From contig NZ_FXUY01000001.1 in NCBI RefSeq assembly GCF_900182985.1, forward strand, positions 186,001-250,000: a stretch of 64,000 nucleotides of DNA, read 5' to 3'. Source of the stretch: Pseudomonas helmanticensis. GTDB lineage: Bacteria; Pseudomonadota; Gammaproteobacteria; Pseudomonadales; Pseudomonadaceae. Position 1 is the first letter of the stretch; each line of letters begins with the position of its first letter. Below the pieces are notes generated by a model, which saw nothing but the letters and a program-made list of their open reading frames with translations, was not told the DNA's origin and did no database searches. Below are positions 1 through 64,000 of the stretch, piece after piece. The position numbers and the translations under genes are program-made.

Positions 1-302
1 CTTCGACCATCAAGCAGGCGATCGTGGTGCCGGGTTCGGGTCTGGTCAAGGCGCAGGCTGAAGCTGAAGGTCTCGACAAGATTTTCCTCGAAGCCGGTTT
101 CGAATGGCGTGAGCCGGGTTGCTCGATGTGCCTGGCGATGAACCCGGACCGTTTAGAGTCAGGCGAGCATTGCGCCTCGACCTCCAACCGTAACTTCGAA
201 GGCCGTCAGGGCGCTGGTGGCCGTACCCACCTCGTCAGCCCGGCCATGGCGGCGGCGGCAGCGGTGAACGGTCGTTTCATCGACGTTCGCGAATTGATTT
301 AA
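1..302 (+). CDS. leuC: 3-isopropylmalate dehydratase large subunit, C-terminal end (partial)
   Basis: This is the 3' end of the large subunit of isopropylmalate isomerase, which interconverts 2- and 3-isopropylmalate in cytoplasmic leucine synthesis. The gene begins before the window; the frame is open from base 3. The visible part carries the aconitase-family iron-sulfur motif [11 protein letters not shown] near residue 37 of the fragment, where the two cysteines are cluster ligands, and the conserved stretch [12 protein letters not shown]. It stops 10 bp before leuD, so the two subunits are surely cotranscribed. Confidence 0.97.
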
Positions 303-312
303 GGAGCGCAGC

Positions 313-957
313 ATGAAAGCTTTTACCCAGCACACTGGTCTTGTCGCGCCTTTGGATCGTGCCAACGTCGACACCGACCAGATCATTCCGAAGCAATTCT
401 TGAAGTCGATCAAACGCACCGGTTTTGGTCCGAACCTGTTCGACGAATGGCGTTATCTGGATGTCGGCCAGCCGTATCAGGACAACTCCAAGCGTCCGCT
501 GAACAAGGACTTCGTCCTCAACGCCGAGCGTTATCAAGGCGCCAGCGTGTTGCTGGCTCGCGAGAACTTCGGTTGCGGCTCCAGCCGTGAACACGCGCCG
601 TGGGCGCTGGAAGAATACGGTTTTCGCAGCATCATCGCGCCGAGCTACGCCGACATCTTCTTCAACAACAGCTTCAAGAACGGCTTGCTGCCGATCATCT
701 TGAGCGACGCTGAAGTTGATGAGTTATTCAAGCAGGTCGAGGCTGAGCCGGGTTATCAATTGCAGGTCGATCTGCAAGCGCAGACCGTGACGCGTCCGGA
801 TGGCAAGGTTTACAGCTTTGAGATCGATGCGTTTCGCAAGCATTGCCTGTTGAACGGTCTGGACGATATCGGTTTGACCTTGCAGGACGGTGATGCGATT
901 GCGACGTTTGAGGCCAAGCATCGGGTTAGCCAGCCGTGGTTGTTCCGCGACGCATAA
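313..957 (+). CDS. leuD: 3-isopropylmalate dehydratase small subunit
   Basis: The 214-residue protein is the small (swivel-domain) subunit that pairs with LeuC to isomerise isopropylmalate in leucine synthesis. The family motif [13 protein letters not shown] is present near residue 85, and the N-terminal [12 protein letters not shown] is typical of the LeuD family. Length fits the family (about 200-215 residues). The ATG follows a GGAG at 303-306 with normal spacing. It lies 10 bp after leuC and is followed by a REP-type inverted repeat rather than an obvious terminator. Confidence 0.98.
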
Positions 958-978
958 TTTGCGTATGGCGAATGGCGC

Positions 979-1045
979 CATCGCGAGCAGGCTCACTCCT
1001 ACAGGGGAGCGCATTCCAAATGTAGGAGTGAGCCTGCTCGCGATG
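979..1045. repeat. REP-type inverted repeat (GTAGGAGTGAGCCTGCTCGCGA family)
   Basis: A perfect 25-bp inverted repeat: the left arm is 979-1003 and the right arm is 1021-1045, separated by 17 bp. The arms contain GAGCAGGCTCACTCCTACA, and the same family recurs at 4261-4328, 17406-17429 and 54226-54457. Such extragenic palindromes are common in P. fluorescens group genomes and sit between genes. Confidence 0.9.
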
Positions 1046-1090
1046 AGGCCCTCAAAAGCACCACAAGACTCACCCTAAAAAGGAAGTCCC

Positions 1091-1858
1091 ATGACCAGTA
1101 CCGCCCAACACACCCAGGTCGTACAAAAGCAATTCGGTGAACAGGCCGCCGCCTACCTGAGCAGCGCCGTTCACGCTCAAGGCACCGAATTCGCGCTGCT
1201 ACAGGCTCAACTGGCCGGGCAGGGCGAGGCTCGCGTGCTGGACTTGGGTTGCGGCGCCGGTCACGTCAGTTTTCATGTGGCATCGCTGGTCAAGGAAGTG
1301 GTCGCTTACGACCTGTCGCAGCAAATGCTCGATGTGGTTGCCGCCGCTGCCGTTGATCGCAACATCTGCAACATCGCCACGGTCAACGGCGCCGCCGAGC
1401 GTCTGCCGTTTGCCGATGGCGAGTTCGACTTCGTGTTCAGCCGTTATTCGGCGCATCACTGGAGCGATCTCGGTGTGGCCTTGCGCGAAGTGCGTCGGGT
1501 GCTGAAACCGGGCGGTGTGGCGGCGTTCGTTGATGTGTTGTCACCGGGCAGTCCGTTGTTCGACACTTACCTGCAAAGCGTCGAAGTGCTGCGCGACACC
1601 AGCCACGTGCGCGATTATTCAGGCGCTGAATGGTTGCGTCAGGTCAGCGAGGCCGGTTTGCATGTGCGCAGTACCACGCGCCAGCGCCTGCGTCTGGAAT
1701 ACACAAGCTGGGTTGAACGCATGCGCACGCCTGAAGTGATGCGCGCGGCGATCCGCCAGTTGCAGCAGTCGATGGGCAACGAAGTGCGCGAATATTTTGA
1801 GATTGATGCCGACGGCTCGTTCAGTACAGATGTGATCGTACTGATGGCTGAGTGCTAA
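1091..1858 (+). CDS. Class I SAM-dependent methyltransferase (UbiE/Methyltransf_11 type)
   Basis: A 255-residue soluble methyltransferase. The SAM-binding motif I reads VLDLGCGAGHVSFH near residue 50, motif II VVAYDLS follows, and the post-motif region contains FDFVFSRYSAHHW and LKPGG, the usual pattern of Methyltransf_11 enzymes. The substrate cannot be read from the sequence. It sits between leuD and leuB, and I recall a similar placement in other pseudomonads, but nothing shows a role in leucine synthesis. A GGAAG at 1081-1085 supports the ATG at 1091. Confidence 0.88.
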   Translation: MTSTAQHTQVVQKQFGEQAAAYLSSAVHAQGTEFALLQAQLAGQGEARVLDLGCGAGHVSFHVASLVKEVVAYDLSQQMLDVVAAAAVDRNICNIATVNGAAERLPFADGEFDFVFSRYSAHHWSDLGVALREVRRVLKPGGVAAFVDVLSPGSPLFDTYLQSVEVLRDTSHVRDYSGAEWLRQVSEAGLHVRSTTRQRLRLEYTSWVERMRTPEVMRAAIRQLQQSMGNEVREYFEIDADGSFSTDVIVLMAEC

Positions 1859-1912
1859 GAATTTTTCCGGGCGCGCCTAAGATGGCGCACCGACTGAAGA
1901 CACGAGGAAAGC

Positions 1913-2995
1913 ATGAGCAAGCAGATTCTGATTCTCCCAGGTGACGGTATTGGTCCTGAAATCATGGCCGAAGCGGTCAAGGTGCTGGAGCTGGCCAACG
2001 ACAAGTACAGCCTGGGTTTCGAGCTGAGCCATGACCTGATCGGTGGCGCTGCCATCGACAAGCACGGCGTGCCGCTGGCCGACGAAACCCTCGACCGCGC
2101 CCGCGCTGCCGACGCTGTTCTGCTGGGCGCCGTCGGTGGTCCGAAATGGGACACCATCGAACGTGACATCCGCCCTGAGCGCGGCCTGCTGAAAATCCGT
2201 GCGCAACTGGGCCTGTTCGGCAACCTGCGTCCGGCGATTCTGTACCCGCAACTGGCCGAGGCTTCGAGCCTGAAGCCGGAAATCGTTGCCGGTCTGGATA
2301 TCCTGATCGTCCGTGAGCTGACCGGTGGCATCTACTTCGGCGCACCGCGCGGCACCCGCACCCTGGAGAACGGCGAGCGTCAGTCCTACGACACGCTGCC
2401 GTACAGCGAAAGCGAAATCCGCCGCATCGCTCGCGTCGGTTTTGACATGGCCATGGTGCGTGGCAAGAAGCTCTGCTCGGTGGACAAGGCCAACGTGCTG
2501 GCGTCCAGCCAACTGTGGCGTGAAATCGTTGAAGAAGTGGGCAAGGATTACCCGCAAGTCGAACTGAGCCACATGTACGTCGATAACGCCGCCATGCAGC
2601 TGGTGCGCGCACCGAAGCAGTTCGACGTGATCGTCACCGACAACATGTTCGGCGACATTCTGTCCGACCAGGCGTCGATGCTCACCGGTTCCATCGGCAT
2701 GCTGCCGTCGGCCTCGCTGGACACCAACAACAAGGGCATGTACGAGCCTTGCCACGGTTCGGCGCCGGACATTGCCGGTAAAGGCATCGCCAACCCGTTG
2801 GCGACCATTCTGTCGGTATCGATGATGCTGCGTTACAGCTTCAATCTGCAGGACGCCGCCGATGCCATCGAAAAAGCCGTCAGCGTCGTGCTCGATCAAG
2901 GGCTGCGCACCGGTGATATCTATTCGGCCGGTTGCACCAAAGTCGGTACGCAGGAAATGGGCGACGCAGTAGTCGCCGCGCTGCGGAATCTGTAA
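1913..2995 (+). CDS. leuB: 3-isopropylmalate dehydrogenase
   Basis: The 360-residue enzyme oxidises and decarboxylates 3-isopropylmalate to 2-ketoisocaproate using NAD in leucine synthesis. Family signatures are clear: [10 protein letters not shown] at the N terminus, GGPKWD near residue 80, [10 protein letters not shown] near 136, and the metal and substrate site [14 protein letters not shown] near 243. Length matches bacterial LeuB. An AGGAA at 1904-1908 precedes the ATG. It is followed at 66 bp by asd, an arrangement typical of pseudomonads. Confidence 0.98.
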
Positions 2996-3061
2996 TCTCT
3001 CGGGCCCGCTGCGAAATTCAATACAAAGCAGCGGCCCACTTTTCAAGAAGGTGTAGTTGCG

Positions 3062-4174
3062 ATGAAACGTGTAGGTCTGATCGGTTGGCGCGGGATGGTC
3101 GGTTCCGTGCTCATGCAGCGGATGCTGGAAGAGCAGGATTTCGATCTAATCGAGCCGGTGTTTTTCACCACTTCCAATGTCGGTGGCCAAGGCCCGTCCG
3201 TGGGCAAGGACATTGCTCCGCTCAAGGATGCTTACAGCATTGACGAGCTGAAGACCCTCGACGTGATTCTGACCTGCCAGGGTGGCGACTACACCAGCGA
3301 AGTGTTCCCGAAGCTGCGCGAAGCCGGCTGGCAGGGTTACTGGATCGACGCGGCCTCCAGCCTGCGCATGAACGATGACGCAGTGATCATTCTCGATCCG
3401 GTCAACCGCAAGGTTATCGACCAGCAGCTCGACGCGGGCACCAAGAACTACATCGGCGGCAACTGCACCGTCAGCCTGATGCTGATGGGCCTGGGCGGTC
3501 TGTTCGAAGCGGGTCTGGTCGAATGGATGAGCGCCATGACCTATCAGGCGGCCTCCGGTGCCGGCGCGCAGAACATGCGTGAGCTGATCAAGCAAATGGG
3601 CGCGACCCACGCTGCTGTCGCCGATCAACTGGCCGATCCGGCCAGCGCGATCCTCGACATCGACCGTCGCGTGGCCGACGCCATGCGCAGCGACGCGTAC
3701 CCGACCGAAAACTTCGGCGTACCGTTGGCTGGCAGCCTGATCCCGTGGATCGACAAGGAACTGCCGAACGGCCAAAGCCGCGAAGAGTGGAAGGCCCAGG
3801 CCGAGACCAACAAGATTCTCGGTCGCTTCAAGAGCCCGATCCCGGTCGACGGCATCTGCGTGCGCATCGGTGCCATGCGTTGCCACAGCCAGGCGCTGAC
3901 CATCAAGTTGAACAAAGACGTGCCGATCGCCGACATCGAAGGGCTGATCAGCCAGCACAACCCTTGGGTCAAACTGGTGCCGAACCAGCGCGATATCAGC
4001 ATGCAGGAGCTGAGCCCGACCAAGGTCACCGGCACCCTGAATGTTCCGGTCGGTCGTCTGCGCAAACTGAACATGGGCTCGCAGTTCCTCGGCGCGTTCA
4101 CTGTTGGCGACCAGCTACTGTGGGGCGCGGCCGAGCCGCTGCGTCGCATGCTGCGGATTTTGCTTGAGCGTTGA
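3062..4174 (+). CDS. asd: Aspartate-semialdehyde dehydrogenase
   Basis: The 370-residue enzyme reduces aspartyl phosphate to aspartate semialdehyde with NADPH, feeding lysine/diaminopimelate, threonine and methionine. The nucleotide-binding start [17 protein letters not shown] is intact, and the catalytic cysteine lies in [11 protein letters not shown] at residue 135. [15 protein letters not shown] and the C-terminal [10 protein letters not shown] also fit the gram-negative Asd branch. A hairpin terminator follows at 4196. Compare the related gene at 4426, which lacks the cysteine. Confidence 0.97.
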
Positions 4175-4195
4175 TCGTTTGATGCAATGAAAGAG

Positions 4196-4226
4196 CCCGC
4201 GCCTTGAAAGAGGTGCGGGTTTTTTT
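4196..4226 (+). terminator. Rho-independent terminator after asd
   Basis: An imperfect hairpin (CCCGC ... GCGGG with extra pairs inside) is followed by seven T residues, 22 bp after the asd stop codon. Confidence 0.85.
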
Positions 4227-4260
4227 ATGCCTTGGATTTCTCGGTTGCCTAGTCTGGCCT

Positions 4261-4328
4261 CTTCGCGAGCAGGCTCGCTCCCACAGGGGTTATGCATTTT
4301 AAATGTGGGAGCGAGCCTGCTCGCGAAG
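4261..4328. repeat. REP-type inverted repeat (GTGGGAGCGAGCCTGCTCGCGAA family)
   Basis: A perfect 25-bp inverted repeat with arms at 4261-4285 and 4304-4328 between asd and the Usg-type gene. It belongs to the same broad family as 979-1045, with the CTTCGCGAGCAGGCTCGC variant. Confidence 0.9.
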
Positions 4329-4425
4329 GGGCCGGTGCAAGCACCGCAAATCCCCGGCAGAAATTGCCTGTGCGGCGGTCACCCGGTAAAGTGCCGCTCC
4401 CCCCGTTTCGCCAGAGGCTCGCACC

Positions 4426-5436
4426 ATGACCCAGACCCTAGATATTGCCGTAATCGGCGCCACCGGTACTGTCGGCGAAACCCTCGTACAGATTCTCGAA
4501 GAGCGCGACTTCCCGGTCGGTAATCTGCACCTGCTGGCGAGCAGCGAATCCGCCGGCAGTTCGCTGCTGTTCCGCAACAAGAACGTGCGCGTTCGCGAAG
4601 TCGACGAGTTCGATTTCAGCAAGGTCAAACTGGTGTTTTTCGCCGCCGGCCCGGCGATCACTCTGAGCTATGCCGCCCGCGTGCAGGCTGCCGGTTGCTC
4701 GCTGATCGACCTGTCTGGCGCGCTGCCGGCCGATCAGGCGCCACAAATCGTTCCGGAGGCCAATGCCGCCCGGCTCGCCGGTTTGAAGGCGCCGTTCCAG
4801 GTCAGCAGCCCAAGCCCGTCGGCCACTTCGCTGGCTGTGGTGCTGGCGCCGCTGCTCGATCTGCTCGACCTGCAATCGGTGCATGTCACCGCCAATCTGG
4901 CCGTTTCCGCCCAAGGCCGCGAAGCCGTTACCGAACTCGCGCGGCAAACCGCCGAGTTGCTGAACATGCGTCCGCTGGAGCCAACCTTCTTCGATCGGCA
5001 GATGGCTTTCAACGTGCTGGCACAGGTCGGTACGCCTGACGCGCAGGGCCACACGCTGCTGGAAAAACGTCTGGTGCGCGAGTTGCGCCAGGTGCTGGCG
5101 CTGCCTTCATTAAAGATTTCCGCAACTTGCGTTCAAGCCCCGGTGTTTTTTGGCGATAGCTTTAGCGTGACCTTGCAGTCAACGCAGGCTGTCGACCTGG
5201 TAAAGGTCAACGCCGCTCTCGAAGATGCGCCGGGTATCGAGCTGGTCGAGGCCGGTGATTATCCGACAGCGGTCGGTGACGCAGTGGGTCAGGATGTTGT
5301 CTACGTCGGGCGCGTGCGCAGTGGCGTCGACGACCCGGCGGAACTTAATCTGTGGCTGACGTCAGATAACGTACGCAAAGGTGCAGCCCTTAACGCTGTG
5401 CAGGTGGCTGAATTGTTGATAAAAGACCTGCTGTAA
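4426..5436 (+). CDS. usg: Asd-like protein of the Usg type, catalytic cysteine absent
   Basis: A 336-residue protein of the aspartate-semialdehyde dehydrogenase fold. The N-terminal nucleotide-binding motif VIGATGTVGETLVQIL is intact. Where true Asd enzymes have the catalytic cysteine (as in NCS or NCT), this protein reads SSPSPSATSLAV near residues 127-138, with no cysteine there. That is the pattern of the Usg proteins found next to truA in proteobacteria, so it is probably not an active Asd. The window already has an intact asd at 3062. It sits between asd and fimV, as in other pseudomonads. The function of Usg is not settled. Confidence 0.85.
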   Translation: MTQTLDIAVIGATGTVGETLVQILEERDFPVGNLHLLASSESAGSSLLFRNKNVRVREVDEFDFSKVKLVFFAAGPAITLSYAARVQAAGCSLIDLSGALPADQAPQIVPEANAARLAGLKAPFQVSSPSPSATSLAVVLAPLLDLLDLQSVHVTANLAVSAQGREAVTELARQTAELLNMRPLEPTFFDRQMAFNVLAQVGTPDAQGHTLLEKRLVRELRQVLALPSLKISATCVQAPVFFGDSFSVTLQSTQAVDLVKVNAALEDAPGIELVEAGDYPTAVGDAVGQDVVYVGRVRSGVDDPAELNLWLTSDNVRKGAALNAVQVAELLIKDLL

Positions 5437-5644
5437 AAGATACTTGGCAACAATTTGTCGACTGATTCTAGGTGAGCGCTATGCTTGCCCGGAGCGCTTG
5501 ATAACGTGTCACCCTCCGGGACTTTCCGGGGCATCAAAGAAATGATCGCGCGCGACATCTGTCGTCGTCGCGCGCAATGCCTTACGGCAGCGACAATCAA
5601 TATCTTCTCGCTGGCCGAGGAACGTTCAAACAAAGGATGAGGCT

Positions 5645-8299
5645 ATGGTTCAAGTTCGCAAACTGGTGTTAGCAATAGCGGCCGCCTCGGCGCTGTCCTC
5701 CGGTATGGCGCATGCCCTCGGGCTCGGGGAGCTGACCCTGAAGTCGACCCTGAACCAGCCGCTGGTGGCTGAAATCGAGCTGCTCGACGTCAAGGATCTC
5801 ACCGCTGCCGAAGTGGTACCGAGCCTGGCTTCAGCCGAAGATTTTGCCAAGGCCGGCGTTGATCGCCAGGCCTTCCTCAACGATCTGACCTTCACCCCGG
5901 TGCTCAACGCCAGCGGCAAAAGCGTGCTGCGCGTGACGTCGAGCAAGCCGCTGTCGGAACCGATGGTGAAATTCCTCGTCCAGGTGATGTGGCCGAACGG
6001 CCGTCTGCTGCGCGACTACAGCGTGCTGCTCGATCCGTCGAAGTTCTCGCCGCAGACCGCTGATGCCGCCGCGCAACCGGCACCATCGCAGACCATCGCT
6101 GCGCCGACCACTGGCGCCACGCACCCGACGCAATACACCACCACGCCGCGCGATACCCTCTGGGAAATCGCCGCGAAGGCGCGCACCGGTGGTTCGGTGC
6201 AGCAGACCATGCTGGCGATTCAGGCGCTGAACCCGGACGCGTTCATCGGCGGCAACATCAACCGTCTGAAAACCGGTCAGGTTTTGCGACTGCCGGACGC
6301 GGTGCAAAGTACCGCGTTGCCGCAGAACAAAGCGATCGCCGAAGTGGCGGCGCAGAACGAAGCCTGGCGTCAGGGCCGTCGTTATGTGGCCAAGCCGGGC
6401 AGCGGCCAGCAGCAGCTCGATGCGACCAATCGCGGCCGGGCGAACACTGGTGCTGCATCAAACGCTCAGGACAACCTCAGCCTGGTCTCTGCCGAAAGCG
6501 CTAAAGGTCGCGGTAAAGGCCCGGCGGGCGACGCCAAGGCGTTGAGCAACAAACTGGCGGTCACCCAGGAAAGCCTCGACACGACCCGTCGTGACAACGA
6601 GGAACTGAAAAGCCGCATGACCGATCTGCAGAGTCAGTTGGACAAACTGCAAAAGCTGATCGAGCTGAAAAACAATCAACTGGCGAAGTTGCAGGCCGAA
6701 GGTTCGGGCGCAGCGCCAGCGGCGAATGGTGCGGCAGCAGCGGTTCCGGCGATCACCGCCGAATTGGCTGCCACGCCACCTGCGACGCCGACAGACGCTG
6801 CGGCGGCATCGCCGACGCCTGAATCGGCGATCGCACCACCGGTCGAGACACCGGCCGAACCGGTGGTCGCGCCGACACCTGCGGTCGATGACGAGAAGAC
6901 GTTCAACGAACTGCTGACCAATCCGATCCTGCTGGGGCTGATCGGTGGCGGTGCGGTGGTCCTGCTGCTCCTGCTGTTGTTGCTGGCACGTCGCCGCAAA
7001 GCTCAGCAGGAAGCCGAGAAGCACGTGCGCATGGCGCGTGCGCTGGCCGAAGAGCAAGAGTTCTCCGCCGAACAGGATCTGCCGGAAAGCAGCTTCGAAG
7101 GTCTGGAAACACCTGCCGCCAGCGTCAAGCTGAATACTCCGGCGCCAACCCCGGCTCCGGCTCCTGCACCAGTCGTGGCGCCCGTGGTAATGGCCGAACC
7201 GATTGCTGCGCCGCTGGTGGCACCGGCCGCCGAGCGTTCCGATGACGTGCTCGACAAGGCGCAGTCGCACATCAATGCCGGTCGCCTGAATCAGGCTGCG
7301 GCGTTGCTGGAGGAGGGCGTCAGCCTAGAGCCACAACGTAGTGACCTGCGCCTGAAACTGATGGAAGTCTATGGTCAGCAGGGCGATCGCGATGCGTTCG
7401 TCGGCCAGGAGCGTCAGTTGGTGGCCAACGGCGACAACTTTGCCAAGGTCGAAGAACTGAAAAGCCGCTTCCCGGCCATGGCCGTCGTCGCTGCTGCCGG
7501 TCTGGCGGCTGCCGCCGTCGCTGCCGAGCTGGACGCGCAATACGTCAAGGACTTGCTGCTGGATGAGCCTGAAGCACCGGCGCCGGCGCCAGTGGAAGAC
7601 GATCTCGACAGCGCGTTTGACCTGAGCCTGGACGATCTCGACAACATCACGCCGGTAGAACCCGCGCCGGTTGTTGAGCCTGAGGCGCCGGTCGAGCTGG
7701 ACGAATTTCCGTCGGACGACGACCTGAGCTTCGAGTCGGTGCTGCAACAGCAGACCGAGATCAAAGAGAACCTCGACGATTTGTCGGACTTCGACCTCGA
7801 TCTGGACCTCGGTGCTGATCCGGCTCCAGCTCCAGCGGTTGACCTGGCGGACGACGATTTCCTCTTGGATCTGGACGAGGGCGTGAAAGACCTGTCGCCG
7901 GTAGAACCACCGGTCGTGGCCGACTTGCCGCAGGATGATCTGGAATTGCCGGCTGATTTCGACCTGTCGCTGGCAGACGAAATGGACAGTAACCCGGCGG
8001 CTGAGCCTGATGCCTTCTCAGCGGAGCTGGATGACGTCAATGCTGAGCTCGATCGCCTGTCGCAATCGGTTGCCGAGCCGACCTTCACCGAAGCCGATGC
8101 AGCGATGGGTGGCGATCTGGGCGAAGACGATTTCGACTTCCTTGCCGGCACCGATGAAGCCGCGACCAAGCTCGATCTGGCTCAGGCCTACATCGACATG
8201 GGCGACAGCGACGGTGCGCGTGACATCCTCAACGAAGTGTTGACCGAGGGTGACGAGAAGCAGCGTGGCGAGGCCAAGGAAATGCTCTCGAGCTTGTAA
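5645..8299 (+). CDS. fimV: FimV-family pilus and polarity hub protein with LysM domain
   Basis: An 884-residue inner-membrane protein. It has a signal peptide (cleavage near MAHA-LGLGEL), a periplasmic N-terminal FimV domain, a LysM peptidoglycan-binding domain at about residues 164-215, a coiled coil at about 302-351, one membrane span at about 426-448 followed by ARRRK, and a long acidic cytoplasmic tail ending in the FimV C-terminal motif (TKLDLAQAYIDMGD to the end). In P. aeruginosa FimV organises type IV pilus assembly and cAMP signalling at the pole. Alanine/proline-rich linkers vary between strains. A strong hairpin terminator follows. Confidence 0.95.
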   Translation: MVQVRKLVLAIAAASALSSGMAHALGLGELTLKSTLNQPLVAEIELLDVKDLTAAEVVPSLASAEDFAKAGVDRQAFLNDLTFTPVLNASGKSVLRVTSSKPLSEPMVKFLVQVMWPNGRLLRDYSVLLDPSKFSPQTADAAAQPAPSQTIAAPTTGATHPTQYTTTPRDTLWEIAAKARTGGSVQQTMLAIQALNPDAFIGGNINRLKTGQVLRLPDAVQSTALPQNKAIAEVAAQNEAWRQGRRYVAKPGSGQQQLDATNRGRANTGAASNAQDNLSLVSAESAKGRGKGPAGDAKALSNKLAVTQESLDTTRRDNEELKSRMTDLQSQLDKLQKLIELKNNQLAKLQAEGSGAAPAANGAAAAVPAITAELAATPPATPTDAAAASPTPESAIAPPVETPAEPVVAPTPAVDDEKTFNELLTNPILLGLIGGGAVVLLLLLLLLARRRKAQQEAEKHVRMARALAEEQEFSAEQDLPESSFEGLETPAASVKLNTPAPTPAPAPAPVVAPVVMAEPIAAPLVAPAAERSDDVLDKAQSHINAGRLNQAAALLEEGVSLEPQRSDLRLKLMEVYGQQGDRDAFVGQERQLVANGDNFAKVEELKSRFPAMAVVAAAGLAAAAVAAELDAQYVKDLLLDEPEAPAPAPVEDDLDSAFDLSLDDLDNITPVEPAPVVEPEAPVELDEFPSDDDLSFESVLQQQTEIKENLDDLSDFDLDLDLGADPAPAPAVDLADDDFLLDLDEGVKDLSPVEPPVVADLPQDDLELPADFDLSLADEMDSNPAAEPDAFSAELDDVNAELDRLSQSVAEPTFTEADAAMGGDLGEDDFDFLAGTDEAATKLDLAQAYIDMGDSDGARDILNEVLTEGDEKQRGEAKEMLSSL

Positions 8300-8319
8300 T
8301 CAGTCCAGCGGTAAACGAA

Positions 8320-8350
8320 ACGGCAGCCCACAAAGGCTGCCGTTTTTTTT
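8320..8350 (+). terminator. Rho-independent terminator after fimV
   Basis: A perfect 9-bp stem (ACGGCAGCC / GGCTGCCGT) with a 6-nt loop is followed by eight T residues, 21 bp after the fimV stop. Confidence 0.95.
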
Positions 8351-8361
8351 GGTTTTCAAGG

Positions 8362-8443
8362 TCAAAAGATCGCAGCCTTCGGCAGCTCCTACAGGGGAAT
8401 GCGGATTTCTGTGTAGGAGCTGCCGAAGGCTGCGATCTTTTGA
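8362..8443. repeat. Inverted repeat of the AGGAGCTGCCGAAGGCTGCGATC family
   Basis: A perfect 32-bp inverted repeat (8362-8393 and 8412-8443) between fimV and truA. Near-identical copies occur at 61601-61685 and 63277-63354, and a diverged one at 18073-18178. It forms a second extragenic palindrome family, distinct in core sequence from the CGCGAGCAGGCTC family. Confidence 0.92.
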
Positions 8444-8454
8444 TCCTGAGGCCT

Positions 8455-8460
8455 TATAAT
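8455..8460 (+). promoter_or_regulatory. Probable -10 element of the truA promoter
   Basis: TATAAT at 8455-8460 is a perfect sigma-70 -10 hexamer followed by GCCCGCC. The same layout (TAAAAT or TAGAAT then GCCGCC) precedes cvpA at 13184 and tRNA-Val at 25636. No good -35 hexamer is seen at the right spacing, because that position is inside the inverted repeat. Confidence 0.55.
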
Positions 8461-9349
8461 GCCCGCCTTTGCAAAAACAGCAGGCTGTCCCACCTTGGCA
8501 AACATAGATAACCCGGTCGCCGAACTGGCCCCCGACGGCTTTTACCGCGTTGCACTGGGCGTTGAGTACAAAGGCTCGCGCTACAGCGGCTGGCAGCGTC
8601 AGCTGACGGGTGTGAAGACGGTGCAGGAAGAGCTCGAAAAAGCCTTGTCAAAAGTCGCCAACTCGCCGGTTTCGTTGCAGTGCGCCGGGCGCACTGACGC
8701 CGGCGTGCATGCCTGTGGGCAAGTGGTGCATTTCGACACTCAGGTCGATCGTTCGCTGAAAGCCTGGGTGATGGGCGCCAATATCAATCTGCCCCATGAC
8801 ATCAGCGTCAGTTGGGCGCGGGTGATGCCGGCGCATTTCCATGCGCGGTTCAAAGCCATCGCCCGGCGTTATCGCTACGTGATTTACAACGATCAGATCC
8901 GCCCGGCGCATCTCAACGAAGAAATTACCTGGAACCACCGCCCGCTCGATGTCGAGCGCATGGCCGAGGCGGCGCAGCACCTGATCGGTACTCACGATTT
9001 CAGTGCGTTCCGCGCCGGTCAGTGCCAGGCCAAGTCGCCGATCAAGAAAATGCATCACCTGCGCGTGACCCGTCACGGCAAGATGATCGTGCTCGATATC
9101 CGCGCCAATGCCTTCCTGCACCACATGGTGCGCAACATCGCCGGTGTGTTGATGACCATTGGCGCGGGTGAGCGTCCGGTCGAGTGGATGAAGGAAGTCC
9201 TCGAAAGCCGTGAGCGCCGCTCCGGTGGGGTGACCGCGCATCCGTACGGCTTGTATCTGGTGCAGGTCGAGTATCACGATGAGTTCCCGTTGCCCGAGCG
9301 TTTTGTCGGGCCACATTTCCTTACGGGTTTCTCCGAACTGGACGGCTGA
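8459..9349 (+). CDS. truA: tRNA pseudouridine(38-40) synthase
   Basis: TruA converts uridines 38-40 of tRNA anticodon arms to pseudouridine. The catalytic aspartate is in [14 protein letters not shown] near residue 80, and [12 protein letters not shown] and [11 protein letters not shown] are diagnostic. The start is uncertain. The first ATG (8459) lies inside a TATAAT hexamer at 8455-8460 followed by a GC-rich discriminator, which looks like a -10 element. If transcription starts there, translation would begin later, for example at TTG 8495 just before [10 protein letters not shown]. It opens the conserved truA-trpF-accD-folC cluster. Confidence 0.95.
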
Positions 9350-9414
9350 CGCCCTCGAACGCTTTTGTTACCATCCGGGACTTTCCCGGATTTTGCCTTG
9401 GAGTTTTTCTCGAC

Positions 9415-10035
9415 ATGTCAGCCGTTCGCAGCAAGATCTGCGGGATTACCCGCATGGAAGATGCGCTGGCCGCCGTCGAGGCCGGGGCGGATGCGATCGG
9501 ATTCGTGTTTTACGCCAAGAGCCCGCGCGCAGTGTCGGTGCAACAGGCGCGGGCGATCATCAAGGCGCTGCCGCCGTTCGTGACCACGGTGGGCCTGTTC
9601 GTCAATGCCAGCCGCTGCGAGCTGGGGGAAATCCTCGACGCCGTGCCGCTGGACTTGCTGCAGTTCCATGGTGACGAGACCGCCGAAGAGTGTGAGGGCT
9701 GGCATCGTCCGTACATCAAGGCGCTGCGGGTCAAGGCTGGCGATGATATCGCTGCTGCCGTCGATGCTTACCCGAGCGCCAGTGGCGTTTTGCTCGATAC
9801 CTACGTTGAAGGCGTGCCCGGCGGAACCGGTGAGGCGTTCGACTGGTCATTGATTCCGCAAGGCTTGAGCAAACCGCTGATTCTGGCGGGTGGTCTGACG
9901 CCGGAAAATGTCGCAGGCGCCGTGGCGCGGGTAAAACCTTACGCGGTAGATGTCAGCGGCGGGGTAGAGGCGAGCAAGGGCATCAAGGATCACGCAAAGA
10001 TTCGCGCATTCATTTACGCCGTAAAAGGAATATAG
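9415..10035 (+). CDS. trpF: Phosphoribosylanthranilate isomerase
   Basis: A 206-residue TIM-barrel enzyme that converts N-phosphoribosylanthranilate to its carboxyphenylamino-deoxyribulose form in tryptophan synthesis. It has the N-terminal [11 protein letters not shown] (the conserved cysteine is the general base), the DLLQFHGDE strand, and the C-terminal [12 protein letters not shown] and [14 protein letters not shown] phosphate-binding motifs. Length is normal. A TTGGAG at 9399-9404 precedes the ATG. It stands apart from other trp genes, as is normal in Pseudomonas. Confidence 0.97.
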
Positions 10036-10262
10036 GGACCTGCCGGTTCCGATATTGATGTGACGGCTGGCAGTCTGCCGCCGTCCATCAATGCACTTGC
10101 ACAAAGCAGGCGCGGCTGAGGGTTTCTGGAGGGCACGCAGGTCATGTTTCGCGCTGACCGTGGTCACCCAGGCACCATCGCCACACACATGAATTTAGCT
10201 GAAGGGCATACGCGGGGTTGCGAACCAGAGCGTTCGAACCGCCGGTACTGGAGAAAGAAAGC

Positions 10263-11183
10263 ATGAGCAACTGGCTAGTAGACAAACTGATCCCTTCGAT
10301 CATGCGTTCCGAGGTCAAAAAGAGCTCGGTGCCTGAAGGTCTGTGGCACAAATGCCCGTCTTGCGAGGCTGTGCTGTATCGCCCGGAGCTGGAAAAGACC
10401 CTGGACGTTTGCCCTAAGTGCAACCACCATATGCGCATCGGCGCACGTGCGCGTATCGACATTTTCCTCGATGCCGAAGGTCGCAACGAACTGGGCGCCG
10501 ATCTGGAGCCGGTTGACCGTCTGAAATTCCGCGACGGCAAGAAGTACAAGGATCGCCTGGTCGCTGCACAGAAGCAGACCGGCGAAAAAGATGCGCTGAT
10601 CTCCGTCAGCGGCACCTTGCTGGGTATGCCGGTTGTGGTTTCGGCCTTTGAATTCGCCTTCATGGGCGGTTCGATGGGTGCCATCGTCGGTGAGCGCTTC
10701 GTACGTGCTGCCAACTACGCGCTGGAAAACCGTTGCCCGATGATCTGCTTCGCCGCTTCCGGCGGTGCACGCATGCAGGAAGCACTGATCTCGCTGATGC
10801 AGATGGCCAAGACCTCGGCTGTACTGGCGCGTCTGCGTGAGGAAGGCATTCCGTTCATCTCCGTGCTGACCGACCCGGTCTACGGCGGCGTTTCCGCCAG
10901 TCTGGCGATGCTCGGCGACGTGATCGTCGGCGAGCCGAAAGCCCTGATCGGTTTCGCCGGTCCGCGTGTGATCGAGCAAACCGTACGTGAAAAACTGCCG
11001 GAAGGCTTCCAGCGCAGCGAATTCCTGCTGGAGCACGGCGCGATCGACATGATCATCCACCGTCAGGAACTGCGCCCGCGTCTGGGTAACCTGCTGGCAC
11101 AGATGACTGGCAAGCCGACGCCGAAATTCGTCGCGGCGCCAATCGAACCGATCGTGGTTCCGCCGGTACCTGCTGGCCTATGA
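10263..11183 (+). CDS. accD: Acetyl-CoA carboxylase carboxyltransferase subunit beta
   Basis: The 306-residue beta subunit of the carboxyltransferase that makes malonyl-CoA for fatty acids. The zinc ribbon CPSC...CPKC is at about residues 34-56, followed by the crotonase-like carboxyltransferase domain ([33 protein letters not shown]). The start at 10263 ([12 protein letters not shown]) is chosen over an upstream in-frame start because it matches the family N terminus and follows GGAGAAAG. It overlaps folC by 4 bp (ATGA), which suggests coupling. The 227 bp before it hold no gene. Confidence 0.97.
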
Positions 11184-12487
11184 CCGAGCGCACCCTTGGC
11201 GAATGGCTCGCCTACCTTGAGCAGTTGCATCCGTCGGCCATCGACATGGGCCTGGAGCGTTCGCAACAGGTAGCGTCCCGTATGTGGCTGGGCCAGCCGG
11301 CGCCTCGGGTGATTACGGTCACCGGCACCAACGGCAAAGGTTCGACCTGCGCATTCGTGGCTTCCTTGCTACGCGCGCAGGGCCTGAGCGTTGGTGTCTA
11401 CAATTCTCCGCACCTGCTGCGTTACAACGAGCGGGTGCAGCTCAATGGCGTCGAAGCCACTGACGCACAGCTGTGCCAAGCCTTTGCTGCGGTCGAGGCC
11501 GGCCGCGGCGACACTTCCCTGACTTACTTCGAAATGGGCACCTTGGCGGCGTTCTGGCTGTTTCAACAGGCAAAACTTGACGCAGTGGTGCTCGAAGTCG
11601 GTCTGGGCGGGCGTCTGGATACGGTCAATGTGGTCGATGCCGACATCGCGCTGGTCACCAGTATTGGCGTCGATCACGCCGATTACCTGGGCGACACCCG
11701 TGAATCCGTGGCTTTCGAAAAGGCCGGGATCTTCCGTCAGGGCAAGCCTGCGCTGTGTAGCGATCTGAATCCTCCGCAACCGTTGCTCGACAAGGCGCAT
11801 GAGCTGGCCTGTCCATTCTTCCTGCGCGGGCGAGATTTCGACCTCGGCATCACTGATCAGTATTGGCAATGGCGTGGCACCGATGCGCAGGGCCAAGCGG
11901 TTGAACTGCATGACTTGCCGCTGCTGGATCTGCCGATGGAAAACGCCGCGCTGGCGTTGCAGGCCTATCTGCTGCTTGGTTTGCCATGGGATGCGCAGCA
12001 GATCGTCGCGGCGTTGCAAGCGACGCGTGTGGTCGGACGTCTCGATCGCCGCGGGTTCGACTGGAACGGCAAGCGCCTGAATTTGTTGCTGGATGTTGGG
12101 CACAATCCGCATGCGGCCGAATATCTGGCCCGTCGTCTGGCCTCGCGGCCACCGGTCGGCAAGCGCCTGGCGGTGTTCGGGCTGCTGGCGGACAAGGATC
12201 TCGATGGTGTTGTCGGCGAGTTGAATGCTAGTGTCGAGCACTGGGCCGTGGCGCCACTGGATTCGCCGCGTGCGCGCCCGGTGAGTGAGTTGCATGCGGC
12301 CCTGCACAACCTTGGCGCGTCCGTCACGTCTTACGACAGTGTCGCCGACGCGCTGGAAGGGCAGTGTGCAGTAGCTACCAGCGACGACGAGATTCTGTTG
12401 TTCGGATCATTTTATTGTGTCGCCGAGGCCCTTGAATGGCTGGCCCGGCACTCCACGGAGGAAGCGGCAAATGGCTTTGCTGGATAA
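11180..12487 (+). CDS. folC: Bifunctional dihydrofolate synthase / folylpolyglutamate synthase
   Basis: A 435-residue Mur-ligase-type enzyme that joins dihydropteroate with glutamate and then adds further glutamates. The ATP-binding loop [13 protein letters not shown] is at about residues 48-61, followed by [15 protein letters not shown] and [17 protein letters not shown], and the C-terminal Mur ligase domain has [10 protein letters not shown]. The ATG overlaps the accD stop, and the 3' end overlaps the start of the SPOR-domain gene by 17 bp. Its pairing with accD is classic in gammaproteobacteria. Confidence 0.96.
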
Positions 12488-13121
12488 AGCGTACAAGCAG
12501 CGCATGGTTGGCGCTTTGGTGCTGGTGGCGCTGGCAGTGATTTTCCTGCCGATGCTGTTTTCCCGTCAGGATGAGCAGCGTCAAGTGACTGTCGAAGCCC
12601 CGGCCGCACCACAGGCGCCCGTTGTGCCGCAGGTGCAAATGGAAACGGTGGCCGTGCCTGAACCGCAAGCCTTGCCGCAAGAGCCAGTGCCAACGGATGA
12701 AGAAGTCGCCGAAGACACGGCGCCTGCTGCGCCCGTTGCAGCAACGCCGACGGCGCCCATCATGATCACCAAGCCTGCTGCGCCGCCTGCGGTGGCCAAG
12801 TCGATTCCGGCGCCTGCCCAGCCGATCGCGGCTGCGTCGAGCAAGCCTGATACCACGCAAAGCCGCGTCGATGCCAACGGCCTGTCGGTGAGTTGGTCGG
12901 TGCAACTGGCGAGCCTGTCGAGCCGTGCCAGTGCCGAGAGCTTGCAGAAAACCCTGCGCAGCCAAGGCTATAACGCGTATATCCGTTCGGCCGACGGCAA
13001 GAATCGGGTGTTTGTCGGGCCGCTGATCGAGCGCTCCGAAGCCGATCGTCTGCGTGATCTGTTGGGTCGTCAGCAGAACCTCAAGGGTTTCGTCGTGCGC
13101 TTCCAGCCTGAGCGTGGCTGA
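12471..13121 (+). CDS. SPOR-domain inner-membrane protein (DedD-like)
   Basis: A 216-residue protein with a short cytoplasmic N terminus, one membrane span at about residues 12-27 (VGALVLVALAVIFLPM), a proline/alanine-rich periplasmic linker and a C-terminal SPOR domain (from WSVQLASLSSRASAE to the end). SPOR domains bind denuded septal peptidoglycan, so a role in cell division is likely, as for E. coli DedD. The start at 12471 follows GGAGGAAG and overlaps folC. The position between folC and cvpA is the same as dedD in E. coli. Confidence 0.9.
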   Translation: MALLDKAYKQRMVGALVLVALAVIFLPMLFSRQDEQRQVTVEAPAAPQAPVVPQVQMETVAVPEPQALPQEPVPTDEEVAEDTAPAAPVAATPTAPIMITKPAAPPAVAKSIPAPAQPIAAASSKPDTTQSRVDANGLSVSWSVQLASLSSRASAESLQKTLRSQGYNAYIRSADGKNRVFVGPLIERSEADRLRDLLGRQQNLKGFVVRFQPERG

Positions 13122-13160
13122 AAACTATCGCCTCGATTGAAATGCACTGACAATCGCAGC

Positions 13161-13189
13161 TTACCGAGAGGCATGCGCTCTGCTAAAAT
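13161..13189 (+). promoter_or_regulatory. Sigma-70 promoter for cvpA-purF
   Basis: TTACCG (13161-13166), a 17-bp spacer and TAAAAT (13184-13189) followed by the discriminator GCGCCGCC lie 31 bp before the cvpA GTG. The match to the consensus is good. No PurR-type operator was recognised. Confidence 0.6.
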
Positions 13190-13219
13190 GCGCCGCCTTA
13201 TCCGTCTGTAGGCTGCACT

Positions 13220-13780
13220 GTGCCATTTACCTGGGTTGACTGGGCGATCGTTGCAATCATCGCCATCTCCGCTTTGATCAGTTTGAGCCGCGGCTTCGTC
13301 AAGGAAGCATTATCGCTGGTGACCTGGATCATCGCAGGAGTCGTCGCCTGGATGTTCGGTGGCTCATTGTCCGAGTACCTCGCCGGATACATCGAAACCC
13401 CATCGGCTCGCGTGATCGCGGGCTGTGCCATCATGTTTGTCGCCACACTGATCGTGGGCGCAATGATCAATTATCTTATCGGCGAGTTGGTTCGCGTCAC
13501 CGGGTTGTCCGGGACCGATCGATTCCTCGGCATGGCCTTCGGCGCAGCGCGTGGCGTGTTGCTGGTGGTCGTGGCGGTCGGGCTGTTGAGCCTGGGGCCG
13601 GTACAGCAGGACGGGTGGTGGAAAGAATCACAGCTCGTACCAAAATTTCTATTGGTCGCCGATTGGTCCAAAAACCTGATCCTTGGGTGGAGCAGTCAGT
13701 GGCTTGCCAGCGGAATCAGCGTACCCGCTGATATTCCGTTCAAGGAGCAGCTCTTGCCGTCGGCGAAAACGCCTCAGTGA
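13220..13780 (+). CDS. cvpA: CvpA family membrane protein
   Basis: A 186-residue inner-membrane protein with four predicted spans (about residues 4-22, 28-48, 65-88 and 103-123). The N-terminal WVDWAIVAIIAISALISLSRG is typical of the CvpA family. In E. coli CvpA is needed for colicin V production and envelope stress tolerance and is encoded just before purF, as here. The start is a GTG at 13220. Its exact biochemical role is not known. Confidence 0.94.
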   Translation: MPFTWVDWAIVAIIAISALISLSRGFVKEALSLVTWIIAGVVAWMFGGSLSEYLAGYIETPSARVIAGCAIMFVATLIVGAMINYLIGELVRVTGLSGTDRFLGMAFGAARGVLLVVVAVGLLSLGPVQQDGWWKESQLVPKFLLVADWSKNLILGWSSQWLASGISVPADIPFKEQLLPSAKTPQ

Positions 13781-13821
13781 GTGTTGTTCAGTTCAGATCC
13801 ATTAAGTAGGGGTTGCGTCGC

Positions 13822-15327
13822 ATGTGTGGCATCGTCGGTATCGTCGGTAAGTCGAACGTCAATCAGGCGCTGTATGACGCGCTAACCGTGCTCCAGCACC
13901 GCGGCCAGGACGCTGCCGGTATCGTGACCAGCCATGATGGCCGGTTGTTCCTGCGCAAGGACAATGGCCTGGTGCGTGACGTGTTTCAACAGCGTCACAT
14001 GCAGCGTCTGGTCGGCCACATGGGTATCGGCCACGTCCGTTACCCGACTGCGGGCAGCTCGACTTCGGCCGAAGCCCAACCGTTTTACGTCAACTCGCCT
14101 TACGGCATCACTTTGGCGCACAACGGTAACCTGACCAACGTTGAACAGTTGGCCAAAGAGATCTACGAATCCGACCTGCGTCACGTCAACACCAGTTCCG
14201 ACTCGGAAGTGTTGCTCAACGTGTTCGCTCACGAGCTGGCCCAGCGCGGCAAGCTGCAGCCGACCGAAGAAGACGTGTTTGCCGCCGTGACCGACGTGCA
14301 CAACCGTTGCGTGGGTGGCTACGCGGTTGTGGCGATGGTCACCGGTTACGGCATCGTCGGTTTCCGCGACCCGCACGGCATCCGCCCGATCGTGTTCGGC
14401 CAGCGTCACACTGACGAAGGCGTCGAGTACATGATCGCCTCGGAAAGCGTTTCGCTGGACGTGCTCGGTTTCACCCTGATTCGCGACCTGGCGCCGGGCG
14501 AAGCGGTCTACATCACTGAAGACGGCAAGCTGCACACCCGTCAGTGCGCGACCAACCCGTCCCTGACCCCATGCATTTTCGAACACGTCTACCTGGCGCG
14601 TCCGGATTCGATCATCGACGGCGTTTCGGTGTACAAGGCGCGTCTGCGCATGGGTGAAAAACTCGCCGAGAAGATCCTGCGCGAGCGTCCAGAGCACGAT
14701 ATCGACGTGGTCATCCCGATTCCGGACACCAGCCGCACCGCTGCGCTGGAGCTGGCGAACCACCTGGGCGTGAAATTCCGCGAAGGTTTCGTCAAGAACC
14801 GTTACATCGGCCGGACCTTCATCATGCCGGGCCAGGCGGCTCGCAAGAAGTCGGTTCGCCAGAAGCTCAACGCCATCGAGCTGGAATTCCGCGGCAAGAA
14901 CGTGATGCTGGTCGATGACTCGATCGTGCGTGGCACCACGTGCAAGCAGATCATCCAGATGGCTCGTGAAGCCGGCGCGAAAAACGTCTACTTCTGCTCG
15001 GCGGCGCCGGCTGTGCGTTTCCCGAACGTCTACGGCATCGACATGCCAAGCGCGCATGAACTGATCGCACACAACCGTTCGACCCAGGACGTGGCGGATC
15101 TGATCGGCGCTGACTGGCTGATCTATCAGGACCTGCCTGACTTGATCGAAGCGGTTGGTGGCGGCAAGATCAAGATCGAGAACTTCGATTGCGCAGTGTT
15201 CGACGGCAAGTACGTCACCGGCGACGTCGACGAGGCGTACCTGAACAAGATCGAACAGGCGCGTAACGACTCCTCGAAGATCAAGACTCAAGCGGTCAGT
15301 GCGATCATCGATCTGTACAACAACTGA
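13822..15327 (+). CDS. purF: Amidophosphoribosyltransferase
   Basis: The 501-residue enzyme commits PRPP to purine synthesis by transferring ammonia from glutamine. The start at 13822 is fixed by the family N terminus MCGIVGIVG: after removal of Met, the Cys becomes the N-terminal nucleophile of the glutaminase domain. The phosphoribosyltransferase domain has the PRPP loop [12 protein letters not shown] near residue 360. A frame 9 bp upstream is open but would bury the cysteine. A GC-rich hairpin terminator follows at 15334. Confidence 0.98.
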
Positions 15328-15333
15328 GTTTCT

Positions 15334-15356
15334 ACCGGCCCTGAGGGGCCGGTTTT
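15334..15356 (+). terminator. Rho-independent terminator after purF
   Basis: ACCGGCC / GGCCGGT forms a 7-bp stem with a 6-nt loop, then a short T run, 7 bp after the purF stop. Confidence 0.85.
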
Positions 15357-15400
15357 GTATCTGAATTTCAATTTTTGCGAACAGGGCAAGGAGTGACAGC

Positions 15401-16612
15401 ATGAGTCAGGAATGGGATGCCGGTCGGCTGGACAGCGACCTTGAAGGCGTAGCGTTCGATACCCTGGCCGTACGTGCCGGTCAGCACCGTACGCCGGAAG
15501 GTGAACACGGTGATCCGATGTTCTTCACTTCCAGCTACGTGTTCCGCACCGCCGCCGACGCGGCTGCGCGGTTTGCCGGGGAGGTGCCGGGCAACGTTTA
15601 CTCGCGTTACACCAACCCGACCGTGCGCGCGTTCGAAGAACGTATTGCTGCGCTGGAAAGCGCCGAGCAGGCCGTTGCGACCGCAACCGGTATGGCGGCG
15701 ATCATGGCGGTGGTGATGAGCCTGTGCAGTGCCGGTGATCACGTGCTGGTCTCGCGCAGCGTATTCGGCTCGACCATCAGCTTGTTCGAGAAGTACTTCA
15801 AGCGTTTCGGCGTGGAAGTCGACTACGTGCCACTGGCTGACCTTTCGGGTTGGGATGCGGCGATCAAGTCGAATACCAAGCTGCTGTTCGTCGAATCGCC
15901 ATCCAACCCTCTGGCCGAACTGGTCGATATCGCCGCGCTGGCGGAAATCGCTCACGCCAAAGGCGCGATGCTGGTGGTCGACAACTGCTTCTGCACACCA
16001 GCGTTGCAGCAGCCGCTGAAAATGGGCGCGGACATCGTCGTGCACTCGGCGACCAAGTTCATCGACGGCCAGGGCCGTTGCATGGGCGGTGTGGTAGCCG
16101 GTCGCAGCGAGCAGATGAAAGAAATCGTCGGCTTCCTGCGCACCGCCGGGCCGACCCTGAGCCCGTTCAACGCGTGGATCTTCCTCAAAGGCCTGGAAAC
16201 CCTCAACCTGCGGATGAAGGCGCATTGTGCCAACGCCCAGCAACTGGCCGAATGGCTGGAGCAACAGGACGGTATCGAGAAAGTCCATTACGCCGGTCTC
16301 AAGAGCCATCCGCAGCACGAGCTGGCCCAGCGTCAGCAGAAGGGCTTCGGGGCGGTCGTAAGCTTTGAGGTCAAGGGTGGCAAAGAGGGCGCCTGGCGCT
16401 TTATCGATGCCACTCGCCTGATCTCGATCACCGCTAACCTTGGCGACAGCAAAACCACCATCACCCATCCGAGCACCACCTCCCACGGCCGTCTGGCGCC
16501 GCAGGAGCGTGAGGCGGCGGGTATTCGCGATAGCCTGATCCGCATCGCGGTAGGTCTGGAAGACGTTGCTGACCTGCAAGCCGACCTGGCGCGCGGTCTG
16601 GCAGCGCTGTGA
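15401..16612 (+). CDS. metZ: O-succinylhomoserine sulfhydrylase
   Basis: A 403-residue PLP enzyme that joins O-succinylhomoserine with sulfide to give homocysteine, the direct sulfhydrylation route of pseudomonads. The PLP-binding lysine is in [17 protein letters not shown] near residue 219, and [19 protein letters not shown] and the C-terminal [16 protein letters not shown] are typical of the Cys/Met metabolism family. GGAGTGAC at 15390-15397 precedes the ATG. Its stop overlaps the next gene's GTG start. Confidence 0.95.
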
Positions 16613-17385
16613 TCGAGTTGTCGACGCCGAAAGCCGGTACCCATGGCCGCGTTGCGCTGGTCACGGGTGCCGCGCGCGGTATCGGTCTGGGGATCGCGGC
16701 GTGGTTGATCAGCGAAGGCTGGCAAGTCGTGCTGACCGATCTGGATCGTGCGCGCGGTTCGAAAGTGGCGAAGGTGCTGGGCGAAAACGCCTGGTTCATC
16801 GCCATGGACGTTGCCGATGAGGGCCAGGTTGCGTTGGGTGTTGCCGAGGTGTTGGGGCAGTTTGGTCGTCTCGATGCACTGGTGTGCAACGCGGCGGTGG
16901 CTGATCCGCACAACATCACCCTGGAAAGCCTTGATCTGGCTTACTGGAATCGCGTGTTGGCGGTGAACCTCAGTGGGCCGATGTTGCTCGCCAAGCATTG
17001 TGCGCCGTATCTGCGCGCGCATAACGGTTCTATCGTCAATCTGGCTTCGACCCGTGCGCGGCAGTCGGAGGCCGATTCCGAGGCGTATGCGGCGAGCAAG
17101 GGCGGGTTACTGGCGCTGACGCATGCGCTGGCGATCAGCCTGGGGCCGGAGATTCGCGTCAACGCCGTCAGTCCGGGCTGGATCGATGCGCGCGATCCTT
17201 CTGCGCGTCGAGCCGAGCCTTTGGCCGATGCCGATCATGCTCAGCATCCGGCGGGCAGGGTAGGGACGGTCGAAGATGTGGCTGCGATGGTCGCCTGGTT
17301 GTTGTCGAGGAATGCCGGGTTTGTTACCGGGCAGGAATTCGTCGTCGACGGCGGCATGACCAAGAAGATGATTTACAGCGAATAG
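16609..17385 (+). CDS. SDR family oxidoreductase
   Basis: A 258-residue short-chain dehydrogenase. It has the cofactor motif [13 protein letters not shown] near residue 19, NAAVADPHN, the catalytic YAASKGG (Tyr and Lys) with the upstream Ser in IVNLAST, and the C-terminal [13 protein letters not shown]. Substrate is unknown. The GTG start overlaps the metZ stop by 4 bp, so translation is probably coupled. The same metZ-SDR pair occurs in P. aeruginosa (I recall PA3107-PA3106). Confidence 0.9.
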
Positions 17386-17405
17386 CAACCGAAGCGGCGA
17401 TCTCC

Positions 17406-17429
17406 TGTAGGAGTGAGCCTGCTCGCGAT
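17406..17429 (+). repeat. Solitary REP half-site
   Basis: One 24-bp arm identical to the right arm of the 979-1045 inverted repeat, without a partner arm nearby. Confidence 0.75.
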
Positions 17430-17503
17430 AGCGGTCTGACGGTTGATGGTATCTGGAGGAATGAAGCAATTTCGTCTTTTTTAGAAAAACTTCAATCCTG
17501 CTA

Positions 17504-17532
17504 TTGACTTAGGTTCGCTACCTGCGTAAATT
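17504..17532 (+). promoter_or_regulatory. Promoter of the tRNA-Val / tRNA-Asp cluster
   Basis: TTGACT (17504-17509), 17-bp spacer, TAAATT (17527-17532), then the GC-rich stretch TCGCGGCC near the expected start point. This is 22 bp before the first tRNA. A GC-rich discriminator is typical of stable-RNA promoters under stringent control. Confidence 0.75.
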
Positions 17533-17554
17533 TCGCGGCCTCGGAGATGCAAAC

Positions 17555-17630
17555 GGGTGATTAGCTCAGCTGGGAGAGCGTCTGCCTTACAAGCAGAATG
17601 TCGGCGGTTCGATCCCGTCATCACCCACCA
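17555..17630 (+). tRNA. tRNA-Val (anticodon TAC)
   Basis: A 76-nt cloverleaf with acceptor GGGTGAT / ATCACCC, D-arm AGCTCAGCTGGGAGAGC, anticodon loop CTTACAA (anticodon TAC), T-loop GGTTCGATCC and an encoded CCA end. Confidence 0.97.
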
Positions 17631-17685
17631 CTCCCCGAGAACTTGCTTAAGCAAGAACGTAGGCTGAAAGTGCCTGCACCGACGC

Positions 17686-17762
17686 GCAGCGGTAGTTCAG
17701 TCGGTTAGAATACCGGCCTGTCACGCCGGGGGTCGCGGGTTCGAGTCCCGTCCGCTGCGCCA
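17686..17762 (+). tRNA. tRNA-Asp (anticodon GTC), copy 1
   Basis: A 77-nt tRNA with acceptor GCAGCGG / CCGCTGC, anticodon arm GGCCTGTCACGCC (anticodon GTC), T-loop GGTTCGAGTCC, discriminator G and encoded CCA. Identical to the copy at 17854. Confidence 0.97.
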
Positions 17763-17853
17763 TATTTAACGAATCAGATTTATCTGGTTCGCGATTGCCA
17801 AGCACCGAAGCTAGCAGTCAACGAGTTACTTGAGCGCAAGCTCAAAGCGATAC

Positions 17854-17930
17854 GCAGCGGTAGTTCAGTCGGTTAGAATACCGGCCTGTCACGCCGGGGG
17901 TCGCGGGTTCGAGTCCCGTCCGCTGCGCCA
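17854..17930 (+). tRNA. tRNA-Asp (anticodon GTC), copy 2
   Basis: Identical over 77 nt to the tRNA-Asp at 17686, spaced by 91 bp of unrelated sequence, with CCA encoded. The three tRNAs form one transcription unit ending at the terminator near 18007. Confidence 0.97.
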
Positions 17931-18006
17931 TATCTGCTTCAAGGACCACTGAACGCCTTGAAGCACCGAAAACAACCTTTGGTTGATTCGGAATCGATAG
18001 CAAAGA

Positions 18007-18032
18007 CCCTGGTCGAAAGACCGGGGTTTTTT
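18007..18032 (+). terminator. Rho-independent terminator of the tRNA cluster
   Basis: CCCTGGTC / GACCGGGG stem with a GAAA loop and six T residues, 77 bp after the second tRNA-Asp. Confidence 0.92.
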
Positions 18033-18072
18033 GTGTCTGAAATTTGACCTCCACTCCCATCACGCAACCCGG

Positions 18073-18178
18073 CTCCTGTAGGAGCTGCGGCACGCTGCGA
18101 TCTTTGATCTTGATCGGTAAAAGCAAGATCAAAAGATCGCAGCCTCGTTTCACTCGACAGCTCCTACAACAGCTCCTG
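18073..18178. repeat. Diverged extragenic inverted repeat
   Basis: Arms resembling the AGGAGCTGCCGAAGGCTGCGATC family: 18073-18110 and 18126-18178. The arms match well in GATCTTTGATCTTG / CAAGATCAAAAGATC but have drifted elsewhere. It occupies part of the 530-bp gap between the tRNAs and the next operon; I see no gene in the rest of that gap (18180-18460). Confidence 0.75.
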
Positions 18179-18460
18179 TAACAGCTGCTGCAGGGGGAGT
18201 TGCGTTTGTATTTTCGGGTGTGTGGCGGGTGTGTCAATTGACCTCATGCGCTACCACGTCGCATTGTCTTTTTTGATTCTTTAGTCAGAAATTTGTATCT
18301 GGTTGTTTGCTGCGAGCGCAGAAACCTTTAAAGTTAACCTTTCGGTCAGCTTTGCACTGTCATCACGCCTTTCGTTTAGCCAAGAAGGGCTTCTGCAAGA
18401 CTCGAGATTCCCCAGTAGATAACCAGAAGGGCGGACGTATAACCGCCCAGAGGATGATCC

Positions 18461-21292
18461 ATGTCCAACCGTGATATATCCCGGCGCTCGTTCCTCCAGG
18501 GCGGGCTGGTGGCGGGTGTGAGCGTCACGCTCACGCCGCTCAGCAGTCAGGCGCTGGCTGCCTTGATGGAAAACAGCGTCACCGTGCCGTCCGAGAAATG
18601 GCTCGGCAACAACGGCAAGGCGCGTCAGCGTAACGATGCACTGTCCAAGGTCTGCGGCAGCAAGGTCTTTGCCCGCGACATCCGCTCCAAGGACATGCCG
18701 GGCTGGCCTGAGCAGCAAGGCCACGCCATGTTGCTGAAAACCATCAAGGCTGACCGCATCTACGACGGCTACGACCTGTCGTGGCTCGGCGCCGAGTTGC
18801 AGCCGGACCGTATCGTCACCGCCGCTGATCTGGACAAGGACGGCATCGTCTTCCCGGAAGAGCACGCGCCGGATCCGCTGCTGCCGGAAGGCAAAGTGCC
18901 GATGTTCATCGGTCACCCGGTGGCGATCCTGATCTGGAACGATTTCGAGCGTTTTCGTCAGGCCAAGAACAAACTCAAATTCAATGACAAGGCGATTCGT
19001 TACGGTGCACAAGTGCCGTTCTACGAAGGCGACCCCTATGGCAGTTTCCGCTACGTGCGTGTGGGTGGTGCGACCTCGGCCGACGAAGATGAGTTCGCCA
19101 GCCTGAAGGACTCGATCCTCTTTCCGATGCTGAAAAACCGTCGCCCGGTGTGGAATTCCCAGCCCAACCTGCACGGCAACCTGACCGAGCGCGGCCTGTT
19201 CTACGCCGACCGCATGAAGAAAGAGATCGATACCCCGCCAGACAACTGGCTGGTGTTCGACGAACGCTACAAAACCCCGTCGATCGAACCGGCCGCGATG
19301 GAGCCGGACAACGGCAACGGCTGGTACGACCCGAAAACCAAGACCCTGCACTTCGTCGTGGCCACCCAGTGCCCATTGGAAGCTGCGACCGAGACCGCGA
19401 AAATGATCGCGCCGTCGCGCTTCGGCCTCGACAACCTGAACATGCACCCGGGTTATACCGTGGGCTACGGTTCCAAAGACCACAACATCTTCGTCTACTA
19501 CGCAGCCCTTGCCGCGCTGTACGGCGCCGGTGTGCCGGTACGCTTGGCGAACGACCGCTACGAGCAGTTCCAGAGCGGCATCAAGCGTCACCCGTTCGAC
19601 ATCCGCTACCAATTGGCCGTGGACAAGAACGACTACAGCTTCAAGATTTTCCGCGCGGAAATGAGCGTCGACGGTGGTGGCCGGATCAACTACAGCCCGT
19701 CGGTGGCTGCGGTTGGCGCCACCGCTGCGCAGTCGATCTACTACATGCCGCAGAACGATTTGCAAGTTACCGCCTATCACTCGCGTGGCGTTGAAGCCGG
19801 TTCGATGCGCGGTTACGGCACTCTGCAAAGCATGGCGTCGACCGAAATGATGGTCGACGAAATTGCTGATCGTCTCGGTGTCGATGCGATCGACCTGCGT
19901 CGCAAAAACGCCCTGCGTTCGGGCATGAAAAACACCCAGGGCGCGATCCCGGCCGGTGCCCTGCGCCTGCACGAGATTCTCGACAAAGCCTCGGTGCACG
20001 AAGTCTGGAAAAACCGCGACGCGATCAAGAAACAACGCGAAGCCGCAGACCCGGACAACTGGTACGGCGTTGGTTTCGCCATTTGCCAGAAAGACTTCGG
20101 CACCGGCTCCGAAGCGCCGATGGCCAGCATCGAATTCACCGCCGACGGTCGCATCAGCCTGCGCCACATCGGTATCGAAATCGGCACCGGCATGTCCACC
20201 TCGCAGGCCTTGGTCGTTGCCGATTTCCTCGGCAGCCCGGCGCACGAAGTGAAGACTGGCGAAACCGAATGGAAGGAAATGCAGCTGATCACCAGCGGCA
20301 ACCCTTACATCATGAGCCAGGCCGAACAGGACAACTTCCTGCGCAACCCGCGTTGGGTCGGCAAATTGGCTTCGGCCTCGTCGGCGACCAACTCTGCGTA
20401 CTACTTCAGTCACGCCACCCGTGAAGCGGCGCGCGTGCTGTTCAACCACGGTTTGTGGCCGGCGGCGCTGGAGATCTGGCGTCAGGGCCCGTTCGGCGGC
20501 CAGGCCAACCCTTACGTGGTGCGTCGCGAAGATGCGCATTGGGTCGACGGCAAACTGACTGCCAACGGCATGCAGCCGTTGAGCTTCGAAGAGCTGGCCA
20601 AACGCGCTCACGAGCGGGGTCTGGTCACCGCTGCCACCGTCCACGGTTTCAACCGCTGGAGTTGGGCCGAAGCTGAATACAGCATCGACGGCGTGCGCGA
20701 GCGTCTGCCGCTCGACGGTCTGGCGGTGAAGTACGGCGATGGTGCCCCGAAAGCCAAGCAAGCGCTGATGAGCACGGCCGGTTTCCACCTGCTCGATCGC
20801 CAGAACATCAGCTACCCGGCGACTCAGTTGAACAACGCTGCCGTGACTTACTACAGCCCGGTCGCCACGCTGGTCGAGCTGAAGGTCAACAAGGGTTCTG
20901 CTGAAGTTGAAGTGCTCAACCACCATTCGTGGGTGGAGTGCGGTCGTGTGCTGGTCGAAGAGTTGGTCAAGGGCCAGATGGAAGGCGGTATCGCCATGGG
21001 CATCGGTCACGCACTGATGGAAGAGATGCCGTTGTACGAGGGCGGGCCGGGGGAGGGTGACTGGAACTTCAACCGTTACCGTCTGCCGATGGCGCGTCAC
21101 GTTGCCGTGTGGAAACAGACGTCGGAAATTCTCCCGGCGCTGTCGCCAAGCGATCCGTCCAAAGGCATCGCCGAAGTGGTGATGATCCCGATTGTCGGTG
21201 CCATCGGTAACGCCGTGGCGCATGCCATCGGTAAACGTGTTCGCGATCTGCCTATCACTCCAGCGCGCATCAAGGAGGCCCTCAATGGCTAA
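18461..21292 (+). CDS. Molybdopterin-binding large subunit of a periplasmic xanthine-dehydrogenase-family oxidase (IorB-like)
   Basis: A 943-residue catalytic subunit of a molybdenum hydroxylase. The N terminus SNRDISRRSFLQGG is a twin-arginine signal, so the folded enzyme is exported. The rest matches the aldehyde oxidase / isoquinoline 1-oxidoreductase beta group: VRLANDRYEQF near residue 365, RGYGTLQSMASTEMMVDE near 450, IGIEIGTGMSTSQ near 575, and the C-terminal GIAEVVMIPIVGAIGNAVAHA bearing the likely catalytic glutamate. The substrate is unknown; aldehydes and N-heterocycles are both possible. The downstream 2Fe-2S, cytochrome c and XdhC genes complete the enzyme. Confidence 0.9.
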   Translation: MSNRDISRRSFLQGGLVAGVSVTLTPLSSQALAALMENSVTVPSEKWLGNNGKARQRNDALSKVCGSKVFARDIRSKDMPGWPEQQGHAMLLKTIKADRIYDGYDLSWLGAELQPDRIVTAADLDKDGIVFPEEHAPDPLLPEGKVPMFIGHPVAILIWNDFERFRQAKNKLKFNDKAIRYGAQVPFYEGDPYGSFRYVRVGGATSADEDEFASLKDSILFPMLKNRRPVWNSQPNLHGNLTERGLFYADRMKKEIDTPPDNWLVFDERYKTPSIEPAAMEPDNGNGWYDPKTKTLHFVVATQCPLEAATETAKMIAPSRFGLDNLNMHPGYTVGYGSKDHNIFVYYAALAALYGAGVPVRLANDRYEQFQSGIKRHPFDIRYQLAVDKNDYSFKIFRAEMSVDGGGRINYSPSVAAVGATAAQSIYYMPQNDLQVTAYHSRGVEAGSMRGYGTLQSMASTEMMVDEIADRLGVDAIDLRRKNALRSGMKNTQGAIPAGALRLHEILDKASVHEVWKNRDAIKKQREAADPDNWYGVGFAICQKDFGTGSEAPMASIEFTADGRISLRHIGIEIGTGMSTSQALVVADFLGSPAHEVKTGETEWKEMQLITSGNPYIMSQAEQDNFLRNPRWVGKLASASSATNSAYYFSHATREAARVLFNHGLWPAALEIWRQGPFGGQANPYVVRREDAHWVDGKLTANGMQPLSFEELAKRAHERGLVTAATVHGFNRWSWAEAEYSIDGVRERLPLDGLAVKYGDGAPKAKQALMSTAGFHLLDRQNISYPATQLNNAAVTYYSPVATLVELKVNKGSAEVEVLNHHSWVECGRVLVEELVKGQMEGGIAMGIGHALMEEMPLYEGGPGEGDWNFNRYRLPMARHVAVWKQTSEILPALSPSDPSKGIAEVVMIPIVGAIGNAVAHAIGKRVRDLPITPARIKEALNG

Positions 21293-21824
21293 CCGTCCGT
21301 TTCAACTGACCCTCAATGGTCAATCCGTCGGTCCGGTGGACATCCCTGATGACCTGCCGATGATCGACTACCTGCACGAATACAAAAACCTCACCGGTTC
21401 GCGTCTGGGCTGCGGCCAGGGCATCTGCCACGCTTGCGTGGTGATCGTCGACAACCCGGACGGCACCAGCGAAGAGGTACGCACCTGCATCACCGGCGCG
21501 CATTACTTCGAAGGCAAGAAAGTCCGCACCATCGAATCCCACGCCAAGCGTGACGAGAGCGGCCAGGTCACCGAGCTGAACCCGATCCAACAACGCTTCG
21601 TCGACGAGTTCGCTTTCCAGTGCAGCTACTGCGCACCCGGTTTCGTCAACGCCGCGACCGTGTTGGTGGAGAAACTGCAGCGCCAGCCGATCGTCAAAAG
21701 TCAGCTGGAAAAAGTCATCGAGGACAGCCTCGGTCATCACATCTGCCGTTGCACCGGGTACGTGCGTTACTACAACGCCACCCGCAACGTGCTGACCGAT
21801 CTCGGCTTGGTCAAGGAGGGTTAA
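21285..21824 (+). CDS. (2Fe-2S)-binding small subunit of the molybdenum hydroxylase (IorA-like)
   Basis: A 179-residue subunit with two iron-sulfur domains. The plant-ferredoxin-type cluster has CGQGICHAC with a later CITGAHYF cysteine, and the helical second domain has CSYCAPGF and HHICRCTGYVRYY. It carries electrons from the molybdenum centre. The start at 21285 follows AAGGAGG and overlaps the large-subunit stop by 8 bp. It has no signal of its own and would be co-exported with the Tat-bearing large subunit. Confidence 0.94.
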   Translation: MANRPFQLTLNGQSVGPVDIPDDLPMIDYLHEYKNLTGSRLGCGQGICHACVVIVDNPDGTSEEVRTCITGAHYFEGKKVRTIESHAKRDESGQVTELNPIQQRFVDEFAFQCSYCAPGFVNAATVLVEKLQRQPIVKSQLEKVIEDSLGHHICRCTGYVRYYNATRNVLTDLGLVKEG

Positions 21825-21826
21825 GC

Positions 21827-23062
21827 ATGAAGCTTTTTCTGACCCGCCTGACCCTAGCGGTCGGCCTTGCTGCGCCGGTGTTGTTCGCTCACGCCGATGA
21901 TCAGGTCAAGCGCGGCGAGTATCTCGCTCGCGCCGCCGATTGCATGGCTTGCCACACCGCTCCCGGTGGCGCGCCGTTTGCGGGCGGCCTGCCGATTGTC
22001 TCGCCGTTCGGCACGATTTACGGCACCAACATCACCCCGAGCAAAGAGCACGGTATCGGTTTGTACAACGATGACGAGTTCTTTGCTGCGCTGACCGAAG
22101 GCAAGCGTCGCGACGGCGCGAATCTTTATCCGGCAATGCCGTACACCTCGTATCACCTGATGCCGCGTGAAGATTCGGACGCGATCCATGCTTACCTGAA
22201 AACCATCGAACCAATCGAGCGCGCAGCACCGGTCACCAGCCTGAGCTTTCCGTTCAACGTGCGTCCGGGCCTGATCGGCTGGAACATGATGTACGGCAAA
22301 GACCTGAAACTGCAGCCGGCCGAAGGCAAAAGTGAAGCGTGGAAGCGCGGCCAGTACATGGTCGAAGTCCTTGGTCACTGCGGCGAATGCCACACGCCAC
22401 GCGGCCTGCCGGGCGCGATGCAGTTGGATAAACGCCTCACCGGCGGCATTCTCAATGGTTACCTGGCGCCGAGCCTGCTGGCCACCGACCTGGCTGCTCG
22501 CGGCTGGAACGAGCAGGATCTGGGCACGTTCCTCAAGCACGGCATGAGTGCGCAGGGGACGATGTTCAACGAGATGTTCCCGGTGTTCCACAACAGCACG
22601 CAAGGCCTGAGCGATACCGATCTGGCGGCGATGGCAACGTTCCTGCTCGGCGACAAGCCGCCAGCAGCCAAAGCGCTGGTTGAAGTGCCAGTCGAGAAAC
22701 TCAGCGCCAGTGCCCAGCGCGGTCAGCAGGCATATCTGAACGTCTGCGCCGGTTGCCATGCGGTCGGTGGCGAAGGCAAACCGCACATCGCGGTGGCCAT
22801 GCGCGGCAACACCACGTTGCGTCTGGAAGACCCACGCAACCTGTTGCGCGTGATCGAAGATGGTATCGGCGAGCAGAAGTTTTCCGGGTTCGAGCGCATG
22901 CAGCCGATGCCGGGTTTCGCCGACAAGCTCAGTCCTGATCAGCTGACCGATCTGCTCAACTACCTGCGCCAAGGTTGGGGTGGGCAGTCCGCCGAGCTGG
23001 CAGTGAGTGAGGTGCAAAAGCTGCAAGCTGACGCACCGTCCATCGAGCACAAGGCCCACTGA
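21827..23062 (+). CDS. Three-heme cytochrome c subunit (alcohol/aldehyde dehydrogenase type)
   Basis: A 411-residue periplasmic cytochrome with a signal peptide (cleavage near LFAHA-DD) and three CXXCH heme sites: CMACH near residue 40, CGECH near 185 and CAGCH near 308. This is the arrangement of the cytochrome subunit of membrane alcohol and aldehyde dehydrogenases. It would take electrons from the 2Fe-2S subunit and pass them to the respiratory chain. The ATG at 21827 is 2 bp after the previous stop and follows GGAGG. Confidence 0.93.
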   Translation: MKLFLTRLTLAVGLAAPVLFAHADDQVKRGEYLARAADCMACHTAPGGAPFAGGLPIVSPFGTIYGTNITPSKEHGIGLYNDDEFFAALTEGKRRDGANLYPAMPYTSYHLMPREDSDAIHAYLKTIEPIERAAPVTSLSFPFNVRPGLIGWNMMYGKDLKLQPAEGKSEAWKRGQYMVEVLGHCGECHTPRGLPGAMQLDKRLTGGILNGYLAPSLLATDLAARGWNEQDLGTFLKHGMSAQGTMFNEMFPVFHNSTQGLSDTDLAAMATFLLGDKPPAAKALVEVPVEKLSASAQRGQQAYLNVCAGCHAVGGEGKPHIAVAMRGNTTLRLEDPRNLLRVIEDGIGEQKFSGFERMQPMPGFADKLSPDQLTDLLNYLRQGWGGQSAELAVSEVQKLQADAPSIEHKAH

Positions 23063-23063
23063 C

Positions 23064-24035
23064 ATGCAGCATCTCGATCTACAAGTGGTGCGAAGGGCGC
23101 TGGAGTGGTCGGTGGTGGGGCAGCGCATCTGGCTCTGCACCGTGCTGACGACTTACGGCTCGGCACCGCGTGCGCCAGGTTCGCTGCTGGCGGTGAACGA
23201 TGGCGGACAGTGGATCGGCTCGCTGTCGGGTGGCTGCGTCGAGGAGGATTTTCTCGAGCGCGTCGCCGAGGGGGCGTTTCTCGATGCGGTCAACGTCGTG
23301 CGCTACGGCGAGGGTGACGATCCGCGTTCGCGGGTCAGCCTGCCCTGTGGCGGCATTCTCGATGTGCTGGTAGAGAAATTTGACGCCGACTGCGAAGTGC
23401 AGGCGCATCTGCGTGAACTGGAATCGGCGTTGCTCGGTCAGCGTCGGCTGATTCGCGAAGTCGATCTGGCCAGCGGTGCACGCAGTCTGTTCGCTGATCG
23501 CGAGCAGGGTGCGCGGATCGAACGCGAGATTGATCGGGTACGCATCCGCGTTGGCGCGGCGCAGCGTCTGTTGCTCGCCGGGTATTCCAGCGTGGCGCAG
23601 GCGTGTGCCGAGTTTGCTGTCGGCCTCGGGTTTGAAGTGATTCTCTGCGATCCGCGTGATGAAGTGCTAGAAGGCGTGGTGCTGGATGGCGTGGAGATTC
23701 GTCGGCAATTGCCTTCGGTGTTTATCGCCGATGGCGGCTGCCACCGCGATACCGCCGTTGTCGCGTTGACCCATGATCCACGCATCGACGATCTGGCGAT
23801 GATGGAAGCGGTGCGCACCGAGGCGTTCTACATTGGCGTGATGGGTTCGCTGCAGACCTCGCAGAAGCGCTTCGAACGCCTGCGGCGGATTGGTGGGCTG
23901 GGGGAGAGTGAGCTGGCGCGGATTCATGCGCCAATCGGTCTGAACCTGGGCAGCAAGACGCCGGCAGAAATTGCCTTGGCGGTGCTTGCGGATATTCTGC
24001 GGATCCGCAGCGGCATTGCTCGCGATCAGCTCTGA
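23064..24035 (+). CDS. XdhC family molybdenum cofactor maturation factor
   Basis: A 323-residue protein of the XdhC/CoxI family. The N-terminal part has TVLTTYGSAPRAPGSLLAV and GSLSGGCVEEDF with the conserved cysteine, and the C-terminal Rossmann-like part has YIGVMGSLQTSQKRFERL and HAPIGLNLGSKTPAEIALAVLADI. In other bacteria XdhC binds molybdenum cofactor, helps its sulfuration and inserts it into xanthine dehydrogenase. The gene starts 1 bp after the cytochrome stop and closes the operon. Confidence 0.93.
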   Translation: MQHLDLQVVRRALEWSVVGQRIWLCTVLTTYGSAPRAPGSLLAVNDGGQWIGSLSGGCVEEDFLERVAEGAFLDAVNVVRYGEGDDPRSRVSLPCGGILDVLVEKFDADCEVQAHLRELESALLGQRRLIREVDLASGARSLFADREQGARIEREIDRVRIRVGAAQRLLLAGYSSVAQACAEFAVGLGFEVILCDPRDEVLEGVVLDGVEIRRQLPSVFIADGGCHRDTAVVALTHDPRIDDLAMMEAVRTEAFYIGVMGSLQTSQKRFERLRRIGGLGESELARIHAPIGLNLGSKTPAEIALAVLADILRIRSGIARDQL

Positions 24036-24053
24036 TTAAGTGGTAGATGCATT

Positions 24054-24167
24054 TGTGGCGAGGGGATTTAGCGAAACGTCGCACCGCCCCGTTGGGGTGC
24101 GAAGCGCCCCCTCTTATATAGAAGGGGACTGCTACGCAGCCCAACGGGGATAAATCCCCTCGCCACA
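24054..24167. repeat. Long imperfect inverted repeat between convergent genes
   Basis: Outer arms TGTGGCGAGGGGATTTA (24054-24070) and its exact complement (24151-24167), with further pairing inside (CCCCGTTGGG with CCCAACGGGG, and CCCCCTC/GAAGGGG). The element is about 114 bp and lies between xdhC and the minus-strand oxidase. It may act as a bidirectional transcription end, though there is no T run. It is a third extragenic palindrome type in this window. Confidence 0.8.
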
Positions 24168-24187
24168 TTGGTTCCTATAGCTCGAAT

Positions 24188-25471
24188 TTAAAAACCGTAC
24201 TTATCTCGCAACCCGTAATACCAGGCCCCCAACGCCGCAAACGGCGTGCGCAACATCTGCCCGCCCGGGAACGGGTAATGCGGCAAATCGGCAAACGCAT
24301 CAAAACGCTCGGCCTGACCGCGCAACGCCTCCGCCAACACCTTGCCTGCCAAATGCGTGTACGTCACGCCATGGCCGCTGCAGCCCTGCGAGTAATAAAT
24401 GTTGTCGCCCAGGCGCCCAACCTGCGGCAAGCGCGACAAGGTCAGCAGGAAATTTCCTGTCCAGGCGTAATCAATCTTCACGTCTTTAAGCTGCGGGAAC
24501 GCCTTGAGCATTTTCGGGCGGATGATCGCCTCGATGTTCGCCGGATCGCGCGCGCCGTAAACGACACCGCCGCCGAAGATCAGACGCTTGTCGCCCGTCA
24601 GGCGGTAATAGTCGAGCAGGTAGTTGCAGTCTTCGACGCAATAATCCTGCGGCAGCAACGCTTTCGCCAACTCGTCACCCAGCGGCTCGGTGGTGATCAC
24701 CTGCGTGCCGCACGGCATCGATTTGGCCGCCAGTTCCGGCACCAGATTACCGAGGTAAGCGTTGCCGGCGACAATGATGAACTTGGCCCTGACCTTGCCT
24801 TGCGGCGTATGCACGACCGGGTTGGCGCCGCGCTCAATGCGCACGGCAGACGATTGCTCATAGATAGTGCCGCCGAGGGACTCAACCGCAGCCGCTTCGC
24901 CCAGCGCCAGGTTCAGCGGATGTATATGGCCGCCGCTCATATCGAGCATGCCGCCGACATACTGATCGCACCCGACCACTTCGCGGATGCGGCGCTGATC
25001 GAGCAGTTCCAGTTGCGTATGACCAAAACGCTCCCAGAGACGCTTCTGCGATTCCAGGTGCCCCATTTGCTTGGCAGTCAGGGCAGCAAACACGCCACCA
25101 TCTTTCAGATCGCACTGGATATTGTATTTGGCCACCCGCTCGCGAATGATCCGGCCGCCCTCGAAAGCCATCTGCCCGAGCAACTGCGCCTGCTTCGGCC
25201 CAACGGAGCGTTCGATCACGTCGATGTCACGGCTATAACTGTTAACAATCTGCCCGCCATTACGCCCGGAAGCGCCGAAACCGACCTTGGCCGCTTCCAG
25301 TACCGTCACCCGAAAACCGTTCTCCAGCAGAAACAGGGCAGACGACAAACCGGTATACCCGGCGCCGATCACACAGACGTCCGTCTCCACATCATCCTGC
25401 AAGGCAGGGCGGGGCGGTACGGCGTTGGCCGACGCAGCGTAATAAGACTCTGGGTAAGGGGTGTTCGCCAT
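24188..25471 (-). CDS. FAD-dependent amine oxidoreductase (PuuB/OrdL-like)
   Basis: A 427-residue D-amino-acid-oxidase-family flavoprotein. The FAD-binding motif VCVIGAGYTGLSSALFLLE is at about residues 31-49, with FGASGRNGGQIVNSY and the C-terminal YSQGCSGHGVTYTHLAGKVLAEA. Overall it resembles gamma-glutamylputrescine oxidoreductase, which oxidises gamma-glutamylputrescine in putrescine breakdown. No puuA, puuC or puuD gene is nearby, so the substrate is an inference. Confidence 0.85.
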   Translation of the reverse strand: MANTPYPESYYAASANAVPPRPALQDDVETDVCVIGAGYTGLSSALFLLENGFRVTVLEAAKVGFGASGRNGGQIVNSYSRDIDVIERSVGPKQAQLLGQMAFEGGRIIRERVAKYNIQCDLKDGGVFAALTAKQMGHLESQKRLWERFGHTQLELLDQRRIREVVGCDQYVGGMLDMSGGHIHPLNLALGEAAAVESLGGTIYEQSSAVRIERGANPVVHTPQGKVRAKFIIVAGNAYLGNLVPELAAKSMPCGTQVITTEPLGDELAKALLPQDYCVEDCNYLLDYYRLTGDKRLIFGGGVVYGARDPANIEAIIRPKMLKAFPQLKDVKIDYAWTGNFLLTLSRLPQVGRLGDNIYYSQGCSGHGVTYTHLAGKVLAEALRGQAERFDAFADLPHYPFPGGQMLRTPFAALGAWYYGLRDKYGF

Positions 25472-25613
25472 CCTGCAGCCTCTGTTTAATATATTTTACG
25501 AGTGCACCGATCCTACCCGAGTTGAAAAACCTCCGCCAGCCACCGGAAAATCTTCCTCAGCGACCCGAAATTAAATATTTTGCATATTCATAGGCTTAGG
25601 TGAAAAAAAGGTG

Positions 25614-25641
25614 TTGACACCCCTCCGGAATTCCGTAGAAT
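25614..25641 (+). promoter_or_regulatory. Promoter of tRNA-Val(GAC)
   Basis: TTGACA (25614-25619), a 16-bp spacer and TAGAAT (25636-25641) followed by GCCGCC, 13 bp before the tRNA. Both hexamers are near consensus, as expected for a strong stable-RNA promoter. Confidence 0.85.
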
Positions 25642-25654
25642 GCCGCCTCACAGC

Positions 25655-25731
25655 AGGCACGTAGCTCAGTTGGTTAGAGCACCACCTTGACATGGTGGGG
25701 GTCGTTGGTTCGAGTCCAATCGCGCCTACCA
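25655..25731 (+). tRNA. tRNA-Val (anticodon GAC)
   Basis: A 77-nt tRNA with anticodon arm CCACCTTGACATGGTGG (loop TTGACAT, anticodon GAC), T-loop GGTTCGAGTCC and encoded CCA. The acceptor stem AGGCACG / CGCGCCT has an A-C mismatch at the fifth pair (A25659), which is unusual. Confidence 0.95.
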
Positions 25732-25762
25732 AACAAAATCCGCTCTGCTGGGCGGTCTGGAA

Positions 25763-25790
25763 GGGCTCACCGAAAGGTGGGCCCTTTTTT
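25763..25790 (+). terminator. Rho-independent terminator after tRNA-Val
   Basis: GGGCTCACC / GGTGGGCCC stem with a GAAA tetraloop and six T residues, 31 bp after the tRNA. Confidence 0.95.
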
Positions 25791-25871
25791 GTTGTCTGCG
25801 ATTTGTGCGGAGCGCTCAAAAGGTCTCGGGTGTGTTCACTTGGACGGTGTGGGCGATTGTGTCTGGAAGGA

Positions 25872-26207
25872 TTATTGGCATTCAAAATCCCAGGCATCAA
25901 TGATCAGGTCTTCTACCTCTTCTTCTGTCGTCGTGAGGCCCAGGCATTCGTTGTCTTTTTTGTAATGGAATTCGCAGTACTGCACTCCTTGGGTGCACCG
26001 CTCGATTTCTACAATTCCAATGTTTTCAAGTTCCAGTGCCGTGCCAACCGGCTGCATCTCTTTCGCCGCACTTGGCTTCCAGTCGTGCTGGAGTAATACG
26101 CTCCGTGCCGCTAAGAATGGCATGCCTTGCTTGATTGGAAGATCTGAAGCGCAGGCAATGGCGCTGGAGAAATAAAACAACATGCAAGCACAAGGGGCGA
26201 ATCTCAT
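25872..26207 (-). CDS. Small secreted protein, paralogue of the next gene upstream
   Basis: A 111-residue protein with an N-terminal signal peptide (hydrophobic LFYFSSAIACA then SDLPIKQG). I do not recognise a family. It is clearly related to the protein at 26220: shared blocks are GMPFLAAR/GMPFLSAR, the W-x-P turn, RCTQGVQYCEF/RCTEGVQYCEF and NECL, including paired cysteines that could form disulfides in the periplasm. It starts 12 bp after the neighbour's stop on the same strand, so the pair arose by tandem duplication and is likely cotranscribed. An ATG eight codons in is an alternative start. Confidence 0.75.
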   Translation of the reverse strand: MRFAPCACMLFYFSSAIACASDLPIKQGMPFLAARSVLLQHDWKPSAAKEMQPVGTALELENIGIVEIERCTQGVQYCEFHYKKDNECLGLTTTEEEVEDLIIDAWDFECQ

Positions 26208-26219
26208 CGTGAGTCGCCC

Positions 26220-26564
26220 TTAATCGGTGTCAGGGCATTTGAAGCCCCAATTGTTGATTCTCATGTCTTTGACCTTTTCGCCTGTTGTACTGACGACCAG
26301 GCATTCGTTGTTCTTTCTATAGTCGAACTCGCAGTATTGAACGCCTTCCGTGCATCGCTGCACTTCGCTGACCCCCATATTTCTAAGTGTTTTCATTAGG
26401 CCGTCGGGGTTCATTTCATCCGTCAAGTTTGGTTGCCAGCCTTGCTTGAGCAGCGCTTTTCGTGCGCTCAGAAACGGCATTCCCTGTGTAATGGGTAACT
26501 CGGCTGCACAGGCAAAAAAACTGAAGCAGCCAAAGATGCTCAAGACGTTGGCAAAATGAATCAT
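26220..26564 (-). CDS. Small secreted protein, tandem paralogue
   Basis: A 114-residue protein with signal peptide (SIFGCFSFFACA then AELPITQG). It shares the block order GMPFLSARKALLKQGWQP, GVSEVQRCTEGVQYCEFDY and NECLVVSTTG with the gene at 25872. I chose the ATG at 26564, which gives a compact signal peptide; a TTG ten codons upstream is also open. Neither start has a strong ribosome site. Function is unknown. The local AT content is higher than in the flanking core genes, which hints at an accessory gene pair. Confidence 0.72.
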   Translation of the reverse strand: MIHFANVLSIFGCFSFFACAAELPITQGMPFLSARKALLKQGWQPNLTDEMNPDGLMKTLRNMGVSEVQRCTEGVQYCEFDYRKNNECLVVSTTGEKVKDMRINNWGFKCPDTD

Positions 26565-26905
26565 GGCAACGCGCGGCTTACGGAAAAGGCTCAATCCGGT
26601 TCAGTCTGATTTTTTGGCGCCACTGAAGCTTCTGCAGCTGGCTAACCCTTCCTCCGCAATCAAGTCTTCTGTTCCGGGGGCGAAGTCGGGCTCAGGGTGC
26701 GTGGCGCATGGAATGCGCAGGCATTCACGACGAATAGGGGGGAGAGCTGGCTGTCCATGGGCGAGAATTTTCCAATTGTTACTGTCCGTCTAAATTTGCG
26801 CTCGAACAATCCTCCGGAGCAGAGGTATTGATCAACAATTCTTAGAGTGCCGGGATGGTTGATTTTTGACCGTCCGTCGCCAGCATCCTTTAAAATAGTG
26901 TGGAT

Positions 26906-26962
26906 ATTTAACGACTTACGATGATTTTTAACCGACCGGTTATCAAAAATAAGTTGTTAGGT
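26906..26962 (+). repeat. 57-bp imperfect palindrome with attC-like ends
   Basis: The left end ATTTAAC (26906-26912) fits the integron core motif RYYYAAC and the right end GTTAGGT (26956-26962) fits GTTRRRY. The arms ATTTAACGACTTA and TAAGTTGTTAGGT pair with only wobble pairs out of place, and the inner arms ATTTTTAACCG and CGGTTATCAAAAAT pair with a 3-nt bulge. Extrahelical bases and these end motifs are features of integron attC sites, but no integrase gene or second site is visible. It could equally be the 5' hairpin of the candidate small RNA. Confidence 0.5.
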
Positions 26963-27019
26963 GCAGCATGATTCAGTAAGATCCGCCCCGCGTTCACCAC
27001 CACGGTTTATGCATTTTTA

Positions 27020-27058
27020 AATCCCAAGCTTCCATCAGCTGCTTGGGATTTTTTTTGC
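27020..27058 (+). terminator. Rho-independent terminator (candidate small RNA end)
   Basis: Perfect 10-bp stem AATCCCAAGC / GCTTGGGATT with an 11-nt loop and a run of T residues. No protein gene on the + strand ends just before it. Confidence 0.9.
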
Positions 27059-27198
27059 CTGCGATTTGCCTCTGCCGGCTGAGTTTTCTTCTGTCAATCT
27101 CTCCTGTATGCCTGGCGACACCCTCCGCGGGCAAATCCTTGCTTTTTCAACTACTACTGACTGGCCAATTTTCAACTCTTTCTGATGAGGGTTTATCG

Positions 27199-27654
27199 AT
27201 GCTGGTTCATTGGTTTCTTGCAGCTGTTCATCTGCTGGCATTTGCCTTGGGTTTTTGGGCGGTACTGACGCGTGGAACGGCGTTCAGTCGCCTGGCGGCC
27301 GGGACCGGGGAGGCGGGACGGGTTCTGCTGGCTGACAATGTCTGGGGGATGTGCGCGCTGATCTTGTTGATCACAGGCGGAATGCGTGCCTTTGGCGGCT
27401 ACGAAAAAGGCACTGACTATTATCTTCATCAGCCGCTGTTTCATCTGAAGATGACGCTGTTCGTGCTGATTCTGCTGATAGAGCTTGCGCCGATGATCAC
27501 TCTGATCAAATGGCGGATCGCCAAGGCGCGGGGGGTGGTACTCGATACCGGGCGAGCAAAGCTGTTCGCACGCATCAGTCACGTCGAGGCGTTGCTGCTG
27601 GTGCTGATGATGGTTGCTGCCACTGGCATGGCGCGAGGTGTGACGTTCGGATAG
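27199..27654 (+). CDS. DUF2214-type membrane protein
   Basis: A 151-residue inner-membrane protein with four predicted spans (about residues 3-22, 50-68, 88-107 and 132-148). Residues such as RVLLADNVWGMCALILLITG, the GGYEKGTDYYLHQPLFHLK stretch and the histidines resemble the DUF2214 family, whose function is unknown. The start at 27199 follows GATGAGG; an upstream in-frame start exists but would run through the terminator region. Confidence 0.75.
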   Translation: MLVHWFLAAVHLLAFALGFWAVLTRGTAFSRLAAGTGEAGRVLLADNVWGMCALILLITGGMRAFGGYEKGTDYYLHQPLFHLKMTLFVLILLIELAPMITLIKWRIAKARGVVLDTGRAKLFARISHVEALLLVLMMVAATGMARGVTFG

Positions 27655-27873
27655 GAAGGCGAATTCCCTGTGCTCTATCGGAAATGTCCGACAGCCAGCC
27701 TTGAGAATGCTCGGTAGTATCGATCAGCAGAAAGGGCGGGAGGTTAACGCGGCGGGGGCATGTGTCAGGCGCCGTACCCAAGGAGCTTGGGAAGCGGATG
27801 GCAAAACGGCGCGTGAATCTTTAGCCAGTCATTGCGTGCAGGCAAACGAACTGGCTACTGACTGCGATGCGTC

Positions 27874-28068
27874 TCAGGGAGTTTGTGGCTTGTCCGGGGC
27901 GGTCAGGCCTGCCTGAATGCGCTGGTAAATCTCCTCGCGGTGCACGGCAACGTTTTTCGGAGCATTGATACCGATGCGAACCTGTTGGCCGCTTACGCCC
28001 AGAATGGTGATAGTGATGTCATCACCAATGTTTATGCTTTCACCGACTTTGCGGGTGAGTATCAGCAT
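27874..28068 (-). CDS. csrA: Carbon storage regulator CsrA/RsmA
   Basis: A 64-residue RNA-binding regulator. The sequence [20 protein letters not shown] followed by [25 protein letters not shown] is the full CsrA fold. CsrA/RsmA dimers bind GGA motifs near ribosome sites and repress or stabilise mRNAs; in pseudomonads they act under Gac control through Rsm RNAs. The start is fixed by the family N terminus and by a GGAGAAG ribosome site (complement of 28072-28078). Pseudomonads usually carry two or more such genes, so this may be rsmA or a paralogue. Confidence 0.97.
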
Positions 28069-28318
28069 GGTCTTCTCCTTGATTGCTTTGTAGGGCACCT
28101 GATTCAGACAGTGCAGAGGTCGGTGGTACGTATAGATTAGTGCGAAGTCTCACGGTTTGGGTGCCTCTTTCTGACGCGCAGATGCGGCATTAATTCCCAG
28201 GGCGTAACTATACAGAGGCTGCAATCATCAATCTCGTTGTTTTGTGCCCATTTTGCGGGGCTCGCGAAGTATTTATGAATGTTAAGATCGCCGCTTTGAG
28301 AATTCCGAGGGAAGCGTT

Positions 28319-28687
28319 GTGCGCAAATTGGTCTGGTTGGTCGCGGCACTGGCACTGGCAGGGTGTGGTGAAGGCAAGAGTGTAGACGAGCAAAAGCCGA
28401 AAACGGTGGTCGCGACAGCTCCTGCCGCGGCATCTGCTCCGCAGTGGGATCTCGAAGTCCGTGGCGAAACGCCTCAGGCCGTCAGCGATCTGAGCGGCTG
28501 GTTGATCGAACACGCTTTTGTTCCAACAGTTGTCAGGGACAGCAGCGGCAAAACGCGCATTCTGATTGGCCCGTTCAATTCCCAGGCCGAAGCTGAAGCC
28601 CGTAAGGTGCAGGTAGATGCGGCGTTGGTGAAAGCCAAAAAACAAAACATTGAATCGGTCATCATCGAGCATCCGATCACGCCGTAA
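28319..28687 (+). CDS. SPOR-type lipoprotein
   Basis: A 122-residue protein starting with GTG. The N terminus ends in a lipobox LALAGC, so it should be lipid-anchored. The remainder (WDLEVRGETPQAVSDLSGWL through RILIGPFNSQAEAEARKVQV) has the pattern of a single SPOR domain, including the typical I-GPF motif. SPOR domains bind septal peptidoglycan, so a cell-envelope or division role is likely. Confidence 0.8.
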   Translation: MRKLVWLVAALALAGCGEGKSVDEQKPKTVVATAPAAASAPQWDLEVRGETPQAVSDLSGWLIEHAFVPTVVRDSSGKTRILIGPFNSQAEAEARKVQVDAALVKAKKQNIESVIIEHPITP

Positions 28688-28774
28688 CACGCTCCATTCG
28701 GCGGAGCTGCCTAAAGGTCATCAAGCGCGATTCGTTCCTTTGTAATCGCCGAAGATTTCCAGAAGGAGCTCCCC

Positions 28775-29686
28775 ATGGCCTCCGCCAATCCTTACAAATT
28801 GTTCGATGTCACCTTGCAGCGCAAAACCCGATTGAGTCCGCACATGATGCGCCTCACTCTGGCGGGCCCGCCCGTTACCGAAATGGCCACGTGGGCGCCG
28901 GATCAACGGGTAAAGCTGTTTTTCCCTGCTGCTGACGGTTCGCACTCAAAGCTTGCCCAGGACGAAGGTTGGTACGCGCGCTTCAAGTCGATGCTGGTCG
29001 ATCGACGCCCCGCGATGCGCACCTACACCATTCGCCACCTGCGCGCCGAGCAGGGCGAAGTGGATATCGATTTCGTTCTGCACGGTGAAACCGGTCCGGC
29101 ATCGCGTTGGGCCTTGCGCGCGCAGCCAGGCGATTCGATGCAGATTCTTGCCCCTGACAAGCGTTTTTCAGCGCAGGAAACCGGCGGGTTCGAGTGGAAA
29201 CCTCCGCAAGCGCTGAAGCAATTGCTACTCGTCGCCGATTCCACGGCGTTGCCGGCGGCCATGGGCATTCTCGACGAACTGGCGGTCCTCGCCGAGCCAC
29301 CACAAACCCAGGCTTTCTTCGAAGTCGACAGTGCGCAAGACATGCTCGCCGTGCCCGACTGGCCTGGGTTGTCGGTGCAATGGTTGATCCGTGATGAGGC
29401 CAATGCTGAGGTCGCCGGTGCACTGATGGTCGATGCCGTGCGGCAAGCGACCTTGCCCGTGCATAAATCTTCAGAGGGGCAGGCCGTGGAGCTGGCGGAT
29501 GTCGATATCGATAAAGACATTCTCTGGGAAGTCGCCGACACTGCACCAGCTGGTTTCTATGGCTGGATTGCAGGAGAGAGTGCGGCGGTCATGAGCTTGC
29601 GCAAATACCTGATCAAGGAGTGCGACATCCCACGCGAAGCGCTCAACCTGATGGGTTACTGGCGCTACAACAAGTCTGGCAGCTAG
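28775..29686 (+). CDS. Siderophore-interacting protein (ferric-siderophore reductase, ViuB/SIP family)
   Basis: A 303-residue cytoplasmic flavoprotein. The FAD-binding half has RTYTIRHLRAEQGEVDIDFVLHG and GPASRWALRAQPGD; the C-terminal half is the SIP NAD(P)H domain, with LLLVADSTALPAAMGILDEL and the C-terminal YGWIAGESAAVMSLRKYL and MGYWRYNKSG. Family members reduce ferric siderophores to release iron. AGAAGGAG at 28760-28767 supports the ATG. I see no clear Fur box in the 87 bp upstream. Confidence 0.93.
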   Translation: MASANPYKLFDVTLQRKTRLSPHMMRLTLAGPPVTEMATWAPDQRVKLFFPAADGSHSKLAQDEGWYARFKSMLVDRRPAMRTYTIRHLRAEQGEVDIDFVLHGETGPASRWALRAQPGDSMQILAPDKRFSAQETGGFEWKPPQALKQLLLVADSTALPAAMGILDELAVLAEPPQTQAFFEVDSAQDMLAVPDWPGLSVQWLIRDEANAEVAGALMVDAVRQATLPVHKSSEGQAVELADVDIDKDILWEVADTAPAGFYGWIAGESAAVMSLRKYLIKECDIPREALNLMGYWRYNKSGS

Positions 29687-29692
29687 GCATGA

Positions 29693-29728
29693 AAAAAGGC
29701 CTCGAACATAACGTTCGAGGCCCTTTTT
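29693..29728. terminator. Bidirectional terminator between SIP gene and endA
   Basis: GGCCTCGAAC / GTTCGAGGCC perfect stem with A run on the left and T run on the right, so it can end both the + strand SIP transcript and the minus-strand endA transcript. Confidence 0.93.
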
Positions 29729-29743
29729 GTATTGCATGGCCGA

Positions 29744-30433
29744 TTAACCGCAGGCTTTCAGATTGACTGGCCCGACAAACTCATTGCCGCGTCCCATCAC
29801 GCACGCCACGCTTTGATTGCGCTGGCGCTCCCAGTCCTGCACGGGATAGGTCTTGTCCCACGCCTCGTACAATTGCCGATCCTGTTTCGACAGACGCAAG
29901 CCATATTGCTTGCTCATGTAGAAATAGGTGCGGGCGATCATGCCGCGAATCGACGGGCGGGGCATGACCTTCTTCGCCTTGAAGTCGACCTGGGTCAGGC
30001 ACGAGCCGTACTGGCCGGATTGCACCGGTAGCCAACCGTAACTGAAGTTGCTGCGGTCACCATTGACCTCGCCGATGCTCGGCACCAGGTTGTGCAGGTC
30101 GGCCTCGGCTTTCTGGTAGGACGGGTCATAGCGTGTGCAGTTCTTGCGTCCGCCTTCCTGCCAGCATTGGCGCTGATGGCCAAACTGCCAGGCCGGCACG
30201 ATGTGCTCCCACTCGATGCGCGAAGCGCGTTTGGCGTTTTTGCGCGGTACGTAACCGCAAGCTTTCAAATCGACCTTGTTGCCGGTGTATTTGCATCCGC
30301 AGTAGAACTCGGTGGACTGCGGCGCATACAGCTTCCAGGCGACCTTTTTGGCTTCGGTGAATGTGCGGGGTGCGCCGGCCTGGGCCCCCATGGCGACGAA
30401 CAACAACAGCAAAGCGAAACAGCGGACACTCAT
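29744..30433 (-). CDS. endA: Endonuclease I, periplasmic or secreted DNase
   Basis: A 229-residue nuclease with a signal peptide (LLLLFVAMGAQA then GAPRTF). The endonuclease I active-site region RIEWEHIVPAWQFGHQ is near residues 72-87, followed by HNLVPSIGEVNGDRSNF and the C-terminal RNQSVACVMGRGN. Eight cysteines fit a disulfide-rich exported enzyme. The start at 30433 is chosen because it begins the signal peptide. It lies 4 bp after the stop of the DUF1654-type gene on the same strand. Confidence 0.93.
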   Translation of the reverse strand: MSVRCFALLLLFVAMGAQAGAPRTFTEAKKVAWKLYAPQSTEFYCGCKYTGNKVDLKACGYVPRKNAKRASRIEWEHIVPAWQFGHQRQCWQEGGRKNCTRYDPSYQKAEADLHNLVPSIGEVNGDRSNFSYGWLPVQSGQYGSCLTQVDFKAKKVMPRPSIRGMIARTYFYMSKQYGLRLSKQDRQLYEAWDKTYPVQDWERQRNQSVACVMGRGNEFVGPVNLKACG

Positions 30434-30437
30434 TGAA

Positions 30438-30707
30438 TCAATCTTCCTTCGGCACAACCCAAAAAATCTGCACGCCGCCATCGTCTCGGTAGGCGAGGGT
30501 GACGTTGTCGTTCTCGTCGATTTCCTCGAGCAGGCGCTCCCACTCATCCATCGGCTCATCCGGCAAACGGAAGATCAGCGCGGCTTTGGCTTTTTGTGCG
30601 GTGGGGGAGTTGATTATTTTCTGAACGCGCATACCCATGCGTTCGTAAGCGTCAGGAGCATCAGGAGAGGTGGCCACGAGGTTATCCTTATTAAGCTGTA
30701 CGTGCAT
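30438..30707 (-). CDS. DUF1654-type protein
   Basis: An 89-residue soluble protein (from MHVQLNKDNLVA). The central YERMGMRVQKIINSPTAQKAKAALIFRLPDE resembles the DUF1654 family found in Pseudomonas and its phages; function unknown. An ATG seven codons further upstream is also open. It precedes endA by 4 bp and the two are probably cotranscribed. Confidence 0.72.
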   Translation of the reverse strand: MHVQLNKDNLVATSPDAPDAYERMGMRVQKIINSPTAQKAKAALIFRLPDEPMDEWERLLEEIDENDNVTLAYRDDGGVQIFWVVPKED

Positions 30708-30905
30708 ACAGTATTTAACTGTAAGCATTTTCGCAACTGCTTAAAATTCAAGAAAATCCTCTGACAGCGGTTTTCTGAATTTGGTGTAGGTCGTGTCGAA
30801 TTTTTTGTAGGAAAAATGCAGAAGGGTTGTAAGCAGTGCACCACCCGCCAGGCAGGCGAGTGGTGAACCGAGTGCCCGATCGAGAATCGACCGGGCGAAG
30901 GTCAA

Positions 30906-32033
<1,128 letters not shown>

Positions 32034-32133
32034 TCATCTAGATGCGCTCCGGGCTGATCTGAATGCCTGGAGTGCTATGGGAAGAGCAGGATCTGTACCA
32101 GCCGTACTTTGCTTTAGAGAAATGTTTAACCTG

Positions 32134-32147
32134 ATGATTTAAATCAA
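32134..32147 (-). promoter_or_regulatory. Probable ANR (FNR-type) box upstream of ansB
   Basis: On the minus strand the site reads TTGAT TTAA ATCAT, one mismatch from the FNR/ANR consensus TTGAT-N4-ATCAA. Its centre is about 146 bp before the ansB start codon. E. coli ansB is FNR-activated, so low-oxygen control is plausible here. The 350-bp gap 31995-32343 otherwise shows nothing I can name. Confidence 0.5.
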
Positions 32148-32343
32148 GTTTTTATGATTGAGTAAAAGGTGATGCAAAGCGCTTGTCCGGGTTTCCGAAC
32201 AATGGAGACTTTCGCGTTCGGTTCACCGAAAAGGACTACCGATCCTGTCGAACGTATCCGCTTGCCGGATTCGATTGTTCTGCTAAAGAAACCCTCACTC
32301 AGGCCGATGCTGGTTCAAGGAAACTAAAATGTAGGGAGTCCAC

Positions 32344-32790
32344 ATGTCACTGACGATCGGTTTGGCAAACCCCGGTGCCGTCACCATCGGCGGCAAAACC
32401 GCAGCAACCATCAATGCCTTGAGCGAGGGGCAGACAGACGCGTCCGCTGAGGCGTTGGGTACTGACAAGGGTGAAAACAACCAGGTCAGAACCGGCGGCG
32501 CCGCACCAGCAGACAGCAAGACTGAAAGCAGCGATAACCTGAGCGTCACGGTCAAAATGCTTCTGAAGCGCATGCAGGAATTGCAGAAGCAGCTTCAGGA
32601 GCAGCAACAGCGCTTGGCTGCGGCCCAGGCCCAGAGTTATCCGACGCCGGAAGCGAAGTCGCAGGCGGTGATGTCCATTCAGGGGCAGATGGCGCAAACC
32701 AGCGGTGAGATGATGGAGGTCGCGGCGGCACTGCTCAAGGAAATGACCAAGGATTCCACCAGCGGTAACCTGGTCAGCACCACAGCGTAA
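32344..32790 (+). CDS. Hypothetical protein with coiled coil
   Basis: A 148-residue protein that I do not recognise as a named family. It has no signal peptide or membrane span. The middle (about residues 64-98, MLLKRMQELQKQLQEQQQRLAA in part) is a glutamine-rich coiled coil, and the ends are low-complexity and polar. The ATG is preceded by GGGAG at 32335-32339. It stands alone between divergent ansB and the rbs operon. Confidence 0.72.
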   Translation: MSLTIGLANPGAVTIGGKTAATINALSEGQTDASAEALGTDKGENNQVRTGGAAPADSKTESSDNLSVTVKMLLKRMQELQKQLQEQQQRLAAAQAQSYPTPEAKSQAVMSIQGQMAQTSGEMMEVAAALLKEMTKDSTSGNLVSTTA

Positions 32791-32845
32791 ACAGCGAGGG
32801 GCGAGTCAGCAGATTCGCCCTACAACAAATGACGATTTCTGATTG

Positions 32846-32874
32846 TTGACAAATGTCGGCGGGATTCGCATAGT
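32846..32874 (+). promoter_or_regulatory. Promoter of the rbs operon
   Basis: TTGACA (32846-32851), a 17-bp spacer and CATAGT (32869-32874). The expected start point, about 32881, is just at the edge of the operator at 32883, so a bound repressor would block transcription start. Confidence 0.75.
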
Positions 32875-32882
32875 TCGGTCTA

Positions 32883-32896
32883 CGCAAACGTTTGCG
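32883..32896 (+). promoter_or_regulatory. LacI-family (RbsR) operator
   Basis: The perfect 14-bp palindrome CGCAAACGTTTGCG has the central CG and the AAAC/GTTT half-sites typical of LacI/PurR/RbsR operators. It overlaps the expected start of rbs transcription, and the repressor gene rbsR is in the same operon. Confidence 0.85.
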
Positions 32897-32990
32897 CGGC
32901 TTTCCCGATGCACTGTCTCTCGGCTGAAAGCGACGTAGCTTACGCCAGCGCAAGCGTTGCTCACAATAATCATAAGATCGGAGTGAACCC

Positions 32991-33947
32991 ATGAAGCTGC
33001 CATTTGCTGGACGTCTTCTCGCTGTCGCTATGCTGGCCGCCGCCGCTGCCACGCTCCCTGTCTCTTCGGCGTTCGCCGAATCCCCTGAAAAACCCAAAGT
33101 CGCGCTGGTCATGAAGTCTCTGGCCAACGAATTCTTCCTGACCATGGAAGACGGCGCCAAGGCTTATCAAAAAGAACATTCCGCCGATTTCGATCTGATC
33201 TCCAACGGCATCAAGGACGAGACCGACACCGCTGGCCAAACGCGGATCGTCGAGCAAATGATCCTCGCCAAGGTCAATGCCCTGGTCATCGCGCCATCTG
33301 ATTCCAAGGCCATGGTGCCGGTGATCAAGAAGGCCGTCGACGCCGGTATTACCGTGATCAACATCGACAACCAGCTCGATCCGCAAATCGTCAAAAGCAA
33401 GAACATCAGTGTGCCATTCGTAGGCCCGGATAACCGTAAAGGCGCACGTCTGGTCGGTGAATACCTGGCCAAGCAGCTCAAGGCCGGCGATCAGGTCGGC
33501 ATCATCGAAGGCGTGTCGACCACGACCAACGCCCAGCAGCGTACCGCTGGCTTCAAGGACGCGATGGACGCGGCGCAGATCAAGGTCGTTTCCCTGCAAT
33601 CCGGTGATTGGGAAATCGACAAAGGCAACAAGGTTGCCGCTTCGATCCTCAGCGAATACCCGGACGTCAAGGCTCTGCTGGCCGGTAACGACAGTATGGC
33701 TGTAGGCGCCGTTTCCGCCGTGCGCGCCGCCGGCAAGGCCGGTCAGGTGCAAGTTGTCGGTTACGACAACATCAACGCCATCAAGCCAATGCTCAAAGAC
33801 GGTCGCGTGCTGGCGACTGCCGATCAGTTCGCCGCCAGGCAGGCTGTGTTCGGTATCGAAACTGCGCTGAAAATCATCAAGGGCGAGAAGGTCGACAGCG
33901 GTGCCAACGGCGTGATCGAAACACCGGTCGAGCTGGTCACCAAGTAA
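32991..33947 (+). CDS. rbsB: Ribose ABC transporter, periplasmic binding protein
   Basis: A 318-residue exported protein with signal peptide (LPVSSAFA then ESPEKPK) and the type 1 periplasmic sugar-binding fold: KVALVMKSLANEFFLTMEDGAKAYQ at the start of the mature protein, then ISVPFVGPDNRKGARLVGEYLA and LLAGNDSMAVGAVSAVRAAG. It captures ribose for RbsAC. First gene of the operon, directly behind the promoter and operator. Confidence 0.94.
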   Translation: MKLPFAGRLLAVAMLAAAAATLPVSSAFAESPEKPKVALVMKSLANEFFLTMEDGAKAYQKEHSADFDLISNGIKDETDTAGQTRIVEQMILAKVNALVIAPSDSKAMVPVIKKAVDAGITVINIDNQLDPQIVKSKNISVPFVGPDNRKGARLVGEYLAKQLKAGDQVGIIEGVSTTTNAQQRTAGFKDAMDAAQIKVVSLQSGDWEIDKGNKVAASILSEYPDVKALLAGNDSMAVGAVSAVRAAGKAGQVQVVGYDNINAIKPMLKDGRVLATADQFAARQAVFGIETALKIIKGEKVDSGANGVIETPVELVTK

Positions 33948-34004
33948 GTCTTCTGGCGACACAACGGCGCTCGTCCGTCCGGGCGAGCGCATGGAGAGTT
34001 TTTT

Positions 34005-35558
34005 ATGTCAGTTTCCGCCCCGAACGCCGTCCTCTCGGTCAGCGGTATCGGTAAGACCTATGCGCAACCGGTGCTCACCGGCATCGATTTGACGCTGATG
34101 CGCGGTGAAGTGCTGGCGCTGACCGGCGAGAATGGCGCCGGTAAAAGCACCCTTTCGAAGATCATTGGTGGGCTGGTTACGCCGACCACCGGCCAGATGC
34201 AATTTCAGGGCAAGGAATATCGCCCTGGCAGTCGCACCCAGGCAGAAGACCTCGGCGTGCGCATGGTCATGCAAGAACTCAATCTGTTACCGACGCTGTC
34301 GGTGGCGGAGAACCTGTTTCTCGATAACCTGCCAAGCAACGGTGGCTGGATCAGCCGCAAGCAATTGCGCAAAGCGGCGATCGAAGCCATGGCGCAAGTC
34401 GGGCTCGACGCGATCGATCCGGACACGCTGGTCGGCGAGTTGGGTATCGGCCATCAGCAGATGGTCGAAATCGCCCGCAACCTGATCGGTGATTGCCATG
34501 TGCTGATTCTCGACGAGCCGACCGCGATGCTGACGGCGCGTGAAGTCGAAATGCTCTTCGAGCAGATCACTCGTCTGCAGGCGCGTGGCGTTTCGATCAT
34601 TTACATCTCTCACCGTCTCGAAGAACTGGCGCGCGTTGCCCAGCGCATTGCCGTGCTGCGTGACGGTAACCTGGTGTGCGTCGAGCCGATGGCCAACTAC
34701 AACAGCGAGCAACTGGTGACGCTGATGGTCGGTCGCGAGTTGGGCGAACACATTGACATGGGGCCGCGCAAGATTGGCGCTCCGGCGTTGACGGTCAAAG
34801 GCCTGAGCCGTTCGGACAAAGTGCGCGATGTTTCCTTTGAAGTGCGCGCCGGTGAGATCTTCGGGATCTCCGGGCTGATCGGGGCAGGGCGTACGGAGCT
34901 GCTGCGGCTGATCTTTGGTGCAGACGTTGCCGACAGCGGCACGATTGCCCTTGGCTCGCCTGCGCAAGTGGTCAGCGTGCGTTCGCCCGTCGATGCGGTG
35001 CGCAATGGCATCGCCTTGATCACCGAAGACCGCAAGGGCGAGGGCCTGCTGCTCAGTCAGTCGATCAGTGCGAATATCGCGCTGGGCAACATGCCGGAAA
35101 TTTCCAGTGGCGGCATCGTCAACAGCAACGATGAGAACTCCCTGGCGCAGCGGCAGATCGATGCCATGCGTATCCGCAGCTCGAGTCCGACACAACTGGT
35201 TTCCGAGTTGTCTGGCGGTAACCAGCAAAAAGTCGTGATCGGCCGCTGGCTCGAGCGTGATTGTTCGGTGCTGCTGTTCGATGAACCCACGCGTGGCATC
35301 GACGTTGGCGCCAAGTTCGACATCTATGGTTTGCTCGGCGAATTGACGCGCCAGGGCAAAGCGCTGGTGGTGGTGTCCAGTGACTTGCGTGAACTGATGC
35401 TGATCTGCGACCGGATCGGCGTGTTGTCGGCAGGGCGCCTGATCGACACCTTCGAGCGCGACAGCTGGACCCAGGATGATTTGCTTGCCGCCGCGTTCGC
35501 CGGCTACCAAAAACGTGATGCGTTGCTCAACGAAGCGGCGCCTAGGGATCTCCCATGA
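34005..35558 (+). CDS. rbsA: Ribose ABC transporter, ATP-binding protein
   Basis: A 517-residue protein with two fused ABC domains. Domain 1 has Walker A GENGAGKST near residue 41 and Walker B VLILDEPTAML near 166; domain 2 has a degenerate Walker A GLIGAGRTE near 290, the signature SGGNQQKV near 405 and Walker B VLLFDEPTRGID near 425. The double-ABC layout and degenerate second site are typical of sugar importers of the RbsA/MglA group. Overlaps rbsC by 4 bp. Confidence 0.95.
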   Translation: MSVSAPNAVLSVSGIGKTYAQPVLTGIDLTLMRGEVLALTGENGAGKSTLSKIIGGLVTPTTGQMQFQGKEYRPGSRTQAEDLGVRMVMQELNLLPTLSVAENLFLDNLPSNGGWISRKQLRKAAIEAMAQVGLDAIDPDTLVGELGIGHQQMVEIARNLIGDCHVLILDEPTAMLTAREVEMLFEQITRLQARGVSIIYISHRLEELARVAQRIAVLRDGNLVCVEPMANYNSEQLVTLMVGRELGEHIDMGPRKIGAPALTVKGLSRSDKVRDVSFEVRAGEIFGISGLIGAGRTELLRLIFGADVADSGTIALGSPAQVVSVRSPVDAVRNGIALITEDRKGEGLLLSQSISANIALGNMPEISSGGIVNSNDENSLAQRQIDAMRIRSSSPTQLVSELSGGNQQKVVIGRWLERDCSVLLFDEPTRGIDVGAKFDIYGLLGELTRQGKALVVVSSDLRELMLICDRIGVLSAGRLIDTFERDSWTQDDLLAAAFAGYQKRDALLNEAAPRDLP

Positions 35559-36532
35559 AAACTGCATCTCCTGCCGGCAAACGTAGTGGCAACTTCTACG
35601 GCCTCGGCACTTATCTGGGCCTGGCCGGTGCCTTGTTGGCGATGGTTGCGCTGTTCTCGGTCTTGAGCAGCCACTTTCTCTCCTATAACACCTTCAGCAC
35701 CCTGGCCAACCAGATTCCCGACCTGATGGTGCTGGCGGTCGGCATGACCTTCGTGCTGATCATCGGCGGTATCGATCTGTCCGTGGGTTCGGTTCTGGCT
35801 TTGGCAGCATCGACGGTCAGCGTCGCCATGCTCGGCTGGGGCTGGGGCGTGTTGCCGGCGGCGTTGCTCGGCATGGCGGTGGCGGCACTGGCCGGCACCG
35901 TTACCGGTTCGATCACTGTGGCATGGCGAATTCCTTCATTTATCGTTTCCCTCGGTGTGCTGGAAATGGCCCGGGGGCTGGCGTACCAGATGACGGGGTC
36001 GCGCACGGCCTACATCGGTGATTCATTTGCCTGGCTGTCAAACCCGATCGCGTTCGGTATTTCGCCGTCGTTCATCATTGCCTTGCTGGTGATTTTCATT
36101 GCTCAGGCGGTTTTGACCCGCACGGTGTTCGGCCGCTACCTGATCGGTATCGGCACCAACGAAGAAGCGGTGCGCCTGGCCGGGATCAACCCGAAACCCT
36201 ACAAGATTCTGGTGTTCAGCCTGATGGGCTTGCTGGCCGGGATCGCCGCGCTGTTTCAGATTTCCCGTCTTGAAGCTGCCGACCCGAACGCCGGCTCCGG
36301 CCTTGAACTGCAAGTGATCGCCGCGGTGGTGATCGGCGGTACCAGCCTGATGGGCGGGCGCGGCTCGGTGATCAGTACGTTCTTTGGCGTGTTGATCATT
36401 TCCGTACTGGCGGCCGGTCTGGCGCAGATTGGTGCGACCGAACCGACCAAGCGCATCATCACCGGTGCGGTCATTGTGATTGCCGTGGTGCTCGACACTT
36501 ATCGCAGTCAACGCGCCAGTCGACGGGGCTGA
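35555..36532 (+). CDS. rbsC: Ribose ABC transporter, permease
   Basis: A 325-residue inner-membrane permease with eight or more spans. MTFVLIIGGIDLSVGSVLAL near residue 65 and the loop GIGTNEEAVRLAGINPKPYKI near 202 (the contact with the ATPase) are signatures of the RbsC/BPD_transp_2 family. Start overlaps the rbsA stop (ATGA), so subunits are likely made in step. Confidence 0.95.
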   Translation: MKTASPAGKRSGNFYGLGTYLGLAGALLAMVALFSVLSSHFLSYNTFSTLANQIPDLMVLAVGMTFVLIIGGIDLSVGSVLALAASTVSVAMLGWGWGVLPAALLGMAVAALAGTVTGSITVAWRIPSFIVSLGVLEMARGLAYQMTGSRTAYIGDSFAWLSNPIAFGISPSFIIALLVIFIAQAVLTRTVFGRYLIGIGTNEEAVRLAGINPKPYKILVFSLMGLLAGIAALFQISRLEAADPNAGSGLELQVIAAVVIGGTSLMGGRGSVISTFFGVLIISVLAAGLAQIGATEPTKRIITGAVIVIAVVLDTYRSQRASRRG

Positions 36533-36541
36533 TATACCAAT

Positions 36542-37561
36542 ATGGCAACGATCAAGGATGTAGCGGCGCTTGCAGGCATTTCCTACACGACCGTGTCGCA
36601 TGTGGTGAACAACACGCGGCCGGTCAGTCAGGAAGTGCGCCTGAAAGTCGAAGCGGCAATCAAGAGTCTCGATTATGTGCCGAGTGCGGTGGCGCGCTCG
36701 CTGAAAGCCAAGACCACCGCAACCATCGGTCTGCTGGTGCCGAACAGTCTCAACCCGTACTTCGCCGAACTCGCGCGGGGCATCGAGGATTATTGCGAGC
36801 GCAACGGCTACTGCGTGATTCTCTGTAACTCCGACGATAACCCGGAAAAACAGCGCAGCTATTTACGTGTTCTGCTGGAAAAACGCATCGACGGTTTGAT
36901 CGTTGCCTCGGCCGGCGGTGACAGCGGTCTGGCGCAAGGGCTGGCAGGTGTGAAGACGCCGATGGTCATTGTCGACCGCGGTCTGGAAGGTGTGGACGCC
37001 GATCTGGTGCGCATCGATCACGAATACGGCGCGTATCTCGCCACTCGACATTTGCTCGAGTTGGGTCACCGCGACATCGCCACCATCGGCGGCCCGGCCA
37101 GTACCAGCGTGGCGCAGATGCGTCAGGCCGGATATTGTCGGGCGCTGCAAGAGGCGGGTATCGAAGTGCGTCAGGCGCGCATGCTGGAAAGCGATTTCAC
37201 CAGCACCGGCGGTTACAACGCGGCGGCGGTTCTGCTGGAAAGCAATCCGCCGAGCGCGATCTTTGCCGGTAACGACATGATTGGCATCGGTGTGCTGCGC
37301 GCGGCGGCCGAGCGCAATGTGCGGGTGCCGAGCGAGCTGTCGGTGATCGGCTTCGACGATATCCAGATGAGCCGTTACGTGTATCCGGCGCTGACCACTG
37401 TCGGCCAGTCGATTCTGCAACTGGGCGAGATGGCGGCCGAAGTGCTGCTGCGAAGGATTGCTACACCGGATCTGGGCACCGATCAACGCATCGTGACCCC
37501 GAGTATTGTCTTGCGCGAATCGACCGCGCCGCTGTCCGGCGTGTTCACCGAATACCGCTGA
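36542..37561 (+). CDS. rbsR: LacI-family ribose operon repressor
   Basis: A 339-residue regulator with an N-terminal helix-turn-helix (ATIKDVAALAGISYTTVSHVVN), the hinge YVPSAVARSLKAK that inserts in the operator minor groove, and a C-terminal sugar-binding domain (GLLVPNSLNPYFAELARGIE, FAGNDMIGIGVLRAAAE, FDDIQMSRYVYPALTT). It probably binds the palindrome at 32883 and releases it with ribose. The gene lies inside the operon it controls, 9 bp after rbsC. Confidence 0.94.
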   Translation: MATIKDVAALAGISYTTVSHVVNNTRPVSQEVRLKVEAAIKSLDYVPSAVARSLKAKTTATIGLLVPNSLNPYFAELARGIEDYCERNGYCVILCNSDDNPEKQRSYLRVLLEKRIDGLIVASAGGDSGLAQGLAGVKTPMVIVDRGLEGVDADLVRIDHEYGAYLATRHLLELGHRDIATIGGPASTSVAQMRQAGYCRALQEAGIEVRQARMLESDFTSTGGYNAAAVLLESNPPSAIFAGNDMIGIGVLRAAAERNVRVPSELSVIGFDDIQMSRYVYPALTTVGQSILQLGEMAAEVLLRRIATPDLGTDQRIVTPSIVLRESTAPLSGVFTEYR

Positions 37562-37585
37562 AACCGAATTGACGAGTAGTGATGT

Positions 37586-38503
37586 ATGCCAGCAAATGTA
37601 GTGGTAATAGGCAGCCTGAACATGGATCTGGTCACCCGCGCGCCACGGCTGCCGCGGGGCGGTGAAACGCTGATCGGTCATTCCTTTGCCACCGTTTCTG
37701 GTGGCAAGGGCGCCAATCAGGCGGTGGCGGCTGCACGTCTGGGCGCACAGGTCGCGATGGTCGGCTGCGTCGGCAACGACGACTATGGTGTGCAACTGCG
37801 TGACGCGTTGCTGGCCGAGCAGATCGACTGCCAGGCGGTGAGTACCGTCGAGGACTCCAGTGGTGTGGCGCTGATCGTGGTCGATGACAACAGTCAGAAC
37901 GCCATCGTCATTGTCGCGGGTGCCAACGGTGCAATGACGCCGGCAGTGATCGACCGCTTTGATGCGGTGTTGCAAGCCGCCGACGTGGTGATTTGCCAGC
38001 TCGAGATCCCGGATGCAACCGTAGGCCACGCACTCAAGCGTGCACGCGCGTTGGGCAAGACCGTGATCCTCAATCCGGCGCCGGCCAGTCGGCCGCTTCC
38101 GGCAGACTGGTTCGCCGCGATTGATTATCTGATTCCCAACGAGAGCGAAGCGGCCGCATTGAGCGGGCTGCCGGTCGATTCGCCGCAAACGGCGGAAAAT
38201 GCTGCCAGTCATCTGATCGCCATGGGCGCGGGCAAAGTGATCATTACCCTCGGTGCTGAAGGTTCGCTGTTCGCCAGTGGCAAGGGCTTTGAGCACTTTC
38301 CCGCGCCGAAGGTGAAAGCAGTCGACACCACTGCCGCCGGGGACACCTTCGTCGGTGGTTTTGCAGCTGCGCTGGCGGGCGGCAAATCCGAAGCCGAGGC
38401 CATTCGCTACGGGCAGATCGCCGCGGCGCTGTCGGTTACTCGCGCCGGCGCGCAACCGTCCATTCCAACCATGTCCGACGTACAGGCTTTTAAACCCGCA
38501 TGA
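37586..38503 (+). CDS. rbsK: Ribokinase
   Basis: A 305-residue PfkB-family kinase that makes ribose 5-phosphate from ribose and ATP. The N terminus [20 protein letters not shown], the [15 protein letters not shown] motif near residue 37 and the C-terminal catalytic motif [17 protein letters not shown] near residue 250 (catalytic aspartate in AGD) are intact. Ends 4 bp inside rbsD. Confidence 0.96.
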
Positions 38504-38904
38504 AAAAGACTCCTTTGCTCAACGTCGCGCTATCGCGACTGATCGCCTCCCTGGGCCATGGCGACATGGTCGTCATCGGTGATGCCGGATTGCCGGTACC
38601 GCCCGGTGTCGAGCTGATCGATCTGGCGCTGACCCACGGTGTCCCTGATTTCGTCAGCACGCTGAAAGTCGTGCTAAGCGAGATGCAAGTGGAAAGCCAT
38701 GCGCTGGCCAATGAAATCTTCGACAAGCAACCGACGGCGCTGATCACGCTGGAGGCGCTGAATGATGAAGGCGAACTGGGTCGTCGCGACCTGCTCAGTC
38801 ATGAGCAATTCAAGGTCCTCAGCCGCCAGGCACGGGCGATTGTGCGTACAGGCGAATGTCAGCCGTACTGCAACATCGTGCTGGTTGCCGGGGTTACGTT
38901 CTAA
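38500..38904 (+). CDS. rbsD: D-ribose pyranase
   Basis: A 134-residue enzyme that interconverts pyranose and furanose forms of ribose so that it fits ribokinase. Typical features are [33 protein letters not shown] (conserved His and Asp) and the C-terminal [18 protein letters not shown]. Start overlaps the rbsK stop (ATGA). Length matches RbsD (130-139). Confidence 0.95.
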
Positions 38905-38936
38905 ATTTCGATGTCTACCTGCACAAGGAATGCGCC

Positions 38937-39965
38937 ATGCAACGCTATGCTCACAAACTGCATCAATTAATCCGGGGTCTGCTGCTTTTGTCCGTGATAA
39001 CTGCGACCGGCGCTCAGGCGGCGGAAAAAATCGACCTGATCATCGACACCGATCCGGGCGCAGACGACGTGGTCGCCTTGCTGTTCGCCCTGGCCTCGCC
39101 CGATGAACTGAATATTCGTGCACTGACCACCGTGGCCGGCAACGTGCGTCTCGACAAGACATCGCGTAACGCGCGGCTGGCTCGCGAGTGGGCAGGGCGC
39201 GAGGACGTTCCGGTCTACGCCGGTGCGCCGAAGCCGCTGATGCGCACACCGATCTACGCCGAGAACATTCATGGCAAGGAAGGCCTGTCGGGTGTTACCG
39301 TGCATGAGCCGAAAAAAGGTCTGGCAGAGGGCAATGCGGTCAATTACCTGATCGATACCCTGAAAAAAGCCAAGCCACACAGCATCACCATCGCCATGCT
39401 CGGTCCGCAGACCAACCTGGCGCTGGCACTCATCCAGGAGCCGGAGATTGTTCAGGGCATCAAGGAAGTATTGATCATGGGTGGCGCGCACTTCAACGGC
39501 GGCAACATCACCCCAGTGGCTGAATTCAACCTGTTTGCCGACCCGCAAGCGGCTGAAGTGGTGCTCAAGAGCGGCGTGAAACTGACGTATCTGCCGCTGG
39601 ACGTGACGCACAAGATTCTCACCAGTGATGCACGCCTGAAGCAGATTGCCTCGCTCAATAACAATGCAGGCAAGATCGTTGGTGACATCCTCAACGAATA
39701 CGTCAAGGGCGATATGGAGCACTACGGTATTCCGGGTGGTCCGGTGCATGACGCCACCGTCGTGGCTTACCTGCTCAAGCCTGAGCTGTTCACCGGTCGT
39801 TCGGTGAATGTCGTAGTAGATAGTCGTGAAGGGCCGACTTTCGGTCAGACCATCGTCGACTGGTATGACGGCCTCAAAGCACCGAAGAATGCATTCTGGG
39901 TGGAAAATGGCGATGCTCAGGGCTTCTTCGATTTGCTCACCGAACGCCTGAAGCGTTTGAAGTAA
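38937..39965 (+). CDS. Exported inosine-uridine-type nucleoside hydrolase
   Basis: A 342-residue nucleoside hydrolase with an N-terminal signal peptide (LLLLSVITATGAQA then AEKIDL). The calcium-binding motif IDTDPGADDVVALLFAL is at about residues 32-48, and GPQTNLALAL, MGGAHFNGGNITPVAEFNLFADPQAA and PGGPVHDATVVAYLL complete the active site. It splits nucleosides into base and ribose. The signal peptide implies action outside the cytoplasm, which fits its place as the last gene of the ribose uptake operon, 32 bp after rbsD. Confidence 0.9.
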   Translation: MQRYAHKLHQLIRGLLLLSVITATGAQAAEKIDLIIDTDPGADDVVALLFALASPDELNIRALTTVAGNVRLDKTSRNARLAREWAGREDVPVYAGAPKPLMRTPIYAENIHGKEGLSGVTVHEPKKGLAEGNAVNYLIDTLKKAKPHSITIAMLGPQTNLALALIQEPEIVQGIKEVLIMGGAHFNGGNITPVAEFNLFADPQAAEVVLKSGVKLTYLPLDVTHKILTSDARLKQIASLNNNAGKIVGDILNEYVKGDMEHYGIPGGPVHDATVVAYLLKPELFTGRSVNVVVDSREGPTFGQTIVDWYDGLKAPKNAFWVENGDAQGFFDLLTERLKRLK

Positions 39966-39973
39966 ACAGCCCG

Positions 39974-39999
39974 CCCGCAGGTGCCAGCCTGCGGGTTTT
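39974..39999 (+). terminator. Rho-independent terminator of the rbs operon
   Basis: CCCGCAGG / CCTGCGGG 8-bp stem with a 6-nt loop and a short T run, 8 bp after the nucleoside hydrolase stop. Confidence 0.9.
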
Positions 40000-40210
40000 A
40001 CCCCTTCTGCGCATGCTCGTGCTCGAACTGTTCGGTCGGGTAACGCTCAAAAATCTGCTTGATGAATTGTTGGGCGGCTTCGGTGCCCAGCTCTTTGACC
40101 AATAAATCGATACCAATCAGCGCCAGCTCTTCGGTGGTCCCCGGGCTGTAGGAGCTGTGTCCGTCTGCCCATTTGGCTTTGATGTCGGCATCGATGCTGA
40201 TGGTGGTCAT
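39998..40210 (-). CDS. Hypothetical small protein
   Basis: A 70-residue soluble acidic protein (MTTISIDADIKAKWADGHSS at the N terminus, ending in QFEHEHAQKG). I do not recognise a family. The start at 40210 is chosen over an in-frame ATG 33 codons upstream because the extra stretch would overlap the divergent gene's leader. Its 3' end meets the rbs terminator. Confidence 0.6.
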   Translation of the reverse strand: MTTISIDADIKAKWADGHSSYSPGTTEELALIGIDLLVKELGTEAAQQFIKQIFERYPTEQFEHEHAQKG

Positions 40211-40341
40211 GAGAGCGCTCGAAAAGTCGGGAAGTCTGAGTTTCGAGTTAACCATTTTGTCGGGCGTTTGGCACTGCGACTTAGGCATGAATGGAACGCT
40301 ATGCGACACTTGGTCTTTTCCGGCGAACCAGGGAACGTACT

Positions 40342-40647
40342 GTGCAGATTGATTTGAATACCCCCGACGGCCTCACGCTCGACGCTGTGCGCCAATTGCT
40401 GGCTTCGGCCAGTGATGACGAGCACACGCAATTGCGCGTGACCAAGGGCGGTATTGCCTATATTTCTTCGGGCATCACTGGCGGGCAGGACATCGACGGC
40501 CTGCAGTTTCGCCTTGAGACTTGGGCCAAGGGTTCGGGTTATGTGGGAAATGTCGCAGCCAGCGACGAGGTGTGGGTGATGCAGATTTTCAACGCACTGA
40601 AGGACAACTGGCCGAATCCGCCGTTTGACTACATCGACGTCTACTGA
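40342..40647 (+). CDS. Hypothetical small protein
   Basis: A 101-residue soluble protein starting with GTG (reading VQIDLNTPDGLTLDAVRQLL). It contains TQLRVTKGGIAYIS, the stretch FRLETWAKGSGYVGNVAA and ends NPPFDYIDVY. Similar proteins are common in Pseudomonas but I cannot name a function. It is divergent from the gene at 39998. Confidence 0.65.
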   Translation: MQIDLNTPDGLTLDAVRQLLASASDDEHTQLRVTKGGIAYISSGITGGQDIDGLQFRLETWAKGSGYVGNVAASDEVWVMQIFNALKDNWPNPPFDYIDVY

Positions 40648-40814
40648 GCATTGTTAATATTCAGTCACGATTGATTGCGCAGGGGAGCGCCACGCTCAGG
40701 CAAACTCGGCGTTTTTCCGATGGTGCGGCAAGGTGATGGCATCTGCCATGAAACCAAACGCCGGATTGGCGGTCGCACAATCTCAGCTTAACTATTTGAA
40801 AACAAGGAGGCTTC

Positions 40815-41132
40815 ATGCCTTTGAAGTTCGCGACACTGGGTGCACTCTTGGCCGCTGCGATGTTGGCCGGTTGCAGTACGAACTCCAGCGAGTCGGCAAA
40901 GGATGCAGTGGCGACCGAGTCCGGTCACAGCCGCTGTGAAGCGACGGCAGCGGAATTCGCCATCGGCAAGAAAGCATCTCCGGAGCTGCTTGAGCAAGCG
41001 CGAGCCAAGGCCGGTGCGCAGAACGCCCGCTTCCTCAAGCCAACCGACATGATCACCCTGGAATACCGTTCGGATCGCCTGAACCTGAACACTGATACCA
41101 ACCTGGTCGTCACTCGCGTCAACTGCGGCTGA
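40815..41132 (+). CDS. Peptidase inhibitor I78 family lipoprotein
   Basis: A 105-residue protein with a lipoprotein signal ending in LAGC at residue 20. The mature part (CEATAAEFAIGKKASPELLE, GAQNARFLKPTDMITLEYR, DRLNLNTDTNLVVTRVNCG) follows the I78 pattern, including two cysteines that could pair. I78 proteins resemble small serine-peptidase inhibitors such as AVI. AAGGAGG at 40804-40810 supports the start. A shared terminator follows. Confidence 0.85.
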   Translation: MPLKFATLGALLAAAMLAGCSTNSSESAKDAVATESGHSRCEATAAEFAIGKKASPELLEQARAKAGAQNARFLKPTDMITLEYRSDRLNLNTDTNLVVTRVNCG

Positions 41133-41158
41133 TCGCAGAACGCTTTTGCCGCAGGCAT

Positions 41159-41190
41159 AAAAAACCCCGTCACATGGACGGGGTTTTTTT
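41159..41190. terminator. Bidirectional terminator between the I78 gene and the cold-shock gene
   Basis: CCCCGTC / GACGGGG stem flanked by an A run on the left and T run on the right; it serves both converging genes. Confidence 0.93.
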
Positions 41191-41204
41191 AGTGCGCCGA
41201 GAAA

Positions 41205-41417
41205 TTACTCTGGGCGAACCTGTGCAGCTTGCATACCCTTTTGGCCTTTCTCAGCCACGAAGGAGACAGTCTGGCCTTCTTTCAGGCTTTTGAAACCGTC
41301 GGATTCGATAGCTTTGAAGTGTACGAACAGGTCGTCACCGCCACCTTGAGGAGTGATGAAGCCGAAGCCTTTTTCATCGTTGAACCATTTAACGGTGCCG
41401 GTTTGGCGATTAGACAT
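41205..41417 (-). CDS. Cold-shock domain protein (CspA family)
   Basis: A 70-residue nucleic-acid chaperone. It has the RNP1 motif KGFGFI, RNP2 DLFVHF and the full CspA core from [11 protein letters not shown] to [15 protein letters not shown]. The start [11 protein letters not shown] at 41417 matches family members in Pseudomonas and follows GGAGATAC on the minus strand. About 290 bp without a gene (41418-41707) lie upstream; such genes often have long structured leaders, but I cannot assign elements in it. Confidence 0.95.
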
Positions 41418-41707
41418 GGTGTATCTCCAAGAAACATATATTTTCAGTAGTACTGTGCTGCTCAGGCCAACTGGGCACACCGGAGTATCATAGTCGAAAT
41501 GTTCGCTTTGGTAGCCCCCCGGACGTGCTGTTTGCCAATCAGTCGTGTTTTCTTTACTGCCAATTTCGGCTGGAGGCCCCGGTTTAAAAGGCTTTGAGCG
41601 AAAAGTAAAGACAGTAAAAAAACCTGTAAAACCTGCATAAATCGTCTGAAAAGGCTCATTTCTGGCACTTTTTTCCAGCCTTTAGCCGATCATGAAGGCC
41701 TTTTTCA

Positions 41708-42010
41708 TCACTTTTTAGCCGGGGTATTCGCCTTGCATTTGGCGATTTGGCCCAGGGCTTTCTGCTGCAGTTCAGGCGTCGCCTTGTTGTCCATCAATGC
41801 CTGAATGTCGCTCGCTGGATAAGACTTGATTGCATCCGCGCCACAGGCACAGTGGGATTTCGCCGCTGCGGCGCCAATCTGTGGGGTAGCCGCCTGGGTG
41901 CACTGGGCCATGTACTTGTCACGCTCGCCCTTCGGCCAATCGGCGTGAGCGCTCAGTGGCAGCAGCAGGACAATGGGGGCGACTACGGCGAATAAAGTGT
42001 TCAGACGCAT
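41708..42010 (-). CDS. Small secreted protein
   Basis: A 100-residue protein with a signal peptide (VVAPIVLLLPLSAHA then DWPKGERDKYMAQC). The mature part has four cysteines (in AQCTQAA, SHCACGAD and IAKCKAN), which suggests disulfides in the periplasm. Function unknown. The start at 42010 (MRLNTLFA) begins the signal peptide and follows AGGAGCATCC on the minus strand. Confidence 0.75.
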   Translation of the reverse strand: MRLNTLFAVVAPIVLLLPLSAHADWPKGERDKYMAQCTQAATPQIGAAAAKSHCACGADAIKSYPASDIQALMDNKATPELQQKALGQIAKCKANTPAKK

Positions 42011-42138
42011 GCGAGGATGCTCCTTGTGGGTCAATGTCTTGTTATCTGAGGGCTGAAGGGCCGATCAAGTTCAGCACTCTGGCATAAAAACGGACGATTT
42101 GCCTTCTGGCGAAACAGAGGCATAAGTGACCGCTCATC

Positions 42139-42380
42139 TGTGCTAGCATGCCGGGCTCAAGCGTTCTCAGGCTCCGGTGACCTTCAGTCCCGGCAGCGGT
42201 CAGCGTGTGAATATTTCGATTTGAATCCCAGTCACTCTGGTTCGGTTTTCCGGTTGGCCGCAAGGCTCCTGCCGCTGTAAGGCAGGCGTTCGTCATTGAA
42301 TGGCCTGGATCGGATCTTGTACTGGCTCATCCCAACCCACGTGACCTTTGGTAGGGGTCACCACTAGGAGAGGAGGCGCC
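42139..42380 (+). promoter_or_regulatory. thrS leader with two tRNA-Thr anticodon-like hairpins
   Basis: An extended -10 element (TGC then TAGCAT at 42144-42149) would start a leader of about 225 nt. Two hairpins in it have 7-nt loops. Hairpin A, 42268-42286: stem CCTGCC/GGCAGG, loop GCTGTAA, with TGT at the anticodon position. Hairpin B, 42341-42361: stem GTGACCT/GGGTCAC, loop TTGGTAG, with GGT at the anticodon position, preceded by T and followed by A as in tRNA. TGT and GGT are both threonine anticodons. Hairpin B ends 19 nt before the thrS ATG, beside the ribosome site GGAGAGGAGG. The layout recalls the E. coli thrS operator bound by threonyl-tRNA synthetase. Confidence 0.65.
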
Positions 42381-44303
42381 ATGCCAACTATTACTCTTCC
42401 CGACGGCAGTCAACGTTCATTCGATCACCCGGTTTCCGTAGCCGAGGTCGCTGCATCCATTGGTGCAGGTCTGGCCAAGGCCACCCTGGCCGGCAAGGTC
42501 AATGGCCAACTGGTCGACGCCAGCGACATCATCAGCAGCGACGCGACCCTGCAAATCATCACGCCAAAGGATGAAGAGGGGCTGGAGATCATTCGCCACT
42601 CTTGCGCTCACCTGGTTGGCCACGCGGTCAAGCAGCTGTACCCGACTGCGAAAATGGTCATCGGGCCGGTCATCGATGAAGGCTTCTATTACGACATCGC
42701 CTTCGAACGTCCTTTTACTCCGGACGACATGGCTGCGATCGAACAGCGCATGCAACAGCTGATCGAAAAAGATTACGACGTGATCAAGAAAGTCACTCCG
42801 CGCGCCGAAGTGATTGAAGTGTTCAAGGCTCGCGGCGAAGACTACAAGCTGCGTCTGGTCGAAGACATGCCGAACGAGCAGGCCATGGGTCTGTACTATC
42901 ACGAAGAATACGTCGACATGTGCCGCGGTCCGCACGTGCCGAATACGCGCTTCCTGAAATCCTTCAAGCTGACCAAGCTGTCCGGTGCCTACTGGCGCGG
43001 CGACGCCAAGAACGAGCAACTGCAGCGCGTTTACGGCACTGCCTGGGCAGACAAGAAGCAGCTGGCGGCTTACATCCAGCGCATCGAAGAAGCTGAAAAG
43101 CGCGATCACCGCAAGATCGGCAAGCGTCTGGGCCTGTTCCACACCCAGGAAGAATCCCCGGGGATGGTGTTCTGGCATCCGAACGGCTGGACTCTGTACC
43201 AGGTGCTCGAGCAGTACATGCGCAAGATCCAGCGCGACAACGGCTATCTTGAGATCAAGACCCCTCAAGTCGTTGACCGCAGCCTGTGGGAGAAATCCGG
43301 GCACTGGGCCAACTACGCCGACAACATGTTCACCACGCAGTCGGAAAACCGCGACTACGCCATCAAGCCAATGAACTGCCCATGCCACGTGCAGGTGTTC
43401 AACCAGGGCCTGAAGAGCTACCGCGAGTTGCCGATGCGTCTGGCCGAGTTCGGTGCCTGCCACCGTAACGAGCCGTCGGGTGCGCTGCACGGCATCATGC
43501 GTGTACGTGCGTTCACTCAGGACGACGCCCACATCTTCTGTACCGAAGAGCAGATGCAGGCCGAATCAGCAGCGTTCATCAAGCTGACCATGGACGTTTA
43601 TCGTGACTTCGGCTTCACCGATGTCGAGATGAAGCTGTCCACTCGTCCGGAAAAACGCGTCGGTTCCGACGAGTTGTGGGATCGCGCCGAAGCAGCATTG
43701 GCTGCAGCCCTTGATTCTGCGGGCTTGCCGTACGATCTGCAGCCGGGGGAGGGTGCGTTCTACGGTCCGAAGATCGAATTTTCGCTGAAAGATTGCCTCG
43801 GTCGCGTCTGGCAGTGTGGTACCTTGCAGCTCGATTTTAACCTGCCTGTCCGTTTGGGCGCTGAATACGTCTCTGAAGACAACAGCCGCAAACACCCGGT
43901 GATGTTGCACCGTGCGATCCTCGGTTCCTTCGAGCGTTTCGTCGGAATCCTGATCGAGCACTACGAAGGTGCGTTCCCTGCCTGGCTGGCGCCAACCCAG
44001 GCGGTGATCATGAATATCACTGATAAACAGGCAGATTTTGTTGCAGAAGTTGAAAAAACTCTCAACGAAAGCGGATTTCGTGCCAAGTCCGACTTGAGAA
44101 ATGAAAAGATCGGCTTTAAAATCCGCGAGCATACTTTGCTCAAGGTTCCCTATCTCTTGGTTATCGGAGATAAGGAAGTCGAGATGCAGACTGTCGCTGT
44201 GCGTACTCGTGAAGGTGCTGACCTGGGCTCGATGCCCGTCGCCCAGTTCGCTGAGTTTCTCGCGCAAGCGGTTTCCCGGCGTGGTCGCCCAGATTCGGAG
44301 TAA
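42381..44303 (+). CDS. thrS: Threonine--tRNA ligase
   Basis: A 640-residue class II synthetase. Domains: TGS at about 1-61 ([21 protein letters not shown]), editing domain at about 70-240 ([16 protein letters not shown] and the HxxxH/C zinc-like site), catalytic core from about 243, with motif 2 [28 protein letters not shown] and zinc ligand MNCPCHVQ, and the C-terminal anticodon-binding domain. The start at 42381 (MPTITLPDG) follows a strong AGGAGAGGAGG. Its stop overlaps the infC start by one base. The leader may allow autoregulation. Confidence 0.98.
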
Positions 44304-44854
44304 TTATTATTAAGCGTGAAATGAGACAAGATAAACGAGCTGCACCGAAAGCCCCGATCAACGAGAATATCTCGGCACGCGAGGTTCGGTTAATTGGTGC
44401 TGAAGGTGAACAGCTTGGGATTGTGTCAATTGAAGACGCGCTTCTTAAGGCTGAAGAGGCCAAACTGGATCTGGTGGAAATTTCCGCCGATGCAGTACCA
44501 CCTGTTTGCAAACTGATGGACTACGGCAAATCGATCTTCGAAAAGAAGAAGCAGGTTGCCGCAGCCAAGAAAAACCAGAAGCAGATTCAGGTTAAAGAAA
44601 TCAAGTTTCGTCCAGGGACGGAGGAAGGGGATTACCAGGTAAAACTGCGCAACCTGGTACGTTTCCTGAGTGATGGGGACAGGGCCAAGGTATCCTTGCG
44701 ATTCCGCGGCCGTGAGATGGCCCACCAGGAGCTGGGGATGGAACTCCTCAAGCGGGTTGAAGCTGACCTGCTCGAGTACGGTTCGGTCGAACAGCATCCT
44801 AAGATGGAAGGACGCCAGCTGATCATGGTCATCGCCCCGAAAAAGAAGAAGTAA
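44303..44854 (+). CDS. infC: Translation initiation factor IF-3 with ATT start
   Basis: A 183-residue factor that binds the 30S subunit and checks start-codon pairing. The N domain ([26 protein letters not shown]), lysine-rich linker and C domain ([26 protein letters not shown]) are complete. No ATG gives the full length; three ATT codons lie at 44303, 44306 and 44309, before AAGCGTGAAATG. I chose 44303, which gives the 183-residue length known for P. aeruginosa IF-3. Use of ATT is a known infC trait that lets IF-3 repress its own translation. The GGAG at 44297-44300 fits 44306 or 44309 better by spacing. Confidence 0.93.
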
Positions 44855-44914
44855 TCAACAGGGCACGGCAGGCCTTCTGATTATGTTTATCAACTGAATG
44901 CGGAGTATCCGAAC

Positions 44915-45109
44915 ATGCCAAAAATGAAAACCAAAAGTGGTGCTGCTAAGCGGTTTCTGAAAACTGCTAACGGTATCAAGCACAAGCACGCTTTCAAGAG
45001 CCACATCCTGACTAAAATGTCGACCAAGCGTAAGCGTCAACTGCGCGGTAGCAGCTTGCTGCATCCGTCTGACGTGGCAAAAGTCGAGCGCATGCTGCGC
45101 CTTCGTTAA
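44915..45109 (+). CDS. rpmI: 50S ribosomal protein L35
   Basis: A 64-residue basic protein, from [20 protein letters not shown] through [17 protein letters not shown], fully matching L35. Located between infC and rplT as in most bacteria. GCGGAG at 44900-44905 precedes the ATG. Confidence 0.98.
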
Positions 45110-45137
45110 TTTTAGTCAAGAATAGAGGAAGTAACTC

Positions 45138-45494
45138 ATGGCTCGTGTAAAGCGTGGCGTCATTGCCCGTAAGCGTCACAAAAAAATTCTGAAACTTGCT
45201 AAAGGCTACTACGGTGCACGTTCGCGCGTATTCCGTGTTGCCAAGCAAGCGGTAATCAAGGCAGGCCAATACGCCTACCGTGACCGTCGTCAGAAAAAAC
45301 GTCAGTTCCGCGCTCTGTGGATCGCTCGTATCAACGCTGGTGCTCGTGTTAACGGTCTGTCCTACAGCCGTTTCATCGCTGGCCTGAAAAAAGCGTCCAT
45401 CGAGATCGACCGTAAGGTTCTGGCTGATCTGGCAGTGAACGAAAAAGCGGTGTTTGCTGCGATTGTCGAGAAAGCTAAAGCCACCTTGGCTTAA
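45138..45494 (+). CDS. rplT: 50S ribosomal protein L20
   Basis: A 118-residue protein with [30 protein letters not shown] at the N terminus (rRNA-binding extension) and [22 protein letters not shown] at the C terminus. L20 helps assemble the 50S subunit and in E. coli represses rpmI-rplT translation. Starts 28 bp after rpmI. Confidence 0.98.
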
Positions 45495-45551
45495 GTACCC
45501 CCGACAATCACCCGGCCTCACTTCCGTGGGGCCAGGTGGTAAACGTCTTAA

Positions 45552-46620
<1,069 letters not shown>

Positions 46621-46646
46621 TCGTAACGAATTCTTAGGAGAGCAGG

Positions 46647-49025
46647 ATGAAATTCAGTGAACAATGGCTGCGTGGCTGGGTTAGCCCGCAGGTAAATCGC
46701 GACGAGCTGGTTGCTCGCCTGTCGATGGCCGGTCTTGAGGTCGATAGCGTTACGCCGGCCGCCGGCGTATTCAGTGGCGTAGTGGTGGGCGAGGTGCTGA
46801 GCACCGAGCAACACCCTGATGCCGACAAGTTGCGCGTGTGCCAGGTCAGCAATGGCGCGGAAACCTTTCAGGTCGTGTGCGGAGCGCCAAACGTGCGCCC
46901 GGGCCTGAAGATTCCGTTTGCCATGATCGGTGCCGAACTGCCGGGCGACTTCAAGATCAAGAAAGCCAAGCTGCGTGGCGTCGAGTCCAACGGCATGCTG
47001 TGCTCGCAAGCCGAGCTGCAGGTCGGTGAAGGCAACGACGGTCTGATGGAGCTGCCAGCCGATGCGCCGGTGGGCGAAGATTTCCGCGTGTATCTGGATC
47101 TGGAAGACGCCAGCATCGAGGTTGACCTGACCCCGAACCGTGGCGATTGCCTGTCCCTGGCCGGTCTGGCCCGTGAAGTCGGCGCGCTGTACGACGCGCC
47201 GGTCACTCGTCCGGTGATCATGAGCATTCCTGCCGTGCACGATGAAGTGCGTTCGGTAGAAGTGCTGGCCCCATCGGCATGCCCGCGTTACTTGGGTCGA
47301 GTGATCCGTAACGTTGACCTGTCCAAGCCGACCCCGTTGTGGATGGTTGAGCGTCTGCGCCGCGGCGACGTGCGCAGCATCGACGCTGCCGTCGACATCA
47401 CCAACTACGTGATGCTTGAGCTCGGTCAGCCGCTGCACGCCTTCGATCTCGCCGAAATCAATGGCGGCATCCGTGTGCGCATGGCAGAAGAGGGCGAGAA
47501 GCTGGTGCTGCTCGACGGTCAGGAAGTCAGCCTGCGTAGCGATACGCTGGTGATCGCCGACCACACTCGCGCTCTGGCAATTGCCGGTGTGATGGGTGGC
47601 GAGCACAGCGGTGTGTCCGCAACCACTCGCGACGTTTTCCTTGAGTCTGCGTTTTTCGACCAGATCGCTGTTGCTGGCAAGGCTCGTTCCTACGGTCTGC
47701 ACACCGATGCCTCGCACCGCTACGAGCGTGGCGTTGACTGGCAACTGGCCCGTGAAGCCATGGAGCGCGCCACTGGCCTGCTGCTGGAAATCACTGGTGG
47801 CGAAGCCGGTCCGATCATCGAGACCGTCAGCGAGCAACATTTGCCGTCGATCGCGCCGATCACCCTGCGTGCCCAGCGCATCACCCAGATGCTTGGGATG
47901 GAAATGGACTCCGCTCAGATCGAGCGTCTGCTCGGCGGCCTGGGTCTGGGCATTACCGCCGACGGGGCAGGGCAGTGGCGCGTAGAAGTGCCAAGCCATC
48001 GCTTCGACATCAGCCTGGAAGTCGATCTGATCGAAGAACTGGCGCGTTTGTACGGCTACAACCGTCTGCCGGTTCGTTACCCGCAGGCGCGCCTCGCGCC
48101 GCAAGCCAAGGCTGAAGCGCGTAGCGATCTGCCTGAACTGCGTCGCCTGCTGGTGGCCCGTGGTTATCAGGAAGCGATCACTTACAGCTTCATTGATCCG
48201 CGCCAGTTCGAACTGTTCAATCCGGGCGTCGAGCCGCTGTTGCTGGCCAATCCGATCTCCAACGACATGGCTGCCATGCGCTCGTCGCTGTGGCCGGGTC
48301 TGGTCAAGGCGCTGCAGCACAACCTCAACCGTCAGCAGGATCGCGTGCGTCTGTTCGAAAGCGGTCTGCGCTTCGTCGGTCAACTCGAAGGCCTGAAGCA
48401 AGAGCCGATGCTGTCGGGTGTTGTCTGCGGCAGCCGCCTGCCGGAAGGTTGGGCGCAGGGTCGCGATACCGTGGACTTCTTCGACGTCAAGGCTGACGTG
48501 GAAGCGGTACTGGGCTTTGCCGGTGCACTGGATTCCTTCACTTTCGCTCCGGGCAAACATCCGGCGCTGCACCCGGGTCAAACCGCGCGCATCGAACGCG
48601 AAGGGCGTGAAGTCGGTTTCATCGGCGCCATTCACCCGGAATTGTCGAAAGCCTTGGGTCTGGATCGTCCGGTCTTCGTTTTCGAGCTGGTTCTGGCTGA
48701 AGTGGCACTCGGTAAAATGCCGAAATTCCACGAGTTGTCGCGCTTTCCTGAAGTGCGTCGTGACCTTGCACTGATCGCGCACAAAGACGTCGCAGCCTCG
48801 GCTGTACTGGACGTAATCCGTGAAAATGCAGGCGAATGGCTCACAGATCTCAGGCTGTTTGACGTATATCAGGGTAAAGGCATTGATCCTGATAGAAAAA
48901 GCCTTGCAGTTGGCTTGACCTGGCAGCATCCATCGCGCACTCTTAATGACGATGAGGTGAATTCGACGACGCAAAATATCCTCACCTCGCTCGAACAAAG
49001 GTTGAACGCCACGTTAAGGAAGTGA
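46647..49025 (+). CDS. pheT: Phenylalanine--tRNA ligase beta subunit
   Basis: A 792-residue subunit that binds tRNA and edits mischarged tRNA. Domains in order: tRNA-binding (EMAP-like) near residues 39-148 (VGEVLSTEQHPDADKLRVC), B3/B4 editing domain near 210-390 (DAAVDITNYVMLELGQPLHAFDL), B5 near 400-475, catalytic-like core near 490-690 and the C-terminal FDX-ACB domain (FPEVRRDLALIAHKDV to the end). AGGAGAGCAGG precedes the ATG. Starts after pheS and ends 3 bp before ihfA. Confidence 0.98.
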   Translation: MKFSEQWLRGWVSPQVNRDELVARLSMAGLEVDSVTPAAGVFSGVVVGEVLSTEQHPDADKLRVCQVSNGAETFQVVCGAPNVRPGLKIPFAMIGAELPGDFKIKKAKLRGVESNGMLCSQAELQVGEGNDGLMELPADAPVGEDFRVYLDLEDASIEVDLTPNRGDCLSLAGLAREVGALYDAPVTRPVIMSIPAVHDEVRSVEVLAPSACPRYLGRVIRNVDLSKPTPLWMVERLRRGDVRSIDAAVDITNYVMLELGQPLHAFDLAEINGGIRVRMAEEGEKLVLLDGQEVSLRSDTLVIADHTRALAIAGVMGGEHSGVSATTRDVFLESAFFDQIAVAGKARSYGLHTDASHRYERGVDWQLAREAMERATGLLLEITGGEAGPIIETVSEQHLPSIAPITLRAQRITQMLGMEMDSAQIERLLGGLGLGITADGAGQWRVEVPSHRFDISLEVDLIEELARLYGYNRLPVRYPQARLAPQAKAEARSDLPELRRLLVARGYQEAITYSFIDPRQFELFNPGVEPLLLANPISNDMAAMRSSLWPGLVKALQHNLNRQQDRVRLFESGLRFVGQLEGLKQEPMLSGVVCGSRLPEGWAQGRDTVDFFDVKADVEAVLGFAGALDSFTFAPGKHPALHPGQTARIEREGREVGFIGAIHPELSKALGLDRPVFVFELVLAEVALGKMPKFHELSRFPEVRRDLALIAHKDVAASAVLDVIRENAGEWLTDLRLFDVYQGKGIDPDRKSLAVGLTWQHPSRTLNDDEVNSTTQNILTSLEQRLNATLRK

Positions 49026-49028
49026 CGT

Positions 49029-49331
49029 ATGGGGGCTTTGACGAAAGCTGAGATGGCGGAACGTCTGTATGAAGAGCTGGGCCTGAACAAGCGGGAAGCC
49101 AAGGAATTGGTAGAACTGTTTTTCGAGGAAATCAGGCACGCTCTTGAAGACAACGAGCAGGTCAAATTGTCCGGTTTCGGCAATTTCGACCTTCGGGACA
49201 AACGCCAGCGGCCTGGCCGCAACCCGAAAACGGGGGAAGAAATCCCGATCACGGCTCGCCGTGTGGTCACCTTTCGTCCAGGGCAGAAGTTGAAGGCCCG
49301 AGTTGAGGCTTATGCTGGAACCAAGTCATAA
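49029..49331 (+). CDS. ihfA: Integration host factor subunit alpha
   Basis: A 100-residue DNA-bending protein: [35 protein letters not shown], then the DNA-contacting arm [24 protein letters not shown] with the intercalating proline, and [16 protein letters not shown] pairs with IhfB and assists many sigma-54 promoters and phage integrases. It follows pheT directly, as in E. coli, and its 3' end overlaps the MerR gene by 20 bp. Confidence 0.98.
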
Positions 49332-49668
49332 CGACGAACTACCCGTCATCCCGGGCAAACGCTACTTCACCATTGGTGAAGTCAGCGAGCTGTGTGCCGT
49401 AAAGCCACACGTGCTGCGCTACTGGGAGCAGGAGTTTCCTCAACTCAACCCCGTCAAACGCCGCGGAAACCGCCGGTATTATCAGCGCCAGGACGTGCTG
49501 ATGATCCGGCAGATCCGCGCGCTACTTTACGATCAAGGTTTCACCATCGGCGGCGCACGCCTGCGCCTGTCCGGCGACGAAGCCAAAGACGACACCACCC
49601 AATACAAACAAATGATCCGGCAGATGATTGCCGAGTTGGAAGACGTGTTGGTGGTTCTCAAGAAATAA
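49312..49668 (+). CDS. MerR-family transcriptional regulator
   Basis: A 118-residue regulator with an N-terminal winged helix-turn-helix ([40 protein letters not shown]) and a C-terminal coiled-coil helix. There is no metal-binding cysteine cluster, so the inducer is unknown. The ATG at 49312 lies inside ihfA. This ihfA-merR-tRNA-Pro order is conserved in pseudomonads. Confidence 0.92.
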
Positions 49669-49757
49669 AAAGCTGCTTTTGAATACTTCCAGTTTTCAAA
49701 AGCTTGCGCTATATTCTTGAGCGCTCTTCGAGGTGAAGAGCGAGTTGAAAGACCAGT

Positions 49758-49834
49758 CGGGGCGTAGCGCAGTCCGGTAGCGCACTAGCATGGGGTGCTA
49801 GGGGTCGAGTGTTCGAATCACTCCGTCCCGACCA
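49758..49834 (+). tRNA. tRNA-Pro (anticodon GGG)
   Basis: A 77-nt tRNA with acceptor CGGGGCG / CGTCCCG, anticodon arm CTAGCATGGGGTGCTAG (loop ATGGGGT, anticodon GGG), T-loop GTTCGAATC and encoded CCA. A TATATT at 49710-49715 could be its -10 element. The integrase remnant just downstream marks this tRNA as a likely integration site. Confidence 0.96.
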
Positions 49835-49850
49835 TATTTTTCAATGACTT

Positions 49851-49878
49851 AGCCCAACTCTAGCCAGTTGGGCTTTTT
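49851..49878 (+). terminator. Rho-independent terminator after tRNA-Pro
   Basis: AGCCCAACT / AGTTGGGCT 9-bp perfect stem with a short loop and T run, 16 bp after the tRNA. Confidence 0.93.
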
Positions 49879-49903
49879 CATTGGTGGGGAGTTTTTCGGG
49901 ACT

Positions 49904-50182
49904 TCATCCAATTTTCCTTTTCAAAATCGTCAGCACCACCAGGCGCTCGTCGCCATTCTTCACGCCAGACCGTTCGTGTCTGCCGCCAATGTCCGCCGGG
50001 ATCAGGAACACACTGGTGCCGAGCTCCGGCACCGAAATCTCCCAGTCCCACCTCAGCTTGCAAGCTTCCTGCTCGCGACAGCCGGTTTTCACCTTGAAAA
50101 GCGCCATCGTTTGCAGGTGAGTCGGCAACTCCCCGAAAAGAGTCGACTGACGCACAGCGAAGCACTTGATGCAGAGCTTCAT
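49904..50182 (-). pseudogene. Tyrosine-recombinase (phage-type integrase) remnant
   Basis: A 92-codon fragment on the minus strand. The stretch LPTHLQTMALFKVKTGCREQEACKLRWDWE, shown here only in part, is the segment of tyrosine recombinases around the first catalytic arginine (TGCREQEACKLRW), followed by the TSVFLIPADIGGR and VKNGDERLVVL strands found before the second catalytic box. The N-terminal core-binding domain and the C-terminal H-x-x-R and tyrosine are missing, and the frame changes near 49940. It lies 70 bp from tRNA-Pro, so it is the decayed integrase of an element that used this tRNA. Confidence 0.75.
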
Positions 50183-50258
50183 CGATGGGCTTGCAACTAT
50201 CTATAACGCTGCCTTTGGATAGTGATAAATTGCTGCGATCAATTTAGAGAGGTGAGTA

Positions 50259-50609
50259 TTGGAAATGTTGGACATCGGAATGGCTATAGTTCTCCTCTTC
50301 TTGATGATCGCCACATATTTTTTGCCTTCATTCAATGCTTTCAGTCGAAAGCACCCGGAAAGATGGCCTATTTTTATGCTGGATCTTTTTCTCGGCTGGA
50401 CCATCATTGGCTGGGTTGTTTCCCTCGTTTGGTCCGTCTCCTCAACACAATCTGCAGACACGATCCATGTTCAGCCTCAGCCTCAGCCTCAGCCTCAGTC
50501 TGAAGAAGACAAATATCAGAAGCTCGAAAGAATCGGTAGCCTGAAGGAAAAGGGCCTGCTCACTGAGAGTGAATTTGAGGCTGAAAAGGCCAAACTCCTG
50601 CAAAGCTAG
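50259..50609 (+). CDS. Superinfection-immunity-type membrane protein with SHOCT domain
   Basis: A 116-residue protein with two membrane spans (about residues 7-24 and 39-60; WPIFMLDLFLGWTIIGW is typical of the superinfection immunity family, known from phage T4 Imm), a proline-glutamine repeat linker (residues 70-78) and a C-terminal SHOCT domain (YQKLERIGSLKEKGLLTESEFEAEKAKLL). The linker is coded by about four copies of CAGCCT. Start is TTG 50259 (6 nt after GAGAGG) or ATG 50265. It may act at the membrane, but many chromosomal members have no known role. Confidence 0.8.
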   Translation: MEMLDIGMAIVLLFLMIATYFLPSFNAFSRKHPERWPIFMLDLFLGWTIIGWVVSLVWSVSSTQSADTIHVQPQPQPQPQSEEDKYQKLERIGSLKEKGLLTESEFEAEKAKLLQS

Positions 50610-50653
50610 AATAGAGTGAAAAGATCTCGTTCTTTTTCTTTACTTTTAGTGAG

Positions 50654-50670
50654 TTGCCGCTTTAGCAGCT
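50654..50670 (+). repeat. Palindromic 17-bp repeat, left copy
   Basis: TTGCCGCTTTAGCAGCT. A near copy at 50978-50994 differs at two bases. The two flank the small gene at 50728. Confidence 0.55.
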
Positions 50671-50727
50671 ATCAAATTCATATGAGGGAGAGGTATCGTT
50701 GCGGCCTTTAAAAAATGGAGGTGTGAC

Positions 50728-50967
50728 GTGGTCGTACACGGAGTCGAATATCGGTTTTGCTGCGCTTCAAGCGTCGTTGAAGGACACGATGGCCTTGCGC
50801 TTGAATGCTGGAGAGGTAACGACGGCCTGTTATTTGAGATCTTTCGAAACGACGAGACACTCCGCTTTGAGGTGACCCTGTTCGTGCAGGACGTTCCCCT
50901 TGAGCTGCTTGAATACGCCGTACCGATCGCCCGAGAACGATTAGGGGATTTTGTTCCTTATCCCTGA
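50728..50967 (+). CDS. Hypothetical small protein
   Basis: A 79-residue soluble acidic protein starting with GTG and preceded by a strong GGAGGTG (50717-50723). It reads VVHGVEYRFCCASSVVEG, then LALECWRGNDGLLFEIFRND and LFVQDVPLELLEYAVPIA. I do not recognise a family. Its flanking repeats and its place in the patch beside tRNA-Pro suggest an acquired gene. The 455 bp that follow (50968-51422) hold only the right repeat copy; I see no gene there. Confidence 0.6.
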   Translation: MVVHGVEYRFCCASSVVEGHDGLALECWRGNDGLLFEIFRNDETLRFEVTLFVQDVPLELLEYAVPIARERLGDFVPYP

Positions 50968-50977
50968 CACTTCGACC

Positions 50978-50994
50978 TTGCCGCTATAGCGGCT
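50978..50994 (+). repeat. Palindromic 17-bp repeat, right copy
   Basis: TTGCCGCTATAGCGGCT, with the exact palindrome GCCGCTATAGCGGC at 50980-50993. Matches 50654-50670 at 15 of 17 bases. Confidence 0.55.
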
Positions 50995-51422
50995 GCCTTT
51001 GAAGGGGGGGAAAGAGTTGTTGTGCTTTATTGATGCATTCAGTGCCAGCGCTCGCAAGCACCAAAGGACGCTCAGAGTTGATCAGATACTTCCTGTTTAT
51101 AGGGGCGTTGCCCTTTACAAGGGTTTTTTCTGACCCCGTAAAACGATTGGAATACTGGAAACAAAAGCAGGACTGATCAGTCTGCAATCTCCATTGCTAC
51201 CAGCGTTTTTTAAGCCGGAGCGGGAATAGCCGATTCGAGTCATAACTGTGCGCATTGCAAATACCTCCATGGGTGATCCAACAAAATTCGAATGCACTCA
51301 TCCGCTCAGCTGGTTGCCGTTGGGCGTGGAGGGGAGCGCATTCGGGTGGTGTCGGGGAAGGTGACTAACTTTCCATGATGGCGTCTACAGATCACACAAT
51401 GGAAAAGTGATAAGGAAGTTAC

Positions 51423-51635
51423 GTGCTACGGAAGCTAATTTTGATGTTGGTCATTTCGCAGTTGAGTGGCTGCGCTTGGCTTGGCGCAGTTACCAATCGG
51501 AACAGCTCGTATGATTGCTATGACGGCGTCAAGGATGAATATGTGCTCGCGCAGTTTCTCGGTCCGCTTGTAATCATTGACCTACCATTCACCTTCATAG
51601 CTGACACTGTCTCGCTGCCTTTTTGCGCGCTTTGA
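51423..51635 (+). CDS. YceK/YidQ-type lipoprotein
   Basis: A 70-residue lipoprotein starting with GTG after AAGGAAG. The signal ends in a lipobox LSGC at residue 17. The remainder (YDGVKDEYVLAQFLGPLVIIDLPFTFIADTVSLPFC) has the YDGV, IDLPFTFIADT and LP pattern of the YceK/YidQ (DUF1375) family of small outer-membrane lipoproteins of unknown function. Confidence 0.8.
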   Translation: MLRKLILMLVISQLSGCAWLGAVTNRNSSYDCYDGVKDEYVLAQFLGPLVIIDLPFTFIADTVSLPFCAL

Positions 51636-51691
51636 CGCTTGTCCCTATTCATCGATTCGACACTTGCGTCGTTGCAGGCGGACACTTAACC

Positions 51692-51919
51692 ATGTCGTCC
51701 TCCAACGATCCAGAAACAGCCGCTGTCACGGTAAAATTCCATGACGTCAGCGCACTGCACCTGAAATGCTTCGGCGGTGGACTCACTCAATTCATGGACC
51801 TGATCGCGACTCGAATCGACAATGGTCTCGACAGAATAAGATATGAGCTGAGGGATGTTGAAGAAGAAAAAATCTCGTTCTACTTTTTCAGCTTCTGCAC
51901 AACTGTTCAAAAGGTATGA
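51692..51919 (+). CDS. Hypothetical protein, perhaps immunity-type
   Basis: A 75-residue protein (from MSSSNDPETAAVTVKFHDVSA). The pattern VKFHDVSALHLKCFGGGLTQFMDL and the final KISFYFFSFC resemble small bacterial proteins of the polymorphic-toxin immunity sort, but I cannot name the family with confidence. It is only about 60 bp after the YceK-type gene. The 3' end overlaps another short open frame at 51855, so a frameshift in this stretch is possible. Confidence 0.45.
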   Translation: MSSSNDPETAAVTVKFHDVSALHLKCFGGGLTQFMDLIATRIDNGLDRIRYELRDVEEEKISFYFFSFCTTVQKV

Positions 51920-52124
51920 ACATGCGGAATTTAACAGGATCCTCGCGCCAACTGCAGGCGCGCATTCAGCGACGATTCACGCCCGCCACCGACGCATTGT
52001 CGGTATTGCGCTGCTCGTTGGCTGGGCTGTCGGGATGGTGGTCCATCCCGGCCAATATCTGCTTTATCCCGCTATATGCGGGATCATCACCTTGTTCAGC
52101 ATCATGGATAGCGCATCGAAATAA
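51855..52124 (+). CDS. Possible small membrane protein (uncertain frame)
   Basis: An open frame of 89 codons whose second half (RIVGIALLVGWAVGMVVHPGQYLLYPAICGIITLFSIMD) looks like two membrane spans, unlike chance sequence. Its first half overlaps the gene at 51692 in another frame, so the true start is probably later or the gene is a broken remnant. It ends before the terminator at 52207. Confidence 0.35.
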   Translation: MLKKKKSRSTFSASAQLFKRYEHAEFNRILAPTAGAHSATIHARHRRIVGIALLVGWAVGMVVHPGQYLLYPAICGIITLFSIMDSASK

Positions 52125-52206
52125 ACGACTTTTCCAGCGCCTTCGCTGATGCGCCGGCAGGGGCCATTTCACCGTTGAGGTCTAGCGACTTGATCGCCTG
52201 ACTCAC

Positions 52207-52235
52207 AAAAAAACCCGCCTCGGCGGGTTTTTTCT
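52207..52235 (+). terminator. Rho-independent terminator
   Basis: AAACCCGCC / GGCGGGTTT stem with a 2-nt gap, flanked by A and T runs; it can act in both directions. Confidence 0.92.
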
Positions 52236-52272
52236 GTCTATTGTTCCGCATCACCCCTCAGGTAGTTTTGCC

Positions 52273-52614
52273 CTAGGTCTTTTGCGCGGCATCGATGCAG
52301 AGCGAGTAATACGTCTTCTGAAATTCAGCGACCAAGCCCTGTTGCATCTTGGCGTCGGGCTGCTGCGGGAATTCGTAGGCCTTTCCGATCAAACTTTTGT
52401 ACAAACTGCCTACGTATTCACTTTCTTTTCCGGCGGCGTCGGCCATTTCCAGCACGGTCGTAAGGGGCACGCCTCCTTGTCTGGCATTCATGATTACTCT
52501 AGCCGCGTTTTCTACTCGTTTGCACTCTTCCAACAGTTCGTTGGACAGATTGGCGCTGTTAGCCGCAAGGCTGGTGAACATTAGCGTTACTGCTACAAAA
52601 ACTCGTTTGATCAT
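52273..52614 (-). CDS. Small secreted protein
   Basis: A 113-residue protein with a signal peptide (VFVAVTLMFTSLAANSA then NLSNELLEECKRV). The mature part is helical, with RVIMNARQGGVPLTTVLEMADAAG and a C-terminal YYSLCIDAAQ. Proteins of this type, with a periplasmic helical hairpin and two cysteines, are common in Pseudomonas; function unknown. The start at 52614 begins the signal peptide. Confidence 0.7.
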   Translation of the reverse strand: MIKRVFVAVTLMFTSLAANSANLSNELLEECKRVENAARVIMNARQGGVPLTTVLEMADAAGKESEYVGSLYKSLIGKAYEFPQQPDAKMQQGLVAEFQKTYYSLCIDAAQKT

Positions 52615-52708
52615 GACGCGCCATCCCTGATTTAGAGCCTGAACTTTACCATTCATGGCTCAGCGCCACCACTTGCCGAGTTTGCTCAAGTTAACGCCCA
52701 GAGAAGAT

Positions 52709-52978
52709 TCATTGCCCGGACTTTTTTACATCTTTTGAATCACTCGAGCTGTCGGCATCCTTCTGCGTCTCATGCGACTCAGCCCCTGAGTTGGAACCCG
52801 AAGCTTCTTCTCCCTTTTTGTCCGCTTTTTCTTCTTTCGACTCCGACCCGCCCTGATTCACCCCCGGAATAGCGGTCGGCGGTACCGAGGATCCGCCGGT
52901 TTTTTCCACGGCAAGGGCGAACTGCGGGCAGATCGAAATCAGGCCAGCCAGCCCGATTACAGCCATTTTATTGTTCAT
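52709..52978 (-). CDS. Small secreted low-complexity protein
   Basis: An 89-residue protein with a signal peptide (VIGLAGLISICPQFALA then VEKTGG). The mature part is rich in Ser, Lys, Glu and Asp (SKEEKADKKGEEASGSNSG) and is likely disordered. I do not recognise a family. CCTCTC on the plus strand at 52980-52985 gives a GAGAGG ribosome site before the start. Confidence 0.6.
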   Translation of the reverse strand: MNNKMAVIGLAGLISICPQFALAVEKTGGSSVPPTAIPGVNQGGSESKEEKADKKGEEASGSNSGAESHETQKDADSSSDSKDVKKSGQ

Positions 52979-53272
52979 GAGAGGGTCTTCCGAGCAAAGG
53001 CATGTACTGCATTGGAAGAACCCAAAAGCTGATCGTGCGAGTCATCAGACCGGCGGCATCCCCGATCTGACTATTCAGGCACGCAACGCGCAGCATTCGC
53101 CAAGGCATGCCCCCGCCGAGCTGGCGGCGCAAGTATTTGCGGCCATCGCCGCGAAACGCTTTTTGGGTGTTGTCGCACAAGGGCTTTGAAGCGGCACTGC
53201 CGCTTCGTGTACAAAGCATCCTCGAAGAATCCAACCCACAATTTCAAATGTTCGATGTTAAGGAAGACGTCC

Positions 53273-54199
53273 ATGCCAGTCGATAAACAGATCGCCCCGA
53301 TCCTCCAGCAATTCAGCGAGCTGCCGGCACCCGATTACAGCCAGCTCGATGCCGCGCAATACCGACAGTTTTTCGACGACATGCAGCCGGTCATTCCTGG
53401 TGAACCGATGAGCGAGGTGCGCAATCTGCGCGTCGCCGGCACCGTCGGTGAACTCGATGCGCGACTGTATCGACCTTCGCAAGAACACAATTTACCGCTG
53501 TTGGTGTATTTCCACGGTGGCGGTTTTGTCGTTGGCAACCTCGATACCCACGACAATCTTTGCCGCTCGCTGGCGCGCCAGACCGAAGCGGTGGTGGTGT
53601 CGGTGGCTTATCGTCTGGCGCCGGAGCATCCATTCCCGGCAGCACCGCTGGACTGCTATCAGGCGACATGCTGGCTGGTTGAACACGCGGCCGAACTGGG
53701 CGTCGATGGCAGCCGTCTCGCTTTGGCCGGGGACAGCGCGGGCGGCAACATGGCGCTCGCGGTCAGTCAATTGGCGGCGCAGCACCAACGGCCGAAAATC
53801 AGCTACCAGTGCCTGTTTTATCCGGTGACCGATGCACGTAATGACAGTCCGTCCTATGCGGAATTTGCCGAAGGGTTTTTCCTCACGGCGAACATGATGG
53901 ACTGGTTCTGGCAGCAATATCTGCCAGAGGCCGGGCAGGGGGATGATCCGCTGGCCTCGCCGTTGCGCGCTGCAAGCCTGGCGCAGATGCCGCCGACCAC
54001 GTTGATCACTGCCGAATTCGATCCGCTGCGCGATCAGGGCGAGGCGTTTGCCCGGCGCTTGCGCGAGGCTGGCGTGAGCGTCCGTGAACAGCGTTGCGAC
54101 GGCATGATTCACGGGTTCATCAGCATGGCGCCGGTGGTCGAGCGCGCCGCGCAAGTGCTGTCCGAGGCTGCCGCCGATTTGCGTCGGGCGCTCATCTGA
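53273..54199 (+). CDS. Alpha/beta hydrolase, HSL-family esterase
   Basis: A 308-residue esterase. The oxyanion-hole motif VYFHGGGFVVGN is near residue 81, the nucleophile elbow GDSAGGNMA near residue 153, the acid in TAEFDPLRDQGEAFA near residue 250 and the histidine in GMIHGFISM near 280, all typical of hormone-sensitive-lipase-type enzymes (family IV). It probably cleaves short-chain esters in the cytoplasm, as there is no signal peptide. The start at 53273 follows AAGGAAG; a longer upstream frame has no such support. Confidence 0.92.
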   Translation: MPVDKQIAPILQQFSELPAPDYSQLDAAQYRQFFDDMQPVIPGEPMSEVRNLRVAGTVGELDARLYRPSQEHNLPLLVYFHGGGFVVGNLDTHDNLCRSLARQTEAVVVSVAYRLAPEHPFPAAPLDCYQATCWLVEHAAELGVDGSRLALAGDSAGGNMALAVSQLAAQHQRPKISYQCLFYPVTDARNDSPSYAEFAEGFFLTANMMDWFWQQYLPEAGQGDDPLASPLRAASLAQMPPTTLITAEFDPLRDQGEAFARRLREAGVSVREQRCDGMIHGFISMAPVVERAAQVLSEAAADLRRALI

Positions 54200-54225
54200 C
54201 GCACTTCAACTGGCAAAACGAAACC

Positions 54226-54457
54226 AGTGCAGGAGCAAAGCTTGCTCGCGAAAGCGTTCGTTCAGCCAATGATGAATTGACTGAACTGACGCCTTCGCGA
54301 GCAAGCCCGCTCCCACAGGTTTGCAGGGTGTACTCAATTCCTGTGTTCACAACAAAACTCTGTGGGAGCGGGCTTGCTCGCGAAGGCTTCAGGTCAGTCG
54401 GCAAAGATCTTGCGGGCTTAATTGCTTGCTTTCGTGAGCAAGCCCACTCCCACCCGG
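54226..54457. repeat. Cluster of REP elements
   Basis: Four copies of the GAGCAAGCCCGCTCCCAC type in alternating orientation. The central pair is a perfect 28-bp inverted repeat (54291-54318 and 54360-54387); flanking diverged arms lie at 54230-54256 and 54424-54455. This makes it the most complex REP cluster in the window. No gene is visible here. Confidence 0.88.
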
Positions 54458-54639
54458 AGCCCTTGTCCGTGACGGAATGTTTAAAACTTGTTTCAAATTT
54501 GTCGAACCTTCCCACAATGTTTTCAGGTTGTCCGTCGGACGTGCGGCCTCTAGCCTGTGTTCGTCGCTGCCAAATCAGCGATCGGGCATGGAAACCCGAG
54601 TAACTACAGAGCGCACAAGCGCCACTCATAACGTATCCT

Positions 54640-54802
54640 TGCGCACCCTACGGTATGCACTTTGTTATGGCGGCTGTGCGTGGGAGACCTCGTGTCTGCC
54701 GGGTTGCCTCTGTCCCGGGTTTCCAGCCTGCGTACAGCTGCCACCTATTCGCTTGGAAACCGAATGGGGGCCAGCTATAACCGTCATACAGGGTAAATAA
54801 TT
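54640..54802 (+). other. Leader region with small frame before the DUF6124-type gene
   Basis: The stretch has an open frame of 41 codons from ATG 54655 to TAA 54780 (starting MHFVMAAVRGRPRVCRVASV), ending 22 bp before the next gene's GTG. I recall closely similar leaders before DUF6124/DUF3077-type genes in many Pseudomonas genomes, including the GGCGGCTGTGCGTGGGAGAC core, but cannot verify that here. It could be a leader peptide or a structured RNA leader. Confidence 0.4.
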
Positions 54803-55174
54803 GTGAAAAAACCAACACCCAACCCCCCAGAATCAGACGCCGACTCCACATCCCCCTACGCCTCAGTCGACAGCAAAAAACTCCACGAAGCCGCCGACCG
54901 CGCCCTCGATTTCTACCTCAATCCCGCCGCCCGCATCATGTCCAGCCGCAACGAGCCGGAGCCCATGTACCTCGCCAATCCCAGGTACAACACCGAATCC
55001 CTGCTCGCCAACGCCAGCGAAACCCTCGGCTCGGCCAGCGAAATGCTGATCAACTTCGCTGCCTCGCTGGAAACCTCACAGCGCAAAACTGCACTGGGCA
55101 TCGCACAAGTCGTCATGTTGGGCGAACTGGCGGTGAATCAAGCGCTGGATCACGTCGAGTTGAAGGATGGCTGA
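54803..55174 (+). CDS. DUF6124-type protein
   Basis: A 123-residue soluble protein starting with GTG. KKPTPNPPESD and SKKLHEAADRALDFYLNP at the N terminus, then ESLLANASETLGSASEML and the C-terminal GELAVNQALDHVE, match a Pseudomonas-specific family (DUF6124, related to DUF3077) of unknown function that occurs in many copies per genome. No ribosome site of normal strength precedes the GTG. Confidence 0.75.
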   Translation: MKKPTPNPPESDADSTSPYASVDSKKLHEAADRALDFYLNPAARIMSSRNEPEPMYLANPRYNTESLLANASETLGSASEMLINFAASLETSQRKTALGIAQVVMLGELAVNQALDHVELKDG

Positions 55175-55291
55175 TTGATCGTTCCCACGCGCAGCAAAGG
55201 AATGCAGCCCTTGAAGCTCTGCGACAAATTCGCGAGCTGGAACGCGGAGCGTCCCGAGAGGCATTCCCACGCAGAGCGTGGGAACGATCAA
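55175..55291. repeat. Extragenic inverted repeat (TTGATCGTTCCCACGC)
   Basis: Exact 16-bp arms at 55175-55190 and 55276-55291, about 85 bp apart, with imperfect pairing inside (GCAGAGC, GGAATGC/GCATTCC). It starts one base after the DUF6124-type stop and is a fourth palindrome type in the window. Confidence 0.8.
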
Positions 55292-55296
55292 GATAC

Positions 55297-55333
55297 AAAA
55301 AAACCGTACCTCCACCGGAAGCACGGTTTCTTG
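55297..55333 (+). terminator. Possible terminator after the DUF6124-type gene
   Basis: AAACCGT / ACGGTTT stem with a 15-nt loop, then TTCTTGTG; A run on the left side. It may also serve the minus strand. Confidence 0.6.
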
Positions 55334-55354
55334 TGTTGAGACGAGGAAGAGTTC

Positions 55355-55467
55355 TTAACCGGGGTCGCGTCGAGGGTACTCCTGACGCGCATGCAAGATG
55401 CTCACAATCTCAATGTGGTCCGCCACTTGATAAACGACGAGATAGTTCGGGCGGGCACAGTGGGTCG
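55355..55467 (-). pseudogene. ParE/RelE-type toxin gene, C-terminal remnant
   Basis: On the minus strand the frame reads CARPNYLVVYQVADHIEIV, SILHARQEYPRRDPG then stop at 55355. This is the usual C terminus of ParE-type toxins (NYLVVYQV and ILHARQ). In this frame a stop occurs a few codons upstream, near 55475, and no N-terminal part or start codon is present, so the toxin gene is truncated. A 10-bp direct repeat GGGTCGATCA lies at its broken edge (about 55462 and 55477). The rest of the 590-bp gap up to 55763 has a 60-codon frame at 55516-55698 (minus) that I cannot assign. Confidence 0.6.
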
Positions 55468-55707
55468 ATCAAGGACGGGTCGATCATAGAACCTCCGGGT
55501 TTGGTGCCTCGAAGTCTATTCGTTAACGGTATCGCTGTCGTCGCTGTCTGGATGAATTGCATGTAGGCCAAGCTCCATGAAGATCAAGTTGTCCCGGTAA
55601 ATCCTAGAGCCTGCACTTCCGACGGCCAACCGCCAGAACTTGTCAGAAAACTCCCCGAATTTCTGAAAATGTTCCGTTTTCCGTAGGACGCAACTCAAGC
55701 GTCAGCG

Positions 55708-55745
55708 CAAAAAAAACCGCGATCCCCTTCACCAGAGAATCGCGG
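55708..55745 (-). terminator. Terminator of the curlin operon
   Basis: On the minus strand CCGCGAT ... ATCGCGG forms a stem with a 15-nt loop, followed by eight T residues. It lies 19 bp after the csgA-type stop, so the operon ends here with no further csg gene. Confidence 0.88.
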
Positions 55746-55763
55746 CCCATCAACACCCAACCC

Positions 55764-57215
55764 CTACTGCTGCAAAACCGTCGCCTGGTTAGCCGAGCCA
55801 AATTGCTGAATATTCGCCGTTTGCGTCATCCCGCTCTGATCGACATTGGCAATGTTCCCCGTCCCGCCTTGGGTCACGTACGCCACGTTCATCGTATCCG
55901 CCTGTTTCACCGTGATCATGTTGTCGCTGCCATACAACTGCGCGGTGTACGCCTGGTTGCCGGATCCCGACTGATCAAACTCGGCGCTGTTGCCCGTGCC
56001 GTTCGATGAACCCTGCACCAGGTTGCCGGTGCCGCGCTGATCGGAGATCAAGAGGTTGTCGCTACCGTTCTGATCAAAATACAGCTCGTTATACGACTCA
56101 GCCTGACTCACGGTGGTTTTGTTGCCCGTGCCGGTCTGATGCGTGGTCATCACGTGCCCGACGCCATCCTGAGTGAAGCTGGCAACGTTGCCATTCCCCG
56201 CCTGAGTCACCGTCGCACGCTGGTTGCTGCCGAACTGGCCGCCCGATTGCGGGCCTTTCCAGTTGCTCGCGTAGACCTTGTTGTCGTTGCCCACGGAGGT
56301 GGCGCTGAGCACGTGGCCGTCGCCACTTTGATAGGTGTAGTGCACGTTGCCGTTGCCCACCTGGTATAGCGCCAGCGTCGAGTTGACCGATTCGAACTGG
56401 TCGGCGTAGATCGCGTTAGTGTTGCCGACCTGGGTGACGGCGGCGTTATTGTTTTCGCCGAAGCTTTGGTCGACCACGGTTTCGTTGCTGTCGCCGTATT
56501 GGTTGACGGTGGCCTGGCTGGCGAGTTGGCTGTCTTGCCAGATTTCACTGCCGTTGAGGTTGCCGAACTGGTTGATGGTGATGTTGCCGCCGGTGCCGTT
56601 GCGCTGGTCGCCGTAGGCGTAGTTGTTTTCGCCGGCCTGGTTGATGCCGATCTGCCCGCCGTTATGAGTGACCTGTTCGGCGGTGCCGTAGTTGGCGGTG
56701 CCGTATTGGGTGATCACCGAGCTGTTGCCGCTGCCTTCATAGAGTTGTTCGATGTTGGCTTCGTTGCTGTCGCCGAACTGGAAGGTTTTGCCTTCGCTGC
56801 CGTTCTGCGAGTCCTGATAGATGAACGAGAAGTTGCCGCTGCCTTGCTGCTGTTGCAGCGCACTGTTTGGTGCGCCGAAACCCAGCGACTGGCTGGCGTG
56901 GGCGGTGTTGAAGGCGCCGACCTGTTGCTGGGTGATGGTGGCGTTGTCTTCGTAAAGCTGTTCGGCGTAACCGGCGTTGTAGTCGCCGACCGCGTCCTGG
57001 GTGATCACGCTGCTGGCGTGGTCTTGCACGGCGGCGGCGTCGTTGCCCTGGCCCAGTTGGGTCTGGGTGGCGGTGCTGAACGGCGCTTGGGTCTGCTTCA
57101 CGTCCGCGATGTTGGCGGTACCGGCCTGACTCTGGTTGGACAGGCTGTCGTCGGCCATGGCCTGGGCACTGATCATGACCAGGAGGGCGGCGGTGAGGGG
57201 CGTCAGTTTGAACAT
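55764..57215 (-). CDS. Major curlin subunit-like protein (CsgA type), unusually long
   Basis: A 483-residue exported protein with signal peptide (ALLVMISAQAMA then DDSLSNQ). Almost the whole mature chain is made of about twenty curlin-type repeats of the form Q-x-G-x-x-N-x(5)-Q (for example INQAGENNYAYGDQ, VNQYGDSNETVVDQ, VTQAGNGNVASFTQ). E. coli CsgA has five repeats in 151 residues, so this protein is about three times as long. It should form surface amyloid fibres after outer-membrane export. It is last in a four-gene minus-strand operon, 27 bp after the csgB-type gene. Confidence 0.88.
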   Translation of the reverse strand: MFKLTPLTAALLVMISAQAMADDSLSNQSQAGTANIADVKQTQAPFSTATQTQLGQGNDAAAVQDHASSVITQDAVGDYNAGYAEQLYEDNATITQQQVGAFNTAHASQSLGFGAPNSALQQQQGSGNFSFIYQDSQNGSEGKTFQFGDSNEANIEQLYEGSGNSSVITQYGTANYGTAEQVTHNGGQIGINQAGENNYAYGDQRNGTGGNITINQFGNLNGSEIWQDSQLASQATVNQYGDSNETVVDQSFGENNNAAVTQVGNTNAIYADQFESVNSTLALYQVGNGNVHYTYQSGDGHVLSATSVGNDNKVYASNWKGPQSGGQFGSNQRATVTQAGNGNVASFTQDGVGHVMTTHQTGTGNKTTVSQAESYNELYFDQNGSDNLLISDQRGTGNLVQGSSNGTGNSAEFDQSGSGNQAYTAQLYGSDNMITVKQADTMNVAYVTQGGTGNIANVDQSGMTQTANIQQFGSANQATVLQQ

Positions 57216-57242
57216 GATGATCTCTCCGATGATTTTCAGTGT

Positions 57243-57707
57243 TTAGCGATATTGCTTGACCGAAACGCTCATGCCGTTGCCCGACTGGGTCACGGCGCTT
57301 TGCAGCCCCGTACCGGCCTGCTCGATGCTGGCGTCGTTGTTGTTGCCGTTTTGCGAAATCTGCGCGCGGTTGTGGCTGCCGTTCTGGATGATCGAGGCGG
57401 CGTTGCCGGAACCGTTCTGGTTGATCAGCGCCATCAGGTCGCTGCCCTGTTGCAGGATGTACGCCTCCTGATTGCTGCCCGACTGCACGATCTGCCCGAG
57501 CAGCGACTGACCGTTCTGTTGCAGCAGGGCGACGTTGGCCTGGCCGAGCTGATCGATCAGGGCTTGCTGACCCACGGGTGGGGGCAGTTCGCCGAGGTCG
57601 CTGCTGGTCGGGGCCAGGTCGTCGTTGTCCATCAGGTCGTCGGCGCGCACGCCCGCGCTGCTGCACAGCAGAAGCAGGCAAAGCAGGGCGGCGGTCGGCG
57701 TGTTCAT
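57243..57707 (-). CDS. Minor curlin subunit-like protein (CsgB type)
   Basis: A 154-residue exported protein with signal peptide (LLCLLLLCSSAGVRA then DDLMDND), a short proline-containing linker (ELPPPVGQQ) and about five curlin repeats (ALIDQLGQANVALLQ, GQIVQSGSNQEAYILQ, ALINQNGSGNAASIIQ, AQISQNGNNNDASIEQ, SAVTQSGNGMSVSVKQ). Size and repeat number fit CsgB, the nucleator that anchors and seeds CsgA fibres. Its place just before the CsgA-type gene matches the csgBA order of E. coli. Confidence 0.88.
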   Translation of the reverse strand: MNTPTAALLCLLLLCSSAGVRADDLMDNDDLAPTSSDLGELPPPVGQQALIDQLGQANVALLQQNGQSLLGQIVQSGSNQEAYILQQGSDLMALINQNGSGNAASIIQNGSHNRAQISQNGNNNDASIEQAGTGLQSAVTQSGNGMSVSVKQYR

Positions 57708-57779
57708 GGCTCAAATCCTGTCAGGCGTTAACCGGTTCGAAGTCGGTTCCGGCCACCCGAAAGTGGCCGGGGATCAGGC

Positions 57780-60014
57780 TTACAGCGTGGTCACCGAGAC
57801 CGTGCGCACGGTGCCCTGGGAGGAGCGGATCGTCGCGGTCGGGTTGGCCGATGGCACTACCGTCGTGTTGTTCAGCGTCAGCCGCCAGCGACCGGTCACC
57901 GGTACGGTGGTGGTGCCGAGGGTGACCAGCCCGGTCGGGGTGGTGACCTGCACAGTGATAGTGTTGCCGGTGGTCACTGACGAGGTGCCAGTGAAGTCCC
58001 AGTTGAAGCGCCCGCCGGAGCGTGCTTGCACCGTCGACGCGGTGACGGCGAAGGTTTCCGCCGCTGGCCGTGGCGACACTTGCACCGTGACCGTGGCCGG
58101 CGTCGACAGGGCGCCGAAGCTGTCCCGGGCGATGTAGGTGAAGGTCGTGGTGAACGCCGTGGTCACGGTGGCCGGTGGGGTGTAGGTGATCACCGTGCCG
58201 TCAGTGCTGACCGTGCCGCGGCCGGCGGCCGGTTGGGTCAGACTGGCGACGCCGAGCGGCACGTTGCCTTCCGGATCGGTGTCGTTGGCCAGGACGTTGA
58301 TCGGAATCGCCACACCCAACGTGGCGACGCTGTCGGCGACGGCGGTCGGTGACCGGTTTGGCGCGACGCTGATCGTCACGGTGGCCGGCGTGGTCGAGGC
58401 CAGGCCTTTGGCGTCCTGCGCTTTGTAGGTGAAAGTGGTGGTCAGTGGCGCGTTGACCACCGCTGGCGGCGTGTAGACCACGGCGGCGGTGCCGCTGAGG
58501 GCGACCGTGCCTTGGCCGGCAGCCGGTTGGGTCAACGCGGTGATGCTCAGCGGCGTGTTGCCGTCGGGATCGCTGTCGTTGGTCAGCAGGCTGAGGGTAA
58601 TCGGCACGCCAAAGCTGGTGCTGCCGGTGTCGGCATTGCTGATCGGTGCCTGGTTTTCCCCGGTGTCGGGCGCGGTGCCGAGCACGACGACGGCCTCGGT
58701 GTCACTGCCGCCGGCGGCGGATTTCACCGTCACCGTGGCCGGTGGTTGGGTCAGGTCGGCAACGGTGATGCGTTGCAACGTGCCGGTTTTCGACAGGCGT
58801 CCGTAACCCTGGGCAACCATGTCCGGGATCGCCACTTCATCGGTCGATGTCGCTTCGATCAACAGGCTGTGATTGGCCCAGCTGTAGCGTGCGGTCTGGA
58901 TTTTCACCACATCGGTGAGCTTGGCCGAAACGGCGGTCGGCCGCGTGGTGCCGGCCGGATTGGTCGCGGTCACGACGACGACCGAAGGCAGCGTACCGTT
59001 GCCCAGGCGCTGACCGAAAAACAGACCAGTATTGTCACCCGTCAGGCTGGTCTGGCACGGCGTTGGTGGCGGGCCGGGCAGCAGCGCGACGGTTTCGCGA
59101 AAGCACAGCGTCGAACTGGTGTCAGCCTTGGCGAACACTTCGGCACGCACACCGGCCGAGGTCCGGCGATAGGTGGCGCGGTCGATGTCGACATGGGTTT
59201 GCTGACGGCTGTCGAGCACCTTGCCGGCGACCGTGAACAGGGTGGTCTGAATGGTCCCGGCGCCGGACGGCCCGACGATGCGCACGAAGTTAGTGTTGAA
59301 CGGGCTGCCGGTCACCGCTTCGGTGAGGTTCGGGTCGCCGACGAAAGTTTCGACCCCGCCGGTGTCCGGGTTCACTTCGGTGTAGGGGCCGTTGAGGCTG
59401 CGCAGGAACGGGCCGATGGCGCCGTTGAGCGTGCCGCTGAAATCGCCCGGCGCACCGATGCCGATGTCCTTGGTGATGTTGATCGCGCGCCGTCCCGGGG
59501 TGGTGACATTGACGGTTTCGACGCCATACGGGTGGGTGATGACGTAGGTGCCAGCCACGGGAACGTTCACCCGAATGCGGATCCGCGCGAAGCTTTGCTG
59601 ATCGCCATCCACCGGGTTTTCCGAGGCAAACGCCGCTTCGATCCCGGCAACATAAGCGTCCATGCCATAACCGGCGCCGTTGTTGGGGATATTGGTTTCG
59701 GCGAGGAACCAGAAGGCTTCCGGCGGCCAGTTGTCGGGGAACACCATCGGCAGGCTGTCGTCGTAGATGCCCGGTTCTGCCAGCAGGGTGCACATGTAGG
59801 CGGGTGGCGTGGTGACGCCGACGCGCGAACTGGCGGCGCGCGACTGGCACAGCTCCATCGACAGGTTATTGCTGTCCTGGTACCACATCGGGAATTTCCC
59901 GGTGGCAAAGGTGTAGGGGCCGGGGTCGACGGCGGCGAGTTGCGCATAGGCACTGCCGGTCAGCGAGAGAGCGAGCCCGAGCGCGTTGAGCGCAAAGCGT
60001 GGCCACTTGTTCAT
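57780..60014 (-). CDS. Large secreted protein: novel N-terminal domain plus two cadherin/Ig-like repeats
   Basis: A 744-residue exported protein. The signal peptide is ALGLALSLTGSAYA then QLAAVDPGPYT. Residues about 25-445 form a domain shared with the neighbour at 60050 (AVDPGPYT, WYQDSNN, PEAFWFLAETN, GTYVITHPYGVE, PGRRAINITKDIGIG, GDPNLTEAVTGSPFNTNFVRI). Then come two ~95-residue cadherin-like repeats (NDSDPDGNTPL and NDTDPEGNVPL, typical calcium-binding or VCBS/Tandem-95 patterns) and a C-terminal beta domain. The start 60014 has a perfect AGGAGG; an ATG at 60053 overlapping the previous stop is less likely. Probably a surface or matrix protein; function unknown. Confidence 0.8.
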   Translation of the reverse strand: MNKWPRFALNALGLALSLTGSAYAQLAAVDPGPYTFATGKFPMWYQDSNNLSMELCQSRAASSRVGVTTPPAYMCTLLAEPGIYDDSLPMVFPDNWPPEAFWFLAETNIPNNGAGYGMDAYVAGIEAAFASENPVDGDQQSFARIRIRVNVPVAGTYVITHPYGVETVNVTTPGRRAINITKDIGIGAPGDFSGTLNGAIGPFLRSLNGPYTEVNPDTGGVETFVGDPNLTEAVTGSPFNTNFVRIVGPSGAGTIQTTLFTVAGKVLDSRQQTHVDIDRATYRRTSAGVRAEVFAKADTSSTLCFRETVALLPGPPPTPCQTSLTGDNTGLFFGQRLGNGTLPSVVVVTATNPAGTTRPTAVSAKLTDVVKIQTARYSWANHSLLIEATSTDEVAIPDMVAQGYGRLSKTGTLQRITVADLTQPPATVTVKSAAGGSDTEAVVVLGTAPDTGENQAPISNADTGSTSFGVPITLSLLTNDSDPDGNTPLSITALTQPAAGQGTVALSGTAAVVYTPPAVVNAPLTTTFTYKAQDAKGLASTTPATVTISVAPNRSPTAVADSVATLGVAIPINVLANDTDPEGNVPLGVASLTQPAAGRGTVSTDGTVITYTPPATVTTAFTTTFTYIARDSFGALSTPATVTVQVSPRPAAETFAVTASTVQARSGGRFNWDFTGTSSVTTGNTITVQVTTPTGLVTLGTTTVPVTGRWRLTLNNTTVVPSANPTATIRSSQGTVRTVSVTTL

Positions 60015-60049
60015 GATGCCTCCTGATGCGGATCTGGGCATGTGAGCGT

Positions 60050-61396
60050 TCATTGCACGATGACCACTTCTTCGGTGTCGCTGCCGCCGTTGGACGACGT
60101 CACGCGCACCTTGGCCGGTGGTATCGGCGAGATCCCGGTGGCGAGGCTTTTCACCGCGCCGTCGCCACTCAGCGCACCAATCGCGGCGCCGCTGATCGAG
60201 GTGGCGGTGAGTACCGGCGGCGAGGTTTCGTCACTGGTCGAAGCCACCAGCGTCAGTTGCCCGGAGCTGAGGCTGTATTCGGCGCGCGAAATCACCACCA
60301 GGTCGGTCAGGGTCATGGGCAGGGTGGTCGGCGTGCTGCTGGCGATGGCCAGGTGGTTGTCGGCGGTCACCTGCAGGACGCTCGGTACGGTCGGGTTGGC
60401 CGACGATTGCGCGTACCAGGCACCGGTGGAGTTGGCTTCGGTCATGTTCAGCACCGGGGTGAAACTGGTCACGGCGACGGTGCCCGGGGCTGGCGGTGCG
60501 AGGACGAACACGTCCTGCTGGGCGACCGGCGCGCTAGTCCCGGCTTTACGCGAGTAGGTGCTGCGCTGGGTGATCATTGGCGTTGGCCGGACCACGGTCG
60601 AGAGCTTGCCGGAGACGGCAAACGCAGTCGTACGCAAGTCAATCCCGCCGGGGCCTTCGATGCGCACGTAGTTGGTGTTGAACGGGCTGCCGGTGACCGC
60701 CTCGCTGAGGTTCGGGTCGCCGACAAATTGTTCGGCGGCACCGGTCACCGGGTTGGTCTCGGTGTAAGGGCCGTTGACGCTGCGCAGGAACGGGCCGATG
60801 TCACCCTTAAGCGCGCCGTCGTAGGTTTTCGGCGTGCCGATGCCAATGTCGCGGGTCATGTTGATCGCGCGGCGGCCGGGGGTGTCGATATTGAACACGT
60901 CGACACCGTACGGGTGGGTGATGACGTAGGTGCCGGCGGTGGGCACGTCGACGCGAATGCGGATACGCGCGAAGCTGACTTGATCGCCTTCGACCGGTTC
61001 TTCGGCGGCGAACGCGGCTTCGACGGCGCTGACATAAGTCAGGTCGATCCCGCGTGCAGCATCGACGAGGGTGGTTTCGCCGGTGAACCAGAACGCTTCA
61101 TCGGGGAAGTTGCTCGGGAAGGCAATCGGCTGGGTGTCGTCGAACACGCCGGGGGTCGGCAGCAGCGAGCACATGTACGAAGGTGCGCCCGGAGCGCTGG
61201 GCACGCGAGAGCTGAGGGCTTTGGACAGGCACAGATCGAGGGTGCGACCGTGGGTGTCCTGATACCAATTGGCGAAACCGCCATTGGCCGGCGTATACGG
61301 ACCTGGATCAACAGCAAACAAAGCGGCCTGGGCAATGCCCTGGGCCAAGGCGCTCACGACCAGGACAGTCGCGGTTTTGGACAGTAAAGGGTGCAT
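60050..61396 (-). CDS. Secreted protein with the same novel N-terminal domain, first gene of the curlin operon
   Basis: A 448-residue exported protein with signal peptide (VLVVSALAQGIAQA then ALFAVDPGPYT). It matches residues 25-455 of the next gene's product along its whole length, ending in NGGSDTEEVVIVQ where the neighbour continues into cadherin-like repeats, so the pair arose by duplication with a C-terminal gain or loss. Conserved cysteines (LDLCLS, YMCSLLP) and the HPYGVD motif are shared. I do not recognise a named family. Its stop is 35 bp before the start of the next gene. Confidence 0.78.
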   Translation of the reverse strand: MHPLLSKTATVLVVSALAQGIAQAALFAVDPGPYTPANGGFANWYQDTHGRTLDLCLSKALSSRVPSAPGAPSYMCSLLPTPGVFDDTQPIAFPSNFPDEAFWFTGETTLVDAARGIDLTYVSAVEAAFAAEEPVEGDQVSFARIRIRVDVPTAGTYVITHPYGVDVFNIDTPGRRAINMTRDIGIGTPKTYDGALKGDIGPFLRSVNGPYTETNPVTGAAEQFVGDPNLSEAVTGSPFNTNYVRIEGPGGIDLRTTAFAVSGKLSTVVRPTPMITQRSTYSRKAGTSAPVAQQDVFVLAPPAPGTVAVTSFTPVLNMTEANSTGAWYAQSSANPTVPSVLQVTADNHLAIASSTPTTLPMTLTDLVVISRAEYSLSSGQLTLVASTSDETSPPVLTATSISGAAIGALSGDGAVKSLATGISPIPPAKVRVTSSNGGSDTEEVVIVQ

Positions 61397-61600
61397 GAGT
61401 TAATCCCTCTATCAAAGTACCTGCCCCTTGGGGATGGGTCAGTTGCAGAGGGCCTGTACACCTTCCATGCCAAGGTGCGGTGAACGGGCGGGAGAGAGCC
61501 GGGATAGAGTGCTTTCGCCGTTGCGAAGTGCTGAGCGCGACAGGCGGGAAAAGGGCGCAATTCCCCAGAATCGGGGACGATGGGGATGAACACAGAACCT

Positions 61601-61685
61601 CTGTAGGAGCTGCCGAAGGCTGCGATCTTTTGATCTTGATTTAAAAACAGGATCAAAAGATCGCAGCCTTCGGCAGCTCCTACAG
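61601..61685. repeat. Inverted repeat of the AGGAGCTGCCGAAGGCTGCGATC family
   Basis: A perfect 35-bp inverted repeat (61601-61635 and 61651-61685) in the 398-bp gap between the divergent curlin operon and the sensor kinase gene. I see no other feature in the gap apart from the palindrome CCCTATAGGG at 61764-61773, 22 bp before the kinase start. Confidence 0.92.
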
Positions 61686-61794
61686 GGATTTGGGGTGGGT
61701 TTGGGATGGGTGCATCGGGTCGATATCCCCGCAACCGGGCAAACACCCAACCGTGGGCTATAACCCTATAGGGACGTATCGGGAAGTCGCCGCC

Positions 61795-63243
61795 ATGAAC
61801 ATACAGTCGAAATCGCTTGCGCTCGAGGAGGGCAATCTACGGTTGAGCTCGCGCAAGCAATCGTTCAATCTGCTGCGCTGGTTTTCGCTGATCAGCATGG
61901 CGGTGATCGGCACGGTGGCGGTGGCGCTCGGGGCGGTGTCGACACGATTCGTGATCGAGGAAAGCGTGCAGCGCGATGCCTTGCTCACGGCGCAGTTCAT
62001 TCAGGCCATCGCTTCCGCCGAAGTGCGCCATGTGTCCATTCCCAACATCCGCACGATGGGCGAACTGCTCGATCCACGTCAGGACAAGGATTTTCCCGAT
62101 GTCGATCCGCAGGCCCGGGCGGGCGCGAGGGGTGAATTTCTCGACCACATCGAACACCTGCCGGACGTGATCCTCGCCAATATTTATGCCCCCGACCGCC
62201 AAGTGGTCTGGTCGACCAACCCGGTTCTGATCGGTACCAGCATTCATGCCGACGAAGACCTCGATCGCGCCTTCAACGAAAAAATCCCGGTGTCGGCCAG
62301 CTACCACGACGTCGACAAGGCGCGTGAAGAACAGAAGTTCATCATCCCGCCGGATTACATTTTCATCGAGAACTACATCCCGCTGTTCGACGCCGACGGC
62401 AAAAACGTCACCGCGATGGTCGAGATCTACAAGGAACCGAAAGACTTGATCGCCCGGATGGAACGCGGGCTGACGCTGATCTGGCTGGCCACCGCGCTCG
62501 GCGGCGGCCTGATTTATCTGGGGCTGTACTGGATCGTCCGGCGCGCGGCGATTCTGCTTGCAGCCCAGCAAAAACAACTGATCGCCAATGAAACCTATGT
62601 TGCGCTGGGCGAGATGTCCTCTGCCGTGGCACACAGCCTGCGCAATCCGCTGGCGACCATTCGCTCCAGCGCCGAGTTGGCACTGGAGTTCGATGCCGGC
62701 CCGGCCGAGAAGAACATCAAAGACATCATCGGTCAGGTTGACCGCATGTCGAAGTGGGTGCGCGAGCTGCTGCAGTCCCTGCGTCCGCTCAACGATGATC
62801 CGGAACCGGTCAACCTCGTCGCGACACTGCACGAAAGTCTTGTCGCCTTCGAACAACAGATCGCCAGGGCCGGGGTGCAAGTGGTGTTCCACCCGCAGCA
62901 CACACCGATGGTGCTCAGTCAGCCGGTGCAACTGACGCAGATCCTCAACAGCCTGCTGGCCAATGCGCTGGAAGCGATGGACAAGGGCGGCACATTGACC
63001 GTCAGCCTTGAGCCAGCGGCTGACGGCGGTGTTTGCGTGGCGCTCAGCGACACCGGCAAAGGCATGAACGAAGAACAGCGGACCATGGCCTTCCGGCCGT
63101 TTTTCACCACCAAGGCCGGCGGACTTGGCGTCGGCCTGGTGCTGGTCAAACGCATCATGGAACGCTTCGGCGGCGGCGTGACGCTCGACAGCCGCGAAGG
63201 CGAGGGCACCACCGTGCGCCTGGCCTTCCAGCTAGTCCCCTGA
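61795..63243 (+). CDS. Membrane sensor histidine kinase
   Basis: A 482-residue kinase with two membrane spans (about residues 27-49 and 226-248) around a 175-residue periplasmic sensor domain. The phospho-acceptor histidine, about residue 280, is in AVAHSLRNPLATIRSSAEL; the ATP-binding domain has the N box NSLLANALEAMD, the G1 box DTGKGMNEEQ and the G2 box GGLGVGLVLVKRI. No response regulator is in view. With the sigma-54 promoter and exported oxidase-like gene downstream it resembles the MnxS-type kinases of manganese-oxidising P. putida, but this is inference. The start MNIQSKSLAL was chosen to avoid running through the upstream repeat region. Confidence 0.9.
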   Translation: MNIQSKSLALEEGNLRLSSRKQSFNLLRWFSLISMAVIGTVAVALGAVSTRFVIEESVQRDALLTAQFIQAIASAEVRHVSIPNIRTMGELLDPRQDKDFPDVDPQARAGARGEFLDHIEHLPDVILANIYAPDRQVVWSTNPVLIGTSIHADEDLDRAFNEKIPVSASYHDVDKAREEQKFIIPPDYIFIENYIPLFDADGKNVTAMVEIYKEPKDLIARMERGLTLIWLATALGGGLIYLGLYWIVRRAAILLAAQQKQLIANETYVALGEMSSAVAHSLRNPLATIRSSAELALEFDAGPAEKNIKDIIGQVDRMSKWVRELLQSLRPLNDDPEPVNLVATLHESLVAFEQQIARAGVQVVFHPQHTPMVLSQPVQLTQILNSLLANALEAMDKGGTLTVSLEPAADGGVCVALSDTGKGMNEEQRTMAFRPFFTTKAGGLGVGLVLVKRIMERFGGGVTLDSREGEGTTVRLAFQLVP

Positions 63244-63276
63244 GCCACATTTCCCATCTGACATTCCACCACTCCC

Positions 63277-63354
63277 TGTAGGAGCTGCCGAAGGCTGCGA
63301 TCTTTTGATCTTGAAAACAGAATCAAAAGATCGCAGCCTTCGGCAGCTCCTACA
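63277..63354. repeat. Inverted repeat of the AGGAGCTGCCGAAGGCTGCGATC family
   Basis: A perfect 33-bp inverted repeat (63277-63309 and 63322-63354), 33 bp after the kinase stop. Nearly identical to 61601-61685, so the kinase gene is bracketed by two copies. Confidence 0.92.
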
Positions 63355-63477
63355 TCGGCCTTATAAGCTGAAAAAAATTGTGAACTTCCCCCATCACTGG
63401 GTGTCAAGCCCCGGTCACCGGGGAGTGGGGGACACCACAGGCATCGCAAGTCACTGTTACAACTCGAAATGATTTCT

Positions 63478-63493
63478 TGGCGCGCTAGTTGCA
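63478..63493 (+). promoter_or_regulatory. Sigma-54 promoter
   Basis: TGGCGC-GCTAG-TTGCA matches the sigma-54 consensus TGGCAC-N5-TTGCA with one change; the GG (-24) and GC (-12) pairs have the required 10-bp spacing. Transcription would start near 63504, 27 bp before the next ATG. Such promoters need an NtrC-type activator. Confidence 0.8.
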
Positions 63494-63530
63494 AAACACC
63501 ATCACCCCTTCCTTGATGAGGCGGCTGGTG

Positions 63531-64000
63531 ATGGACAGAACAACGCGTGACCCAAGCAAAACCTTTCTGCTGACGCCCTTGAGCGTGTTTCTGATGTTGA
63601 CCCTCGGCACGATGGCCGGCGTTCGCGCCAGCCCCATCGATGATGAGCGTCAGCCAGAAACCTCCGATCCATCGGCGTACTACGACGAACCGACGGACGA
63701 GGCGACGGCGCTCAACGCTATCCTGACCATGCCCGAGGCCAACGAAGATTCCTTCGATTTGCCCGACGGTGTGAAAGGCTCGCGTGATACCACTCGCGCA
63801 GAAAACATCCTGCCGCCGACCGTGCAGACCAGTTTCAACTACCCCACCAACGGCAAGCCGAGCCCGCTCTATGGCGCACAGCCGTTCACCCAGCAGTTGA
63901 CCCTGTTCGAAGAGTTCGGCCCGGAAAAACTCGACCCGACCACCCCGGCCGCGCCGCTGCCATTCCCGCCGGCAGCGATTGGCCCGGCGCCGGCGCAAGA
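63531..64000 (+). CDS. Exported protein, 5' end only; possible MnxG-type multicopper oxidase
   Basis: The visible 156 codons encode a signal peptide (LLTPLSVFLMLTLGTMAGVRA then SPIDDERQ) and an acidic, proline-rich N-terminal region (AILTMPEANEDSFDLPDG, NILPPTVQTSFNYPTNGKPSP, then PAAPLPFPPAA). No copper-binding motif is inside the window. I suspect the large manganese-oxidising multicopper oxidase found in P. putida and P. fluorescens strains because of this N terminus, the kinase upstream and the sigma-54 promoter, since mnxG expression needs the sigma-54 activator MnxR. The identification is tentative. The gene runs off the window. Confidence 0.4.
   Translation, partial: MDRTTRDPSKTFLLTPLSVFLMLTLGTMAGVRASPIDDERQPETSDPSAYYDEPTDEATALNAILTMPEANEDSFDLPDGVKGSRDTTRAENILPPTVQTSFNYPTNGKPSPLYGAQPFTQQLTLFEEFGPEKLDPTTPAAPLPFPPAAIGPAPAQ

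Follow-up and report, generated by a model that had tools for sequence, protein, structure and literature searches.

The multicopper oxidase MnxG oxidises Mn(II), and the described systems closest to the locus presented here are the MnxG/McoA system of Pseudomonas putida GB-1 and the curli of E. coli (type VIII secretion). In the available text on P. putida GB-1, a second, Gsp-related gene set named Xcm is linked to the Mn-oxidising factor (PMC4509608). Clusters of csgAB and csgEFG have already been reported in Pseudomonas (PMC3521004, i.e. Dueholm 2012, and PMC3056050 for P. putida genomes), and of these only the clusters of P. stutzeri have csgD nearby; the available portions of both papers do not tie curli to Mn oxidation, to Gsp or to the gene pair described below. 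The term "curli" is absent from the available portions of the Mn-oxidation papers PMC11409713, PMC11930936, PMC8218464 and PMC9765421. Our literature search for curli together with manganese oxidation in Pseudomonas found no link (PMC3056050 treats both in separate passages of its available text), and a mention in subscription papers is possible.

We analysed a window of 64,000 nucleotides from the Pseudomonas helmanticensis genome, in which the initial annotation had described four minus-strand genes encoding two large proteins with a common domain, then CsgB-type and CsgA-type curlins, and a terminator. All four open reading frames were confirmed on the minus strand: dom1 (60050-61396, 448 aa), dom2 (57780-60053, 757 aa), csgB (57243-57707, 154 aa) and csgA (55764-57215, 483 aa). 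The dom1 product consists solely of the shared domain of ~430 residues, and dom2 combines this domain with a short C-terminal segment and two repeats that Pfam assigned to Big_9/Cadherin-type (58077..58655, minus strand; the first at Pfam residues 467-561, the second with limits estimated from the sequence), corresponding to the cadherin-like repeats noticed earlier. The two copies of the domain were 49% identical over 442 aligned columns. Curlin repeats (PF07012) were detected in both csgA and csgB (E 7.1e-24 and 1.6e-19, respectively), with 10 Pfam stretches in the former and 3 in the latter, and both products scored under the NCBIfam cut-offs for the E. coli-type equivalogs. The csgA product contained 18 QxGxxN motifs and had a net charge of -30 as a precursor. 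In the annotation, the dom1 and dom2 reading frames overlap by 4 bp; with dom2 beginning instead at the ATG at 60014, which has an AGGAGG site ahead of it and is probably the true start, 35 bp would separate them. The gaps downstream of dom2 are 72 bp and then 27 bp. Because of this spacing, dom1-dom2-csgB-csgA fits a single predicted operon. A terminator-like stem-loop of 15 pairs with a T-run was found 3' of csgA (55714..55748, minus strand), where the terminator had been placed, and terminator-like sites were not enriched in the region (4 versus a mean of 6.5 in shuffles).

The shared domain, which could not be named from the sequence, had no family or sequence match in Pfam, NCBIfam or PDB either (nothing better than E 0.5 in the PDB sequence searches), and with respect to these three libraries we regard it as a putatively undescribed domain. 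It has two invariant or nearly invariant cysteines and conserved acidic and histidine residues; no motif proving metal or oxidase binding was found in dom1 or dom2. Both proteins look exported from their signal-like N-termini, judged by eye (that of dom1 ends in ...GIAQA). A single-protein search of 194 order-level genomes, only 4 of them from the genus, matched the source genome alone. The full-length alignment search of 398 Pseudomonadota genomes matched 130, a figure unusable as a domain count, and among the matches listed all but the source genome align to the repeat region (model position at least 404). Our homologue sample comprised the best 80 of 202 confirmed stretches, with non-Pseudomonas members under-sampled.

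As in E. coli curli, the repeat curlins CsgA and CsgB occur together with CsgE, CsgF and CsgG in the genome. The reported lack of csgEFG was correct for the 64-kb window, where CsgG and CsgF had no match, and incorrect for the genome: the three genes lie together on contig C1 (377.7-379.4 kb), ~130 kb from the window's four genes (PF10627, PF10614 and PF03783; E 2.3e-35, 6.9e-32 and 5.8e-80). We therefore rejected a loss or replacement of CsgEFG, and since this standard set is encoded, the different curlin export route proposed initially is unsupported. In 6 of 10 hand-picked domain-carrying relatives, csgEFG and csgA were separated by 0.3-6 kb, and CsgG lay within ~9 kb in 29 of the 54 Pseudomonadaceae loci with enough flank. 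A second, weaker CsgG-family match (C1:1551212; 94.6 bits) adjoins two other small lipoprotein-like open reading frames, and the genome's sole CsgF match is elsewhere; it was rejected as the curli CsgG. Unlike in E. coli, the csgEFG genes here are the last genes of a type II secretion (Gsp) operon, CsgA has 483 aa, the subunit operon contains the two extra domain proteins, the promoter signals are of sigma54 type and mnx genes lie around.

In common with P. putida GB-1, the source genome encodes a full-length MnxG (NCBIfam equivalog NF041487, 3919 bits versus a cut-off of 3100) and a six-gene mnxG operon, in which the other genes are, in order, a propeller/lactonase-type gene, two SCO1 genes, a periplasmic-binding/cytochrome c gene and a SurA-like gene. 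The same order has been published for GB-1-like strains (available text of PMC11409713 and PMC8218464). Immediately after the mnxG operon comes the Gsp operon, which in its link to Mn oxidation resembles the Xcm of GB-1 and here ends with csgEFG. Its components matched in Pfam were T2SSE, T2SSF, PilN-type, N_methyl, Secretin and T2SSM_b; the genes labelled gspL and gspC had no Pfam match, and gspF lies on the opposite strand, ahead of mnxG. Within the window, a sensor histidine kinase gene that is MnxS1-like by position is divergent from dom1 (61795..63243, plus strand; the open reading frame opens with a TTG at 61690, and the ATG at 61795 is the likelier start), and a multicopper oxidase gene that by position is mcoA-like begins inside the window (63531..64000, plus strand) and continues beyond its end. 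Downstream of the latter we found an SCO1-cytochrome c gene, a second kinase (MnxS2-like) and a sigma54 response regulator (MnxR-like). In the available text of PMC11409713, the kinase arrangement beside the oxidase is the same, and MS-1 and DSV-1 likewise have a multicopper oxidase and SCO1 between two sensor kinases, with a sigma54 regulator. From position and domain content, the kinases and the regulator would correspond to MnxS1, MnxS2 and MnxR, and the Gsp cluster probably to Xcm.

Relatives often have these genes as adjoining blocks: the mnxG operon, Gsp-csgEFG, the convergent csgA-csgB-dom2-dom1 row and mnxS1-mcoA-SCO1-mnxS2-mnxR. In particular, Gsp-csgEFG adjoins csgA-csgB-dom2-dom1 in five relatives (G212, G228, G346, G217 and G234), and in G241 csgG-csgF were seen beside the row, with decayed dom genes and MnxG present. 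As judged from gene content and order, the window's four-gene operon belongs to the Mn(II)-oxidation cluster. This Mn(II)-oxidation context lay in neighbouring sequence outside the window and was not visible to the initial annotation.

Among 199 genomes of the genus, 59 had both the domain and MnxG, 2 the domain alone, none MnxG alone and 138 neither; MnxG was thus present in 59/61 carriers and 0/138 non-carriers, though Fisher p-values overstate this co-occurrence, since the genomes are related and not independent. The two exceptions, G214 and G353, kept the domain pair and lacked MnxG. The corresponding counts for CsgF were 58 (both), 3 (domain alone), 7 (CsgF alone) and 131 (neither). The domain tracks mnxG more closely than curli.

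These counts bear on the possibility that dom1 and dom2 act as accessories of curli, whether as anchors, caps or fibre-associated adhesins, and that the Mn-oxidation genes are mere neighbours or are co-regulated. The dom genes share an operon-like row with csgB-csgA in 70 of 77 Pseudomonadaceae loci; with csgB adjoining so regularly, we rejected a chance neighbourhood with the curlins, which the initial annotation had left open. Moreover, cadherin-type repeats are common in adhesins. However, all 7 genus genomes with CsgF and without the domain also lacked MnxG, G327 has its curli deleted and both dom genes intact, and distant homologues lie near multicopper oxidases. Domain proteins were also found without curlin repeats (PF07012) in 7/8 genomes and 2/3 plasmid records tested, where the test covered the plasmid record and not the host genome. 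We consider an accessory role restricted to curli unlikely, and a strict curlin partnership was rejected. The earlier suggestion that the large proteins are fibre partners agrees with their linkage in Pseudomonas and covers no more than the Pseudomonas side of the matter, since the domain without curlins tracks MnxG and other multicopper oxidases.

Outside Pseudomonadaceae, a multicopper oxidase gene was located within ~20 kb of the domain in all six contexts seen, and no curlin was found near the domain in these six. Three of them (Nitrospirae, Indioceanicola and Methylobacter) contained MnxG-like, beta-propeller and SCO1 genes, and the four MnxG-like proteins of these three contexts had NF041487 as their sole family match (E 0; 1399-1655 bits, well under the cut-off of 3100). 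The Skermanella, Arthrobacter and Phycisphaerae contexts contained smaller multicopper oxidases, with metal-handling genes near the domain in the first two (SCO; cation transporter, P-type ATPase). Together with the sub-threshold scores of the distant MnxG-like proteins and the conserved cysteine, acidic and histidine residues, these smaller oxidases are what might be expected if dom1 and dom2 accompanied several multicopper oxidases outside the cytoplasm in a general way (e.g. by supplying or protecting copper or some other metal) and had no particular part in Mn oxide or matrix. We think this improbable: MnxG accompanies the domain in nearly all genus carriers, in three distant contexts an MnxG-like protein has the propeller and SCO1 companions that MnxG has, and the smaller oxidases may oxidise Mn too.

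A sigma54-type -24/-12 element, TGGCATGGAAGGTGTA (61457..61472, minus strand), was found 76 nt before the dom1 ATG; its -12 half is degenerate in the window, and most relatives have TGGYAYRN4TTGC. The palindrome CCCCAGAATCGGGG (61563..61576; no strand assigned) is a candidate activator site, perhaps for MnxR. The palindrome pattern CCCCRN4YGGGG had 14 sites in the whole source genome, and only 4 of the 14 had a sigma54 motif within 250 bp, at the mnxG, Gsp-csgEFG and dom-csgBA operons; the sigma54 pattern for this whole-genome search was composed after viewing three sites, and the other ten palindromes, none with the motif, served as its control. In the source genome, the dom operon lies 110-122 kb from the mnxG and Gsp operons. 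Before dom1, the strict sigma54 motif was present in 56/73 loci and the palindrome in 64/73; the relaxed pattern was present in 73/73, and was uncontrolled, whereas the strict one had a control. The 17/73 loci with a -12 half off consensus were the window and its kin (dom1 86-97% identical). Before mnxG, in 20 further picked genomes of the genus, we found the strict motif in 20/20 and the palindrome in 16/20, and in only 13/20 did the motif lie 40-200 nt behind the palindrome. The Gsp operon was preceded by two palindromes in each of the 20 genomes, and by the sigma54 motif in 14/20 (relaxed) or 0/20 (strict). A control of 4000 random segments returned 82 with the palindrome and 21 with palindrome and motif, an overstated background, since the pool includes these loci.

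Another sigma54-type element, TGGCGCGCTAGTTGCA (63478..63493, plus strand), lies 38 nt before the ATG at 63531. Before mcoA, the palindrome was found in 2/35 entries and the sigma54 motif in 12/39, where the source sequence entered once. None of mnxS1, mnxS2 and mnxR had a strict motif before it. MnxR has been predicted to be sigma54-dependent, with a Tn5 insertion in rpoN cited as support (available text of PMC11409713). In the reading preferred here, sigma54 and MnxR would be the actual users of motif and palindrome. It is very improbable that the association reflects only the shared inheritance of one Pseudomonas genomic island, with curli, dom and mnx genes lacking a common function: the genus data all come from related genomes and the blocks are split in the source genome and G301 without visible loss, but the domain and multicopper oxidases recur in unrelated lineages, and a rare palindrome with a sigma54 motif is common to three operons, one of them over 100 kb off, and conserved in relatives.

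The gene linkage and the common promoter signals obtained by computation are strong, and stand beside the computed co-occurrence. Our preferred reading, to which we give a probability of roughly 0.6, is that the locus forms the extracellular arm of Mn(II) oxidation in Pseudomonas, with dom1 and dom2 as secreted MnxG-type partners and curli co-opted into the same sigma54 regulon as a scaffold. The two proteins would be exported partners of MnxG-type multicopper oxidases that the curlins joined in Pseudomonas, and one switch would turn on the mnxG, Gsp-csgEFG and dom1-dom2-csgB-csgA operons jointly: sigma54 RNA polymerase with an activator that binds the CCCCRN4YGGGG palindrome and is most likely MnxR. 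Gsp (probably the Xcm pathway) would carry MnxG, and possibly dom1 and dom2, across the outer membrane, CsgEFG would export CsgA and CsgB, and dom1 and dom2 would keep the oxidase, or the Mn oxide as it grows, on the cell surface or within the curli matrix. The route by which dom1 and dom2 are exported, a physical association of the two with MnxG or curli, and the function as a scaffold are what we infer from the genes. The arrangement suggests that production of the mineral-forming enzyme goes hand in hand with that of an outer coat of fibres. It touches the open questions of the purpose and place of Mn oxide formation in Pseudomonas, of how Mn oxidases get and stay outside, and of what curli are for. 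One promoter signal common to three operons makes these questions testable jointly, and curli-linked and curli-free loci offer natural controls.

More tentatively, and with the odds somewhat against it, the domain may be a conserved extracellular MnxG-type partner across phyla, with a short/long pair in several lineages, and Pseudomonas may have wired curli and Gsp into one sigma54 switch, making enzyme, exporter and amyloid scaffold at the same time and depositing Mn oxide on an amyloid matrix, which would be biomineralisation on a functional amyloid. The domain family would add a marker by which MnxG-type clusters can be recognised, those of groundwater Nitrospirota among them. In a tree of 34 domains, the Pseudomonas dom1 and dom2 formed one clade with Azotobacter and Oceanisphaera (100/100), the short and long proteins of Nitrospirae/Thermodesulfovibrionales formed their own clade (100/100), and Methylobacter a and b paired together (100/99). 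Since short and long forms cluster by lineage, the pair may have arisen separately in each lineage or may represent paralogues homogenised by gene conversion, the tree being compatible with either. Finally, the short C-terminal segment of dom2 was also present in distant homologues.

We confirmed the four minus-strand genes proposed in the initial annotation: dom1 (60050-61396) and dom2 (57780-60053), which share a domain of about 430 residues, followed by csgB-like and csgA-like curlins with Pfam curlin matches. The genes overlap or are separated by gaps of 72 and 27 bp, and the row ends in a strong stem-loop. Dom2 additionally carries two Big_9/Cadherin-type repeats, and the two copies of the domain are 49% identical over 442 columns. 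The annotation could not name this domain, and the database check agreed: the protein itself gave no match in Pfam, NCBIfam or PDB sequences, a 55-sequence profile reached a best E of only 2.1 against PDB, and the 55 members searched singly against Pfam gave a best E of 0.034, any one family appearing in a single member. Named proteins among the 120 best homologues listed were from Pseudomonas and mostly "hypothetical". The family is unnamed in the searched libraries and is an undescribed protein family. Both dom genes were matched in all 77 Pseudomonadaceae loci, and csgB adjoined them in 70, which bears out the co-occurrence with curlins that had been put forward for checking.

The operon had also been described as lacking csgEFG, which does not hold for the genome as a whole. 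Searching the 6.53-Mb genome, in which the window spans C1:186001-250000, detected CsgG at C1:378653 (E 8.8e-80) and CsgF at C1:378105, and Pfam assigned the ORFs at C1:377.7-379.4 kb, outside the window, to CsgE, CsgF and CsgG. In that order, these three genes close a same-strand row whose frames mostly overlap or abut. The row opens with a response-regulator receiver and GspE; next come four small ORFs, then a secretin and three pseudopilin-type ORFs, two of which carry the N-methylation motif. Two of the small ORFs matched PilN and T2SSM_b; the other two, labelled gspL and gspC, had no Pfam match. Upstream on the same strand lies a six-gene operon led by a protein of 1968 residues that satisfies the NCBIfam equivalog model for the Mn(II)-oxidising multicopper oxidase MnxG (3919 bits, cut-off 3100). 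A beta-propeller protein, two SCO1-type proteins (the second judged from its sequence), a periplasmic-binding/cytochrome c protein and a SurA-like protein follow mnxG, and a T2SSF-type gspF precedes it on the opposite strand. Excerpts of PMC11409713 and PMC8218464 report the same mnxG operon order in P. putida GB-1 as well as in other Mn oxidisers.

Genes resembling the Mn oxidation regulators were found next to dom1. Divergent from it is a sensor kinase (mnxS1-like, 61795-63243), followed by a second multicopper oxidase (mcoA-like, from 63531) and, beyond the window, by an SCO1-cytochrome c protein, a further kinase sharing 63% identity with the mnxS1-like one, and a sigma54 response regulator. 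PMC11409713 gives the order mnxS1-mcoA-SCO1-mnxS2-mnxR for two strains that oxidise Mn, MS-1 and DSV-1. We assigned the names mnxS1, mcoA, mnxS2 and mnxR by position and domain content; the mcoA-like protein reached no NCBIfam model above its cut-off.

We mapped these genes by tblastn onto 15 chosen stretches belonging to 11 relatives, of which 10 carry the domain. Five genomes (G212, G228, G346, G217 and G234) had Gsp-csgEFG 0.3-6 kb from a convergent csgA-csgB-dom2-dom1 block, and in G301 the two blocks were about 220 kb apart. CsgG lay within about 9 kb in 29 of the 54 Pseudomonadaceae loci with enough flank. In our genome the G212-type cluster is broken between the csgG side and the csgA side (C1:~240.4-243 kb versus 377-380 kb; window 54473-55700 and L009 ~7500-7900), with a many-copy short repeat near the break, and the split is either a true rearrangement or an assembly effect. 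G327 (L041) has lost csgF and csgG and retains remnants of csgE, csgA and csgB, with Gsp and both dom genes intact and MnxG present; it is a natural curli-minus strain ready for comparison. G214 and G353 carry the dom pair with no curlins within the fetched stretch. In G241 csgG-csgF hold the corresponding place and the dom genes are decayed: dom1/dom2 and csgA match piecewise with stops or frame changes (L046, 7643-13213), and MnxG and csgF/G are present. G213 has a curli set of divergent type (L047), and G234 has one as its second set (L045, contig C24); each groups csgA, B, E, F and G, and no dom or mnxG match was obtained in the fetched 18-19 kb around them.

Among 199 genomes of the genus, searched at E 0.001 for the domain, CsgF and csgB-like proteins and at E 1e-50 for MnxG, we found the domain in 61, MnxG in 59, CsgF in 65 and csgB-like proteins in 68. 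The domain and MnxG occurred together in 59 genomes, the domain alone in two (G214 and G353), MnxG alone in none and neither in 138 (Fisher p 9e-49); the corresponding counts for the domain and CsgF were 58, 3, 7 and 131 (p 2e-38), these p-values being descriptive only because genomes of one genus are not independent. All seven CsgF-only genomes lacked MnxG, and the dom genes were broken in one of the 61 carriers (G241). The dom pair thus tracks MnxG no less closely than it tracks curli.

An association with multicopper oxidases was observed in distant homologues. A plasmid search recovered three (29-31% identity, covering 89-98% of dom1), and three of the best 80 of 202 confirmed stretches in a genome scan were outside Pseudomonadaceae (L057-L059). 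A multicopper oxidase lay within about 20 kb of dom in all six contexts examined outside this family. A Nitrospirae groundwater MAG has an MnxG-like protein (45% identical), propeller, SCO1 and two dom genes consecutively, and Indioceanicola has an MnxG-like protein (40%), propeller, SCO1 and Gsp-like genes, roughly 17 kb separating dom and the oxidase. Skermanella has multicopper oxidase, SCO and dom; Arthrobacter, dom between two multicopper oxidases; and Phycisphaerae, two Cu-oxidase ORFs directly 5' of dom on a 3.9-kb contig. Methylobacter luteus has three dom genes, a multicopper oxidase and SCO1, then SCO1, propeller, a further multicopper oxidase-like match and two MnxG-like proteins (38-39%). 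These genes span about 32 kb (L058, L178), making this methanotroph a candidate Mn oxidiser on its gene content. The four distant MnxG-like proteins matched MnxG as their sole model, at 1399-1655 bits, under the cut-off. Cu-oxidase_2 matches numbered 1-12 per genome or record, so chance adjacency is unlikely in large genomes and less so in small plasmids. Further homologues, by name, came from Thermodesulfovibrionales, other Nitrospirota, Deltaproteobacteria, Oceanisphaera and P. resinovorans.

Curlin repeats were present in two of 11 genomes or records tested: the Indioceanicola plasmid, where some 700 kb separates them from dom, and P. taiwanensis (G761), where they and dom are on different contigs. 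None were detected in the Nitrospirae, Methylobacter, Phycisphaerae and Azotobacter genomes, the Pseudomonas genomes of L070, L102 and L104, or the Skermanella and Arthrobacter records, of which the plasmids alone were searched. Four of the eight genomes among these 11 had an MnxG match. A second type of dom pair (L064, P. taiwanensis; L070, Pseudomonas sp. JM0905a; L095, BN411) adjoins MnxR/MnxS-like genes and a receiver protein, together with mnxG-gspF in L064 and L095, and no curlins were found at that place.

The three operons also share promoter signals. A sigma54-type -24/-12 element (TGGYAYRN4TTGC) lies about 69-100 nt upstream of the dom1 start, in strict form at 56 of 73 loci (controls: 1/14,600 shuffled and 5/3,850 random segments); the 17 others are the window and its kin, with dom1 86-97% identical. 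Relaxing the -12 half gave 73/73, a figure that stands without a control. A palindrome (CCCCN6GGGG) was present in 64/73 loci (108/7,300 shuffles), upstream of this element by about 100 nt. Our genome contains 14 sites of the form CCCCRN4YGGGG (reversed-pattern control, 8), four of which precede dom1, mnxG and, with two sites, the Gsp-csgEFG operon. A correctly oriented sigma54-type motif lay within 250 bp of just these four, at 89-131 nt; the other ten had none. Since the palindrome was discovered at dom1, the three mnxG and Gsp sites are independent of its discovery, and by our arithmetic two 250-bp stretches would be expected to hold about 0.001 such hits.

In 20 picked genomes of the genus, mnxG was preceded by the strict motif in 20 and the palindrome in 16, with palindrome then motif at 40-200 nt in 13. 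The Gsp operon had two tandem palindromes in 20/20, the relaxed motif in 14 and the strict one in none. In L064 and L095 mnxG had the strict motif without the palindrome. The mcoA-like gene has a good sigma54-type element in the window (63478-63493), found in just 12/39 entries, and the palindrome in 2/35. PMC11409713 predicts sigma54 dependence for MnxR and cites an rpoN insertion in its favour. A further palindrome, CCCCAATTTTGGGG (L181, C1:277934), lies some 30 kb away from that at dom1, outside ORFs of at least 120 aa and without a sigma54 motif; a nearby ORF may be UDP-sugar-dehydrogenase-like, a guess from its first residues.

Beside the linkage, co-occurrence, common promoter signals and normal CsgEFG set obtained by computation, we propose how the parts most likely work. 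From known family roles, MnxG would oxidise Mn(II) and CsgEFG would export curlins. MnxR would activate all three operons; dom1 and dom2 would be exported, perhaps via the neighbouring Gsp, and would keep the oxidase, or the mineral it forms, at the cell surface, with curli providing matrix. Because dom persists without curli and seldom without a multicopper-oxidase cluster, we assign it a role primarily with the oxidase and secondarily with the fibre. A Gsp-related pathway, Xcm, is reported to be needed to secrete the GB-1 Mn-oxidising factor (title of de Vrind 2003; PMC4509608). Curli in Pseudomonas, mnx genes and Xcm are each already known separately, and we found no paper linking them in the literature library searched.

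Another CsgG-family protein was observed with two small lipoprotein-like ORFs at C1:1551 kb (L010, ~4147-5965), and no curli gene was recognised among the ORFs listed around it. Finally, an element that is in part an inverted repeat recurred at 61601-61684 (between dom1 and mnxS1), 63277-63354 and 8356-8449 of the window and also in L012, L051 and L009; we take it to resemble a REP-type intergenic element.
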